Source: Chrysophaeum taylorii (lineage: Eukaryota; Sar; Pelagophyceae; Pelagomonadales; Pelagomonadaceae). From it: a DNA stretch of 64,000 nt. The notes under the pieces are model-generated. The model made no database searches. It saw nothing but the letters and a program-made list of their open reading frames with translations, and was not told the origin of the DNA. The stretch spans positions 146,200 to 210,199 of the forward strand of contig JAQMWT010000297.1 in NCBI GenBank assembly GCA_029834535.1, written 5' to 3'. Both the position numbers and the translations under genes were made by a program. Shown one piece after another: positions 1 to 64,000 of the stretch. Every line of letters begins with the position of its first letter. Position 1 is the first letter of the stretch.

Positions 1-1
1 C

Positions 2-94
2 GATGGATTTACCAAACCCTTTGGAGCTCCGCTCTTCAGCAGATTTCGCACGTTACTCGGCTTACAACAACCCATAGCTCAACAAGATGGTTAA
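2..94 (+). pseudogene. Copia RNase H C-terminus (element copy A, truncated by window edge)
   Basis: The first bases read as the last ~30 residues of a Copia-type RNase H (DGFTKPFGAPLFSRF...LGLQQPIAQQDG, then TAA). The same ending occurs on the - strand near 56.2 kb (element Y) and, in decayed form, near 61.35 kb (element X), so this is the pol 3' end of the same family. It is followed by the interspersed motif, ORF3 and an LTR, in the same order as in Y and X. The rest of pol lies left of the window. Confidence 0.7.
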
Positions 95-112
95 TCATTA
101 CCCTTCATTATG

Positions 113-132
113 TCCGAAATGACTTTAAACTA
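113..132 (+). repeat. Interspersed ~20-nt boundary motif (copy A)
   Basis: TCCGAAATGACTTTAAACTA lies between the pol stop codon and ORF3. It is read in frame with pol after one TAA, as SEMTLN followed by a stop. Equivalent copies occur on the - strand at 43,884, 45,173, 47,080, 49,900, 52,890, 56,144 and 61,306. Confidence 0.6.
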
Positions 133-210
133 ACCCTGCTATGTAAAGGAATACTGGCTCCCTAAATTGTGAAATGCAATAAAAGATGTGATGTGGAGAT
201 CCCTTTCATG

Positions 211-2362
211 ATGAATCCCACTTAAAACAAAGATGCTGCGAGCCGGCGCCATTCCACCCTGAACTGTGGCAGGGGGTGGTGTATCGTCACTATCCCCACC
301 TTTTAATGCTCGAACTCCAAGCGCTGCTCCGACTAGTTCCCCTAATCGGAAGCATCAAAACTATTTGTCGGTGGCTCAAGGACATCAATCTACGCCCATT
401 ACGCCTAAGGCGCCCAAGGCAACTGTCCAACAACTGTCTAAATCGCAAACATCAAAGTCTGAGTATTTCCTGCTTAAACATTGCAAATTTGACGCACTTG
501 CGATGATGTCAGGGAATATCTCTGCTCTTGGTGCGTCCCCACCGAATTTTCTCATCCCTCAGCATAAGGATCCCCAGTGTAGGCTTAAGTCTTCGCAGCA
601 GCTGCTTACCGAAGCACAACAGACAGAATTTGTGGGTAACGTTCAATATCTTAGCTCATTGCTGTGCGTCAAAGCAAAGCGCATTCGGAATGCCCCCGCT
701 ATATCACCTAATGAAAGTATTCGCTTTCACCGCTTTCCACCCATTAAAGGGGTTGTCAAAGTACATGTGGCGTGTACAAAATGTTATAATAAAACCGAGA
801 TGCCGGGTACACCCCTTGTGCTCATCATATGTACTGAAGATGAGCTTAAAACTGACAGGATACGCCAAATTATTGAGGATCATCTCGCGTCTGAGCAACA
901 TGCATCGCACTGCTTCGATGTACCGCGCCCTTTCTTTCTGTTGATTTGCGTGATGTGCAACTTGTCGAATCACGGGATAGCGTTAATTCGCAATAATCAG
1001 CACCCCTTCCAACTCTCTTGTTATAATGATCCAGCTGCCCACATAGGAGCTATAATCCTCCGCCTTGGAAAGTCCATTGCTATTAACAAGCTGCTCAAAG
1101 AGGCGCTCATGCAGACTGCAACATCCCTTAACAACGTTGACGCTTCTAAAATTCTCGTCAACCCTGACGCTCACGCCCCGCTTTTACTTCAGCGGCCCTT
1201 CATTTCGAGTGTAAATCTTGAGATCCTTGCAGCAGCTTGGTCTTTGTTACAGTCCGTTGAAGACAAAACCTGTGTAGTCACCAATCCTGATGAGTTACTT
1301 AACGTGCTCATCTAACGCTTTGTTAACGATGTTTCTCATCAACTTGACGCAACTTCTTCCGAGACGGTACCGCCAATGCTTCACTACTTTCGCCAACTTA
1401 CACCTGATCAACAATTAGCATTTAAAAACGTGTTAGTCCAAGTTGGCTACCCATCCCATATCATTGATACCTTCTCTGATAATACCTCTTCAGAAGATGA
1501 GTCACCAGCGCCGATCGATAATCCACCCGCGCTGAGCCCACGCCAGATAAAGCCAACGACAATATGGCTGAATCTTTACACCAATCAAAAGAAGAGATTC
1601 GGTCTTTATCCTTACGTCTCACTAATTTCCGAACAGCAATGGATGGCACGAGAACATCAACTATCGCTTGCACGAACTTCTCTCACACAGATGCAAGAAA
1701 CCTACGAAACTCTTAATACTCAAGTGACCGAGAACATCAAACATGTTTCTTTGTTAGATAACATCTTGTCAAGTCTTCAAATGCATCAGAACACCATAAT
1801 CCCGACCTCTGCTGTATTTGTCCATATCATTTCTCGGTCGCTTATCTCGTCTATTGGACAGTTCCCTCCAGATACGTATAATGAGGCACAGCGAGTTCTA
1901 ATCGACGCAGCAGCTCATAACCTCCACACAGCTATGTCTGATGCACATGATCGTGTTATTCCTGCATTGGATCTACACGCTCTTACACCAGATGCTGCTA
2001 TGTCCTTCCTTTCGTCTGTTGCGTCACCCTTGGTCACCTTGAGTGATGCAATGACTACGCACAACACCAACACTGCTAACGAACTATCCTCCGATGGTCA
2101 CAATTCGTCTTCTCCAAAGTTAAAGGAACTGGACGATAATAGCGAGGATGAATTGGACCACACATCTGATGTTGTGGAAACCGATACTGCTTCTTTGCGA
2201 AACATCACAACACGCTCGACGTCACAATTAATTTGTCCTGTTCTGTTGTTGTTTGTTCCACTGTTCACTGTTCTCATGTATATTGCACAAGTTCCGCTTC
2301 AAGAACGTCTGAAATGCATAGGCCGTTTTCACACGTTGAGGGGGTCCAGAGAGCGACACTAG
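211..2362 (+). pseudogene. ORF3 of Copia element copy A (Cys/His-rich protein, unknown function), disrupted
   Basis: Homologous to ORF3 of X (57.2-59.5 kb) and Y (54.1-56.1 kb). The N-terminal part is Ser/Pro-rich (SSPNRKHQNYLSVAQG). A middle domain carries CTKC, H...HCFD and CVMC, which looks like a metal-binding site, followed by a long helical region. The C-terminal third has glutamine-rich coiled-coil character and an acidic tail. Damage seen: a stop four codons after the likely ATG at 211, a frameshift before about 266, a GAA-to-TAA nonsense at 1313-1315, compensating frameshifts around 1,530-1,630, and loss of the stop used in X and Y, so the frame runs on to 2362. It lies after pol, where an env-like gene would sit, but I see no signal peptide or glycoprotein features. 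The function is unknown. Confidence 0.6.
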
Positions 2363-2741
2363 TATGTGTGCAACACTGGAACATTTCACACCTATCTCTA
2401 CACGAGGGTTTTCTTTCCGTAATACGGCTTTCCCTCCTTCCTTCCCTCTTTCCTTACCCTTCCGCAATTACTTATTCATGACTATGAAGAACCCAGTCTG
2501 ACGCTCTTTTCCAACATGGAGTAGGCCTCCAGGTGCGTACCGTCAGGTACGGGGTGTTCTGTTTAATTAACAGAGGCTTCGTTCCTCGTTGTCAGTGTAA
2601 ACGCTTCTATGGGACCTAATGTCCTTAAGGAGTTAGGGCTTAAATCCCTACCTTGTGTAGTAGCATGTGACAAGCGGAATGGTCTGTACACGCCTAAGAC
2701 TGCACGCAGTCTCTACCATGTACCCGGAGAGGGTCAAATCT
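2350..2741 (+). repeat. LTR of Copia family 1 (copy A, 3' LTR)
   Basis: This 392-bp block matches the blocks at 37,394-37,786 (+), 53,547-53,938 (-) and 56,731-57,120 (-). It is preceded by a purine tract (TTGAGGGGG), as expected for a 3' LTR. It begins AGAGCGACAC and ends CAAATCT; the ends are set by the solo copy at 37.4 kb, where a 6-bp target duplication marks them. Confidence 0.75.
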
Positions 2742-2837
2742 CTCCAAGACAGATAAAAGCAACGATCTGCCTTCGTTCAAACGAAGCCAAAATCAGTAAG
2801 AAGTATAGTTTAGCAATATATTCCAGCTCCGACTATA

Positions 2838-2960
2838 GCTTGATGAATGCAGTACCATGAGCGTTTGAGCTTTAAGATATTGTTGTAGCTCATTTTCGGG
2901 CGTTGAATGGGAAGGCTTTCTGCAGGCCAAACATAGACATCTTCACAAATTTTCACGCAA
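2838..2960 (-). pseudogene. Copia reverse transcriptase fragment
   Basis: The - strand reads EDVYVWPAESLPIQ...LKLKRSWYCIHQA. This parallels the RT segment EDIYVWPPEGY...YNLRRSWYGCKQA of the + strand Copia at 34.2 kb. Only ~40 codons are recognisable. It is a relic from a different family than the adjacent LTR. Confidence 0.45.
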
Positions 2961-4169
2961 GCTTCAAAAGTTCCCAATCTTGATGGCGACTCTAACATAA
3001 GAAAAGTGTACAGTAGTTGCAGCAGCAGCGGGTGAGTGGTGAGTCTCAAAATAATCGACGTCGTATATTTGGGTATACCCGAAGACGAAAAGACGCGCTT
3101 TGTGGCGCTAAAATCGTCTGAGACAGTAAGTTTTGGCGGTCAAAACTTTAACTTTCTGACTCAGTGTACTTCTTTGTGAGGATCCATTTAGTAGTGCCGC
3201 GTAAGTTGCGACGAAAATCAGGTGGGAGCCAAACGACATCCCAGGTACCGAGCCTTTCACTGGAAGACAACATGAACCAATAGTACAAGAATAACAAAAA
3301 GAACGAAGAATATGAGTGACAGGAGTCATATCCTTTGAATGTAATCATTTGAGTGCAATGAAGTGGTAACGAGAGAGAATAACGGGCAATTTACGTTCTT
3401 CGGTGCACATGGCAACATTCTGCAGCGTGTTGCCATGCGTCAGAAGACGCACTGCGCGCTTGCGGAGAATCAAGATCCGAAATATGAGGTGAGTCAGTGG
3501 CGACAATAGTAGTGGTCTGACTTTTAGATTCTGGAGGCGTTTTTCCCCCAGATCCGTTTGGAACCTGTAGAATCCGAAAGTGAGTGACTGTCTGACGTGG
3601 TTATGGCATTTTGGGAAGAGAGAGTGAGAATCAGACTTGAAGCCGTTAACAATAATAAAGGAAAGAAACAAGAAACAAAGTAGACTACAACTATATATGA
3701 CTAGGGGGGTTTTAAGTAACTTAAAGGTCGACCGACTGCTAAGAGCGTGCGTGCGGTGGCTTGAGGGTGCTAAAACAACAAACGAAACGAGACTCTAATA
3801 AAATCAATCACCTAGCTTAAAAAATGGCAGTTGCCCTCACATGGGCAAAGCTGTATTGGCATCAACTCGCGCAGCGTGAAGTGCGTCAGGTGACGCACCG
3901 GACCGGACGGACAAAAAAGTAGAACATGTCCGCTGACGGACGGACGGACGGACGGACGGACGGGCGGCAAGAAGGACGAGGCGTGCGCGGCAAGCCGACG
4001 AGTCGATCCACCAAAAGAAAACGCAACAAGTTGCCCGAGTACAGCACAGTACAGTACACAGTACAGTACAGTACAATACAGTGCACAGTACAGTAGAAAG
4101 GTCGTCGTCGTCGTCGTCGTAAAGTGAAGTCGTATTATAAAAAGAAAGTCATGGGGAAAAAAAGTAAAT
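2961..4169. other. Intergenic region with simple repeats
   Basis: I recognise no gene here. Visible structure: (GGAC)n at 3934-3964, an imperfect CAGTA repeat at 4039-4095, and a (GTC)n run at 4105-4121. The segment is AT-richer than the downstream gene block and lies beyond the 3' end of the DNAAF5-like gene. Confidence 0.5.
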
Positions 4170-6380
4170 TTAAGGATCGAGGAGGGTATTGAGGAGGGTG
4201 TCGCAGTAGTGGGGGTCGCGGTGGGATGGTTTGACGTTGGTTATTTTGGTCTTGAGGAGGCGGGATTGTCTGGTGTCGGGTTTGTTGTGTTTTTTGACGA
4301 GGGCGTCGAGGACGTTGAAGACGGCGGCCTGGACGTCCGGGCGGGGGTCGTCGAGGTGGACGAGAAGCTGCTCGGTGGTGTAGTCGAGGGCGACGGGGGC
4401 GGCCTCGAGGCCGTTAGAGAGGCGGAGGAAGTCGACCAAAACAGCACAGGTCTTGAGTCTGATGTTGTCGTTGGAGTCGTCGAGGCGCTTGAGGAGCGCG
4501 GGGTAGGTGGCAGAGACGACATCGTCGTCGAGGGCGTCGTCGAGAGTGGCGAAGACGAGGCCGAGGCAGGCGAGCGCGAGTTCCCGGCTGGTGGCGTCGT
4601 GGTCGTCCATGGATGTGCGGAGGCTCGCGACGAGGTCCGGAGGGCATCGTAGGGCGGCGGAAGCGCGGGAGAAGAGCGCGTGGAGCACGGCGAGGGCGGC
4701 CTTGCGGGCCGTGAGGGCCGTCTTGCCCGCCTGCCAGACGAGGTTCGGCTCGACGGCCGCGGAGAGGACGGTCTCGGCGGCGCGCGCGGGGATCGGTCCC
4801 CCGGCGACGAGAGCGTGGAGCGTCGCGAGGCCCGAGACCCTAAGCTCGACGTCGGGGTTAGTGGTCAAAGGGAGGACGAGGGGGAGGAAGATGTCGAGGT
4901 GCGCGCGGCAGGCTGCGGGGGCGCGACGGACGAGGGCGTCGAGGAGCGCGTGTTGGCGCGTGCGCGGAACGATGGGCGGCTTTATCGCTCGGGTCGCGAC
5001 GTCGGGCGCGAGCCGCGCCACCGCTTCCGGCGACGCCGAGGAGTCGGTGAGGAGGGCGGCGACAAGGATGTCGCGCTCGGCGGGGTCGGTGAGCGGGTGG
5101 CGCTGGAGGGCGGCCGCGGAAGTCGCGAGGCCTTGGCGAGACGGGTCGTCGAGCCATGCGTGTTCGGCGAGCGCTCGCGCGACGAGCTCGCGTTCCGGCA
5201 CCTCCGTCATCGCGGCCAACGCCGCTCCGAGGGCGTCGAGGTCGCGGGCCCGCTGGGCCGAGGAGGCGACCGCGTCGGCGACGCGCGGCACGAGGGCGTC
5301 GAGCGTTTCGCGGGCTGCGACGCGGCCGACGGCTCCGCACGCGCGGGCGCCCTCCGCGCGAACGGCGTCGTCGTCGTCGCCGCACAGCGCCGAGCCGAGG
5401 GCTAGGATGTCCGGGGCGCGGGACGCGACGCACTCGGGAGGAGCCGTCGCGCACAGCGCCATCAAGCTCGCACCGCCGCGACATCGCGCCTCGCGGCGCC
5501 AGTGGCGGCACCTCGCGCCGAGAGCCTCCAGCACGCTCTGGAACCGGTCGGCGGATACGCCGCCGGCGCGCTCGAGCTCGGCGGCCGCCGCCTCCGCGGT
5601 CGCCGCGTCCTCGTCGGCCTTGAGGTCCACCAGCACCCCGCGCGCGCTCTCGATCCCGCGGGCAACGAGGTGACCGGCGCAGGCGGCGACGCTCGTTCTC
5701 ACCGCGGCCGACCGGTCGAAGGTCGCCGCGAAAAGTGCCGAAACGACGGGCTCGGGGGGCGCCAGAGGCGCGAGGTCCCGGAGGGCCTCGAGGGCCGCGC
5801 CGCGTGTTTTGGCGTGCTGGTGGCCGAGGTTCACGATGGTCGCGCGCACGATCGCCTCGGCGCGCGGCCTCGTCGCTTCGGGGTTCGAACGCGCGACCGC
5901 GCCCGCCAGCCTCGACCACGCCCGCTTCGCCTCGGGGAACGCGTCCACGAGGGCCGCGGGCAGGGCCTCCACGACGGGCCCGGCGACGCCGTGCCGCTCG
6001 AACAATGCGAGAGCCAGCTGCGCGATCCCCAGACGCAGCTCCTCCGACGGTTCGGGATACGGCGTCGCGCCCACCCGCGCGCACGCCGCTTCCATCGCCG
6101 CCTCCGGCGCCGGAACATCCCCGGCGAAGCCTGTCAGCAGCGCGATCGCGCACTCCCGGCACTTCTCCACGCTGTCGCTCAAGGCCTCCACGGCCACAGC
6201 GCTCGCCTTTAAAGCAAAGTACTGCCGCCGAGCCCTCGCATCCACATCCTCCTTCTCCAGCAGACCCGAACGCAGCGCCGTCAGACCCGCGCGCCGGCTC
6301 ATGCGGTCAGAGTCCACCGCCTGGTTCAGGCTCCGCTGCAGCTTCATCGCGAGCACGCCGTACGCCTCCCCCAACGCCAT
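4170..6380 (-). CDS. DNAAF5: HEAT-repeat protein, probable axonemal dynein assembly factor 5
   Basis: This is a 736-residue all-helical HEAT/ARM-repeat protein with Ala/Leu/Arg-rich repeats throughout. The N-terminal block (SRRAGLTALR..., then LSDSVEKCRECAIALL at ~70-85) and the C-terminal HRDPHYCDTLLNTLLDP resemble what I recall of DNAAF5/HEATR2, a cytoplasmic factor needed to preassemble ciliary dynein arms; the animal protein is ~855 residues. I chose the ATG at 6380, preceded by GATAATAATATCG. An upstream in-frame ATG at 6494 would lie in Helitron-like repeat sequence and add an implausible leader. No intron is needed. Any other HEAT protein is the alternative; the fold is sure, the orthology moderate. 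Confidence 0.62.
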   Translation of the reverse strand: MALGEAYGVLAMKLQRSLNQAVDSDRMSRRAGLTALRSGLLEKEDVDARARRQYFALKASAVAVEALSDSVEKCRECAIALLTGFAGDVPAPEAAMEAACARVGATPYPEPSEELRLGIAQLALALFERHGVAGPVVEALPAALVDAFPEAKRAWSRLAGAVARSNPEATRPRAEAIVRATIVNLGHQHAKTRGAALEALRDLAPLAPPEPVVSALFAATFDRSAAVRTSVAACAGHLVARGIESARGVLVDLKADEDAATAEAAAAELERAGGVSADRFQSVLEALGARCRHWRREARCRGGASLMALCATAPPECVASRAPDILALGSALCGDDDDAVRAEGARACGAVGRVAARETLDALVPRVADAVASSAQRARDLDALGAALAAMTEVPERELVARALAEHAWLDDPSRQGLATSAAALQRHPLTDPAERDILVAALLTDSSASPEAVARLAPDVATRAIKPPIVPRTRQHALLDALVRRAPAACRAHLDIFLPLVLPLTTNPDVELRVSGLATLHALVAGGPIPARAAETVLSAAVEPNLVWQAGKTALTARKAALAVLHALFSRASAALRCPPDLVASLRTSMDDHDATSRELALACLGLVFATLDDALDDDVVSATYPALLKRLDDSNDNIRLKTCAVLVDFLRLSNGLEAAPVALDYTTEQLLVHLDDPRPDVQAAVFNVLDALVKKHNKPDTRQSRLLKTKITNVKPSHRDPHYCDTLLNTLLDP

Positions 6381-6470
6381 CGATATTATTATCCTACCTC
6401 GAGGGAGGGTTCTTCTTTTGTCTGATAACTTTTTGATCTGATCATAACCCGCCCGCAAGAGATTGTTCTG

Positions 6471-6771
6471 ACAAGTGCAGGCCAGTAAGTTCACCTAGTC
6501 CCAATCTCTAACCCCAGCAAGTTCACCTGTTCCCCTGAAGTTCACCTGGTCCCAATCTCTAACCCCAGTAAATTCGGCGTCGTAAACCCACACCCACTCA
6601 CCCCACCCGCGTACTTATCTCCGCCCGGCAGGCACATCCCTCCTACCCCGCAAAACCACCCACATCTTTCATGCACCACACACACACGGACACCCCCCTC
6701 TTAGCAGTCGACGTTTAAAGACAAACAGACAGACAAACAGACAAAAAAATTAACCGATGTGTAGTAAAGAT
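6471..6771 (-). mobile_element. Short internally deleted Helitron-like element
   Basis: It carries both ends of the repeat family seen in longer form at 23.8-25.2, 59.6-61.3 and 63.1-64 kb: the AAGTGCAGGCCAGTAAG end at 6471, and a degenerate TTAGTAGTAAGGA-like end with a short (GACA)n tract near 6720-6770. The helicase-like middle is missing. It begins a few bases beyond the stop codon of the neighbouring - strand gene. Confidence 0.5.
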
Positions 6772-6777
6772 AAGAAA

Positions 6778-7794
6778 CTATTGAACGCATCTTTGCGCGG
6801 TGGCACGGAGCCAGGCTAGCGCAACAACCTGGCGGGCGCGGTGTCGGAGGAAGAGGAAGGCGAGGTCGCGTCGGTCGTCGGAGACCGTGCTGAGCTCCTT
6901 TTTTTTATGCGCACGAGGTCGCGGCGGATCGAGTTTTGCTGCTCGGCGAGCCGCTTTGAGATCGCGTCGCTCGGCGTAGAGAAGTCTGGTCCAGGCGCGC
7001 TTGTCGGCGGCGAGTCTCGTCTCCTCGCGTTCTAAACGCTCGAGGTCGAGGGAGGCCTGGTAGGTGGTCGCGGCGCGGGCCTTTTTCATTGCGGCCATTA
7101 TTTTCGCGCTGGCGGCTACGGCGGCCGCGAGCTCGCCCTCGGCCCGCGCGCGGCGCGATTTTGTGGTCGCAGAGGGGGGCTGGGCCTTGGCGGCGGCGTC
7201 CAAGGCGGCGTCCAAGGCGGCCACGGCGTCCCGCGAGGCGCGGAGTTCCGTCACCAGCGCGCGCTCGGCGTCCGAGGCAACGCCGTAGTAGGGGTGGAGC
7301 GGCCCCGGTTCGCGATCGAGGCTCCCCGGGGCCAAGGCGGGATGCGGCGCCGGCAACCGCAACGGATTTCGGTCCTCGCAGAGCATTTTCACGACGTAGG
7401 GGTCTGCCCCCAGGCGGAAGACGGGGGCTTTACGGCCCAGGAGCTTCCGGCGACGTCTTAAGCCCAAGCCCAAAGAGATCGTCGCGCGCCTCGTCTCTTC
7501 CTCGTCGTCGCGCGACGCGTTCCGCTGCAGCGCCAGCTTGACCAAATCCAACTCGGACTCGTAGATGTCGGCCGTGCGGTCGTAGGTCACGTTGGGCAAC
7601 GGTGGGTCGACGTATGCTTTAGTAGGTAATATTCTCCGCCCGCGGACGACTTTGAGACCAGCTTCGACAGGTCGCGCGCGCATCGCCCTTTGCTGGGCGT
7701 TGAACACGGCCGCCATTCCCCACGGGCACAGAGGGTCGGCGAGGGCGTCGTACGCGGGGATGCCGCACCCCGCGACGCGCCACTCGGGCCGCAT
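6778..7794 (-). CDS. Hypothetical protein with C-terminal coiled coil
   Basis: A 338-residue protein I do not recognise. The N-terminal half is mixed, with conserved-looking stretches (GIPAYDALADPLCPWGM; VDPPLPNVTYDRTADIYESE). From ~residue 180 on it is Ala/Arg/Glu/Lys-rich and predicted helical or coiled coil. The start is the ATG at 7794, preceded by ACATAATAACGTCG, similar to the start context of the DNAAF5-like gene. Only 47 bp separate it from the divergent LSM11-like gene. Composition (GC-rich, no stops) fits a real host gene. A cytoskeletal or ciliary role would be a guess from the neighbour only. Confidence 0.6.
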   Translation of the reverse strand: MRPEWRVAGCGIPAYDALADPLCPWGMAAVFNAQQRAMRARPVEAGLKVVRGRRILPTKAYVDPPLPNVTYDRTADIYESELDLVKLALQRNASRDDEEETRRATISLGLGLRRRRKLLGRKAPVFRLGADPYVVKMLCEDRNPLRLPAPHPALAPGSLDREPGPLHPYYGVASDAERALVTELRASRDAVAALDAALDAAAKAQPPSATTKSRRARAEGELAAAVAASAKIMAAMKKARAATTYQASLDLERLEREETRLAADKRAWTRLLYAERRDLKAARRAAKLDPPRPRAHKKKELSTVSDDRRDLAFLFLRHRARQVVALAWLRATAQRCVQ

Positions 7795-7841
7795 CGACGT
7801 TATTATGTCTTAAAGAAGATACAAATCCTTAAACCCCGCAC
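7795..7841. promoter_or_regulatory. 47-bp divergent intergenic region
   Basis: This short AT-rich spacer separates two divergent start codons (7794 - and 7842 +). It must hold the 5' UTRs and core promoter of both genes, or those elements lie inside the coding regions. No TATA box is clear. The call is inferred from gene arrangement. Confidence 0.4.
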
Positions 7842-8580
7842 ATGTCCTCCTTCGAGGCGCGCCTCTTTTCCTATTACGCGCGGTTCAATCCGGAGCGCGC
7901 TCCCAAGGTCGCCGAGATCGCGGCCAAGTACCAAGGTCGCGAGGCCGAGCTCTGGCTCAAGCTCGAGAAAAAGTACGGGGTCCTCGACTGGCGATGCGGC
8001 AGCTTCGACGCTTTGGCAGCGTTGAGAACGCTTTCCCCCGTCGCAACGGTCCCAACCCTCGACAACATATCCAAGTGCCGCGCGCTTCTCCCTGCGGACT
8101 CGGAGGGCTTCGAGGCCCGCGTCAAGCAGGGCGCGCACCACGCGCCGCGCGAGGTCGCGTCCTCGTCGTCGTTTTCGAGAGGGCGCCAGCTCCTCCGATC
8201 CATCGCCGATCCCATGCGCGCGGGGCCCTTCTCGCTCCTTTTGCGGGCCCTCGACACGCGCGTCAGGGTCCTCGTCCGCGCCCTCAACGCCATCCGCGGC
8301 ACCTGCGTCGGCCTCCTCAAAGCCTTTGATCGACATATGAATTTGGTCTTGCTCGACGTCGCAGAGGTCTGTCAGACTCCGCCGGTCAATCAATCAACTC
8401 GCGCAGACCTACCTCCGAAAGGCGCGCCGCCCCGACAACCGCAAGCCCGGTACGTCTTCTTCTTCTTCTTCTTTGGAGAGATGACGTTTCTTCCGAGCAG
8501 TCACGCGCTCCATCCCCCAGCTCTTCATCCGCGGCGACACCGTCGTCCTCGTCTGCCGCGAGTCGCCGGCGGGTACATGA
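7842..8580 (+). CDS. LSM11: LSM11-like Sm-domain protein (three exons)
   Basis: I read three exons: 7842-8366, 8407-8449 and 8501-8580 (215 residues), with GT-AG introns of 40 and 51 bp. The N-terminus (~res. 5-45) has the pattern Y.RFNPER...KYQGREAELWLKLEKKYG, a module I associate with various protist proteins. The Sm1 part (~124-175) is GPFSLLLRALDTRVRV...GTCVGLLKAFDRHMNLVLLDVAE, close to metazoan LSM11. Splicing then gives TYLRKARRPDN and restores the Sm2 motif QLFIRGDTVVLV before the stop. LSM11 is a U7 snRNP Sm-ring subunit for histone pre-mRNA 3' processing in animals; in an alga it may instead be a divergent Sm/LSm protein of another snRNP. Without splicing, the frame runs into low-complexity sequence and lacks Sm2. 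An alternative acceptor at 8520 would remove needed residues. Confidence 0.72.
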
Positions 8581-8670
8581 TAATTATCATCATGTCGTGG
8601 TGGTGGCTTGTCGTCGGAAAACCTCGAGGGTGACGATGTCGTCGTCTCTCGCCTGGCGGCACGAGTTCGA

Positions 8671-8757
8671 GTCCTCGTCCTCGTCGTCGCCCTCGTCGTC
8701 GTCCTCGTCGTCGCCCTCGTCGTCGCCCTCGTCGTCGCCCTCGTCGTCGTCGGCTTG
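8671..8757. repeat. (CGT)n/(CTCGTC)n trinucleotide microsatellite
   Basis: Long CGT-rich low-complexity run between the LSM11-like gene and the 3' end of the large beta-helix gene. It creates spurious Ser- or Val-rich frames. No gene is supported in 8581-8815. Confidence 0.7.
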
Positions 8758-8815
8758 GACGACGCGGGGAGTCGACGCGACGCGCGGAGGACGGCGCCCC
8801 TCCGACTCGCTGTCG

Positions 8816-11800
8816 TCACGCCCCCCCCTTCTTCTTCTTCTTCTTCTTCTCGTCGTCGTCGTCGTGTCTGCTATTCACGGGAAAGATAGGGCCGCAGGGA
8901 AGAAAGAGAAGAGTTCGAAGGGCGTAGACGAATGCGAAGAGCGGGAGAAAGGCGAGGATAATAAGTGGTGCGTTGGCGGTGATGGGCTTGATCGTGCCGG
9001 TGCGAATGAGCTGAGCGCCTGTAGAGTCGTCACTACGTATTCGAAGACACCCAACCAAAAAAATCAAAAGGATGACAAAAGAACAACGACGCACAGTAGA
9101 AGGTGGCACTCGAAGCGAACTGCGAAACGAGGGAGAGGGTGTTGTCGTCGTCGAAGACGAAGGGATGCATTTTCAAGCCCAGGATCATGAAGACGAGGCT
9201 CGTGACAAAACCAATCGCGAGCTGGAAGGCCGAGCCGGGAAAGGCGATGGCGAGGACGGCGGTGAGCGAGACGCGGCGATAGGCCTCGACAACCTCCCAG
9301 TAGTAGCACCGAGGCTGGTAGTCGATCCACAAAAAACGCAACGAGACCGCGTCGTGGCCCTCGTCGGAGATGAAGCTACGGCGGTTCTCGTCGAGAATTC
9401 GCTGGTGGGTGGGCGAGTGCTTGACGACGTTGTAGAACGAAGGGCTCGATTTTTTGGAGCATCCCACAAAGGCCACCGAGGGTCTGATGATGCTGCTGCT
9501 GCAGTCGGTACCACCAGCACCACCAGCACCACCACCAGAGACTTGGAGGGTCGACGACGACGACGACGACGCGTCGTCTTTTTGTTTCGAGAGCGAGCCC
9601 TTGAGGACGCGGCGGTGACGGACGAGGAGGGCGAGGTACGCGAGCGGGCAGCCGACCGGCCAGACCATGACCGCCGCGATGGCGTAGGGCGCGATGTTAT
9701 GTCTCCAGCGCGAGCTCGTGCAGGAGATGGTGGGAACGATGCGGAGGAAGGAGTCGTCTCGGGTGCCCGGGCCCGTGTCTACGTCGTCGCAGACGAGCGC
9801 GGAGAACGACGCGAGGGAGGCGATCGGGAGCGTGAAGTGGACGAGGAGCAAAAAACTTTCCGTGTAGAAAAGGCGGAGCTTGCGCCTCTCGACGCAGGAC
9901 GGCTGTTGTCTCGCCTTGGCCTGGTACACGAGGACGAGAAAGAGCGCGACGCCGACCGGCGACGCCGTCGTCGCGACGAGCACTCGCTCGAAGAAGGCGG
10001 CGCCGCTGATCTGATCGAGGCATTCCGAGGGGACGAGACCCAACAACGATAAGTTTGAAATCGACATCCAGACGAGGAGCCCGGCGTAGGTATTCGGGAT
10101 TTCGAGATCGAGCGCGACCAACGGCAGGTTGGATATGATTTGGAAGAAGGACAGGATTGCCTTGATTTTCGTGATGACTTTGGACCACTTCGAGGCGCGC
10201 GGGTCGTATCGCCTCGACACCGCCTCGACGACGTGGCTCGCCGCCGAGCTGCCGGTCGTCTCGGCAAACGCCACGCAGAGCTTCGTACCCGTGTCGGAGC
10301 ACGCGAGCCAGAGCACGAACGCGCAGAAAATGGTGCCCAAGAGGCCGTAGACGGCGAAGCCGAGTTTTCGGTGCTCTGATTTGCATCGCCGACATTTTCG
10401 GAGCCAGTCCGCGTAGAACCCCTGCTTGCAGACCTTGCAGAGCGCGCCCGCGTGTCCTTGGGCGCACGCGGCCGTCCCGACCCCAGAGCCGCCGGGGCAC
10501 GCGCTCATCCTGTAGCACTCGTAGGCGACGACCGAGCGGCGGGTCGAGCGCCAATAGCCTTTCGCAAGTTCGAGCGTCGCGACGGTGCTGCCCGGCGTGT
10601 CGCAGTCGAAATTATCTTTGCATTCCTTGCACGACGCGCCGTCGAGGTATTCCTCGGCGGGGCACACGCCGCACTTTAGGTCCTTGGCGTCCAGCACCTC
10701 GTTTTCCAAGCACTCGCGGAGGTCAAAGGCGTACGGCAGGCGCGCCGACGCGAGCGATTCGAGCACCAGGTCGATGCTCGCGTTGACGCGCGACCCCGGA
10801 GCCTCCGTGATGATCGTCTGGTCGAACACCGCGCGACCCTCTCGCACGAGGACTATCGAGTTTTCTACCGGCGAATTCGTGTGGATCATCGCGGCGAGCC
10901 CGTGGAGCGACGTCACCAGCTGGCCGTAATAGTCGCGGACATCCACGATGATCGGCGATGTGATCGTCTCGCCGCTCGCGACGACCTGCTGGTTGCTATT
11001 CGACTCGAGAAAGAGCGCCGGCGTCGCGACGCTCGGGCCGTATTTCGCAGCGTTGCCGGAAACGCGGGCGATCGAGAGGAGCCTCGGCTCGACTTTGTTC
11101 CAGAACACCGCACCGCCACCGCCGTCGGGCGCTTGGTTGTCCACGAGCCGTGTTGGACTGCGCGTCGTCGCGTTGTCGACGCGAAACCGCACGGCCTCGC
11201 TCTGCGTCCCGTTCTTCTTCCACGGTGGCGGAGGAATCTCGTAGACGGCGTCCCCGACGACGACAACCTGGACGTTTGCGCCGAAGAAGCGCTGACCCAG
11301 GGTGTCGACGATCGTTGCATCGTACTCGCCGGGCACCAGGCACGTGGTCGACACCGCGACGGCTGCGGCGCGCCCAGTCGCGCGGTACACCTCGCGGTTC
11401 CCCGAGTCGGTCGCGACGACGACGCGCGCGTAGCGCTCCTCGAGTTCGTAGCACGCGCAGCCGTCGCACCTCGTCGGGTCCCCTAAAAAGCCATCGCTCT
11501 GGAGTGTCTCGCAGCCGACGCTCCAAGCGTCGCACGTCTGGACGCCTTCCTCGATGTTGGGCCACGGCACGACCCCACAGGTCGCCGTCGTCGAAGTCAT
11601 GTCGACGACGACGTCGACGTCGACGCATTCGTCTCCGCGATCCAAAGCGACGTCCGAGTCGTCGCCGAGGACCGCGATAGCGCCACCGTTAGCTCCGTCC
11701 AGGGCTTTGTTTGCGACGACATCCACGCCCCGCAGCTCGACCTTGGAGTCCTCGACGAAAAGAGCTCCTCCGTACGAGCCGCGCGCTTGATTTTCCGACA

Positions 11801-14288
11801 ATACGCCCGCGACGACGATCGCCTCGGACACGCGCACCACGGCGACGCCACCGCCGTCCGAGGCTGCGTTTCTCGAGATGTTGACATCCCGTAACACCAC
11901 CGAGGCCGCCGTGTCAGCGCTCGCAAAGCCTCCCGTGCCCTCGAACGCCGTGTTCCCCGACGCCGACGACTCGTTGACTCTGAGCGACGCGAGGATGCCG
12001 ACGAAGACGCCGCCCCCCGCCTGGACGGCGGAATTGAAGCTCCAGGTCGACCCGTAGATGCTTATTGACGACAGCATGTCCTGGTAGCAACCGCCACCCT
12101 GCTTGGACGCTGCGTTCGCAACGATGGCCGTGCCAAACAGGTGCGCTCGCGCACTCTCCACGACCGCGAGCGCTCCGCCGCGCGCGGCCAAATTCCGACC
12201 AAAAAAAGGCCGCCCTTCGCCGCGCGACGAGAGTACGAGACGTTGGGTGGCCGCGTGCTTTCCGACCTCGACGGTCAGCGACACCTCCTCTTCGTCGCGC
12301 ATTTTTGCCGCTGTTGCTCCCGCCGCCGAGACGGCCGAGACGAAGACGGCGCCGCCCGACCACCCCGCCGAGTCGCCCGAGACGGCGTAGACGTCGTGCT
12401 CCGCAGCAGCGCGGAGGCAAGCGACGCGCGGCTCGGGAGTCGTACCAAGGTCGACCTCGCCGGCCCCGAACATCTCGAGCGAGGCGCCGCGCTCGTCGCG
12501 CGACAGCCGATCGGCGCCGCCGACGACGACGACGCGCGCCTCGGCGACGACCGTCGCGCCGACCGTCGTTTCGGCCGATGCTTCCGAAAAATCGAGGCGT
12601 GTCTCGACCCATCGGCAAGCGTCCGACGACGCGTAGACTCGTGCGTCGGCGCCTGCGACGTCGACGCCGCCGCCGCTCGTGCCGCAATTGTTCTCGACCA
12701 CTCGGACTCCGCCCTCGAGCGCCGCGACGCCCTGCTCGCGCACGGCGACGCCGCCGCCCGCGCCGCCGGCCGCGTTCCCCGACACGACAGTCCCCGACGT
12801 CAGGTAGACCTGCCCGAGCACCAGCAGGCCGCCGGCCTCGCCCGCTGCCGTGTTGTTTGCCACGACGACCTCGCCCGAAAACGACGCCTCGGCCGAGTTG
12901 CCCACGAGCACGGCGCCTCCCGAACCACCGGCGACGTTCCCTACGATGCGAGTCCCCGCGCCCAACACGAGGACACTCCCCGCGTCGAGCTCGACAGCCC
13001 CGGTGTCGCCGTCGGTCGAGCACCCAGTGATCGAACCGAACGACGAAATCTCCAGCGCTCCCAGCAATCCGACTTTACCGGCGCCTCGTTCGTTGCGCGC
13101 GTAGCACGACTCGATTCTGCCGCCGCCGCGCAGGTACATCGTCGTCCAAGTCCACAAGTTGAAGGCACCCGAGTGGATTCCAGCTCGGCATCGCGCGATG
13201 CGCCCGGTCACCTCGACGACGGATCTCGTCCACGCGACCAGCCCGCCGCCGGCAATCGTCGCCGCGCAGTCCTCGATAGCACCAACGATCCACACTGTTG
13301 CGCCGACGTACGTCCTCAACCCCCCACCAAACACCGCCGTGCACCGCCGAATCGTGCCGCGCAACACGACAAGCGTGTAGTCTTCCGCGACCACGCCGCC
13401 GCCAAAGTACGCGTCCGAGTCCGCGACCGACGCTTTCTCTCCTATCTCGAGCTCTCCGCGACTCGCGAGACTCAACGCGCCGCCGCGTGTTGCAGAGCAC
13501 GTCGAGATTACCGACCGGTCTTCGATCTCGGCCCGACGGCTGACATACAGCCCACCGCCAGCGATGGCGGTGCAACCCTCGATCCGCGCGCCCCCTCGAA
13601 GAGCTACCGAGCCGCCCGCGAACGCGCCGCCGCCCTTCCGCCCGGCCGCGCTCGCGAAAACCCGGCTCGATATCAAGGTGATGTTGCTCCCGGACCAGCC
13701 GGCGATCGCGCCGCCAAAATATACAGCCGTGCATGCCTCGAACGTCACGTTGACGGCCACGAGCGACGCGTTCGCGTGGACGACCGCGCATCCTCCGACA
13801 TCCGCCGTGCCCCCCGTCAGAATCAGGTTTTCCAACGTCGCGTCCTGTTGCACGCTCAAGAGTCGAGTGCTGCCGACGGCCTTGAGTTTCGTCATCCCTG
13901 TGATCGAGGCGCGCGTCTCAACCTCGATTGCCGATCGGACGTCCAGCGACGCTGCTCGCACGGAAGCGCACACGGCCGACGCCGACGACGACGCCGCCGT
14001 GAATGCGACCGACAGCTCCGCTTCGGTGCTGATGACGATGCTCGCGCACGACGTGCCCGACGACGAACCCTTGCGCACCGAACACCGCCGGCAGCCGCGG
14101 CAGTCGCAGGCGCTTTCCTCCCACAACACCCTGTCCTCGAGCTCGCTGCACGTCGTGCCGAGCCGCTCGACCTGATCTTCGCACGTCGTGTTGCTGCGCA
14201 AACACGTCGCGGGACACGTCTCGTTCGCTTGGGCCGCCGCTACCGTGGCGATCACCACCATCTTCACGATTGTCTTATTGACCCACAT
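8816..14288 (-). CDS. Very large secreted/membrane beta-helix (Pmp-like) protein, two exons
   Basis: Exons 9095-14288 and 8816-9018 are joined across a 76-bp GT-AG intron (about 1,798 residues). A signal peptide (MVVIATVAAAQA) is followed by many repeats such as GGAI, GGGL and GGAVF with N-rich turns, typical of right-handed beta-helix Pmp-like proteins, to ~res. 1100. Next is a Cys-rich segment (~1199-1300, CPAEEYLDGASCKEC...C.QGHAGALCKVC). From ~1306 there are several membrane spans (GLLGTIFCAFVLWLAC and others), ending with SPLFAFVYALRTL-type helices in exon 2 and an Asp/Lys-rich cytosolic tail. The intron is supported because unspliced sequence stops right after the last span begins, while the spliced frame continues it. 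Role: probably a cell-surface protein; the function is unknown. The ATG at 14288 has context GATCG-ATG. Confidence 0.75.
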
Positions 14289-14924
14289 CGATCAAGTCTT
14301 TTTTTTAACGCTCTCTTCTCGGCCGGGCGGCGTGGAAATCTCGTATGCCACGTGGTACATCATCCTACGTATCCGTATTTTTGTTGTATAACTCATACCA
14401 CCTGACTTTCGTAATAATGTTACATACAATAATACACTTTTGTTTGTACAAAAGCGCGTTTGCGCATAAACCAGGTTTCTTCGAGCAAAACTGCAGATCG
14501 ACCGCCCCACCAACGCCGCTTTGCCACTTTCGAGTACGCCTCAAACGGCGTCGATCGGCATCTGGAGACCTGGAAAGTAAATGTCCCGATTAGCGAGGTT
14601 TTGGGCAGCGGAGACGTCTTGGGTCACTAGGTTTTTCGAGGGCAAGACCATCGAGTTTTCGCGGTTCTCTTGATGCCGATATCGATAGCCCTTAGTCGGC
14701 TTTGGGGGGGCTTGGTTCGTCAGAACAACCAACACACGTGGGATGACGACGATCTTCAGTTTTCTCTTCTGGAAGCTTTTTCGTCCGTTTTGGGCGCACG
14801 TTGTGTACTCAGAAAGAACACGCAACGGACCGATTTTACCTCATCATTTCACACAAAATGGAGAAGAGTTGCGGTGCTGCATTTGACGCCTGACGCGCCG
14901 TCCGAGCGCGTCCGGACAGTTTCG
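14289..14924. other. Intergenic region, no confident gene
   Basis: AT-rich upstream region of the beta-helix gene. A - strand frame at 14,541-14,825 is open, but I see no motif in it. Confidence 0.4.
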
Positions 14925-15455
14925 ATGCATCTACGCAGCCTGGTGGCTCTCGTCATCCTGGCTGCAGTCGGAGGTGAAGAGACGGTGTACACCAGACAAA
15001 CCGTGCTCTTCTGGCCACCCAAGGCACGGGAGTACTCTTTTGACCCACTCCCGCAGGGCGTGCGACAGTACTCGAAGTCGCACAAGCACGCGGGGAAGTA
15101 CTTCGCGTGCTTTGACTACCACGAGCGAGGGCTGGAGCGAGGAAGGACCGAGGTCGTCAAGGTGGGTGTCTACGACGACACTGTCGCGGAAGCCGTAAAA
15201 TGCGCGTCAAAAAGCATCGCCTCGCACGTGAGCTCAAGGCCAACGCTGCCGGTCGCAAGAAGAAAACCAAAGAGGCCGAGGCGGGCTCCGGTGCCGGTTC
15301 GCCAGCGAAGAAGAAGGCGCGCGCGGCCGCGGCGGTTTCACTCGGAACTCCCACCGGGCCTCGCCGCAGTTCTAGTTGCGTATAGTTCGCTCGACCGCAC
15401 CAGTCCAAGTAGAATCACGACGGATCCTGGCGAACTGCACCGACTTCAAGGATGA
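14925..15455 (+). CDS. Doubtful small secreted protein frame
   Basis: A frame starting MHLRSLVALVILAAVGG looks like a signal peptide and continues into a plausible hydrophilic segment (VYTRQTVLFWPPKAREYS...). The ATG has the TTTCG-ATG context seen at neighbouring gene starts. After ~res. 90 the frame becomes Arg/Pro-rich and overlaps a transposase relic, so the 3' part is probably not coding. It may be a gene broken by the transposon. Function unknown. Confidence 0.25.
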   Translation: MHLRSLVALVILAAVGGEETVYTRQTVLFWPPKAREYSFDPLPQGVRQYSKSHKHAGKYFACFDYHERGLERGRTEVVKVGVYDDTVAEAVKCASKSIASHVSSRPTLPVARRKPKRPRRAPVPVRQRRRRRARPRRFHSELPPGLAAVLVAYSSLDRTSPSRITTDPGELHRLQG

Positions 15456-15874
15456 AAAGAATATCCTCCAACACCTCGTCGAGGACCGCGGCCACCTCCT
15501 TCTCTTATCCCCGAAGTACCATCCCGAGCTCGCCGGTGACGGCGTCGAGTACGGGCGGGGCATGTCCGAGCAGTACTTCCGTCGCCACAACGTCGGCACT
15601 GCGGCGCAGATGACTGCCAACCAACTCACCGTCATCATCTTCGAGTCTATTGACTCTGCCAACCTGCCTCTCGCTCGCCTCATATGCGCTACTCGGGGAT
15701 AAAAGGAGCGCGAGTACGAGCTCGCGTACGCCAGCGAGAACCAAGTTTGCGCCGAAATGGACTACACCGCCATCGAGGCCGCCAAACACACTCAGAAACT
15801 CCGCCGGGAACACCACGCGCATCGCTCTATCCCCCAAAGTGAGCTTACTCGCCTCGACGAGGCGGAAACATGAG
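15376..15874 (+). pseudogene. DDE-superfamily transposase C-terminal fragment
   Basis: The frame reads RRILANCTDFKDEKNILQH...GHLLLLSPKYHPELAGDGVEY and later HHAHRSIPQ. The pattern 'R.IL...DF..EK..L......GH...L.PK.HPELN.IE..WG' is typical of the last catalytic block of DDE transposases of fungal and protist DNA transposons. The expected N/W residues after HPEL are replaced (AGDGVEYGRG), and a stop occurs at ~15,702. It is a degenerate 3' fragment. Terminal repeats were not found. Confidence 0.45.
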
Positions 15875-16236
15875 CATGTCACGTCTTAGTACACATCTGC
15901 CGCGTTTTATGATGTCACAGACCGTCACTTTCTCGACGAGGGTGATCGGGACGGCACGTTGACTGTCCCGCGCACGCGAATCCGCTTCGAAATCGGATGG
16001 TATAGAGGAGTTGTGTCCTGCGAAAAACCTCCCGAAGTCGCAAAATCGCCGCCCCGGTCGGGAAAAAACGATATCCCCGCGTTAACAGGTCCGCCGAACC
16101 CCATTCGAATCTTCACGGGCAGCCCAAGACACCCCTTCTGGCGACTCTGTCGGCCCCTCTTGTCCGGCCGATACCAACCTTGACCCTTACCCTTTTTCCT
16201 CTCTTCTCCCCTGTTCTTCTCTAATAACGTCATCAT
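15875..16236. other. No recognisable feature
   Basis: Non-coding by eye, with no open frame of convincing composition, between the transposase relic and the Ala/Arg-repeat region. Confidence 0.4.
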
Positions 16237-17028
16237 ATGAAACCAATGGAAGCAAACGCTCCGCCCCATCTACTAGATCAACCACACCAACTCGTGGAAG
16301 ATTCCACTTCCTCGAAGGTTATGGGCACCTCCGCTTATGGAGGCCCTCACCGCGAAGTGGGAGGACGATCGACACCTGCGCTCTCAGGCCGATGCACACA
16401 ATCCGGCAATAGGTGTTCCGGAGTCAACCGGTCAAATCCTTGCGTCACGAACGACAACCCAAGTTCCGACATCTCGAAGATCAAGATGCCACCTTCCTCT
16501 GAGGACGTCGATCCGCCTCCTCCGCACACCGCTCCGCCTTACCTCGATGTTCAAACAATCGACGCCTGCATCGCCCTTGTTGCGACTTGGCGCGCGGAGC
16601 TTGCCCTCGACCGCGCCGCTCGCGACGCCCGTGAAGCATCCGCTGCCGGCAAAGTGGCTGACGCCATTAACGCCTCTGTTGCGGCCAAAGTGCGAAGCGC
16701 GCTCTCGACGACCGCGACGCTCTCTTAGCCTCGCGTGCGGCTGACCATGCCAAGTGTGCTCTCCGTGACGCCAGTAGCGCTTCTGATGCGGCACTCCGCG
16801 CCAAACGTGCCCTTCTCCGCGCCGCTTGCCGCGACGTCCGCAAACAAAGCCTCTGCTGCGACCGACCGTGCTCTTCGTGACGCCCGCAAAGCGTCAGTTG
16901 CGGCCAAACGAGCCCTCGCCCGCGCCGCTCGTCGCGACGCCCGTGAAGCTTCCGCTGCAGCCAAAGTGGCGGACTCCGTCAATCCTACTGTAGTCGCCGC
17001 CATGCCACCCAGGGCTCACCAGCGGTAG
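16237..17028 (+). pseudogene. Ala/Arg/Asp-repeat reading frame, broken
   Basis: Two adjacent frames share an internally repeated sequence: RAARDAREASAAGKVADAIN near 16,610 and RAARRDAREASAAAKVADSVN near 16,920, with intermediate copies. At DNA level this is an imperfect ~60-100 bp repeat. The frame is interrupted at ~16,728. It could be a decayed coiled-coil gene or coding-like minisatellite; I cannot tell which. Confidence 0.25.
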
Positions 17029-17160
17029 CGTTGAGTATGGTCGAGGCCAGTCAAAGCATAATACCGGTACGGAAATTAAAATAGCGCGCCAACAACGTGA
17101 GCCTGTCTTCGCTCGCACGCTCCCGCTACAAAACTCTAGTTCACGGCTCCGAGAACCACC

Positions 17161-17420
17161 GACCCACCGAGTTATAGCTCGACCCACCGAGTTATAGCTC
17201 GACCCACCGAGCTATAGCTCGACCCACCGAGTTATAGCTCGACCCACCGAGTTATAGCTCGACCCACCGAGTTATAGCTCGACCCACCGAGCTATAGCTC
17301 GACCCACCGAGTTATAGCTCGATCCACCGAGTTATAGCTCGACCCACCGAGCTATAGCTCGACCCACCGAGTTATAGCTCGACCCACCGAGTTATAGCTC
17401 GACCCACCGAGTTATAGCTC
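17161..17420. repeat. 20-bp tandem repeat, 13 copies
   Basis: Unit gacccaccgagttatagctc, repeated 13 times without length change. Variants differ mainly at one T/C position (GTTATAG/GCTATAG). Each unit contains a near-palindrome (GAGCTATAGCTC in some units). Confidence 0.95.
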
Positions 17421-17535
17421 GTTCACGGGCGTTATAGGCGCCAGCCGCGCCAAAATCGAACGACAGGGAGTTCACTCGTTCACGGACGTTATAGCCGCCA
17501 GCCGCGCCAAAATCGAACGACAGGGAGTTCACTCG
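17421..17535. repeat. 57-bp direct duplication
   Basis: Two near-identical 57-bp units (GTTCACGGGCGTTATAGG... to ...GGGAGTTCACTC), directly following the 20-bp array and sharing its GTTATAG core. Confidence 0.85.
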
Positions 17536-17659
17536 TTCACGGGCGCACACACACTCTCCTCTATTCGCGCAATCTTCGCGTCATGTCTATCCGCGGTATC
17601 CTTGTGGAAGACACAATATTGTCAAAACTAGCACACGTAACACGCGAGGCACAACATCG

Positions 17660-17960
17660 AGCACGTCCTTCTCGCTGGGATTCTCTTATCGGGCAAAACG
17701 TGAGCACGCTACCACCCACGTCCTTCTCGCTGGGATTTTCTTATCGGGCAAAACATGTGCATACACGCCCTTCTCGCTGGGATTCTCTTATTGGGCAAAA
17801 CATGTAGACGCAACATGTGTATATGCGCATGTGCATGCCACCATTCTGGACATACACGCCCTTCTCGCTGGGATTCTCTTATTGGGCAAAACATGTAGAC
17901 GCAACATGTGTATATATATGCAACATGTGTATATATATGCGCATGTGCATGCCACCATTC
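17660..17960. repeat. Tandem repeat with CCTTCTCGCTGGGATTCTC units
   Basis: Four copies of a ~45-90 bp unit containing CTTCTCGCTGGGATTCTC then TTATYGGGCAAAACATG. Longer units add a CATGTGTATATGCGCATG segment. Confidence 0.85.
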
Positions 17961-17994
17961 TGGACACTACCTCCCTGCTCAAGAACCCAGTCGC

Positions 17995-18103
17995 TTCCGA
18001 ATCCGGGACTCGAACCCGAGTCTCTCGGGATCATTAGCATGGTCTAGAAATTGGACCGCGTGCCATGAAAGCCGAGTATGATGACCGCCTTTACCAATTC
18101 GGA
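17995..18103 (-). tRNA. tRNA-Glu-TTC: tRNA-Glu(UUC) with 36-nt intron
   Basis: Read on the - strand: acceptor TCCGAAT pairs with ATTCGGA; discriminator A; anticodon stem CTCGG/CCGAG with loop CTTTCA...C giving anticodon TTC; T arm TCGGG-TTCGAGT-CCCGG. A 36-nt intron lies between positions 37 and 38, the usual eukaryotic place, and contains a GGTC...GACC hairpin. The D arm (GGTAAAGGCGGTCATC) is weaker than in the neighbouring copy, so this copy may be less active. Confidence 0.75.
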
Positions 18104-18120
18104 CGAAGCACCATCGAAGA

Positions 18121-18227
18121 TTCCGAATCCGGGACTCGAACCCGAGTCTCTCGGGTTCAACGGCGTGCAGGATTCGAACTCTGCAGTCTTGAAAGCCGAG
18201 TATGATAACCGCCTACACCAATTCGGA
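18121..18227 (-). tRNA. tRNA-Glu-TTC: tRNA-Glu(UUC) with 34-nt intron
   Basis: Same acceptor, anticodon and T arms as the copy 18 bp away, with a canonical D arm (GGTGTAGGCGGTTATCAT). The 34-nt intron at 37/38 is different in sequence from the neighbour's; it contains TGCAG...CTGCA and a TTCGAATCC stretch resembling a T loop. Confidence 0.8.
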
Positions 18228-18642
18228 ACATACCCGTAACCCGCACACACAACCCTGTGATGAAATGGAAGCAGAAATGTTGTTAATAACTACGCACGCA
18301 GGCAAGTAAGTAGGACGTACGCACGCTGCCGGCGGACGAATGTGGGACGAAGTCCCAAGAATCAGGGTTTAGGCTCAGTTATTCGTCGCGAGCCAGACCG
18401 TGTTTACCGCCGATTGACGCAAGAACATCACTCACAACCTCATCTTGAGTGATTAGGATCCGATGCGATTGCATAAAAGTACCTCGTATGCATTGTCAGC
18501 TATGCGTTGTTCCGCTCCTCGTCGTGCTTCTCGATTTTAATGAAAGCAAGGTCGTTCATTTTCGCGTGGCGGAGTCGGTCGTGGTCGTGGCAGCCGCTCG
18601 CACCAGCGCCACACGAACACCCCCTCACCATGTTTTATCAAC
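18228..18642. other. Intergenic region
   Basis: Upstream of the tRNA genes (they are on the - strand) and upstream of a Helitron helicase fragment. No gene is recognised. Confidence 0.4.
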
Positions 18643-19336
18643 ATGGTGGGCGACATCGCAGACTATGTCCACGACCCGCGCTGGCTCTTCCAGCGAGATA
18701 TTCTCGCGCCCCGTCGAAACGATGTTGTCGATTATGTCAACGCGCGCGCGACCGCGGCCTTTCGCTGGGACGAGTCGACGGAGTTCTTTTCGGCCGATGA
18801 GGTTGGATCGGAAGACGACGCCTAGCTCTTTCCAGTCGAGTTTCTTAACTCCCTGACAATCACCGGCGTGCCAACTTTGACCACGAGCTTAAACATCTTC
18901 GCAATCGCGACCCGTCGCACGGCCACCGCAACGGCACCAGATACATCATCGATCGTATCGTCTCGTCTCGCCGAGGCTCCTCCTACTCGCCTATTGGGTG
19001 AACGGCGAGGAAAAAAAAAAGTCGTGATCCCGCGCGTCGCCCTCACCGCGAAGCGGGGCTTGCTCCCCTTCGAGCTTCGCCGACGCCAGTTTTACCCGCC
19101 TTCGCCATAATGATCAACAAGAGGCAGCGCCAGACGCCCCGCAAGGTCGGCGTCTTGCCCAAGCCCGTCTCCAGCCACGGCCAGCTCGACGTGGCTCTCG
19201 GCCGAGTCGGGAAGCCCGAGGATATCGTCTTCTGGGTCGACGACTCCACCCTACCCCGCATGTGCTGCACGATACCGACACCCCCCCCCGCGTTTACACG
19301 CGCAGTGTCGTCTACGGCGAGCTCCTCGGGTAGCCG
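18643..19336 (+). pseudogene. Helitron PIF1-like helicase, C-terminal part (most complete copy)
   Basis: In shifting frames the sequence reads DYVHDPRWLFQRDILAPRRNDVVD..., FFSADEVGSEDDA, FLNSLTITGVP, DPSHGHRNGTRYIIDR, LPFELRRRQFYP, a degenerate INKRQRQTPRKVGVLPKPV, HGQLDVALGRVGKPEDIVF, and ends VYTRSVVYGELLG-stop. This is the ordered C-terminal motif series of Helitron-type PIF1 helicases, including the normal protein end. Several frameshifts make it dead. Helitron-family relics elsewhere (24.2, 60.4 and 63.4 kb) carry the same region. Confidence 0.7.
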
Positions 19337-19515
19337 CCCTCTCTCCCGCAGCAGGGTCGTCGGGCGCAGTGCCCAGCAGGCCGCAGCACCGACTCATGTG
19401 TGTTGAACAGAGAACGAAGATGCGGAACACCCTGAAAAGACGAGCGTTTGCGAGGGATCGGGTCGAGTGAGCGCAGAACGAAAGGCGGCGTTTAAGATTA
19501 TGCACCAAGTGAACG

Positions 19516-19705
19516 GGCGGGGCCCGTCCTATCTTCGCCTGCCCCACGACTCGGCGATGACCCTGGCTAGGCCCCGCATACCTATCTACGCCTGTCAGGC
19601 ACATCCCTCCAACCCCGCAAAACCACACACATCCTTCGTGCGCCACACACAGCCCCACCCCTCTTAGCAGTCGACCTTAAAAGACTAAACAAACAGAATA
19701 TCTGA
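19516..19705 (-). mobile_element. Fragment of Helitron-like family (5' region)
   Basis: Contains the family blocks CTCTTAGCAGTCGAC, CAGGCACATCCCTCC and the GGCGGGGCCCGTCC segment shared with 24.9-25.1 and 6.6-6.7 kb. Confidence 0.55.
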
Positions 19706-19829
19706 TATGGGTCGCACTAACTTTAATAACCCTAATCCGTAGCCGTTGATTCTCGGCCGCTGGGTCCCTGGCGGCGCCCGGACGGTTAGGCTAGCGCCTG
19801 GCCGTCCTCCATAATCGCCTTGTCCAAGC

Positions 19830-19945
19830 GCCTTACCCCCAACCCACCCCACTCTCCTCTCCGCTCGACGCTCAATCTAAGCTGCTTTGATCAGTGCGCG
19901 CTCCGCCCTCTATAATCTTTGAGTTTGCTCCTAAGTCCTTGGCCG
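19830..19945 (-). mobile_element. Fragment of Helitron-like family (3' region)
   Basis: Contains AATCTAAGCTGCTTTGATC and CTTTGAGTTTGCTC, blocks found in the 3' part of the longer family members near 24.03, 61.1 and 63.2 kb. Confidence 0.5.
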
Positions 19946-20500
19946 TTACAATCCTGAAACCCTGCACATCAAATTCTATCCGATGCTAGTTTCGTGTCTG
20001 TCGATGTCGCAAGCGTGGCTGACGTAGTTGCCGTGGATGCTCGGCGGCGTCTCCTCCTAAGCCCTCTTGGGTGCCAGCCACTGCTGCTTTCCGAACGCCT
20101 GCCTGTAATGCCCCTTCCCCCAAACAGCACCCAGCGCTTCCGGAGTCAGCTCCCACATGAAGCAGTCGACACTTGAAAATCCTCGTGATACCTATCCCTT
20201 GGTCTTAACGCGCTCCGTCTTCGACGCGCTGGTGCTCGAAATTAGGGCGACGGGAAGCGTACTCGTTCGTAAGGTCGGAGAATCGGCTCAACGGCCAATT
20301 CGACATCGAGCTGCTAGCGCAGCTCGGCGACCTTCTCGACGTAGGCTTGGCCTGTAGCGAGACCGTCGGATGTCCCGTTCTCTACCGGCACCTGCGCCGG
20401 GCGATTGCCCTCAAAATCGTGCGCCTCTACACGTCATCGCTCTTGCTTACCCTTCACTCAAGGTCATCGCTCTCGCTTACCCTTGACTCAAGAACGGGAC
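19946..20500. other. Upstream region of the ALKBH7-like gene, with a 30-bp duplication
   Basis: Two tandem 30-bp units (20,433-20,462 and 20,463-20,492: GTCATCGCTCTYGCTTACCC...) end 8 bp before the ALKBH7-like ATG, so they are probably in its promoter or 5' UTR. No other gene is recognised. Confidence 0.5.
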
Positions 20501-20980
20501 ATGATTCGCGGGCTGCGAGTGTTCACCGAGATGATCTCGCAATGCGAACACGACGTGGTCGTGCGCGCCATCGACCTAAAATTCGGGAAACGACGATACG
20601 AGAGGGACCACTGGGACGGTGTGATCACGAATTTCCGCGAAACGGAATTCCAAGCGTCTTTTCCGTGTTTTGAGCGCATAGAAGAACTGCTCCAAAGCCT
20701 CGGGGCCGGCAAGCTGCAGACGCCGCACGCCCTGGATCTCGCGCCCAACGGGCACATCGACCCCCACATCGACAGCGTCAAGTTTAGCGGGTCAACCGTT
20801 GCCGTGCTGTCGTTGGTGAACGCGGCAACCCTCCGACTCGGCCCGTCCGAGCTTAGAGTCGAACCGCGTTCTTTGTACGTGCTCCAGGACGAAGCGAGGT
20901 ACGACCACGAGCATGCCATTCTCCCGGAAGGCCGCCGCCTCTCCCTCATCTTTCGGGACGAGGTCGCTTCGGAAAGATAA
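20501..20980 (+). CDS. ALKBH7: ALKBH7-like Fe(II)/2-oxoglutarate dioxygenase
   Basis: A 159-residue protein with strong resemblance to ALKBH7: RRYERDHWDGVITNFRETE (~31-49), HALDLAPNGHIDPHIDSVKF (76-95), SLYVLQDEARYDHEHAIL (124-141) and GRRLSLIFRD (144-153). Iron ligands H89, D91 and H138 and the 2-oxoglutarate-binding arginine near 146-152 are all present, so it should be catalytically competent. Animal ALKBH7 is ~221 residues and mitochondrial, involved in programmed necrosis and fatty-acid metabolism; the substrate here is unknown. The start at 20501 gives a short N-terminus without a clear transit peptide; an upstream unrecognised exon is possible. A GC-rich intact frame surrounded by TE debris suggests it is functional. 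Confidence 0.8.
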   Translation: MIRGLRVFTEMISQCEHDVVVRAIDLKFGKRRYERDHWDGVITNFRETEFQASFPCFERIEELLQSLGAGKLQTPHALDLAPNGHIDPHIDSVKFSGSTVAVLSLVNAATLRLGPSELRVEPRSLYVLQDEARYDHEHAILPEGRRLSLIFRDEVASER

Positions 20981-21263
20981 GTCACGCGGAGTCGTCGAGA
21001 GGGGCGTTGTGTCTCTCGTAGGCCCTACTGATCATCTACTCCGGGCGGGCGCCAACTACACCGTGAATATTGTTTATTACTGTGGCAAGAAAATCTCCCT
21101 AGGCACGAAGAGCCGGGATATTCTAAATATCCGGGGCGCGGTGTGCTCCTCCTGGTCACGATGGTTCGGTCACTTACGTACCGGGGGGGTTGAATGACCT
21201 CGATTCGCGGGGTAACGTACGTGTCGACGGCAAGAAAAACACGAAGAACCGCTCACGAGATAG

Positions 21264-21499
21264 ATGGTTGAAAACCAGCCTTCTCGGTTGTTCGAGTTCG
21301 ATGCAACTGAGCCAACCTGGAGCTGGCTGTCGCGCAGAATCGTCGTACATTCACCTATCCATTCATAAACCCACCCGTGAGTCCCGAGGGCGTTCTTGTT
21401 CCATTTGTTCTCCTCGCTCTCGTCGTCCTTATCATTGTATTCATTGTCCGCCGACTCAAAGCGCCAGGAGCCGGGCTTGGTACCTTCGAAGGAAGATGA
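21264..21499 (+). other. Possible small single-pass membrane protein, frame broken
   Basis: An ATG at 21264 starts MVENQPSRLFEFDATEPTW. In another frame, ending at 21499, lies PEGVLVPFVLLALVVLIIVF followed by basic RRLK, a convincing membrane span with a positive tail. The two parts need a frameshift or a tiny intron to join, so this is either a pseudogene or my misreading. Confidence 0.2.
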
Positions 21500-22559
21500 A
21501 CGATCTGCCGACTCCTCGAGCCACGTCCAGCGACGCCATCGTCATCGTTCTTGACAAAATATTCACACCAGATCTTGAATCCGGCGACCTTCTTTGGAAT
21601 TCACCGTCGAGATCGCCTCAATGACGCCGAGGCGCTTGGGCAGCAGCCAACTCCCAGGGCACCTCGAATCGCTTACCAACCAACGCGTTACCGATCGTCG
21701 GAAGTTGTGAGCGATGATTCGGTCGTTGCCTCCGTTTCTTCTTCGACGCGCGTCGCTCCTCGGCGCGGCGCTCTTCAGCGCGCACGAGCCGCCGAGACTC
21801 GAGGTCGAGGCGCTGCGTCGTCGATTGGCGGTTACGGTCCGCGTCCCCGACACTAACGCCTCGGTCAAAAGTTCGCGGCGCTCCGACTTAATGACGTCGT
21901 AAAGGTGCTTCAGGCACGATATGGCGGTGCCTTGGCGATGGTCGCGTCCTGCATGGATGTCTAAAACTCGGCTTGAGGTCCGTCCTCCTACCACGCTCTG
22001 GCGTTCAAAGTTCGGCTCGAGCTCCGTCATCCACCACACCACGTAACTGGGCAAGTGCTCGAGGGCCATGTTGAGGCGCACATTGACGGTCGAGGTCTTC
22101 GAATTTTGCCCGGCGGCGCGAGCGCGCCTTCGTCGTCGACGAGTGGCTTGACGTGCGTGGCATCGCGAGACTTGGAGGAGTCGGCGATCAGCCGCTCGAG
22201 CACCTTCTTGATGGCCTTGACGTGTCTGGCCTGGTGGATGGTGGCTTTCCGATGCGCATCGGCCTCCCCCATGTATTCCGTGCGACCGAGACGAGCTGCC
22301 TCGACGACGGCCAGCCCGACGTCCGCACCCACATCGTCGGCTCGATTCTTCGCCGTCGCTGGCCTCGGTGTCGGAGACACTCTTCTGACGCTTCAGGGCA
22401 TAAGTACCGGCGCCGCGACCGAAGACGCTGTCGCGAGCTGACATGAGACGACGCCGGACGCGGTTTCGACGTGCAGCATGTTGGAGAAAGAAAATCCCTG
22501 CGTAGTAATTTTGAGGGTGCCGAACTCGCCCTTAACCCAATTCGTGACGCGGCGCGAGC

Positions 22560-23110
22560 TCTCGCGTCATGTTGGCTGAGGCGATGTCGCCGTCGTCGAC
22601 GTCGCGCATGGCCTGGCCGTTCTCGAAGGTCTGGATGTATCCCTGGAGCCAGGCTTTGATTAATTGGAGCATGGTCTTGGTTTCCAATTTCTCGTCTACG
22701 TGAAGTCGAACGTCGTAGAGACTCGCGCTCGCGGCCGCGACGTCGGAGACCTTCGTCCGACCCGTCGACAGACAGTCTGATCGACGCAGCCCGTGGTGCG
22801 AGAAACTTGGCATAGACCTCCACGGACACGTCGAACGGCTCGCACTCCCCTGTCGCCACGATCTGTGGGTCGTCCCAGCATAAGTCTCGAATAACGAGCG
22901 CGCGCGTGCTCGTTGATTCCCACCATTTCGAGAATGGACCAGTCGCCGAGGTCGTGGGAAGCAGCGAACAAGCGGAAGGGTATAATGAGCTTGTCTTGGA
23001 TGATGCTCCGGCCTAGTAAGGTGCCGATGACCTCGTTTGCGGTGAGCGTGATGAAGAGGTTAGACTGCGGCGCGTTCCTCCTCGAACCTCAACGACCGCT
23101 CGGAGTCGCT
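22560..23110 (-). pseudogene. Unrecognised protein-coding relic
   Basis: The - strand reads NLFITLTANEVIGTLLGRSI, IIPFRLFAASHDLGDWSILE, then after a frameshift VATGECEPFDVSVEVYAKFL, and after another HVDEKLETKTMLQLIKAWLQ. These read like real protein but match no family I know. Flanking - strand frames down to ~21,560 may belong to the same relic. It is probably a broken gene or transposon polyprotein. Confidence 0.3.
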
Positions 23111-23840
23111 CGACCTCCAGCTCCGTAGCCAAGGCCTCCTCGGCCGCGAAGGCGCCGGCGTGGGACATCTAAATCTCGTGCTCGGCAACGACAGCGCGCC
23201 GCTGCTGCCTCCATCGGACACCTTGAGATTGATGATGATCTTGTCCTTCCGTGCTAACTGCTTCCGAGGTGATGGCGAGGACGGGCGCGTTGGTTGGTCC
23301 AAGTTGAAGCGGTCGTCGCACGCGGATCCGCGGCAACGTGCCTCTATGCGTGCCAAGGGACCATTGTTCTCCTTCTTTGCGCCCTTGCGAACGCCGGCAA
23401 GGCCAACATTGACCACCGTCTAATCGACAACGTACTCGATGGCAAGCCAAAAGTCCTATCGGTGTCGTAACTCATCTTCTCAACTTGAGGTGCTAGGTCA
23501 GCGCACGCGAGTTTAGCTCACCAGACCACCTTTACGCTTCGCGTGTGCGAAGTCTCGCGCCTACAAGAGGGTGAGCAAACATTGAAGTCAATGCTACCGT
23601 CGAGTTCCGTGATGTCCGTGATGCGCCCCAGATCGAGTGGCTCTCCAAAACGTCGTTCAAGCTTGGCAACGCAACAGACGCACTCTCTATCAACCGTTCT
23701 GTGCGGCTCCCACGCCTGACGGCTTTCAAGCGCACCCCCGTCGGATCCGCCGCGTCGGGAGCGTCGGTAGGCTGATCCCCGACGTGCACAGAAATTCCCA
23801 TCTGAATGCGTTTTTTAAATGAGGGTTTTAAAAGCTCGAC

Positions 23841-25176
23841 AAGTGCAGGCCAGTAAGTTCGCCAGTAAGTTCACCTAGTCCCAATCTCTAACCCCAGTAA
23901 GTTCACCGGTCCTAGTAAGTTCACCTAGTCCCAATCTCTAACCCCAGTAAGTTCGACGTAAACCCACTTACTCGTGCTCACTCGTGCTCACATCCACTCT
24001 CCCCTCTCCTTTGAACTCGTCGCTCTCACCCCCGCCAATCTAAGCTGCTTTGATCCGCGCACGCCGCTAACCTTTGAGTTTACTCTAAAAACCCCAGTAA
24101 GTTCACTTGGTCCCAGTAAGTTCGCCTGGTCACTAATTTCACCTAGTCCCAATCTCTAACCTCCGTAAGTTCACCTGGTTCCAGTAAGTGCACCTGGTCC
24201 CAGTAAGTTCACCTACAGAGCGCATGTAGACGCCGGGAGGGGGCTTATCGGTATTGCGCAGCACGTGTGGGGTAGGGTGGAGTCGTCGACCCAGAAGAGG
24301 ATGTCCTGGGGGTTGCCGATCGACAGAGAGCCACGTAGAGCTGGACGTGGCAGAAGACGGGCTTCGCCGAGAGGACGCCGACCTCGCGGGGGGTCTGGCC
24401 CTGGCTCTTGGTGATCGATCGTTTGGCGTCGGCGGGCCTTAAGGGATACAGGTTGGAGGAGCCTCGGTGACAACGAGACGATCGATCATGTATCTGGTAC
24501 CGTTGCAGTGGCCGTGCGACGGGTCGAAGTTGCGAAGACTTTAAGCTCGCGATCAAAGTCAGCATGCCGTTGGTTGTCAGGGAGTTGAAAACTCGACTGT
24601 AAAGAGCGAGGCGTCGGCTTCAGAACCAACCTAGTCGGCCGAAAAGAACTCCGACGCCTCGTCTTCGGGAAAAGAAGGCCGCGGTCATGCGCGCGTTGTC
24701 AGCATCGACAACATCGTTTCGACGGGGCGTGAGAATGGCGCGCTGAAAGAGCCGCCGCGGGTCGTGGAAACAGTCTGCGAGGCTTGGAGGATCACTGTCT
24801 GGCTCTCGCGTCTACCTGATCATTACTCTCGCGCCTACCTGATCCTTACCCTAAATCGAGGGACAGGAACCCCGCCCAGGCCGCCCGATCCCAGCAGGAC
24901 GTCACCCTTCGTCGCACATACGTCCGGCGGCAGCATGCGTACGACCTACGGGCGGGGCCCGTCCTCTCTTCGCCTGCCCCACGACTCGGCGATGACCCCG
25001 ACTAGGTCCCGCGTACTTATCTCCGCCCGTCAGGCACATCCCTCATACCCCACAAACCCACCCACATCCTTCATGCTCCCCACACACACCCCCCTCTTAG
25101 CAGTGGACATTTAAAGACAAACAAAGAGACAAACAGTCTAACAGACAGACAAACATCTGTCGATTAGTAGTAAGGA
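23841..25176 (-). mobile_element. Helitron-like non-autonomous element (~1.34 kb)
   Basis: Full-length family member. The 5' end (25176) is TCCTTACTACTAATCGAC plus a short (TGTC)n tract. The body holds the CTCTTAGCAGTGGAC and GGCGGGGCCCGTCC blocks and a Helitron helicase fragment. The 3' region is a set of CAGTAAGTTCACCTGGTCC repeats ending AAGTGCAGG at 23841. The same order is seen at 59,560-61,297 (+). Confidence 0.65.
24240..24800 (-). pseudogene. Helitron helicase C-terminal fragment inside the Helitron-like element
   Basis: The - strand reads the same motif series as the copy at 18.6-19.3 kb (DPSHGHCNGTRYMIDR, KSQGQTPREVGV, QLYVALCRSATPRTSSS-type frames, VDDSTLPHTCC). The final VVYGELLG part is replaced by the AGTAAGTTCACC repeat block. 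Confidence 0.6.
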
Positions 25177-25795
25177 CTGCTATGAAGACGGAGGGGGGGG
25201 CGTGTGCGTGCTTGAAGGTTTTTAAAGGTCGACGTCCTGCAGAGAGGGGGGGTGCTGCGTGTGTGGGTTTCTCGACCTGCGTTCGATAATGAAGCCTAGT
25301 TCCTAGTTTAAACCCGTCGCTCGTGCGTTCCGACTTCACGCAGTCAGCACAGCACGGTTCTACGGATACCAGCGGAGCTGAAATCACAATATACCTCGAC
25401 CTGTCTCCCTCATTTCCACCGAGCGCACGGAACACTGCGAACCGAGGAACTCACCGGATAGTTGATGCGTAAATCCTATGAGTTCCTCGGTCCCCGTCTT
25501 TTTTGAGACCAGCGTAGGGGTAGGTCCGCCCTGGCGCTTACGCACACGCATTCTTGAGGGTGGCGGAAAGCTTGATGAGGGAATAAGGCAAGAATTACTA
25601 CATTCAAGGAAATGCAACCAAGACACGCTGAGAACCACAACAGCTGGGAGTCTTGGGCAGATGAGCCTCGGGGAGCAGGACCTCCGTAAACGGAACCAAC
25701 GAAACGAGCTCAAGGGCTCCGGCTATTGTATATACCGAAAAAGTAGAAGTTCACTATTACCTGAGCAAAAGAAAAAGTGCACGTTACGAACACAC

Positions 25796-25866
25796 TCTCA
25801 GAAACGGGAATCGAACCCGTGGCAAGCCGATGGCAACGGCTTATGTTGCCACTACACCATTCTGAG
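25796..25866 (-). tRNA. tRNA-Gly-GCC: tRNA-Gly(GCC)
   Basis: Complete cloverleaf on the - strand: acceptor CTCAGAA/TTCTGAG, D arm GTGTAGTGGCAACAT, anticodon arm AGCCG-TTGCCAT-CGGCT (anticodon GCC), T arm ACGGG-TTCGATT-CCCGT, discriminator A. No intron. A TTTTTCTTTT Pol III terminator follows on the - strand (~25,769-25,777). Confidence 0.9.
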
Positions 25867-25907
25867 GTTAAAGGTTGCAACTTCCTACATTCTCTTCAAT
25901 TCATAGC

Positions 25908-25978
25908 TCTCAGAAACGGGAATCGAACCCGTGGCAAGCCGATGGCAACGGCTTATGTTACCACTACACCATTCTGAG
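25908..25978 (-). tRNA. tRNA-Gly-GCC: tRNA-Gly(GCC), second copy
   Basis: Nearly identical to the copy at 25,796-25,866 (D loop GGTAACAT instead of GGCAACAT). The spacer between the two is 41 bp and unrelated to them. Confidence 0.9.
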
Positions 25979-26318
25979 TTTTAATATTCTGAGCTACTCT
26001 TACGGCCGCATTTAATGCGTATAGGATTTGAACAAGCACCCGTACGTCGACCTCCAGCCACGTTGTTGCGCGCATTGTCAACCGACAGCTTCACTTTTTG
26101 CCATTTTGAATGGAAAAATATGAATATAAATAAAAAACAATGTTTCAAACTGATACAACGGAAAATGCATCATGTTGTCGCGCGGTGCGACACGATCGAA
26201 AATGAGCTTTCGCCACTGGTGGGTCCACATGAAAATGACCCCTATCTTGCCAGGCGCACACCGGACACCACAAGCCACGCGCGAGGTCGCCGACACGATC
26301 AAGGAGACCTGTGACCAG

Positions 26319-27199
26319 CTAACACTCCGAGCTGGACGAATTTCGTCGGGCTGGCTCGACGATAGGATGCCAACGACGCAAAAAGTTACTCAGCGTGTGG
26401 GAAGCTCCAGATTGTGCTAGCCACGAGAAGAGTTGCCGCCGGATTAAAGGAGCCGGCCGCTGGGTTGAGGGAGTTCCAGTGGGCGACGGAAACGCCTGCT
26501 GCGCGAGGGCGAACTTCGAGATGATGGTCGACCTAGTTGGCTTCAGCGCGTCGTCGATGTCGACGGCGTCCGCAGGCCCAGTTACCGCCGCCAGTGATTT
26601 CGACGTCGACAGGGGCGGCCGCGTAGCACTCGGCTCTGCAGTTATACTTCCCGCGGGGCTTCTTCTTCGAGTCAAACTAGGTCTTGCGCCTGATGAGGCA
26701 GCTGGCGTCGCAAGCCTCTGTACATCGGAAGATCCTCGCAGATGCAGCCCTTCTTGCGTCGCGTCCTTGGAGCAAGGAGCTCCGTGTTGGCCGCGTCCTG
26801 CTTGGCTCGTTTCTGGGCACGGGTCTCGGCGCGCTGGCGCTTGGCCCCGTCCTCCTCTGGGCGCGGGCAGCCTCCTAACCTCTGCGCTCGACCAGGAGGA
26901 CGGAGAGCTTGGCCGAACAATGCCCGTCCGTGGTCCGGGATGTGGTCTTCCGAGTCTGATTCGCCACCGACAAGATACCCTCCTCCTTGGGGTACACCTC
27001 CCGCCCAAACTGCCGCTTGGTGATGATGCTTAGGACTTGCTCTCTCGAGCTTGGACTTAACGTACTCGGTCGTATCCTTCGGCACGTTCACCTGCGACAG
27101 AATGGCCAGGTCGATTTCGTCCGTCTCCAACCGGCGCAGCGAGTGCACTATGAACTTGGACCGATCGACGTTGAGACGGAAACGCCGTTCCCCCACCAA
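26319..27199 (-). other. Unrecognised - strand frames
   Basis: Two overlapping open frames. The upper one (26,672-27,199) begins FRLNVDRSKFIVHSLRRLET...AILSQVNVPKD, which looks protein-like, then becomes Arg/Pro/Glu-rich. No known family is evident. It is either a relic or a rapidly evolving gene; GC content is high. Confidence 0.25.
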
Positions 27200-27459
27200 T
27201 TCCCCTCATGATGATACCCCTATTTCGAACATCTTGCCTTGTACTTGGAGTTATTTTAGTTTCCCGCTAGGTTTCTCCCGTTGCTTTTTCTTTGAGTATT
27301 ATTATCCACTCGAGACTTCCCTTGCCTGCATACCCTAGCATATTTTGCTGGGCTTTCCTGAAATCTCTTTACTCTTGCTTTTTCGTCTCTAAGTAAACTA
27401 ACGGATGAGGCAATTGCAAGGGGACATAAAAGATGTGCCCGAGGTGTGAAGATGGGCAT

Positions 27460-27615
27460 GCGGGGCCTAGTCGGGGTCATCGCCGAGAAAGACCGCGGGG
27501 AGGCGAAGAGAGGACGGGCCCCGCCCGTAGGTCGTACGCATATGCTGCCGCCGGACGTATGTGCGGCGACGAAGTGCGACGTCCTGCTGGGCGCGGGCGG
27601 CCTGGGTGGGGCTGC
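27460..27615 (+). mobile_element. Fragment of Helitron-like family
   Basis: Shares the block from CTAGTCGGGGTCATCGCCGAG through GGCCCCGCCCGTAGGTCG to CGTCCTGCTGGG with the element at 24.85-25.02 kb, in the opposite orientation. Confidence 0.5.
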
Positions 27616-27858
27616 CCGAGGCGGCGAGGGCACGGCGCGTCCGGCCCAATGCGTTGGCGACCCCCCACCCGCGGTAGATGCGGCGAGTTTGGGCCCCGCC
27701 TTGGCCTCCGTGAAGTTGGCACAGCCCATTTCGACCAAGGTTCGTAGAGTTGCTCTGTATTGAGTATGGTGAGGATGTCCGGGACGACGTGGCGTTGGGC
27801 GAGATTGCCTTCGTGATACCGGTCGTAGAGGCGCGTGCGAACGGCAGGGGCGCCGACG

Positions 27859-28437
27859 TCAGCAGAGATGCCGAAAACCTCCGAGGATATACAGGGCGGG
27901 GATGCCGGCCTGTTTGACGATGGAGAGGACGCGTTCGAGGAGTAAGCCGTCGTGCCAGGTGGTGGTCCGCGCTCCTCCGCGGTTGCGAAGGTCGAGGTGC
28001 GCGAGAAGCGCCTTTGCGCGGGCTTCGTCGAGAACGACATCAGCGCCCAGAATGCGAGTGCCCGCGAGGCCCGAACAAGCTGGAGAGGGGTAGCCAACGT
28101 ATTGGGCACACATCTCGGCCCAGCAGCGGTTGGGAATTTGAGGGGAGGAGCTGGGCCACGAGCTGATGAACGTAGGCTCCCCGACGAGAGCATCGTTTCG
28201 TGAAGACGACCACGGGTCGCTGGAGTGCAGTTGGGCCGAGCTACTTCCTTCGCGCTGGGAGGTTAGAGCACGCTGGAGCTGGGGTATGAGCACGGGTCTC
28301 GAGACGGTAGGGTCAACGAGGACCCCCCTTGGAGACAAAAAAACTCGCGGTTGAGAGGACCGTCGACGACACGAACGTACGCGGGGTCGCTGGAACAAGC
28401 GCCGCCGCCGTGGGAAGCCACGTTCTACAGAGATCAA
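27859..28437 (-). pseudogene. C-terminal region of a non-LTR-type reverse transcriptase (tentative)
   Basis: An open 192-codon frame with AQLHSSDPW...ALVGEPTFISSWPSSSPQIPN, AHLDLRNRGGARTTTWHDGL and LLERVLSIVKQAGIPAL. The order '..LHS.DP.........W....P', then 'C....H...RHD....'-like residues resembles the region after the RT domain in many protist RT polyproteins. There is no RT core motif, so it is a fragment at best. Confidence 0.35.
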
Positions 28438-28761
28438 CGCGAAGTACTACGTCCCACGCAGTCGCGAGTGCTCGCGCCAGACGGCAACCGGATGCAAGGA
28501 GGTGGTGCCAACGGCGCAACTCGTTACCCGCGCGAAAAGAGGTGGCACCCAGGAAGGACGACCGAGGCGAGGCGGGGGAGGTAGCCAGGGACCTCGAGTA
28601 GGATCGCCAAGATCGACGAGGTGTGGGAGGGGCCGCCGTGTCAACAAAGGCGGTGGGGCTGAGGTCGGAGCAGGAGCGAATGCCGCCGCCACCCCCCTTT
28701 CGAGCAGCAAGGTTTAGGCGTTGAAGTTCAAGTAGAGGGTCTAGTGTGGTGGTGAGCAGAT

Positions 28762-30093
28762 ATGATGTGGTGGTGGTATTGGGTAATAATCGTGGTCGCG
28801 TCCCTATGCTGCGTGGGGGCGGCGGTGGTCCTTGGAGGACGCAAAGAGGAGAAGGAGTTTAGCGTGGGCGAGTCGACGATCCGGCGCATGACGCGGCTCG
28901 CGATAGAGCACGGCGCCGTGAACTTGAGTCAAGGGTTCCCGAACGAAGCGCCGCCGGAGGCGCTGGCGACGTATGGCGCTGGCGCGTTGCTCGCCGGGGA
29001 GTCCGAAGCGACGGCGGTCGAGGCCGCTCGAAAGCTACCGAAACGAGGCGACCCGCGCGACGCGCTAAATCAGTACAGCTTTCCGTTTGGCGCGGGCTGT
29101 TTGAGAAGGGCCGTGAGCGGTTACTACGAACGAGTATGGGGCCAGCGCTGGGAGCCCGAGACCGAGATAACGGTGGTGCTGGGGGCGACCGAGGGCTTCG
29201 CCGCGACTATCCGCGCGTTGACCAAGCCGAAGGACGTCGTCGCGTTCTTCGAACCGTTCCACGAGCTCTACCCGTCGCAGGTCGCACTATTTTACTGCGA
29301 AGCGCGCGCGGTGACGCTCGAGCCGCGCGCGGACGGGTGGCGGTTCGATCCCCGAAAGCTCGACGCCGCGCTCCGAGGGGCGCGGTTGCTGCTCTACAAC
29401 TCGCCGCACAATCCGACGGGGCACGCGTTCGACGAGAACGAGAGAGCTATAGTCGCGAGGCTGTGCGCCAAGCACGGCGTCACCGTCGTCACCGACGACA
29501 TCTACGAGCACGTCGTGTTTCGGCGACCCCACGTCCCGCTCTCGACCATCGTCCCGCGCCAAAGCCTGGTGGTCGTCGACTCCATCTCCAAGACCTGCAA
29601 GGCGACGGGCTGGCGAGTAGGCTGGGTGTTGGCCGACGAGAAAAATACCGCCAAGATCAGGGCGGTTCACGACCAGCTCGTCGCCTGCGGGCCGACTCCA
29701 CTCCAGGTCGGGGTCGCAAAGTACCTTGAAGAAGTCACCGCCGCCGCCTTGAACGAGATCGCGGACGACTACGCGCCCAAGAGAGACTGCCTCGTCGCCG
29801 CGCTTCGTCGCGTGGGCTTTGACACCGGTCCCCCGGTCGACGGGGCCTACTACGTCTTTGCCTCGTACGACAACGTCAAACCCATCAAGAACATGTCCCC
29901 CCTAGACGCGGCCATGTACCTCACCGCGCGAATCAAGGTCGCTTGCGTCCCGGGAGACAACTTCTACCTTCCCCGCTCCAAGAAGATCCACGGCCGCCGC
30001 CTCCGCTTCGCCTTCGTGCGCAGCCTCGACGTCATTCAACAAGCGGCGCACAATCTCCTAAAGCTTGTCGACGACGACCACCGCGACTCGTGA
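28762..30093 (+). CDS. Class I/II PLP aminotransferase, kynurenine aminotransferase-like, membrane-anchored
   Basis: A 443-residue intact protein. Motifs fit the kynurenine aminotransferase / cysteine-conjugate beta-lyase group: NLSQGFPNEAPPEAL (54-68), NQYSFPFGAGCLRRAV (103-118), YNSPHNPTG (212-220, N217), VTDDIYEHVVF (D245, Y248) and SISKTCKATGWRVGW with the Schiff-base lysine K277, then LRFAFVRS with the carboxylate-binding arginine. Likely reaction: transfer of the amino group from kynurenine, glutamine or methionine-type substrates to a 2-oxo acid. Unusual: residues 1-26 (MMWWWYWVIIVVASLCCVGA) are a membrane anchor or signal not typical of the soluble enzymes, so it may sit in the ER or plastid envelope. 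Single exon; a (TGA)n microsatellite begins at its stop codon. Confidence 0.88.
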   Translation: MMWWWYWVIIVVASLCCVGAAVVLGGRKEEKEFSVGESTIRRMTRLAIEHGAVNLSQGFPNEAPPEALATYGAGALLAGESEATAVEAARKLPKRGDPRDALNQYSFPFGAGCLRRAVSGYYERVWGQRWEPETEITVVLGATEGFAATIRALTKPKDVVAFFEPFHELYPSQVALFYCEARAVTLEPRADGWRFDPRKLDAALRGARLLLYNSPHNPTGHAFDENERAIVARLCAKHGVTVVTDDIYEHVVFRRPHVPLSTIVPRQSLVVVDSISKTCKATGWRVGWVLADEKNTAKIRAVHDQLVACGPTPLQVGVAKYLEEVTAAALNEIADDYAPKRDCLVAALRRVGFDTGPPVDGAYYVFASYDNVKPIKNMSPLDAAMYLTARIKVACVPGDNFYLPRSKKIHGRRLRFAFVRSLDVIQQAAHNLLKLVDDDHRDS

Positions 30094-30676
30094 TGATGAT
30101 GATGATGATGATGGAAGCTGAAGAAGTATTTTATCATAAAAAATTCGGCCGCGCGCACGCGCGCACGACGCACCTGGGTGCTTTGTTTTGTAAACACCCA
30201 CCTACAAACATCAATCTCCAGGGAGCCTGCGCGAAGGGGAGAGAGAGAGTGCGAGATTTCCTCGGCCGCGGACGGACGACGACCGAGATGGCGCTTACGT
30301 CGGTCCATTTGAAGTCGCATAATAAGTCCACGCAAGTCGCGGCGGTTGGGCGACACGCGTGCTGCGTTGGGGTAACCGGGGCCGGCCCGGGGTTATAATA
30401 GCTTCGGCGGCGCCAAAGAAGACTCGCGAAGCAGCCGCGAGAGGTCAACGTTAGGGGTGGGTGGGAACCGAGCCCTCTCGGCAGCGGAAGAGCGTGGTCG
30501 CAGTGTCGCCCCGCAATGTGAAACACACATGATCGCAGTGGCCAGAGTGCAGCGACCAAAGTCCGGCACGAGACCGGGTGTCGCATCAGAAGAACGGCCG
30601 TTGGAAAGAAAGCCTGTGGTTGTGAAGTTCGCGCTTCTGAACACTGCAAACACCCACCCCCCGCTCGGCTTTAGGG
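30094..30676. other. 3' flank of the aminotransferase gene
   Basis: Begins with an ATG/TGA trinucleotide repeat (30,091-30,111). No gene is recognised. Confidence 0.45.
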
Positions 30677-30826
30677 TCCTTACTACTAATCGGCTGATGT
30701 TTGTCTGTCTGTTTGTCTTTAAAGGTCGACTGCTAAGAGGGGGGAGTGTGTGTGGTGCATACAGGATGTGGGTGGTTTTGTGGGGTAGGAGGGATGTGCC
30801 TGACGGGCGGAGATAAGTATGCGGGA
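30677..30826 (+). mobile_element. 5' fragment of Helitron-like family
   Basis: Starts TCCTTACTACTAATCGGC, has a short TGTC tract, CTTTAAAGGTCGACTGC and the TGTGCCTGACGGGCGGAG block, then stops matching. Confidence 0.6.
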
Positions 30827-31140
30827 CCTGCGGCAGGAAAGGATTATGCGCGCTGACTTCTTACCCTGCTTCGACTGTGCCCTCGACGTCTCGAGGGTGC
30901 CGAGCGGGTTGAGGGGCGCTTCCTTCCTGTCGATCAACCTTCAAACTGCCCACGAGCTTCAATCCGAAGACTCGTGAAATGATTTATGGTTGAGATTAGT
31001 CGTTTTGAAAGGAGTAAGCGCCTGGTGGCGTTACAAATACGTGCGTCAGGGGTTCAAGTAGAGTCCAGTAAACGGGAAGTGGGGTAGAGAACTCGATAGG
31101 ACTAGGGGTAAGGATGGCGGTGTAAGGGTTACCGCCACAG

Positions 31141-31383
31141 GACCTAGTCGGGGTCATCGCCGAGTTGATCCTTAGTACTAATCGACAGATGTTTGTGTGT
31201 CTGTCTGTCTGTCTGTCTGTTTGGCTTTAAATGTCGACTGCTAAGAGGAGGGTGTGTGTGGGGAGCAGGAAGGGTGTAGGTGGGTTTGTGGGTCTCTCTG
31301 TTTGTCTTTAAATGTCGACTGCTAAGAGGGGTGTGTGTGTGGGGAGCATGAAGCATTGAAGGATGTGGGTGGGTTTGTGGGGT
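31141..31383 (+). mobile_element. Nested 5' fragments of Helitron-like family
   Basis: A piece with CTAGTCGGGGTCATCGCCGAG is followed at 31,169 by a new 5' end (TCCTTAGTACTAATCGAC), a (TGTC)n tract and two copies of the AAATGTCGACTGCTAAGAGG block. It abuts and truncates the gag of the + strand Copia element. Confidence 0.6.
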
Positions 31384-32370
31384 TTTGTGGCATTCCTGGC
31401 CATCACAAGAAGGATTGTCGCAAGCGCCACCGCTATTTACTCTCCCAAGCCGCCACCCGCCCTCTTTCTCGTCCCACATACCCAGCTCGCCCTCGTCCCC
31501 AATACCCACCTCGACCCAATCCACCATTCTACCAAAACTATCTCTCCGCCCCCATCCCACTCTTGCCTCCCTCTCAACCCTCTCCGCCGCTTCTTGCGTT
31601 GCCACCCTCCACCACACCCTCTCTCCCGCCTTCCACCGCCATATCCTCCTGACCCATCTCTTTCTGCACCCACCTATCCGTCTTTCAATTTCCATCTTTT
31701 TTCCATCTCCCCCTCCATTCACCAAGTCCTTTCATCCACCAATGCCCTTACCGCTCCAATGCCCGTACCGCTCTGCTCACCGTCCGTGAGCGCGATTATC
31801 TTCACTTCAGCAATCTTCGCCTCGTTGTCGACGATACAGGTGCCAACGTCAATCTCTTCAATTCCCCTGCAGGTTTTACTGACCTTGACAACACTCAACA
31901 GCACTCAATCAGTTCGGCTCTCGGCACTGGTTCTGTTTCTGGTTCTGGCACTGCTCACTTAACTTTCCCTTCCATTGGTCCTCTTGACAATCGTGGTCTT
32001 CCTTCTCCTGCACCCACTCTTTCCGCCCCTCATGGCATCCATGTCGCGTTCCCACATACCCTCATCTCTCCTGGCCTTGGTGACAAACGGATTCTTTCTG
32101 ATCATGCCCTTGAACAAGTTGGTTACGATTGTCCTACGATCCATGATGTTGGCCCTACTCATCCGCAACGAATCTTACGTCACCGCCAGACGCATCATGT
32201 CATTCCTCTGCTTCGTCGCTATGGTCTTCTCTTGATCGTCTGTTGGATCGGCAATACGACCGCTGCGCCCTACGCGGATTTTGTTTCCCCTTTTGTGGCA
32301 TTTTCTTCTTGCCCTCGCGTACATGACCCTTGTGCGTTTCCCGTTGTGTCTCAACGTACTCAACTCAATT
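31384..32370 (+). pseudogene. Copia gag zinc knuckle and protease remains
   Basis: CGIPGHHKKDCRKR near 31,385-31,425 is the second half of a CCHC zinc knuckle; its first cysteines are cut off by the Helitron-like fragment. The aspartic protease signature LRLVVDDTGANVNLF lies at ~31,818-31,862. The frame is broken between and after these. Confidence 0.6.
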
Positions 32371-32377
32371 ATGACAT

Positions 32378-33600
32378 TTGGCATGCTCGTCTGGTCATTA
32401 TAGCCCTCCCTATATTCGGCGTTTGTCTTCTCTCGCTGTTGGTGCACCGCTTTTCCCAAGCTCCGCGTCTCTTTCTTTTTGTCCTGCTTGTGCTTTAGGT
32501 AAAATGCATGCTGCGCATGTTGGCCAACGTAAACCACATGCATCCACTTCCACCTCTCTTCCTGCCACCGAAATCTTGTCCCGTCCACGTGCCGTTGCCC
32601 CCTATCTTATTATCCACGCAGACCTCATGTTTACCGGTGTTCCTTCTTTCATTTACCAAGACCGTGCCATCCTTACGTTTGTTGATGATCATACGCGTCG
32701 CCGCACACGTTACTTTGCCCCCCGCCACGATGCACTTAAGAAGCCAACTCGAACTTTATCTGTCTACTGTGGTTCGCCCCTTTGGGTATCGCATAGCCCT
32801 CATCTACACAGATCGTGACAAATCTCTTATGGGCCAATTCGAAACCTTATGTCTGGGCAACAACATCGCCATCAAACGGGCTCCTGCTGCTCAGTCTAAA
32901 ACTTCCCAGGCGCACGCTTTTTCTGGTGTTGTGGAACGCTCCCATCGCGCAACTGCTGATATTACTCGCACTCTTTTGGTGCATGCGCACCGTCCACCTG
33001 ATTTTTGGCGTTGGGCCATGGAAACGGCTGACTTCATCTCCGAGCGCATGCCAAACGCCTCCAACCCTGGTTACATGCCGCCATATGAAATGCTTCACGA
33101 AACCTTGCCCCGCGTCGATTTTCTTCGTGTTTGGGGCTGCCCTGCTGCTATTCTTACTGGCGACAAATGGCCTACCAAAGCTATTACAGGCATCTTCATT
33201 GGGTATCCGTCTGCAGGACCGGGTTACCGCATTCTGCTTCAACGATCCACCGGTCCCGTCATCCATACTTCTGTTGATGTCGTTTTCGACGAGAATTTTG
33301 CTATGCGTAAGTCCCTGTCCTCCCAACCCCTTCCTCCTCCTCTTGTGGATTCTCGTTTCCCCGACTTATTTTATTATGACCCTCGTTTGTCTTCCGCTGT
33401 TGCTCCTGTGTCTCCTGTTTTTGATGCTCGGGAGCCGGCCTTATCGGGACTGATCACCCCAGAAACAATACCACAACCGTCAGCGGACAATACGAAAAGT
33501 GCACCATTACGTCGAGCCAAACGGAGCCGACCGCGCAAAGTCGACCAAAGCGCACCAACAACAACTCACAAACCTTCGAACTTCCATTCTCGCGTTTGTC
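32378..33600 (+). pseudogene. Copia integrase
   Basis: Pre-integrase zinc site remnant (HYSPPYIRRL...CPACALGKMH) and catalytic core: ILTFVDDHTRR (first Asp), IYTDRDKSLMGQFETL (second Asp), FSGVVERSHRATADITR (Glu), followed by the usual FLRVWGCPA...GIFIGYPSAG C-terminal part. At least two frameshifts split it (near 32,380 and ~32,740). Confidence 0.8.
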
Positions 33601-33799
33601 CACAACGCAATGTCGATTCTGTTTCCTCCTGTCACTCTCTGTATGTCACTTATTCTAGCTTTCGTTTGTTAGTTCATTATGTCTTCCTTCCCCTTTGTCT
33701 AGCTCATACCCTTGTTGATCCCCCATCTGTCCACGTTCTAATGATTACTCTGCTTCCGATGAAACCTCTCAATATTCTTATATTGATGACGGCGCTATC

Positions 33800-34791
33800 A
33801 CTTCTACTCATTTACGCGAAGCTTTAGCTCAAACAAATCCTAAACGTCCTGGCTGGTTCCAAGCCATCGCCAAAGAATATCATTCCCTCGGTCAGCTCGG
33901 TTGCTGGGATGTTGTTCGCGTTCCTTCTACTTTTTCTGGCAACATCTGCACTTTAAAGTGGGTCCCCCGCAAGAAGTGTGAATCTGGCCGCTTCAAATCG
34001 TACAAGGCTCGCCTCGTTGTCCGTGGTTACACCCAGGTTCACGGCATTGATTATCACGATACGTATTCTCCAGTTGCCAACATTGTCACCATACGGCTCT
34101 TTCTCACCTTTGTTGCTGTTCACGACTGGGATTTGCATTCGTTGGATGTCAGCTCCGCTTTTATCCAAGCTCCCATTGACGAAGACATCTATGTCTGGCC
34201 ACCCGAAGGCTATGCTCCTCGCCAACCCACAGATGGTTCCAAACTCGTTTACAACCTCCGTCGTTCTTGGTATGGTTGCAAACAAGCTTGTCGTAATTGG
34301 TGGCTTTCTTTGGAACGCTTCCTTGTCAATGATTGCGGCTTCGTCCGCGGATCTGGTGACACTTGCAGTTACAAGCTCGTGCTTAATTCTCTCGTCGTTC
34401 TCCGTCTCGTTCTTGTCGTTGATGATCTTCTTGTGGCGCAACCTCGTCATTGCCTTGGCCATAACCAAGCCTTCTTCCTCCGTTTCAAAGCCTTCACTGA
34501 TGTCAACGAGCTCGATCTTCACACTTACTTTGGTCTCCGCATTACGCGTGATCGCGCACGTCGCACGCTCGCTATCGACCAATCGCATGCTATCCGTGAA
34601 ATCCTCACCGAACATCGCTTCATCAACAGTAAACCAGAATTGACTCCCGCTCCCAAAGGTCTTCATCTTTCTGCGGCTGATTGTCCTGTACCTGGCTCCC
34701 CCGATCACGTCTTCATGGCACGCATCCCTTTTCGTCGTATTGTTGGATGTGTTTTGTTTATTTCTGTTATGACTCGCCCTGATATCACTTG
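33800..34791 (+). pseudogene. Copia reverse transcriptase
   Basis: Reads KWVPRKKCESGRFKSYKARL, VRGYTQVHGIDYHDTYSPVA, LDVSSAFIQAPIDEDIYVWP, LRRSWYGCKQACRNWW and the active-site block LVLVVDDLLVAQ, all standard Copia RT blocks. It ends where a SINE has inserted (34,803). Confidence 0.85.
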
Positions 34792-34802
34792 GTCCGTCAA
34801 TC

Positions 34803-35175
34803 TAACTAACTAACTAACTTCAGACCTCTCCCGAGCATGGGAGCCAGGCCGGACCGACAGGTGCCAGTCCGGAATCACGGGCCTGTAGACGAGGAGCGCC
34901 GAAAGGTCGGTCGGCGGAGAGTGACCATCAAGCTTGTCGCCATGCGACGAGGAGTCCGCGATGTGACTGACAACCAACTCGTCGATAACCTTCCGTCTTC
35001 GCCCCCCGGCCATACCCCGTCCCACTGCGAACGTTCCGGCTGCCAACCGGCCCGCCCGGGAGGCGAATAGGTGCCAACCTACGCCGGGAGGGCGGATGCC
35101 CTCGCAAGGCTCAGGATTCATGAGGCACCGTCCTCCATCGCAACCGCAGTCGGCGATCAGGGTAAGGGTAGAAGT
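34803..35175 (-). mobile_element. SINE-like element (373 bp) with (GTTA)n tail, 11-bp TSD
   Basis: Precisely bounded by the duplication gtccgtcaatc (34,792-34,802 and 35,176-35,186), splitting RT from RNase H. On the - strand it ends in TCTGAAGTTAGTTAGTTAG. Its last ~80 nt match the tail of the LINE at 48,243-48,974, and a 5'-truncated copy occurs at 58,722-58,975. It has a continuous open frame of 120+ codons on its sense strand, of unknown meaning. Confidence 0.85.
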
Positions 35176-35186
35176 GTCCGTCAATC

Positions 35187-35768
35187 AGTGTGCGCGTTTT
35201 ACACACAATCCTGGTAAACCCCACTGGTACGCTTTATCTCATACCCTCCGTTATCTCAATGGTTCTCAAGATCTTGCCCTTGTTCTTGGTCTCGATTCTA
35301 CCCTTCGTCTCTGTGGTTATTCCGACTCCACCTGGGCCGACGACCCTGATGACCGCCACTCCACTACTGGCTTTTGTTTTCTCCCTTGCTGGCTCTATGA
35401 TAGCCTACTGCTCACGTTCGCTGTACCTCCTCGCCCGCTCCTCTTTTGAAGCTAAATTGCTCGCTCTTTACGCCGCTACTGCTGAGCTCTCTTGGCTTCT
35501 CAAACTTTTTGATGACTTTGATCTCCCTCGTCACACGGTACCAATGTACGTCGATAACAGCACCACCGTCACCCAAGTCCGTCTCCAATGTCTCACGAGG
35601 CGCACCCGCCATATTGACATTCGCTTTTACAGCACCGCCGAATATCATCGCAATCGCATCATCGATCTCCAACACATTCCCCGCCTTGACAACCCTAGCG
35701 ATATCTTCACTCGCAATACGGAAGCTACTCCATTCCTCCGGCTTCGTGCTCGTTACCTCACCTCGTGA
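35187..35768 (+). pseudogene. Copia RNase H
   Basis: In mixed frames: HWYALSHTLRYLNGSQDLAL, CGYSDSTWADDPDDRHSTTG, SSFEAKLLALYAATAELSWL, LPRHTVPMYVDNSTTV and RTRHIDIRFYSTAEYH..., ending TS-stop at 35,768. This is the full Copia RNase H series with a frameshift near 35,380. Confidence 0.85.
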
Positions 35769-36040
35769 CTTCGTCCGACAACTCCTGTCTTTTTCTGCCA
35801 CAATGCCTCTCCTGACGTCTTTTTCCACCTTTCAGCTTCTCCTTTGTGAGCGTCTCACTTACCCCTTTTTTTTTCCCCTTTTCTTTCTTTTCCAGCACCT
35901 GTGTGACGGCCTCACTTTCCCCTTTTTCCTTTTCTTTCTTTTCCAGCACCTGTGTGAGGAAGCTATGACACTTACCCCTGCACCTCGTATCCAGTATCCC
36001 TACGTCACTCCCTTATCGCTAGTGTAACGCCCCATTCCAG
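35769..36040. other. 3' non-coding part of the + strand Copia, pyrimidine-rich
   Basis: Long CT-rich tracts with a tandem unit (CTTTCTTTTCCAGCACCTGTGTGA repeated at ~35,880 and 35,936). An LTR could not be defined. Confidence 0.4.
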
Positions 36041-36045
36041 TTGTC

Positions 36046-36145
36046 TTTAAATGTCGACTGCTAAGAGGGGGGTGTGTGTGGGGAGCATGAAGGATGTGGG
36101 TGGGTTTGTGGGGTATGAGGGATGTGCCTGACGGTTCCAGTTGTC
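36046..36145 (+). mobile_element. Short Helitron-family piece between 11-bp direct repeats
   Basis: TTTAAATGTCGACTGC...CTGACGG block of the Helitron-like family, with TTCCAGTTGTC immediately before (36,035-36,045) and at the end (36,135-36,145). Confidence 0.55.
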
Positions 36146-36340
36146 ACATACCTGTTTAGGTCAACATGACGAGGCTAAAGGATTGCTGTCCTTACTACGA
36201 ATATGTGTACCCCCTCTTAATGTCCGTCGACAGCCAGCGTAAACCCTTACTTTCATTACCGAGACAGGTTAAGGATTGCGGATGTTGGACCGTTTCCAGC
36301 ACCAGAGGAGTGACGGAGAGACACGACGCTCCCACACCAC

Positions 36341-36530
36341 AGGCGTCCGCATCTGCTGGCTATCCGCATCTGCTGGCTATCCGTGTCCGCTGGGTGTCCG
36401 CATCCGCTGGGTGTCCGCATCCGCAGGGTGTCCGCATCCGCGGGGTGTCCGCGTCCGCAGGTGTCCGCGTCCGCAGGGTGTCCGCATCCGCAGGTCCGCT
36501 GGTCGCGGATACTTGCGGACACGGTCCAAA
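36341..36530. repeat. ~18-bp minisatellite (GTGTCCGCATCCGCTGG)
   Basis: About ten imperfect units of GTGTCCGCATCCGCWGG, varying from 15 to 18 bp. It gives false frames on both strands. Confidence 0.9.
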
Positions 36531-36579
36531 TCCGCTGGTCGGATGCGGACACGATACGCGTCCGTGAGCTTCTTTACTT

Positions 36580-37200
36580 CGACGACTTGGGGAGTCCCTA
36601 CAGTTGCACCTTCTCAAGTTCGAACAGCGATGCCTATGAAGTGATAGCCTATGCTGCGCGCACGATGAAGGTCGAGCCTGGGCGCATTTACTGCGTGCCA
36701 GTCGCTCTTTCAGAGCCCATGGAAACCGGGCATGTTTTCGTTGCTACGTCTTCTGGATACGAGCAACTTGGGGTAGTCGATGGAATGTGTTCTTCTCCTG
36801 AGGATCATGACAGGTTCGCAGCTCGAGTGGCGATATCCTCTACCCAGGATGTGCCGACCGTGATCACTCAAGGTGAAGTCCTTGCTTTGGGCGATATTGT
36901 TCGTTTTGATGACGAGCTGAATGCTGAGACGGTCGACGATTTAACGAAGGATGGTGAAGCCGAATCTAACAAGGCTAACCTATCATTCAGTGTTTCGGTC
37001 GCAAGCCATCTTACTCAAGGCAATGTGGCTCCCGTACTGATGCTTTTGAGCTCAGTGCAGAAGGCGTCTCCTTCTGCCGATAAGAAGAAGAATTCTCGTC
37101 AAGAATCGCTCGGTAACGACGATTTCGACCGACGAACTGACGAGGAGGAAAAGAAATGCCGAGAAGTTACAGAATGCGAGATTCGCCGAAGGTTTGAAAA
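36580..37200 (+). pseudogene. Gypsy protease-to-RT linker region
   Basis: Open frame with YEVIAYAARTMKVEPGRIYC, GHVFVATSS and VPTVITQGEVLALGDIVRFD, which resembles the beta-rich linker after the protease in many Gypsy pols ('...V..G....V.V.N....P..L..G..LG'). It continues with a charged stretch (KKKNSRQES...DEEEKKCRE) into the methyltransferase. The protease active site itself is not seen. Confidence 0.45.
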
Positions 37201-37201
37201 T

Positions 37202-38400
37202 GTCCACTGGGTGCCGATCACGTATCGCAAGGTTGTGATGCTCTTCAGCGGCGCCGGAGGAAGTACTTTAGGATTGCAACGAGCGAACGAGTTGTGCGGG
37301 ATGTCGTTTCGAGTCGTCCTTGCTCTTGACTCGTCAACAGCTGCCAACAAGGTTCATCAGAAGAATTTCCCGAAGATACCTGTGGTTCTCCAGAGCGCTA
37401 CACTATTACGTGTACGACACTGGAACACCTCACTCCTTTCACACCTATCTCCACTCGAGGGTTTTCTCTTCGCAATACGGCTTTCCCTCTTTCCTCCCTT
37501 ACCCTTCCGCCACTATTACTCTCAGATTATGAAGAATTAAATCTGCAGTTCACTTCCAACAAGGAGTAGACCTCCAGGTGCGTACCGTCAGGTGTGGGGT
37601 TGTCTGTTTAATTAATGGAGGCTTCATTCCTCATTGTCAGTGTGAACGCTTCTATGGGACCTAATGTCCTTAAGGAGTTAGGGCCTAAATCCCTACCTTG
37701 TGTAGTAGCATGTGACAAGCGGAATGGTCTGTACACGCCTTAGACTGCACGCAGTCCCTACCATGTACCCGGAGAGGGTCAAATCTCTCCAGATTCAGCA
37801 CACGCTCTGCGGACGATATGACTCGACCCTCCGATTGATCAAGGCTTATTTGCCTGAAGCGGAATGGTCATCGTCAATTTGCATGGCGTCTCCACCCTGC
37901 GTTCATTCAGCACTCTGCAACTCGACATCCAGAGATGCTGGCAGGGGAGTTACGGCCACTAATTGGACGATGAAGCTGTGCAAAATGGCTGGCTTCATGA
38001 TGTGGCTGATTGAACAGGAGGCGTCCATTATTTTTTATATAGCGCGCTTACACCCTTACGTGTACGTCGTCAATTTTCATGATATCACGCACTCTGATGA
38101 GCTCTCGCGTGCGATTGCTGGTTTCCAGTCACCCACTGCACTTGCAAGAGGCTCCGAAGACATGTGCGAATATGCAACAATAATTTGCTGCAGCTTTAGG
38201 TTACGCTCATGAACGCCACCTGCTCCAGCTGAATCATCTCGGCTCGTTCCGAGAAGCAACATATACGGCTTACACCGCTACGCGAGTTCCTCTTCGTTTG
38301 GGACCGCATCGCTCGGACACTCGGCCTTTGACTCTCGAGATGACGGCCGAGTTGCTCACGATGCCGCTGGACCATGATTGGGCTAGCTTGTATAAGACAG
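37202..38400 (+). pseudogene. Cytosine-5 DNA methyltransferase domain in the Gypsy element (split by a solo LTR)
   Basis: Motif I is VVMLFSGAGGSTLGLQRAN (37,232-37,290), with the AdoMet-binding region VVLALDSSTAAN. After the LTR the frame resumes exactly. Motif IV is MASPPCVHSALCN (Pro-Pro-Cys, 37,892-37,900), followed by WLIEQEAS (motif VI-like Glu), then VVNFHDITHSDELSRAIAGF (motif VIII position, arginine pattern weak). After a frameshift near 38,200 comes RPLTLEMTAELLTMP (motif X-like). Removing the LTR and one copy of its 6-bp duplication restores one uninterrupted frame through motifs I-VI. Expected activity: transfer of methyl from AdoMet to cytosine C5. This copy is inactive because of the insertion and frameshift. 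Confidence 0.78.
37394..37786 (+). repeat. Solo LTR of Copia family 1 inserted in the methyltransferase
   Basis: 393 bp, flanked by the duplication ctccag (37,388-37,393 and 37,787-37,792). Matches the LTRs at 2,350, 53,547 and 56,731. Its ends are AGCGCTACAC and CAAATCT, not the usual TG...CA. Confidence 0.9.
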
Positions 38401-38900
38401 ATTCGTTCAAACATTTAGCGTCGCGCGGCGCATCCTTCCATGGCACATCGAACTTTTCTTCGTATTTGAACCTCACCTCAGGGTGGCTCTTATTGATCTT
38501 TTCACCTTTGACGCGCACATTCGGCTCGCTCCTTACTTTCGGCTCCTGTTCATGTTCAGGATCCGGCGGAACGTCCACTTTTGATTGTGGGGGGGGGGCA
38601 GCAGAAAGAGCGTGAGCCGTCCCCGCGCATCTGTTTGAAGCGGAAGCATAGGCACTTCTGGCGGCTCCCATTTAGTGGGATCCTGGAGATCATCTTTTGA
38701 CACCCACTTAACGACACGAGTGCGCGTATTTGACAGTGGAATCTGTACGTGATGAAGGGTGGTGTCGGAAATTCGCAAATACTGCTCAAAGGATCGATCT
38801 GTCGGGCTCAACGCGGTCGGCATGACTTCGCCACTTTGGCGGACACCTCTGGTCACGGAGTTGTGCAGATCGACTGCTAAAATCGCAAGAGTGTCTGGGG
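38390..38900 (-). other. Segment that reads as coding on the opposite strand within the Gypsy element
   Basis: Between the methyltransferase and RT, the - strand gives sensible protein (FEQYLRISDTTLHHVQIPLS, RVVKWVSKDDLQDPTKWEPP, then after a frame change in a poly-C run, EVRFKYEEKFDVPWKDAPRD), whereas the + strand does not. It may be a local inversion or an insertion. The family is not recognised. Confidence 0.35.
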
Positions 38901-39135
38901 GGACGACAGACGCGGACGGTGTACCGTTACCGCAGACTCCGGAGCACGTCAAGGACAATGAGGCGATGAAAGTCGTAACTCTGACGAAGGAAGAAGTCGA
39001 AAAGGTTGTTCGAGAACTGGGAATTCCCGACAACCTGGATGAGGATGCGAAGATGATGTTGAGCCACTGCGTGCAATACGCGTGGGCCTTTTTTGATCCG
39101 ATTATGAGACCCGTGGACTCGCCACCGGTTTCTCT

Positions 39136-40560
39136 ACGATTAAAGACGCAAACCCACGACCGATCAAGATGACGCCTTATATGTTGACGCCAGCAAAGCT
39201 CGAGTGTCTCATAAAGCAGATCACTGAGTGGTGTCGCGATGGAGTCATCCGACCGGCGAACTCTCCGTGGGGATTCCCTGTACTGATGCTGCCTAAGAAG
39301 GGAGCAGAGGCCGGGACGTCGAATGCTTTTCGAGCTGCAGTTGACTTGCGTCAGCTCAATGATCAGCTGGTCAATGACAGTTGGCCGAATATTCGTCAGG
39401 ATGATGCTTTGGCTTTTCTTGCCACGCGCCGTTGGCGGACGTGCATTGATATTCGATGGGGTTATCATAACCTACGTTTGGACGCCGCCGCTCAGGACGC
39501 TGTTACGATGGTCAGTCCACTTGGAGCCCATAGTTTCTTGCGATTGCCTCTAGGAGTAAAAACAGCACGAGCTCTCTTTTGTAAGCAGATGGCTAGCGAT
39601 TTGTCCACATGGATGTATAAGGACTTGGTCGCGTTTGTCGACGATATTATGATGGTATCGGATGAACTCCACCGACATTTACAAGTCTTGATTGAAGTGC
39701 TGTGCCATTTAGCGCAGCGAGGATATAGTGAACGAACTTCGAAGTTCAACCTCCTCAAAGACGAAATCGAGTTTTTGGGACACATTTCGACTCCGGAAGG
39801 CTCGAAGCCGAATCCCAAGACGTTAGAAGCGTTGCAGAAGGTGCCGATTCCCAGTACGTTGCCGAACACGTCCCCGAAGACCCAGATTCGATGTTTCATC
39901 GGCATGAGCAACTATTGCCGCCGATATGTGAAGATTTATTCGAAGATTGTGGAGCCGCTGAGGCGATTGTGTCTTGGAGACGTTAAGTTTGAGTGGACGC
40001 CTGAGTGCCAAAAGGCATGGGACACGATCATCGAAGCTTTGGTGGACTCTCGCGGAGTTTATCATCCTGACTACGATCTTCCTTTTCAGATCCGCTCGGA
40101 TGCTTCCAAGGATGGTCTGGGCGCGTATCTTTTTCAGCTCGTGGATGTCAATGACGAAACCGGCAAGGTGACACGAGAGGAACGAGTAATTGAGTATTGG
40201 AGCCGAGGTGTGCCGAAAGAGATGCGGAACTATGAGCCTCGCCGGCTAGAGCTACTGGCGGTTGTTCTTTCTCTTGAGCATTTCCGCTCGTATATCGAAG
40301 GTCACAGGACGATCCTTGAAACGGATCATCGCAACTTGACGTTTGTACGAAAGGCGAAGCACTCGTCTGGGCAGTTGGCTCGATGGGCGATGCGGCTCGC
40401 CGATTTTGATCCTGAGTTGGGTTACAAACCAGGAAAGTCGCCGGGAATGAGTATCCCCTGTCTCTCTCGCAATCCTATAGATCATGTCATCGAGACGGTT
40501 GAGTTTGGTGAGCCCTTGAACCACGCATATATATATGTATCTAGTGTGCCAAAAACTTCC
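39136..40560 (+). pseudogene. Gypsy reverse transcriptase and RNase H
   Basis: RT blocks: PRPIKMTPYMLTPAKLECL, DGVIRPANSPWGFPVLMLPK, FRAAVDLRQLN, RWRTCIDIRWGYHNLRLD, SFLRLPLGVKTARALFCKQM and LVAFVDDIMMVSD (active-site FVDD). Then the connection (GHISTPEGSKPNPKTLEAL; FIGMSNYCRRYVK) and RNase H (IRSDASKDGLGAYLF; EPRRLELLAVVLSLEHFR; LETDHRNLTFV). Apart from the entry frameshift at ~39,135 the frame is open for 469 codons, so decay is recent. It ends in an ATATAT run that shifts the frame. Confidence 0.92.
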
Positions 40561-40574
40561 TCGCCCTGTCGATG

Positions 40575-41840
40575 ATGAAGGAGTACCTTTAGCTGGGTGC
40601 CACGTCATTCTGTCGTTTGTTACGACTGAGTTACCTGTGGAGGAAGAAGACGAGGATCTCGATGATCCGATGCAATTGGTCACGTCTCATGCTACGAGAC
40701 AACGTCAGAAGCAACGTCTGCAGACCCAACCTAGTATTTTCCGTGATGCCGATGAATACCAAGAGTACATCGACAAGATCCCGGATAATACTTTGGAAGA
40801 GATAGCCAAAGAGCAGATCACTGATGCTACTTGCGAGGACATTCGCTATCGCATGGCTCAGGGCCATTCTCTTCGTCGGTACGGAGCCAACTATCGCTAT
40901 CAAGTGGTGAAAGGAGTTCTCTACCGTGCCGCACCTGACTTGCACCCGATGATAGTCGCACCCCGAACTTTACGGACGATCATCATCCGATTGTACCATG
41001 ACACGCCTCTCAATCGTGGTCACATGGGTCGTCAAAGTACAGTGCAATCGATACTTGAACGTTTTTGGTGGCCCCACATGTCTAATGAGGTGGGTGCTTA
41101 TATTGCTGGTTGCATAGTGTGCAAGAAAGCTCGCACGCCTGAACCAAAGAGAGCAGGTCTTCTTCAGCAACCAGTAAATGATGGTGATTGCGCCCTCCTT
41201 TGTATGGATTTGTTAGGACTTTTGCCCAGTGCTGGTCCCGATACATATCTGATCATATTATTTGATCCATTTTCTCATTTCTTGATTCTTGACGTACTAC
41301 ACCATAAGACTGCTGAATCAATCCTCGAGTCTTTTGTCGCGAATATATTACTCAAGGGTTATCTACCTCAGAGGATTCGTACCGACAATGGGAAAGAGTT
41401 CGTCAAAAAATTGATGGAAGAGTTTTGTCATCTCTTCAATGTTCGGTATAGTACCACGATTCCGTATCATGCTCAGGCTAATCCTGCGGAAGGGTCAGCC
41501 GCTTTATCAAGGCTTTCCTCCGTGCGTGTCTTCAAAACCGCAAGATCGCGGACTGGCCCGAATTCGCGGAGTACATTGCTTTTTGCTACAATCGTAAGTT
41601 TATTCCGGGAACTCAGATCTCACCTTTCATGCTTCGTCTCAACCGGCAGCCTCTATTGCCAACAGATTATACGATCATGGATCTTGATGTCCGCCGCCTG
41701 CCGAAAACTCGCTCCGATGTTGAGGCAGAGACTCGCGAGAGGTGGAAATTCTATACCGCTACGGTGAACGAAGCTCGCGAGAAGGCTCTTCGTAAACCAC
41801 GTCTCGCTTACAATGCGGACCATGTCGATGGGAGTATGAA
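40575..41840 (+). pseudogene. Gypsy integrase
   Basis: Zinc site H-H-C-C: LYHDTPLNRGHMGRQSTVQS...CIVCKKA. Core: LLCMDLLGLLPSAGPDTYLI (Asp), PQRIRTDNGKEFVKKLMEEF (Asp) and YHAQANPAEG (Glu position, then a frameshift at ~41,490). In the next frame the core continues (FIKAFLRACLQNRKIADWPE, AYNADHVDGSMKKV). Confidence 0.88.
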
Positions 41841-41918
41841 GAAAGTTCACATGTTCTGCTCTACATCCCTTTTCTTCAGAACAAGCTTCGACCGGAATGG
41901 CGCGGTCCATTCGTTATT

Positions 41919-42506
41919 TTGGAACGCTTGTTTCCGGTCACTTGCAGGATTGAGTCTCTTGATTCTCCTCCTGAACGCCGTTGTGTTCATGTCAGTCAGA
42001 TCACCCCTGTGATGGTTTCTCCAGTGGTCGATCGAGCTGTGCCCAAACCCAAGGAGACCTTCCGGGATGATTACAAGCACGGTAAGTTCGTTGTATGTCG
42101 GATTCCAGATAACAAACGGTCCGATTGGCGAAAGAAGATTTACGTAGCTGCAGTTAATGAGCCCTATGATTTTGTGAATGATCGAGTCGCTCTGCATTTT
42201 TATGCTGATCTTGGTCCCCATGACAAGGTTTCTTTTTACAGGCCTACCTCACATCTCTCTACTCGCAAGCTTAAGCCGGAATACAGGGACGTGGACGGTC
42301 GCAGTTTCACCGACAAGTCCAAGGTCAACAACAGTACCACTCCTTGTGTCACCGACTTCGCCCCGCATGAGATCGATGTATTGATTCCTAAGTTCACTTT
42401 GCGTAGTGGACGGGTTCCCGAACCTGTCGTTGAACGTGTCTACAAGAAGATTCGTCCCCGAGATGCTCATTCAGCCAAGGCTCGTGATTCTCGCCGGACT
42501 CGCTGA
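41919..42506 (+). pseudogene. Gypsy integrase C-terminus with extra domain
   Basis: Starts with the usual RPEWRGPFVILERLFP-type end of integrase (just upstream in another frame) and VHVSQITPV. It then has ~150 additional residues (KHGKFVVCRIPDNKRSDWRK; ALHFYADLGPHDKVSFYRP) before the stop. The extension resembles no chromodomain; its role is unknown. Confidence 0.6.
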
Positions 42507-42997
42507 GGGCAGCTCGTATTCTCACCAGGGGAGTCCTGTGGCGGCAACTCCTGACCGCTAAGGCTTACCCTCCCTTCTCGAGGCTTGATACCCGTTCAAC
42601 GGGACGCCTTTTCCTACTTTCCTAGTGACATCATACCTCTCCCTCGTGAGAAGCATTCTTGCAGCATTCTTGTAGCATTCTTGCTATCTGCAGAGCATTT
42701 AGCATGCAGTGGTAAGTCACCTGGGAAACCATCCCGTCTCATCATGAACGTCTGGAAGGTTAATTCGGGGAATGAAAGGTATGTTCCCTATATCCTCAGA
42801 ACACGACAGGCGGCATCTAGAACTACACGAGAAAGGTTAAGTGTATAGTGCTACATACCTCGGGGCGCGCTAGACCATGATGATGAGCTTGAGCACAAAT
42901 CAGAGGACTAATTGACTGTGTAGAAAGGAAGAAGAAGGGTAAGGAAGAGATCACGCTCTCAACGGACGGACAAGGGTAAGAGGCAGCAGATTTCTCT
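42507..42997. repeat. Junction of Gypsy 3' end and Copia Z 3' LTR
   Basis: On the - strand a purine tract CTCGAGGGGGTGC (~42,999-43,011) is followed at 42,997 by AGAGAAATCT. This parallels GAGGGGGTCC-AGAG before the family-1 LTRs, so the Z LTR should run from 42,997 downward to ~42,650. The rest should belong to the 3' end of the + strand Gypsy. Three AGCATTCTTG repeats lie at ~42,650-42,690. Exact borders are not resolved. Confidence 0.4.
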
Positions 42998-43141
42998 GCA
43001 CCCCCTCGAGATGTCATAAGCGCAAGGTGCGACTATAGAACACCTCTGGATAAAGATGATGATGAAGGAAAGCAAAATGATAATACAACCTTCATGGTCG
43101 CAGAGGTCACATACGAAGCATCAAGAGTATAGAAGGGGTGT

Positions 43142-45153
43142 CTAGGGCTTGGACTTGGTGGAGCCGAGAGTCGATTTGACGCTTTTGAACAGAACATTAC
43201 GAAACACAGGTACGACAGACAGTGTGTTAGGGCTATCTGAGGTGGTGGACATCGTTACTGGTTCGAGAGTATTGGTATCGTCGTCGTCAGCTTCTGCTGT
43301 AAGGTGGTGAACACCAATAGCAGAATGGTGTGGTACCATGCGAAACGTGAGTGCAAGTAAAGCATTCAGTATGGATGGCACCAGCGAGTCAAGTTGTAGG
43401 GTGTCCAGTTGGTTTTCCAAGAAGTTGGACTCAGCGAACGGATCCGAGAAGATAGAAGAGTCTTCCGATTCACATGAGATCGGGATGCTCTGAATGCATG
43501 AGAGCAACTTGTCACGCAGATGAAGGAGGTGATCGTCCGGGGAGGAGTGGCTGGCGGCATATTGGTCATGAGCGGTAAGAGTTAAGCGAGACAACAGCTC
43601 TGTAACCTTGTACAGTGTTATAAGTAACACGTGCGCGTTGGCTGTAGGAGGAAAGAGCCGGTTCTCCAGGGAGGTGATTGAAGCAATGGGAGTCTGTAGA
43701 TCTGTGAGTAGAGATAGATTCTCAGCACTGAGAGTGTTGACCTTGCGAACGTGTATTCAAAGAGTTTCCTGGAGCTGTTCGACTTGTTGACGCAAGGCAT
43801 CGAAATCATCAAGCGAAGCAGAGGGCGCAGGGTGTGTCGATGGCGAAGACATCTCCAGAGTAGGGTCGGATGTGGAGAGTGAGTAGTTTAGCGACGTTTC
43901 GGTCAACACATGCTGTGCAAGTAGGGGGTGTTTCGCGTTTAAAAAGCGCAGAGAGTCTTGATGTTCTTCCTGAGTATAAGTGGTGCCGAACATTACATCC
44001 AGGAGTGACGGCGGTTTTGTATCATCTGAAGATGATACGTGTCGTCAAGATTTTGTACCCACGATTGGGCAACATTGGTAACCACAGGTTGGAATTTGGA
44101 GGGCTTGAACATAGCCTGAGCTTTGCGACTCTGTGTTCGAACAAGAGTCACAAGGAAATTAAGATGCTCAAGGTGCATCTGTGTTATAAGCCGACGATCC
44201 AGTGCGAATGGCATTTGTGTAGTAGGATCTGTTGTGGCCAGAGCGGATACAGATAAGACCAAGTTAACAAGTGACGGGTGTTGCGCTAGCATACTTGTCA
44301 AAAGAGTATATAACTTTCTTAGCAGATGATAGATGCGCATGAGGTAAGCGCGTATATGACCGGCTGAGCGCGCATCACGAGGGAATTGGAAGGAAGTATC
44401 ATTGCAAGCACATACGGTAGGTTGAATAGGCACCTGATCAGTATTGTGACACGCGAAGCACAAACCAATAGTAATAGCAGACATGGGGATGTGACCATTC
44501 TTCTTATGGTCGTCCGTGTTGAGGTGACTCAGCACTTCGGTGGGGAGTTCACGAGGCGTTTGAGCTTAGAACTGTACGTGGTCGAGACGAGGAAAGTCGG
44601 TTGTCCAAGATCATTGAGGCATCGCACACAAAAGGACGACAAAATGAAACGTTCGCGTTTGGGGCCTCTATAGCAGCCAATAGAAGCAATAGCAGGAGCA
44701 GCTTCCCAAGGTATAGTAATGGGCAAGCGCATGGATGTGAATGTGGTCATTTCCACGAATAATGAAAAGTCAGTAGACTCATAGACGGAGTGTAGGGCAG
44801 TGATGAGTTCCACTCGCATAAAAGAAGAGAGAAATGGGGTGACAGGGACACGGAAGTTCTCAAGGAGAGAGATTCCTCGTTCGTACAAAGCATAGTCCAT
44901 GCTGAGGCCGTCCTGGAGCTTTAGCGATTGAGGTAAGATATTTTCGGCTGGTGTCGGTGCAACAGCAGCAGTCTGTGGGGTAACAGTAGCAGCAGTCATG
45001 GGTTGTCGCTTCGGCGACAACCTGGGAGAAGGTTCGGCCGTGGAGAGCGAGCGTGGGACTGTCCTTCGAACGACTGGGGAGATGCCGCGGCCACGGGAGT
45101 GCCAAGAAAAGGACATGAGCGACACTCACACGCGTACAAAAAATTTGTGGCAA
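43142..45153 (-). pseudogene. ORF3 of Copia Z
   Basis: Frames 44,529-45,125, 43,993-44,535, 43,757-43,993 and 43,142-43,630 form one protein of ~600+ residues with frameshifts. The middle has CVRC...LNTDDHKKNGH...GLCFACHNTD, the same C-x2-C / H...H / C-x2-C spacing as in ORF3 of A, X and Y (CTKC...H..HCFD...CVMC), although overall identity is low. The C-terminal half is helical with coiled-coil stretches (DDFDALRQQVEQLQETL). It contains one TETSLNY motif. Function unknown; it lies after pol, like an env or extra gag gene. Confidence 0.5.
43884..43904 (-). repeat. Interspersed boundary motif, inside ORF3 of Z
   Basis: The - strand GACCGAAACGTCGCTAAAC is read in frame as TETSLNY, between the Cys/His half and the coiled-coil half of ORF3. 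Confidence 0.65.
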
Positions 45154-45172
45154 AAGAAGGTAGGGCCAGGGC

Positions 45173-45193
45173 TAGTTTAACGACGTTGCGGTC
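45173..45193 (-). repeat. Interspersed boundary motif, between pol and ORF3 of Z
   Basis: GACCGCAACGTCGTTAAAC just after the RNase H stop codon. One frame reads TATSLN followed by TAG. The matching position in A and Y reads SEMTLN followed by a stop. Confidence 0.65.
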
Positions 45194-45200
45194 ACTAGGG

Positions 45201-45896
45201 TTAGGCATCTTCAATCCTGTAAAGGCTTGTCGTCAGAAGCACGATGCATACCGAGTAGAGAACGAAAAGTGGAGAACTTAGCAGCAATGGCTTTGTAAAA
45301 CCATCAGCCACGTTTAGCTTGCCGGGAACATGATGGACTCGAATTTTCTGTAGCGAGATGTACTCACGGATCTTAAAGCCTCTGGCCGACAGTGCCTTGG
45401 AGCGAGATGATCCATCTGGGTTATTATAGGTGTGAACAGCAGCAGCATTGTCAGACAAGAGAGGTAGGCTTCTGATGAAGCGCATATGTTCCGCAATTGG
45501 GTTGTCATTGCCATCGAAATCAACAGGATCAGCGGTGTTCTCACCATTAACATTGTTGACGTAGAAGGTGGGGTTGACGACAAAAGAGAGTTCCAACAGT
45601 AGCTTGCGTAGCCAAACAGCTTCATCAGCACAAATACTGAGGGCAATCAACTCAGCTTCGTGAGTTGAGCAGGAGACAATCGGTTGAAGCTTGCTTTTCC
45701 AACCAATAAGGCAGTTGAAAAGATAGAAGACAAACCCGGTGGTAGATTTCCTATTTTCCTGTGCTAAGGAAGGGGCGTTGTCAGCGTCGACCATGGCTAC
45801 TAAGGGATCAAACTGTCCAGTGGATACATCCTGCGGTTGGTAGTCGACCACAGTGGATAGATCGATTCTATTAGCGGAAACAGTGCGAAGGTGAGC
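45201..45896 (-). pseudogene. Copia Z RNase H
   Basis: NRKSTTGFVFYLFNCLIGWK, STHEAELIALSICADEAVWL and VHHVPGKLNVADGFTKP are the standard Copia RNase H blocks. A TAA at 45,897-45,899 separates it from RT. It ends with a stop at 45,201. Confidence 0.88.
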
Positions 45897-47079
45897 TTAA
45901 ATAGCATTACCTTTAGGATGAAACCAGAGGTGAAGTGAGCGGTTTTCCGGCTTCCTCAGGTAGCGGAGCAGGTGTTCTAGCATTTGGACGTGAACATACG
46001 TGGGTGCATGCATACCACGCGAACATCTGCCCAAGGCTTGCGAGAAGTCAGGTCTGCAGGCCACTTGCATGAACACCAGCTTGCCAAGGAGGGTGGCAAA
46101 GTGCGAGTTGATGTACAACTCTGTTTCAGAGCTGGGAGTGCCATCTTCATACTTGAAGGACGAAGACATAGGATATTTAAGCGGAGTTAGTTGCTGCAAG
46201 ACAGGATGATCAGCGAAGAGTTCATCAAGCTTGGCTTGCACATCCAGAGAGATGGATCCGTCAGATGTGCGACACACACGCATGCCTAGGAGGGTATGGA
46301 CAGGTTCAAACTGCTCTACAGCATACCGTTTGTGAAGGGCATCCTGTAACTCAGTACGAAGAGTGTCATCATTAGACACAATAACAATTTCGTCTACAGA
46401 CAGACTGCATACGACGAACTTAGCATGTGCGGATACTCGAGCATATAGGCAAGAGTCCGAATGCAGGCGCTTGTAGCCAAGGCTACGGAAGAAGCCATCT
46501 ATCTCTTTGTTCTAAAGAGATGGTGATTGCCGAAGTCCATAAAGTGACTACAGCAGTTTCGGTAGGCGTCGGCCCTTGTACTTAGCGTCATCGGGGTCGA
46601 TAAGCTTGATGCGGTCTGGTAACTGAACATAGACGCTGGCATCAATGTCAGACTGAACGAAGGCGTTCGGGACGTCTGCGTGGTAGACAGGCAATTGCTT
46701 GTATGCTGCAATAGCCAGTAGTACCCGGATTGCGGTCATTGTGGCCATTGGGCTGAAGGTGCCAAAGAAATCGGCGCCATGGGATGCTAGGAAGCCACGT
46801 AGCACGAGGCGAGCCTTGTGCTTTACGTATTTGCCTGCAGAGTCCGTTTTAATCTTCAGCACCATCCTGCTGTCAATAGGGCGAGAGACACCGTCGGGTG
46901 ACGAAAGTTTGAAGCAACCAAAGCGGATAATGTCGTGGAGTTCCTTGGCGATGGCCTTGAGGTAGGCGTGCCTGTCTTCAGGCGACATACCGTGGAGGCA
47001 CTTAAGTTTAAATTCGTCGATGGAAACGCCCGCTTCTTGGACCTTATATTCGTCAGGACCAACAGTGGCTGGTGAACTA
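45897..47079 (-). pseudogene. Copia Z reverse transcriptase
   Basis: KLKCLHGMSPEDRHAYLKAI, SRMVLKIKTDSAGKYVKHKA, LRGFLASHGADFFGTFSPMA and YHADVPNAFVQSDIDASVYV, then after two in-frame TAG codons (in SLYGLRQSP-type sequence) an altered active site SVDEIVIV where VDD is expected, then LLGMRVCRTSDGSISLDVQA and AHTASTA-type spacing. The altered active site and stops mean no activity. Confidence 0.88.
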
Positions 47080-47100
47080 TAGTTTAACGACGTTGCGGTC
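47080..47100 (-). repeat. Interspersed boundary motif, just before RT of Z
   Basis: GACCGCAACGTCGTTAAAC read in frame as TATSLNY, ~25 residues upstream of the first RT block. Confidence 0.7.
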
Positions 47101-48242
47101 GAGGCAGTGTGCGCGACTTCGGGATAAGCGGAAACAGCGTCAGTAGGAGGGGTAGAGGAAGCAGATTCCAGTTGAATATGGATAGTAGGGTCGGCATGTA
47201 AGACCTGGGTGATATAATCTGTAGAGACCAGAAGGTATTCCTCCAATTCAGACAGAGATGCAGAATTAGCGCCAAACTCGGAGGAGTTGTGATCGATAAA
47301 GCTGGTCGGCGCCAGATACGTAAGTGCATACTGTAAGGAAGAGATGCCAAAGGCAGCAGGGTGATCAGTGAACGCGGCTAAAAGAGGCTGCGGAATGGAG
47401 CGCGTAGGTGAACCATCAGCAGTTAGAAAGGTTGCGGCTGGGATGCTGGTCGCGCACTTAGCGTGGGCGAAGTAACCATCGACGTGCGGGTAACGGGCAA
47501 GTAAGTCAGTGCGCAACGGGAGAAAAAGACGAGCTAACAACGCATGTTCCCCCTCTGAGCAGATAGCAGACCAAAGGATACCACCATTGATATGCAGGGC
47601 GGAGAGGGCGGGGGACTTGAACGTAAGAAAGTGGTGGCGGAGATCCCAGCGGAAATCGGCGAGTTTGCCACCAGCGGCTTTGTAAGCACCAATAGTAGAC
47701 GCTTGCAGCCGGGCTTGGATATTCTTCCTGGAGGCTGCCTTGCGGTTGTTAGGTTGTTTGGAACCTGGGACATGAACGAGGTCATCTTGTGCAAAAAGGT
47801 CCTTGTAAGAAGGAAGCAAGGGCGGCGGTGGCATAGAGCCAGAATCGTCGACGGGAGGAGAGTCGGAAGTAGGAGGAGAAGCAGGAGCAGGGGACGAAGA
47901 AGGAGCTGAGGGAGGTGGAGAGTGCCCCCTCTGAGGATGAGGTGTCCGTGTCCCCCTCTGAATGAGATGGTCTTGGATAGCAGCGTGGGGTGTGAGCGAG
48001 AAAGGCGCGGGGGGAGCGTGAGGCGGAGGAGCAAGTTCAGGATCAGGAGTAGGAGTAGGATGCTGGAGCATGTAGAGGAATTGCAGCTTGGACGAAACAC
48101 GGATTTGTCCGTTTTCAGGGTTGAGGACGACGTCGGCAATATGGTCAACGGGTGGGGAGACGAGCGGGTTTTGCGCGTTAGCGCAACATAGATATAGGTA
48201 CTTGCGGCGGCACGGTTCCCACTTGTGGTGCTCGTGGGGTTC
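47101..48242 (-). pseudogene. Copia Z integrase C-terminal region and Pro-rich spacer
   Basis: Starts HHKWEPCRRKYLYLCC at the LINE junction (the usual integrase C-terminal 'folding' segment), followed by a Pro/Ser-rich region and an unrecognised ~250-residue spacer (HINGGILWSAICSEGEHALL...). The frame is open to the RT. Confidence 0.55.
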
Positions 48243-48974
48243 CAATATAAGGTAGCACTCTGCGCCGCTTCATACCGGTCGTCGACCAGTTTAAGTACCT
48301 CGGCTCGGTCCTCTCGCGCGACTGCCGCGACGACTCAGACGTCGACGCGCGGATCAAGAAGGCGTCTCAGGCATTCGGTGCCTTGCGGGACTGCATCTTC
48401 GCCTCGAAGTCCGTCTCTGCTCGCGCCAAGCGCCTCGTCTATGTCTCGCTCGTCCTGGCCATCCTCCTTCACGGTGCGGAATCGTGGTGCCTCACCGAGG
48501 TCCTGTTCCGCCGGCTGCGGTGTTTCCACGCGCAGTGCGCCCGCGTCGTGTGTCGTGTGACCCGGAAGCACACCTGGCTCCACCACATCTTAACGGAGAT
48601 CCTGCTGCGGCGCCTCGGCCTCGAGTCCATCGACGTCTACGTCACGCGCCGCCAGCTCCGCTGGGCCGGTCATGTCGCCCGCATGCCCTTCTCCCGACTC
48701 CCTCGCAAGATGCTCTCGTCTTGGGTCCGCTCCAAGCGCCCACCGGAGGCTCCGCAGATGACGTACGGGAGGACGCTCGCCAAGGCACTCCGGAAATGCG
48801 ACATCCCCTTCAACTCGTGGCACGACCTCGCACAAGACCGCGCGCAGTGGCGGTCCGCCATCAACGCCTTTTCATCCCTCGCCTCCCAACTGTGTGATTT
48901 TGCTCTGTGATCCTGGACCGGCTACTGCCGGTCCAGCCTGGCTCCCATGCCCGGGAGAGGTCCGAAGTTAGTTA
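48243..48974 (+). mobile_element. 5'-truncated LINE insertion (ORF2 C-terminus) with GTTA tail
   Basis: Encodes ~218 residues of the post-RT region of a non-LTR retrotransposon ORF2: QFKYLGSVLSRD...DARIKKASQAFGALRDC, LAILLHGAESWCL, RQLRWAGHVARMPFSRLPRK, stop at 48,910. A ~60-nt 3' UTR ends GAAGTTAGTTA. It is flanked by gttc (48,239-48,242 and 48,975-48,978). Removing it and one gttc restores the Z integrase frame (KIIRAEPHEHHKWEPC). Its last ~80 nt match the SINE tails. Confidence 0.88.
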
Positions 48975-49661
48975 GTTCAGCGCGGATGATCTTGAGCATG
49001 GCATGCTGGGGGGTGCTCAGTTGATTGTAGAGTAGCTGTTGCGGACTCAGGATAGCATGGTGAGTGCGCTCGAGCGTGGCGTTCGGGAGAAGGTTGTAGC
49101 TTTGGATGGTGTGTATTACCGCCCAGGGAAACATGATGGCTGGTTCCACGATCTTGGAGCCACGATCTTGAGCATTAAGGAGAGAACGAAGGCGAGTTGA
49201 GGAGGCGGAGGCGATGAAGCCGATGGCTGACTCGACTTCAAAGTTAAAGTGGTGCATGTACGGCGGGAAAGCGACGAGGTGAATGCCCTTATCGACGCGG
49301 CACGGGGCGGTAATGTTACACAAAGTCCAGAGCTTTTATTGAACTCCGTGGCGTTGGTGGTGCGTGTAAAGTACACCAAGAGAAACTTCGAGATAAGTTC
49401 TTTGAACACAATAATATGTGTGAAGCCTCCCCATTCTGATGGAATTGTCACATAGCCGCCGTCGCACGCCCAGACTTCGCCGGCTTTGTGAGTTTGCTCA
49501 AAAGAGGGCTTGGTCGGATTGAAGTGCTTGTGCGGGTGGCGCTTGTTATATGCGATGCAGTCGGTGCATAAGTCGCGATAGGGTAGGCCTGAGGCAGAGA
49601 AGCCAGGGCGAGCCAGTACGTTGGGGGCCTTGGCTGCGACGTTGTCGGGACAGTGGTGCAC
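48975..49661 (-). pseudogene. Copia Z integrase core
   Basis: Zinc site HHCPDNVAAKAP...YRDLCTDCIAYNKRH, first Asp in EVWACDGGYVTIPSEWGGF, FKELISKFLLVYFTRTTNAT, then after a frameshift VDKGIHLVAFPPYMHHFNFE with the Glu in FEVESAIGFIAS, and RTHHAILSPQQLLYNQLSTP. Normal Copia layout. Confidence 0.8.
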
Positions 49662-49682
49662 CCGGTGGAAGCGATTGGCAAG

Positions 49683-50576
49683 TTATTTGGCGTTGAGGTA
49701 TTCAGCAGATCCGTGTGCGAAGGATTTGCGAGGAATGGGATGAGCGGGGATATGACGTTTGCGCCGAACATCGAACTTGAGTTCGGTGTCCAAGGCAGGA
49801 GGAGGTGGTGCGTCGTCATCCTGGTGCGCGGCAGGGTCACTTGGAGGTGCATCCTCATCATCGCGAGTAGCGAGAGTATCTTCGTAGGACGAAGATGTAT
49901 AGTTTAACGACATTTCGGTCAAGCAGTTGCTGGAGATAGACGTCATAAAGGCTTGTGCCAAAGACAAGGTATCTGTGCTGCACGTGGTGGAGGCCGGATC
50001 AAAGGTCATGGAGTTGGATACATAGGATTTCTTCGTCACGGCAGCAGTATGTTGGAAGGTAGGGTCCAACATAAGAGATTTAATATCGGCAACGAGGAGC
50101 GAGAGGTGCTTGTACAGTGTACGTACAGGCAGAGCATTGCTGAGCATGTCGCAGCAAAGGTCGTGGCGAAGAGACAAGAGGAAAGATTCCTGTTGCTTGG
50201 TGTGGTTGTGAGCACAAATCAACTCCGGTCGAGTAGGATGGCGTAGTTTCCCGCTGCGAGGGTCGAGTACGATAATGTTTGCATACCCTCGGACGGTGGG
50301 CAATGGAGCAAGCATGGAGTGGATTTTAGAGCCGAGTTTGCGGTCACTTCCACGAATATACCCTATTTAGTGACTATGAGATAAGTGGTGATCTTCCACA
50401 GCAAAATGAGAATCCTTGTAGTCGAAAGAATTATCAGTGGCCTTGTAGGTAAGGCAGCCAGGCATCACAAGAGAGCATATGGACAAGAGCTTTTGTATGG
50501 CGGTGCCATAGGTGGCAGCGGAGCCAACTTGGGGAAGGGTTTGGATTATCCACAAGTAACCCATAGACGGCTCCAA
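49683..50576 (-). pseudogene. Copia Z linker between methyltransferase and integrase
   Basis: Frames 50,367-50,576 and 49,683-50,315 contain GYANIIVLDPRSGKLRHPTR, then the boundary motif (TEMSLNY), an acidic/Pro-rich stretch and RRKRHIPAHPIPRKSFAHG leading into integrase. No enzyme domain is recognised. Confidence 0.4.
49900..49920 (-). repeat. Interspersed boundary motif, before integrase of Z
   Basis: GACCGAAATGTCGTTAAAC read in frame as TEMSLNY. Confidence 0.7.
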
Positions 50577-51182
50577 TTATATAGATCTGTCTCTGTCGCG
50601 GGGGACGTTGGAGGCAGTAAACGTATACGTGCTTCCAAACGCGTCAATGGAAGCATGATATTTGGCGGCGGCGTTTTCTATGGTGAGGTTGCCGTCAGAA
50701 TGGTGGCCGCCGGTTAGGAAGTAGCTATTGAGGGATGTTGATGAGGCTGTAAGTAGTAACCTATGTGACGGTTGGTCAGTTTCGAAAACGGTTATGGAAT
50801 AGGACACAGGAGTGGGTGAGTTGGTGTGCAATCTGGCAAGCACGCTATAGAGGATGGTAAAAGCCTTAACATGCAATGGAGTAGTTGCATGAGGCAGTGG
50901 ATCCATGGAGGAGCGTTTGAAACACAGCTGATGATAAGTACACTCGGATTGAGCAGAGTGCGTGCGTTGCTCGTGAGCCTGTTGTGAGTGAAGGCGCAAA
51001 AATAACAAATTGAGTGTTTCGAGGTCAGTCATAGTAAGCTGAACAGAGCCTGTGCGAGAGTAAGGTGCGAAAGTGTTAGGAACGGGGACATATGGAGGAT
51101 CGGGGAACACCCGGATCCAGTCTCTATAGATATTTTTGGATAGCCAAAGTCGTTTAGGAATGGCTTGTATGTCATCCACGAT
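50577..51182 (-). pseudogene. Region downstream of the Z methyltransferase core (possible target-recognition part)
   Basis: In frame after a TAA, it reads VDDIQAIPKRLWLSKNIYRD, PNTFAPYSRTGSVQLTMTDL and further unrecognised sequence. A 'pre-motif X'-like LTMTDLETLNLLFL is plausible for the end of a C5-methyltransferase, but this is weak. Confidence 0.35.
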
Positions 51183-51188
51183 CTTAAG

Positions 51189-52172
51189 TTAGGGGCGTGG
51201 GTGGTGGATAGGCCATGACAGTATGTTGATTGGTCCAGTAGAATACCTGCGTGCGATGCAGATCCATCTTCCCCTAGATTGGTAGTCGCCACAGAGGTAG
51301 GTCGGGAACCTGTCAACAACATCAACACAGTAATCGAGTGTGGCATGGATGAGATTGGCGACATTCATATGGTCTTGATGACAGTACTTGTGGGGTGGTG
51401 TCATCTCAGCCAGTAGTACCAAGGGTTGGAGAAGTTTGATGACAGACAGCATGCTGTAGAACAGAGAGTCGTCGAGCAGGCTGTGTAAGTCTTCGGTCTT
51501 ATGCTGCTTTAGTACATTCCTGTTGGTGCAGGGAGGAGTGATCTCAATAATATCACAATAAAATTTGCGCCTTTCCTCTGGTGAGATTAGGTGAAGATGG
51601 TTGATAAAGGCGTGTAAAGATTCAAATAATAATACTGTAGGAAAATGGCGGCGTAGCATGCGCACAAGCGTATCATCAGACTCAACAACAACTTTTACAT
51701 TGATGTTTAAGCCTAGGTCATTAGTGGCTTGAGACAGGAACTCTGGGGTTGACAAACCAGAACAGAGTAACATGACAGAGGGTTTGCGAAGATTGGGCCC
51801 TTGTGAGAGAAACACTGGGCAAGAAAGCATCCATGTTAATGGCGGAGTGTTTTGTTGGACGAACTTGTTATGTTCCCGAAGATTAAGAACCAAAGGGCGA
51901 ATCCACGGGCGATCTGGTGAAACCCTCTTAAGGAGATATTTATAATATGCCAGTAGATCCCTGTTTTCGTGGTATCGCTTGAGCGGAAATGCGCGGGAGC
52001 GTAGTTCGAGTTGCTTGTCGCGAGCGATGTTGTAGGTGAGACCAGGGAGAGCAGGCAAATTAGCTGCTACGTAATGTAGGGGAATACGCACATCTTTGTC
52101 TATGCGGCTCGTGACAGCGCTGAGCTTTGGTTCAGATCGACCATTGAACACAGTGGTCAAGTTCGTCTGGTT
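51189..52172 (-). pseudogene. Cytosine-5 DNA methyltransferase domain in Copia Z
   Basis: An uninterrupted 324-codon frame with ordered C5-methyltransferase motifs: I, SVMLLCSGLSTPEFLSQ (res. 128-144); II, VKVVVESDD (E160); the RHFP that follows; IV, DIIEITPPC (catalytic Cys 211); VI, LVLLAEMTPP (Glu 252); VIII, GDYQSRGRWICIARR (QxRxR, 294-298). Spacing matches bacterial and eukaryotic C5 enzymes. It lies between the protease (upstream, across one TAG at ~52,172) and the integrase linker. All catalytic residues are kept although other parts of Z are broken, so this domain was functional until recently. Motif I has CSG instead of FSG and lacks the second Gly. Role suggested: methylating the element's own DNA or that of competitors. 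Confidence 0.8.
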
Positions 52173-53546
52173 CTACTCGAGCATGCTCAGGATAGCGAGA
52201 TGTCGGTTGTGCACTGGCTGAAGACATAAAGTGAAATCAATCTTCACGTGACCGATTTGCGGATGATCTGGTAGGGGAACAACTATATTACGGGTAATAT
52301 CATATGTGAGGCACGTTGTTGTCCAGTGGCAGTTTGGATAATAATCGGCGCGTATTTGGAATCCAGTGGAATAATATGATTTGGTATTGCGAAATCGTAT
52401 GTGGACATTAATGATATGGTAGCACACGAGTCAAAATATAAAAAGGAACAATGTTGGGGGACACTGTTTACCTTCATATATTTCGTTGGAAGTGCATTTT
52501 CCGAATGCGGGCAAGTAGTGGAGAGGCTGCCAGTGAAGAAGTTCTCCAGAAATAACAGGTGAGTTGGAATGATAATCGGCTGAACAGGTGGTGATGGTTC
52601 GTCAGCCTCATCAGCCATGCCGTGCTTCTCATCAAATGATGATAGCGAGGTCTGATCGACATCCCTTGTGGTTTCGGCTGGTGGTGGTTGGTTGATGGCT
52701 GATTGGACCTGTGAAGATAGCGAGGACAGTAACGCTGGTGGTAACGCCGAGATGGCGGAAGCAGTAAAGAAGTTCGGCACATTATCGGAGGGATTACCCT
52801 GCGTGTTGGAGGCATTCTTGGTATCTGTAGTAGGAGGAGTTGCCGTTGGGGTAGGAGCAGTAGCAGCAGTATGATGTTGTGGCTCCACGTAGTTTAACGA
52901 CTTTTCGGTCGAGGATAGATAAACGTCTACATCACAAATGATGTCTGATGTCTCTGCGAACATGAGTTGTTCGTTTAGGCGAAGTAAGTCACTATTGTCC
53001 TCAGTAGATGTCGTTGACAGAATATCAGCGGATTGCAACAGAGTCTCAAATAACTTGGTGGTGCTCTGTTGTAGCTGAGCCGTGATATCATTATCCGTCA
53101 CCTGCTTCGTAAGTTCACTACACTGCTCTTGCCGTGTATTTAAGGTGTGCTTCGTTCGATCTAATAATTTCATGTTAGATCGAGAGGACCTGTCGAAAGT
53201 GCGAGGGTAAATTGGACGGTCATGGGACTGTCCAGCAGTTTTCTTGGTGACATAAGAGTCACCAGAACGATAATACGATAGGTCGCTGCGAGAGAAAGGC
53301 TGGCGTGCATCGTTAGAGTTACGCAAGCGTCTAGCGTTAAACGTGGAGGATGTTCCAGGTTGAGAAGAAGTAATGGACGCGATTGTGTTTGCAGTTTGAG
53401 TCAGACTTTTGTCTGATAAATCCAGCGTGTTTGTTGGTAGTAATTTGGGCTTTGGTTGTGGTGTCAATCTTCCAACATAAGGCTGCCAAGAAACAGGGCG
53501 TTCTAAGCGTCTCTTGATCGACCCATCTGATACCACATTATTGGAG
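52173..53546 (-). pseudogene. Copia Z gag C-terminus and protease
   Basis: Ser/Thr/Gln-rich spacer (res. ~1-330), then an aspartic protease signature SFLYFDSCATISLMSTYDFA with DSCAT in place of DSGAT, and a beta-rich tail (IIIQTATGQQRASHM, then after a frameshift RNIVVPLPDHPQIGHVKIDF), ending at a TAG. The N-terminus is cut by element Y at 53,546. No zinc knuckle is visible in this part. Confidence 0.6.
52890..52910 (-). repeat. Interspersed boundary motif, upstream of protease of Z
   Basis: GACCGAAAAGTCGTTAAAC read in frame as TEKSLNY. Confidence 0.7.
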
Positions 53547-53938
53547 AGATTCGACCCTCTCCGGGTACGTGGTAGAGACTGCGTGCAGTCTTAGGCGTGT
53601 ACAGACCATTCCGCTTGTCACATGCTACTATACAAGGTAAGGATTTAGGCCCTAACTCCTTAAGGACATTAGGTCCCATAGAAGCGCTCACACTGACAAT
53701 GAGGAATGAAGCCTCCATTAATTAAACAGACAACCCATACCTGACGGTACGCACCTGGCGGTCTACTCCTTGTTGGAAGTGAACTGCAGATCTAGTTCTC
53801 CATAGTCTGAGAGTCATAATGGCGGAAGGGTAAGGAAGGAAAGAGGGAAAGCCGTATTGCGGAGAGAAAACCCTCTAGTGGAGATAGGTGTGAAAGGAGT
53901 GAGGTGTTCCAGTGTCGTACACGTAATAGTGTAGCTCT
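53547..53938 (-). repeat. 3' LTR of Copia element Y (family 1)
   Basis: 392 bp, matching the LTRs at 2,350, 37,394 and 56,731. Preceded on the - strand by GTTGAGGGGGTCC. It abuts the interrupted gag of Z. Confidence 0.85.
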
Positions 53939-54080
53939 CTGGACCCCCTCAACGTGTGAAATAATTGTTTATGCATTTCAGACGTTCTTGAGGGCGGAAC
54001 TTGTGTAAGGTACATGAGAGCAGCGAACAAATTAAACAAACAACAATAAAACAGGGGAAGAGGTAACATAACAAATTAGT

Positions 54081-56071
54081 TTAGGAAGATGAGGTTGGGC
54101 GAGTCGTGACATTGCGTAAAGAAGCGGCATCCACAATATCAGATGTGTGGTCCAACTCATCATCACTATTATCCTCCAGTTCCTTTAACTCTGGAGAGGA
54201 AGAATCATGATCTTCGGGTTGGTCGTTAGCAGTATTGTTTGTAGTGATAGCATCACTGAGGGCGACCAGGGGTGCCATGACAGAAGATAGGAAGGACATA
54301 GCTGCGTCCGGTGTTAAAGTATGCAAGTCTGCTGCCGGGATAACATGATCCTGTGCATCAGACATAGCGGTATGTAAGTTACGAGCTGTATCGTCGATTA
54401 GAGTTTGCTGTGTCTCGTCATAAGTACTTGGAGGAAACTGTCCAATAGTCGAAATGAATGATCGCGAGATTATGTGAACAAAGACAGCAAGGGTAGGCAT
54501 CATAGAATCTTGGTGCATTTGGTAGCTTGATAGTATATTAACCAAGAGCGCGACATGCTTAATATTGTCGGTTACTTGAGCGCTTAGTGTGGCATAAGCT
54601 TCTTGTAGCTGAGTTAAGTTCTCTTAGAGCAGTCGATAGTTGTTGATCTCGTTCCATCAATTGCTGCTCACTGTTAGTAAGACGTGAGGATAGGGATTGA
54701 ATTTCTCCTTTTAACTGGCGTAAAGATTCAACCACATTGTCGTTAGGTTCGTCTGGCGTGGGTTCAGCAGATGTAGTTTCGACTGGTGCCGGTGTTTCAC
54801 CTTCAGACAATTTATTATCTGAAAATGCGTCTATTATAGCAGAGGGATAGCCAACCTGGACTAGCACGTTTTTGAATGCGGACTGATGCTCAGGTGAAAG
54901 GTGAAGAAAGTAATCTAACATTGGCGGTACCATCTCGTGAGAAGTGTCATTAAGCTGGTGAAAGACATCATTAACGAAACTTTCAATGAGCACATTATGT
55001 AGCTCGTCAGGATTGGTCACGACACAGATTTTATCTTCAACCGACTGTAGTAATGACCAAGCCGCTACAAGAATCTCGAGATTTACGTTCGAGATATAAG
55101 GCAGCTGTAGCAAGAGGGGAGCGTTGGCGTCAGGGTTTACGATGATTTTAGAAGCATCTAAGTTATGGATAGCCATACATTTCATGAGCGCCTCTTTAAG
55201 CAGCTTGTTGATTGCAATGGACTTCCCAAAGCGGAGAATGATAGCTCTCATGTGTGCAGCTGGATCATTATAGCAAGAAAGATGAAAGGACTGTCGGCTG
55301 TTCCTAATTAACGCTGTCCCGTGCTGCGACAAATTACACATGACACAGATCAGAATAAAAAATGGACGCGGTACGTCAAAACAATGCGAAGCATGTTGAT
55401 CTGACGCAAGGTGGTCCTCGATGATTTTAGTGATTTTGTCCGTTTTAAGCTCATCTTCGGTGCATATGGCGAGTACAAGGGGTGTACCCAGCGCATCGGT
55501 TTTGTTAAAGCACTTCGTACACGCCACGTGTACTTTGACAACGCCTTAAATGGGTGTGTATCGACGAAATACCCTCGTTTGTCGGTATGTTAGGAGCGTT
55601 ACGGATGCGCTTCGCCTTTAGACACAATAGTGAGCTCAGGAATTGGAGGTTGTCAACACAGTTATTTTGTTGTGCCTCCGTAAGCAGTTGTTGGATGGAT
55701 TGATGCCAACATTGAGGATCCTTAGGTGGTGGTAGCAAAAAAGTCGGTGGCTGGGTGCCAAGCGAAAGAACGTTCCCTGACATCATCGCCATAGCATCGA
55801 ATTTACAATGCTTAAGCAGAAAGTACTCTGTGTTTGCCACATGCGATTTAGTTTGATGTTGCGCTGTTTGAGATTTAGGAGTCACTGGCGAGGACTGATT
55901 TCCTTGAGCAACCGAAAGATACGTTTGATGCTTCCGATTAGGAGAACTAGTTGGAGCAACGCCTGGATTTAGTGCATTAAATGGAGATGATAATGATGTT
56001 ATGCCGCCACGTCCACGGTTTAATACAGAGTAACGTCGGCTCGCAGCATCCTTGTTCTTGGCAGGGTTCAT
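54081..56071 (-). pseudogene. ORF3 of Copia element Y
   Basis: ATG at 56,071 (MNPAKNKDAASRRYSVLNRG). The SSPNRKHQTYLSVAQG block, CTKC...HCFD...CVMC site, NDPAAHMRAIILRFGKSIAI and the Gln-rich coiled coil are all present, with an acidic end (ELEDNSDDELDHTSD) and stop at 54,081. Two frameshifts (~55,520 and ~54,560) break it. Very similar to ORF3 of X and A. Confidence 0.65.
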
Positions 56072-56143
56072 TTTGTAGAGGTTCTCGCATTGCGTATTTC
56101 GCTTCACATTTGGGCGAGCCACGATGCCGATTTACATGAGGGT

Positions 56144-56162
56144 TAGTTTAACGTCATTTCGG
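56144..56162 (-). repeat. Interspersed boundary motif, between pol and ORF3 of Y
   Basis: CCGAAATGACGTTAAACTA, in frame with pol after its TAA, read SEMTLN-stop. Confidence 0.6.
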
Positions 56163-56181
56163 ATATAGTGAGGGGGAAGGA

Positions 56182-56730
56182 TTAAGCATCTTGCTGAGCT
56201 ATGGGTTGTTGTAAACCAAGTAACGTGCGGAATCTAGTGAAAAGTGGAGCACCAAAGGGTATAGTGAATCCATCAGCGATGTTCTGAGTACCGGAAACAT
56301 GATGTAAGCGAATGCGCTTTACATGTACGTAATCGCGAATACGAAACCAGCGTGTGCTAATAGCTTTGGCCTTAGTCGCACTGTCAGGATTATTTCATAG
56401 ATGGATACCAGAAGCAGAATCCCCAAGTATCGGGCTGTTACGTATGAACGACATGTCCGATGGGAGAGGGTTGTCGTGAGCATCATAATATAATAACAAA
56501 TCTTTCCCTGGAGGTTGGCGAAGATAGTATTGTGGGTTTATAGCGAATGCCATTTCCGTTAACAATTTGCGTAACCAGACCACATCATCAGCACACATAT
56601 TAAGGGCAATGAGTTCACTCTCATGCGTAGAAGTAGCTGTGATAGGCTGTAGTTTGGACTTCCAGGTGATGAGAGAACCGAACAAAAAGATAGCGTAGCC
56701 AGTTGTAGACTTGCGGTCTCGTTCATAGAG
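56182..56730 (-). pseudogene. RNase H of Copia element Y (cut by X)
   Basis: Starts at the X LTR with YERDRKSTTGYAIFLFGSLI, then STHESELIALNMCADDVVWL...NIADGFTIPFGAPLFTRF and QQDA-stop at 56,182. Element X lies immediately upstream, within the segment that reads NAPSYEQDRKSTTG in the homologous copy at 61.85 kb. Confidence 0.85.
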
Positions 56731-57120
56731 AGATTTGACCCTCTCCGGGTACATGGTAGAGACTGCGTGCAGTACTAGGCGTGTACAGACCATTCCGCTT
56801 GTCACGTGCTACTACACAAGGTAGGGATTTAAGCCCTAACTCCTTAAGGACATTAGGTCCCATAGAAGCGTTTACACTGACAACGAGGAACGAAGCCCCC
56901 ATTACTTAAACAGACAACCCCATACCTGACGGTACGCACCTGGAGGTCTACTCCTTGTTGGAAGGGAACTGCAGATCTAATTCGTCGTAATCTCAGATAA
57001 AAGGGCGGAAGGGTAAGGAAGGAAAGAGGGAAAGCCGTATTACGGAGAGAAAACTCTATTGCAGAGATAGGTGTGAAAGGCGTGAAATGTTCCAGTGTCG
57101 TACACATAATAGTGTAGCTC
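56731..57120 (-). repeat. 3' LTR of Copia element X (family 1)
   Basis: 390 bp, the same family as the other LTRs. It sits between ORF3 of X and the interrupted RNase H of Y. Confidence 0.85.
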
Positions 57121-57242
57121 TCTGGACCCCCTCAACGTGTGAAAGGATGGTTTATGCATTTCAGACGTTCTTGAGGCGGAACTTGTGCAATATACGTGAG
57201 AACAACGAACAATGAAACAGACAACAAAACATGGCAAGTTAA

Positions 57243-59491
57243 TTATGATTTCGAGCGTGTTGTGATATTATGTAAGGAAGTAGTATCGGTATCCACAACA
57301 TCAGATGTGTGGTCCAATTCATCCTCGCTATTATCGTCCAGTTCCTTTAATTCTGGAGAAGACGAGTTGTGATCATCGGAGGATAGGTCGTTAGCGTTAT
57401 TGTGTGTAGTCATAGCATCACTCAAGGTGACCAAGGGTGCCATAACAGACGAGAGGAAGGACATAGCAGCGTCTGGGGTTAGAGCGTGTAGATCCAAAGC
57501 AGGAATAACATGATCCTGTGCATCAGACATAGCTGCATGTAAACTGTGAGCTGCTTCGTCGATTAGAGCTTGCTGTGCCTCATCATACGTATCTGGGGGG
57601 AACTGTCCAATTGACGAAATGAGCGAGCTTGAAATTATGTGGACAAAGACAGCGAAGGTTGGGATTATATTGTCCTGGTGCATCTGAAGACTTGAAAGGA
57701 TGTTATCTAAGATGGACACATGCTTAAAGTTTTCGGTCACTTGCGCGTTTGGGGTGTCGTAAGCTTCTTGCATCTGAGTAAGCGTAGTTAGCGTAACCGA
57801 TAGCTGTTGATCTCGTGCCATCAATTGCTGCTCACTATTAGTGAGACGTGAGGATAAAGACGGAATCTCTTCTTTCAATTGGCGTAGAGATTCGGCCATA
57901 TTGTCGTTAGCTTTATCTGGCGTGGGTTCAGCGGGTGGATTATCAATTGGTGCGGGGATAGCATCTTCAGATGAGGTACTAGCTGAAAAGGCATCAATGA
58001 TGGCAGAAGGGTAGCCAACCTGGACTAGCACGTTTTTAAAGGCTGACTGATGATCAGGTGAAAGTTGGCGAAAGTAGTTAAGCATTGGCGGTACCGTCTC
58101 GGAAGAATTCGCGTTGAGTTGGTGAGAAACGTCATTAACGAAGCGTTCAATGAGCACATTAAGTAGCTCATCAGGGTTGGTCACTACACACACTTTATCC
58201 TCAATGGACTGTAGCAAAGACCAAGCAGCTACAAGGATCTCAAGGTTTATGCTTGAGATATAAGGCAGCTGTAGCAAGAGAGGGGCATTAGCGTCAGGGT
58301 TGGTAATGATTTTAGAAACATCGATATTAAAGCTTTCCATACACTGCATGAGCGCTTCTTTGAGCAGCTTGTTAATAGCAATGGACTTTCCAAGGCGGAG
58401 GATGATAGCTCCTTTGTGTGCAGCAGGATCATTACAACATGAAAGGTGAAAGGATTGTCGATTATTGCGAATCAACGCTATTCCGTGGTGGGATAGGTTG
58501 CACATGACGCAAATCAACAGAAAGAAGGGACGCGGTACGTCGAAACAATGCGATGCGTGTTGTTCAGACGCGAGATTATCTTCAATGATTTGCCTTATCT
58601 TGTCCGTTTTAGGCTCATCTTCAGTGCATATGATGAGTACAGGGGGTGTGCCCGGCGTGTCGGTTTTATTATAGCACCTGGTACACGCCACATGTACTTT
58701 GACAACCCCTTTAATGGGTGGGCCGGTTGGCAGCCGGAACGTTCGCAGTGTAACGGGGTATGGCCGGGGGGCGAATACGGAAGGTTATCGACGAGTTTGT
58801 TGTCAGTCACATCGCGGTCCCCTCGTCGCATGGCGACAAGCTTGATGGCCACTCTCCGCCGACCGACCTTTCGGCGCTCCTCGTCTACAGGCCCGTGATT
58901 CCGGGCTGGCTCCTGTCGGTCCGGCCTGGCTCCCATGCTCGGGAGAGGTCTGAAGTTAGTTAGTTAGTTAGTTAGTTTAATGGGTGGAAAGCGATGATAG
59001 CGTATACCTTCGTTGGGCGAGATATGAGGCGCGTTCCTGATGCGTTTTGCCTTCACACAGAACAAGGAACTCAAAAAGTGGACATTATCTGCGAAATTTG
59101 TTTGTTGTGCTTCCGTAAGCAGTTGATGCATGGACTAATGCCAACATTGGGGGTCTTTAGGTGGTGGCAGCAGAAAATTTGGTGGCTGGGCACCATGCGC
59201 CATAACATTCCCTGACATCATCGCCATCACATCGAACTTACAGTGTTTGAGCAGGAAGTACTCGGGCCTTGCTGCTTGTGGTTTAGTTGATGACTTGGGT
59301 GTCACGGGCGTGGACTGATTTCCTTGAGCAACCGACAGATACGTTTGATGCTTCCGATTAGGAGAACTAGTCGGAGCAACGCCTGGATTTAATGCATTAA
59401 AAGGGGAGGATAGTGATGACACGCCACCGCGGCCACGGTTCAGTACAGAATAACGACGGCTCGCAGCATCCTTATTCTTGGTTGGGTTCAT
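57243..59491 (-). pseudogene. ORF3 of Copia element X
   Basis: ATG at 59,491. The 482-codon open part (57,243-58,691) carries CTRCYNKTDTPG, HASHCFDVPRPFFLLICVMC and a long helical/coiled-coil half with a SEEDELD-type acidic end, TRSKS-stop. The N-terminal part (59,135-59,491) is separated by a SINE (58,722-58,975) and small frame breaks. The best-preserved copy of this family and a good reference for its C-terminal half. No signal peptide or membrane span is seen, so a nucleic-acid- or capsid-related role is more likely than an envelope. Function unknown. Confidence 0.65.
58722..58975 (+). mobile_element. SINE-like element, 5'-truncated copy (254 bp), 12-bp TSD
   Basis: Bounded by tttaatgggtgg (58,710-58,721 and 58,976-58,987). 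Matches the 3' two-thirds of the copy at 34,803-35,175 and ends in (GTTA)n. Removing it restores ORF3 of X (FHPLKGVVKVHVACTRC). Confidence 0.9.
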
Positions 59492-59587
59492 CTTAGAAAA
59501 ATCCCCGCATTGCGTATTTCATTGCATTTCACATCTTAGCGAGCCACTGTTCCGTTGTATCCTTACTACTAATCGACAGATGTTTGT

Positions 59588-60103
<516 letters not shown>

Positions 60104-60377
60104 TTGTTTGTCTTTAAATGTCGACTGCTAAGAGGGGGGTGTGTGTGTTTGTCTTTAAATGTCGAGTGCTAAGAGGGGGGTGTGTGTGTTTGTCTTTAAA
60201 TGTCGAGTGCTAAGAGGGGGTTGTCTTTAAATGTCGACTGCTAAGAGGGGGTGTGTGTGGGGAGCATGAAGGATGTGGGTGGGTTTGTGGGGTATGAGGG
60301 ATGTGTGTGGGGGGGGTTGTCCCTCGATTTAGGGTAAGGATCAGGTAGGCCCGCGAGCCAGACAGTGATCCTCCAAG

Positions 60378-60945
60378 CCGTCTACGGCGACCTCGCAGAC
60401 TGTTTCCACGACCCGCGGCGGCTCTTTCAGCGCGCCATTCTCACGCCCCGTCGAAACGATGTTGTCGATGCTGACAACGCGCGCATGACCGCGGCCTTAT
60501 TTTCCTGGAGACGAGGCGTCGGAGTTCTTTTCGGCCGACTAGGTTGGGTCGGAAGACGACGCCTCGCTCTCAAGAGTCGAGTTTTGAACTCCCTGACAAC
60601 CAACGGCATGCTGACTTTGATCGCGAGCTTAAAGTCTTCGCAACCTCGACCCGTCGCACGGCCACTGCAACGGTACCAGATACGTGATCGATCGTGTCGT
60701 TGTCACCGAGGCTCCTCCAACCTGTATCCCTTAAGGCCCGCCGACGCCAAACGATCACCAAGAGCCAGGGCCAGACGCCCCGCGAGGTCGGCGTCCTCTT
60801 GGCGAGCCCGTCTTCTGCCACGTCCAGCTCTACGTGGCTCTCTGTCGATCGGCAACCCCGAGGATCCTCTTCTGGGTCGACGACTCCACCCTACCACGTG
60901 CTGCGCAATACCGATAAGCCCTCCCGGCGTCTACACGCGCACTAT
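60378..60945 (+). pseudogene. Helitron helicase C-terminal fragment
   Basis: VYGDLADCFHDPRRLFQRAI, LTPRRNDVVDADNARM, VLNSLTTNGML, TKSQGQTPREVGV and VDDSTLPHVLRNTDK: the same fragment as at 18.6 and 24.2 kb, in changing frames. It is cut off before the helicase C-terminus. Confidence 0.65.
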
Positions 60946-61305
60946 AGGTTAACTTACTGGGACCAGGTGAACTTACTGGAACCAGGAACTTACTGGGGTT
61001 AGAGATTGGGATTAGGTGAACCTAGTGACCAGGTGAACTAACTGAGCACCAAGTGCGAACTTACTGGGGCTTTTAGAGTAAACGGTTTAGCGGCGTGTGC
61101 GGATCAAAGCAGCTTAGATTGGCGGGGGTGAGAGCGACGAGCTCGAAGGAGAGTGGGGTGAGTGGTGTGGGTTTACGCCGAACTACGAGATTGGGTTTAC
61201 GCCGAATTTACTGGGGTTAGAGATTGGACTAGGTGAACTTAACGGGAACGCGCTGCCTGCTGTAGAGATTGATAGGTGAACTTACTGGCCTGCACTTACG
61301 CGGAT

Positions 61306-61323
61306 TAATTTAACGTCATTTCG
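61306..61323 (-). repeat. Interspersed boundary motif, after pol of X
   Basis: Degenerate copy (GCGAAATGACGTTAAATTA) at the same place as in Y and A, now separated from ORF3 by the Helitron-like insertion. Confidence 0.5.
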
Positions 61324-61349
61324 CATGTGAAGGGTAAGGGTCAAAGCCA

Positions 61350-63050
61350 TCTTATTGGACTATGGGTTGTTGTAAGCCAAGTAACGTGCGAAATCCGCTG
61401 AAGAGCGGAGCTCCGCCGGGTTTAGTAAACCGTCGCGATGTTTTGAGTACCGATACGATGCGCGATTTCCATACGTTTTAACTGCGTAGTCGCGAATACG
61501 AAACCAGCGTGTGCTTATGCCAGCCTTAGTCGCACTGTCGGCATCACGATGACGGATAGCAGAAGAGTCTCCAAGCATAAGACTGTTACGATGAACGCAC
61601 ACGTCCGATGGGAGGAGGTTGTCGAGACCGCATCTAGTAACGCAACTTTTCCTCAAGGTCGGCGAACATAGTAGTGAGGATTTATAGCGAATGCCATTTC
61701 CGTTAACAATTTGCGTAACCAGACCCATCATCGGCACACATATTAAGGAGATAAGTTCACTCATGCGTAGAAGTGAGCCGTCGAGGCTGCAACTGACTTT
61801 TTGATGAGAACCAAACAAAATGGCGGAAGCCAGTTGTAGACTTGCGGTCTTGTTCATAAGAGGGTGCGTTATCGGCATCAACGAACGCGACCAATGGATC
61901 AAAGTTACCTGAATTGGCTTGTTCTTTAGTGTAATCCAACATGGTTGCCATGTCAGTACGATTGCCGATGTCAAAGTCTAAGATGGTCCATTAGAGCGGA
62001 AGAGCCAGAGTAGTACCAGAGTCGAAGATTGCGATTTTCGGGCTTGCGCAAGTAGCGGAGCGTCCCTGTCGTACTTGAACGTATGCAAATGCTGGATTAT
62101 GCATCCTCGGGAACAACGACTAAGGCTTTGGATAGATCAGGGCGACAGGCCAATTGTACAAAACTGCGCTTTGCAGTAGCAAAACGTATAAGAATAACTT
62201 GTCCATGTCAGAAGACGCCTCCAGTTTTGCAGTGGTTGATGCTGACATCGGTGTAGAGGTGGACGAAGTTACATCAAATGGGGTCTTGAACAATGCATCA
62301 AGTTTAGCTGACAGTCCGTGATGGCAAACCATCAGTAGCGCATGCGCATGCCTGAGCATGACTTCTTGCCGTGTCGACTGAGTATTCCTTTTTCAGGCTT
62401 GTGGAATTCACGACGTAGATTTTCCGAAGTGCGCGCGATGACGACGTCATCCACTGAGCGTGCAAATTAAACGTAGCATCAGCTTGACTTTAGCGTAAAT
62501 GCGTTTCTGTTCGAAACGTATATAGCATAATGAGCCAGCCGCTTTATGGTTTGATTCCAAAGGGCGCGGCTCTGTCGCATCCATAGAGAGATTTAGTAGT
62601 TTTGGGAGACGACGGCCGATATTTGGTATCTTCAGGATCGAGAAGGTAAATGCCTTCTGGCAGTTTGACGAGCATGAGAGTCGATGGGAGCTTGAAAGCG
62701 TTAGGTACGTCGACGGTAGACGGAAGTCGCAGATGGGCTGCTAGTGCCAGAACGCAACGGATGCTGGGTACTGTGCCACGGGCTGTCGTTGAAAAATCGG
62801 TGCCCATAGGCAAGAATCCTCGTAGGACCAGGCGTGCTTTATGTTTAGATAGTAACCAGCAGCATTGGTTTTATACGTAGAACGAGGCGGGTGTCAATGG
62901 CTTTGAGTTGACCATTGGCAGCGCGAGTTTAAAGCAGCCAAACTTAACAATATCAAAAACTTTTGAGATAGCGGAGATGTGCTTTATGATCAGCGTCTGA
63001 GGTTAACCTTAGGCAGTTCAACTCATATTCATCAATTTTATTATCTTGGC
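61350..63050 (-). pseudogene. Copia element X: RT and RNase H, heavily deleted
   Basis: RT pieces: LPMGTDFSTTARGTVPSIRC, VDVPNAFKLPSTLMLVKLPE and TKSLYGCDRAAPF. RNase H pieces: FVDADNAPSYEQDRKSTTG and LASAILFGSHQK-type frames, ending near 61,350. Many small deletions of a few bases each make it the most worn pol in the window, although its ORF3 is well kept. Confidence 0.75.
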
Positions 63051-63063
63051 TTGAATTTTATAC

Positions 63064-64000
63064 AAGTGCAGGTCAGTGTTCACCTATCCCTCTCTAACCC
63101 CTAAGTTCACCTGGTCCCTGTTTGTATGTTCCACCTGGTCAGTAAGTTCACCTAGCCACACCACCTTGAGCCTGTCGCTCTCGCCTCCGCCACTAAGCTG
63201 CTTTGATCCGCACGCGCCGCTCAACCTTTGAGTTTACTCTAAGTCCTTACTTAAAAACCCCAGTATGTTCACCTGGTCCCAGTTTCACCTGGTCCTCAGT
63301 TCCCAGTCCCAATCTCAAACCCCGTAAGTTCACCTGGTCCCAGTAAGTTCCTACAGTGCGCGTGTAGACGCGGGAGGGGCTTATCGGTATTGCGCAGCAC
63401 GTGTGGGTAGGGTGGAGTCGTCACTCAGAAGAGGATATCCTCGGGGTTGCCGATCGACAGAGAGCCACGAGCTGGACGTGGCAGAAGACGGGCTTGGGAA
63501 AGAGGACGCCGACCTCGCGGGGCGTCTGGCCCTGGCTCTTGTTGATCGTTTGGCGTAGGCGGGCCGGGATACAGGTTGGAGGAGCCTCGGTGACAACGAC
63601 ACGATCGATCATGTATCTGGTACCGTTGCAGTGGCCGTGCGACGGGTCGAGGTTGCGGACATTAAGCTCGCGATCAAAGTCAGCATGCCGTTGGTTGTCG
63701 AGAGTCTCTACTGTAAAGAGCGAGGCGTCGTCTTCCGACCCAGCCTAGTCAGCCGAAAGAACCCGACGCCTCGTCTCCGGGAAAAAGGCCGCGGTCATGC
63801 GCGCGTTGTCAGCATCGACAACATCGTTTCGACGGGCGTGAGAATGGCGCGCTGAAAGAGCCGCCGCGGGTCGTGGAAATTCTGCGAGGTCGCCGTAGAC
63901 GGCTTGAGGATCACTGTCTGGCTCTCGCGTACCTGATCCCATCTCGCGCCTACCTGATCCTTACCCTAAATCGAGGGACAGACAAACAGACAGACAAACA
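63064..64000 (-). mobile_element. Helitron-like element, cut by window end
   Basis: 3' end AAGTGCAGG at 63,064, AGTAAGTTCACC repeats, helicase fragment at ~63,380-63,930 (VDDSTLPTRAAQYR, NKSQGQTPREVGV, DVVDADNARMTAAF), the TCCCTCGATTTAGGGTAAGG block, and the start of its (TGTC)n tract in the last ~20 bases. Confidence 0.7.

Follow-up and report, generated by a model that had tools for sequence, protein, structure and literature searches.

A Copia retrotransposon family of Chrysophaeum taylorii with a predicted cytosine-5 methyltransferase behind a conserved UGA codon

The genome of the pelagophyte alga Chrysophaeum taylorii contained a family of Copia (RVT_2) retrotransposons in which, judging from the sequences, a cytosine-5 methyltransferase (C5-MTase) between a protease-like motif and the integrase was a family trait. 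In most copies the MTase stood directly behind a conserved UGA codon, often followed by CUA, and therefore it was probably the first domain of a Pol polyprotein produced by stop codon readthrough. Captured MTases had been described before in Gypsy, LINE and DIRS elements, and in the open literature searched we recognised no earlier case of the Copia arrangement behind a UGA. The copy that we studied was located in a 64,000-nucleotide stretch of contig JAQMWT010000297.1 (the window). The order of parts in the family, as read from the sequences, was Gag, protease, UGA, C5-MTase, integrase, reverse transcriptase (RT), RNase H, an extra ORF and the LTR. An earlier note had proposed a C5-MTase between the protease and the integrase of a Copia pol, a placement that held for the family as a whole. 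The conserved UGA, the dead state of the window copy and the MTase part outside the originally described frame were all absent from that note.

The frame described there was on the - strand and, on translation, ran for 327 residues from 52172 to a stop codon at 51191-51189. It contained, in the order that the note had given, the segments that we took to be C5-MTase motifs I (VMLLCSGLSTP, 51744..51776), IV (EITPPC with the catalytic Cys, 51528..51545), VI (LLAEMTPPH with the catalytic Glu, 51390..51416) and VIII (DYQSRGRW, 51264..51287), all on the - strand. Motif VI of C5-MTases is usually ENV, which was replaced by EMT in the window copy. While the frame itself was present, its limits had to be redrawn at both ends. 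Residues 1-113 (51834..52172, -) corresponded to the tail of Gag-PR upstream of the UGA site, and homology to P0002, one of two relatives from outside this genome, began at residue 120. At the other end, the stop at 51189..51191 (-) was open at the same point in three other copies (L003, L016 and L022). Beyond it the same frame of the window copy still aligned to P0002, and thus the stop was a nonsense codon of this copy. By this alignment, the MTase extended past the frame. The predicted domain (about 50484..51830, -) began right behind codon 114 and reached a motif-X-like segment (QVGSAATYGTA at 50531-50484, labelled by eye), with the nonsense codon inside it in the window copy.

The profile search that the earlier note had named as a check gave a divided answer. 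The window frame matched PF00145 with an E-value of 0.056 and 13.3 bits, below the curated cut-off of 22 bits, and three family frames from the same genome had no match at E 1. Of the two relatives, P0003 (an ENA contig, 42% identity) passed with 23.0 bits, and P0002 (an MMETSP transcript, 44% identity) stayed below the cut-off with 20.2 bits. The structure prediction, also named in the note, agreed with the proposed enzyme: with a model of modest quality, built from 213 residues of the window copy itself, Foldseek returned C5-MTases at all ranks from 1 to 37. The top single match was DNMT2, and MET1, DNMT3 and DNMT1 came next with similar scores, so the fold did not pick a class; identity between the window model and these matches (DNMT1/MET1, DNMT2, DNMT3) was 12-20%. 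The Copia MTase thus had the fold and the catalytic motifs in common with the eukaryotic DNMT1/MET1, DNMT2 and DNMT3 enzymes, whereas its motifs I and VI were divergent. Both P0002 and P0003 retained the catalytic residues, and the ORF of each started just upstream of motif I, consistent with a break at this point in other species. Across the three lineages aligned, five residues of motifs IV, VI and VIII (the Cys, the Glu, the Gln and two Arg) were invariant, although motif IV in one relative was APC rather than PPC. On the strength of sequence and model, we considered the window frame to be real and to encode a predicted C5-cytosine MTase.

A protein database search with region 1-460 of the Pol of copy L071 gave no match at E 10, and our profile A3 of the MTase found only P0002 and P0003 among the 8000 candidates of that database sharing most words. 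Among solved structures, the sequence search returned one irrelevant match for the window frame and only 8yf3 (E 0.19) for profile A3. The NCBIfam search gave no relevant match, and viral and prokaryote contigs yielded no confirmed relatives of the MTase. In an hhalign comparison with the host DNMT gene in L075, motifs I, IV and VI were in register at E 0.0069 but with a probability of 5.6%, which was at most suggestive of a derivation of the Copia MTase from a host DNMT. On the opposite strand beside the host DNMT2-like gene, we noticed by eye a chlorophyll-binding antenna-like frame with a secondary-plastid-type leader, which points to a host alga whose plastid is secondary.

At least 124 rows in the host genome (70.8 Mb) matched the frame, a few of them being pieces of one copy. 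We analysed 70 of these 124: 30 including the window copy and 40 chosen by hand. The window's contig (C297, 210,199 bases) had a 99% identical match in nearly the same place of contig C10 (209,419 bases). These two looked like haplotypes of one locus; hence the copies were not all independent, and the genome copy counts may be inflated. Among the 70 fetched copies, the catalytic residues were kept almost throughout (motif IV Cys, 68; Glu, 70; Gln, 68; each of the two Arg, 67). Pairwise dN/dS (NG86) over the MTase part was 0.054-0.107 in seven of 12 pairs and 0.164 for L051-L016. For the window copy compared with L003, a near relative, it reached 0.386, which fits the decay expected after insertion. 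In the three pairs with L056 or L058 it was not computable, synonymous sites being saturated. Thus, the MTase was under purifying selection between most of the copies compared. A search with the 3' end of the element supported the linkage of the parts. Its first 31 rows were compared by hand with the MTase rows, and 19 of them had one in the same orientation at 3-6 kb upstream, the distance being 4.1-4.8 kb in 15 cases. No MTase row was so placed for the remaining 12; one of these (C181) begins at base 468 of its contig, and the others may be truncated, unscored or MTase-less.

The window copy (42688..53541, -) was truncated at the 5' side within gag and was further damaged by a frame change, the nonsense codon and an insertion. 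Over most of 53541-46472 its DNA was 95-96% identical to positions 3077-9501 of L071, and its 3' end near 42688 was common to other genome copies. The C-terminal part of Gag, located by tblastn with the L071 gag frame, and an aspartic-protease-like motif (YFDSCATISLM, 52438-52406) occupied 52406..53541 (-). The protease was assigned by this motif, Pfam giving no protease match in the window or in L071. Downstream of the MTase, the integrase (48976..49700, -) was recognised by a zinc-binding-like RFHRVHHC...CTDC at 49673 and a core start at 49469, and integrase profiles were below cut-off (rve, E 0.019 in the window; SH3_retrovirus, E 0.00029 in the L071 pol). Next came the Copia-type RT (45897..47795, -), with RVT_2 matches at E 1.9e-19 and 5.1e-08 in the window and at 6.8e-29 in L071. 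The integrase, as placed by its motifs, was therefore upstream of an RVT_2-type RT, which is the Copia order. The following region (45201..45896, -; KSTTGFVFYLF at 45749), which we took to be RNase H from its translation and the motif position, had no Pfam match at E 1. The 3' LTR (42688..43001, -) was about 315 bp long with TG...CA ends and was 98.7% identical to a stretch upstream of gag in L071 (1155-1469), the two LTRs thus being observed in different copies.

Between the RNase H region and the 3' LTR were frames of an additional ORF (43033..45125, -), resembling by eye another frame of the window. Extra ORFs in this position seemed to be present in Copia elements of the window at 43033-45125 and 54559-55545 (both -), with a common Cys/His pattern by eye; Pfam matches of the 54559-55545 frame were all below threshold, the best being FAM76 (E 0.00031). 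The gag of the window copy was broken off at 53541, adjoining a repeat of about 400 bp. This repeat occurred in the window at 2345-2746, 37389-37791, 53542-53943 and 56728-57126 and was perhaps the LTR of another Copia family. From 59449 on, a long array of a unit of about 8 bp adjoined Copia fragments. The copy was also split by a piece at 48268..48975 (+) containing a frame for an RT C-terminus, presumably of a LINE according to its translation. This 0.7 kb had no counterpart in L071, appearing as a gap in the alignment, and near 49317 the window copy was without 77 bp of L071. Considering the gag truncation, the frame change near 52295 (after the protease-like motif), the nonsense codon at 51189, the 77-bp loss and the 0.7-kb insertion, its sequence was that of a dead family member.

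At the junction between the protease and the MTase, codon 114 of the frame (51831..51833, -) was TGG in the window copy and TGA in 64 of the 70 family copies. The remaining six had TGG (the window locus and C10), GGA (L059), TGC (L060) or indels (L055 and L067), yet the letters TGACTA were present in the latter two. By hand count, at least one TGA was found in 115 of the 122 listed rows covering codon 114, its position being checked in the fetched copies. The next codon was CTA in 37 of the 64 copies with TGA and ATG in 13. The most divergent copies, L056 and L058, both had TGA CTA, and upstream of the UGA only 33% and 41%, respectively, of their codons for identical amino acids matched other copies. 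When 69 of the 70 copies were placed on a tree with L056 and L058 as the root, the window TGG fell within a clade otherwise carrying TGAATG and TGAATA. The TGG was thus derived, and on this tree the UGA was ancestral and kept.

Could this UGA be an ordinary sense codon? Elsewhere the same 70 frames contained 209 TGG and 4 TGA (with 14 TAA and 6 TAG), so that UGA was not read as Trp in general and this option was ruled out. The UGA may instead encode selenocysteine, although no SECIS match was found within the window. The Gag-PR and MTase frames of L071 shared a reading frame on both sides of the UGA, and for most of the 70 copies a single tblastn frame crossed codon 114. The junction therefore had the sequence features of a putative readthrough site: a conserved in-frame stop, frames in register and a leaky context. 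A stimulatory 3' RNA structure, which not every readthrough site has, was found at the UGA in none of the seven copies folded (z from -0.51 to 0.59). Synonymous constraint 3' of the UGA was not detected either, the lowest interval starting at codon 148 (permutation p 0.07). The codon identity of L056 was 60% in codons 115-140 versus 33-42% outside codons 115-160, and that of L058 showed no rise in codons 115-140 (39%).

It was somewhat probable, in our judgement, that this is a Copia family with a UGA-readthrough Pol, whose packaged MTase methylates the cDNA of the element. Occasional readthrough of UGA-CUA would yield a low level of Gag-PR-MTase-Pol, and the MTase would enter the virus-like particle together with the integrase and RT. 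There it might methylate cytosines of the element cDNA, before or at integration, and the methylated new copy could then resemble host DNA or come to lie in methylated chromatin that is tolerated. In the window copy, a dead remnant, UGA has mutated to UGG. CpG observed/expected did not discriminate as a trace of such self-methylation, being 0.93 over 49317-53541, 0.71 in the MTase part, 0.85 on average in middle parts of family copies, 0.93 in the other Copia element, 1.11 in the Gypsy element, and 1.29-1.42 in two host stretches.

Several other explanations would account for part of these observations. The family and the enzyme may be as described, with the UGA being the ordinary end of Gag-PR and the MTase frame being translated either by re-initiation after termination or from a separate transcript. 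This was rather unlikely, even though UGA AUG occurred at the junction in 13 of the 70 copies and P0002 was a complete transcript ORF with a Met start at the place equivalent to the UGA junction (the P0003 ORF has its Met nine columns upstream of that). A minor promoter has also been described inside the junction of the Tca2 element (PMC2194720, from the part of the text available). On the other hand, the junction of the divergent outgroup copies was UGA CUA and offered no start codon, and the Met that usually comes next (codon 134, 64 of 70) fell within motif I. The single reading frame across the UGA in L071 and in most tblastn alignments also spoke against this option. It was less likely still that the active enzyme modifies RNA, such as the genomic RNA in the particle or the tRNA primer, instead of DNA. 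DNMT2, the top Foldseek match, is a tRNA methyltransferase. An RNA substrate was raised by de Mendoza 2018 for a LINE MTase that gave no de novo DNA methylation in yeast (PMC5890265, in the part available). However, the similar scores of MET1, DNMT3 and DNMT1 meant that the fold did not choose between these substrates.

A C5-MTase relic without catalysis, retained for a structural or DNA-binding role in the particle or in integration, seemed slightly more doubtful than an RNA substrate. EMT in place of ENV, CSGLS in motif I and the APC of one relative would agree with it, whereas the invariance of the five catalytic residues in three lineages and their retention in 67-70 of 70 copies spoke against it. 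A chance frame or a late insertion in a single copy, to which the PF00145 E-value of 0.056 for that copy might point, was practically negligible. It was refuted by the number of genome rows and the purifying selection, and also by the relatives, the conserved residues and the Foldseek ranking.

A Gypsy element of the same window (about 36314-42506, +; RVT_1, RT_RNaseH, Integrase_H2C2 and rve) carried its own C5-MTase, with motif I VVMLFSGAGGSTLGL (FSGAGGSTLGL) and motif IV SICMASPPC, split in the window by the repeat at 37389-37791. An uninterrupted Gypsy frame (L074) passed the PF00145 cut-off (E 1.7e-5, 24.8 bits), and at least 150 rows in the genome matched this MTase; its motif VI Glu was not obvious in the copies read. 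A common origin of the Gypsy and Copia MTases was tried with one Gypsy frame by hhalign and rejected, no convincing match being obtained. Besides C634 and C621, the genome had 55 further PF00145 matches over cut-off (57 in total), mostly covering profile positions of about 22-166 in frames of up to 1952 aa. By eye, those on C4, C96, C314, C523, C564 and C683 were kilobases from Gypsy rows.

Returning to the readthrough reading, we also propose, tentatively and as the less likely form, a broader version of it. In Copia elements of several algae, an orphan C5-MTase lineage would have been fixed at the start of a Pol made by UGA readthrough, and the particle would deliver it in a low, stop-controlled dose that methylates the element's own cDNA. 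A Gypsy family of the same genome would have independently come to carry a different C5-MTase, with the host selecting elements that arrive methylated. Cytosine methylation usually silences transposons, and a transposon whose own methyltransferase is maintained by selection reverses this picture. Moreover, the present family extends the few known cases of MTase capture to Copia, and its conserved leaky stop may be a natural control of dose. The presence of an MTase in two different LTR superfamilies of the same small algal genome also offers a natural comparison of causes.

UGA junctions of this kind have precedents. Tca2 of Candida is a Copia element. Like Tj1, Tosmo and Tcry1 of fission yeast, it has an in-frame UGA between Gag and Pol, as here, and in contrast to the present family no MTase is described for any of them in the available parts of the sources (PMC2194720, PMC10085805). 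The gag-pol junction of the fission yeast elements has a conserved TGA with CTA or CTG as the next codon, and their protease lies within Pol, whereas our family had the protease-like motif upstream of the stop. The Tca2 gag-UGA-pol junction alone gave no readthrough in yeast (PMC2194720, in part).

As far as the accessible text of de Mendoza 2018 (PMC5890265) goes, C5-MTases are carried by Symbiodinium LINE and DIRS elements and by a Gypsy element of Klebsormidium, and Symbiodinium Copia elements are without a DNMT. A 2025 paper (PMC12344493, available part) assigns DNMT3 members, in one sentence, to DIRS and LTR Copia elements; the source it cites is the 2018 paper, where the LTR element is a Gypsy. 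The Copia mention may be a slip; by that sentence, Copia has already been named in print. In the accessible parts of the open full-text literature, outside which most subscription papers fall, we recognised no other arrangement of an MTase in Copia or behind a readthrough UGA, including in PMC9998398, PMC12477816, PMC11244446 and PMC6338049.

The closest known system, KnitGypsy-Dnmt3 of Klebsormidium nitens (PMC5890265, in part), is also an LTR element with a C5-MTase inside Pol under purifying selection. However, it is a Gypsy element with a Dnmt3-class enzyme, whereas our Copia family had a divergent MTase whose fold did not separate the DNMT classes and which, unlike that of KnitGypsy-Dnmt3, immediately followed a conserved UGA and preceded the integrase. 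SymbioLINE-Dnmt and SymbioDIRS-Dnmt3 of Symbiodinium (same source) are likewise algal retrotransposon C5-MTases in many copies, on LINE and DIRS backbones rather than Copia. Finally, Sola1-1_Ec32 of Ectocarpus (PMC12477816, in part) is another algal mobile element with a DNA methyltransferase, but it is a DNA transposon that also has a ParB-like domain, and its enzyme is predicted to be of the N4-cytosine or N6-adenine type.
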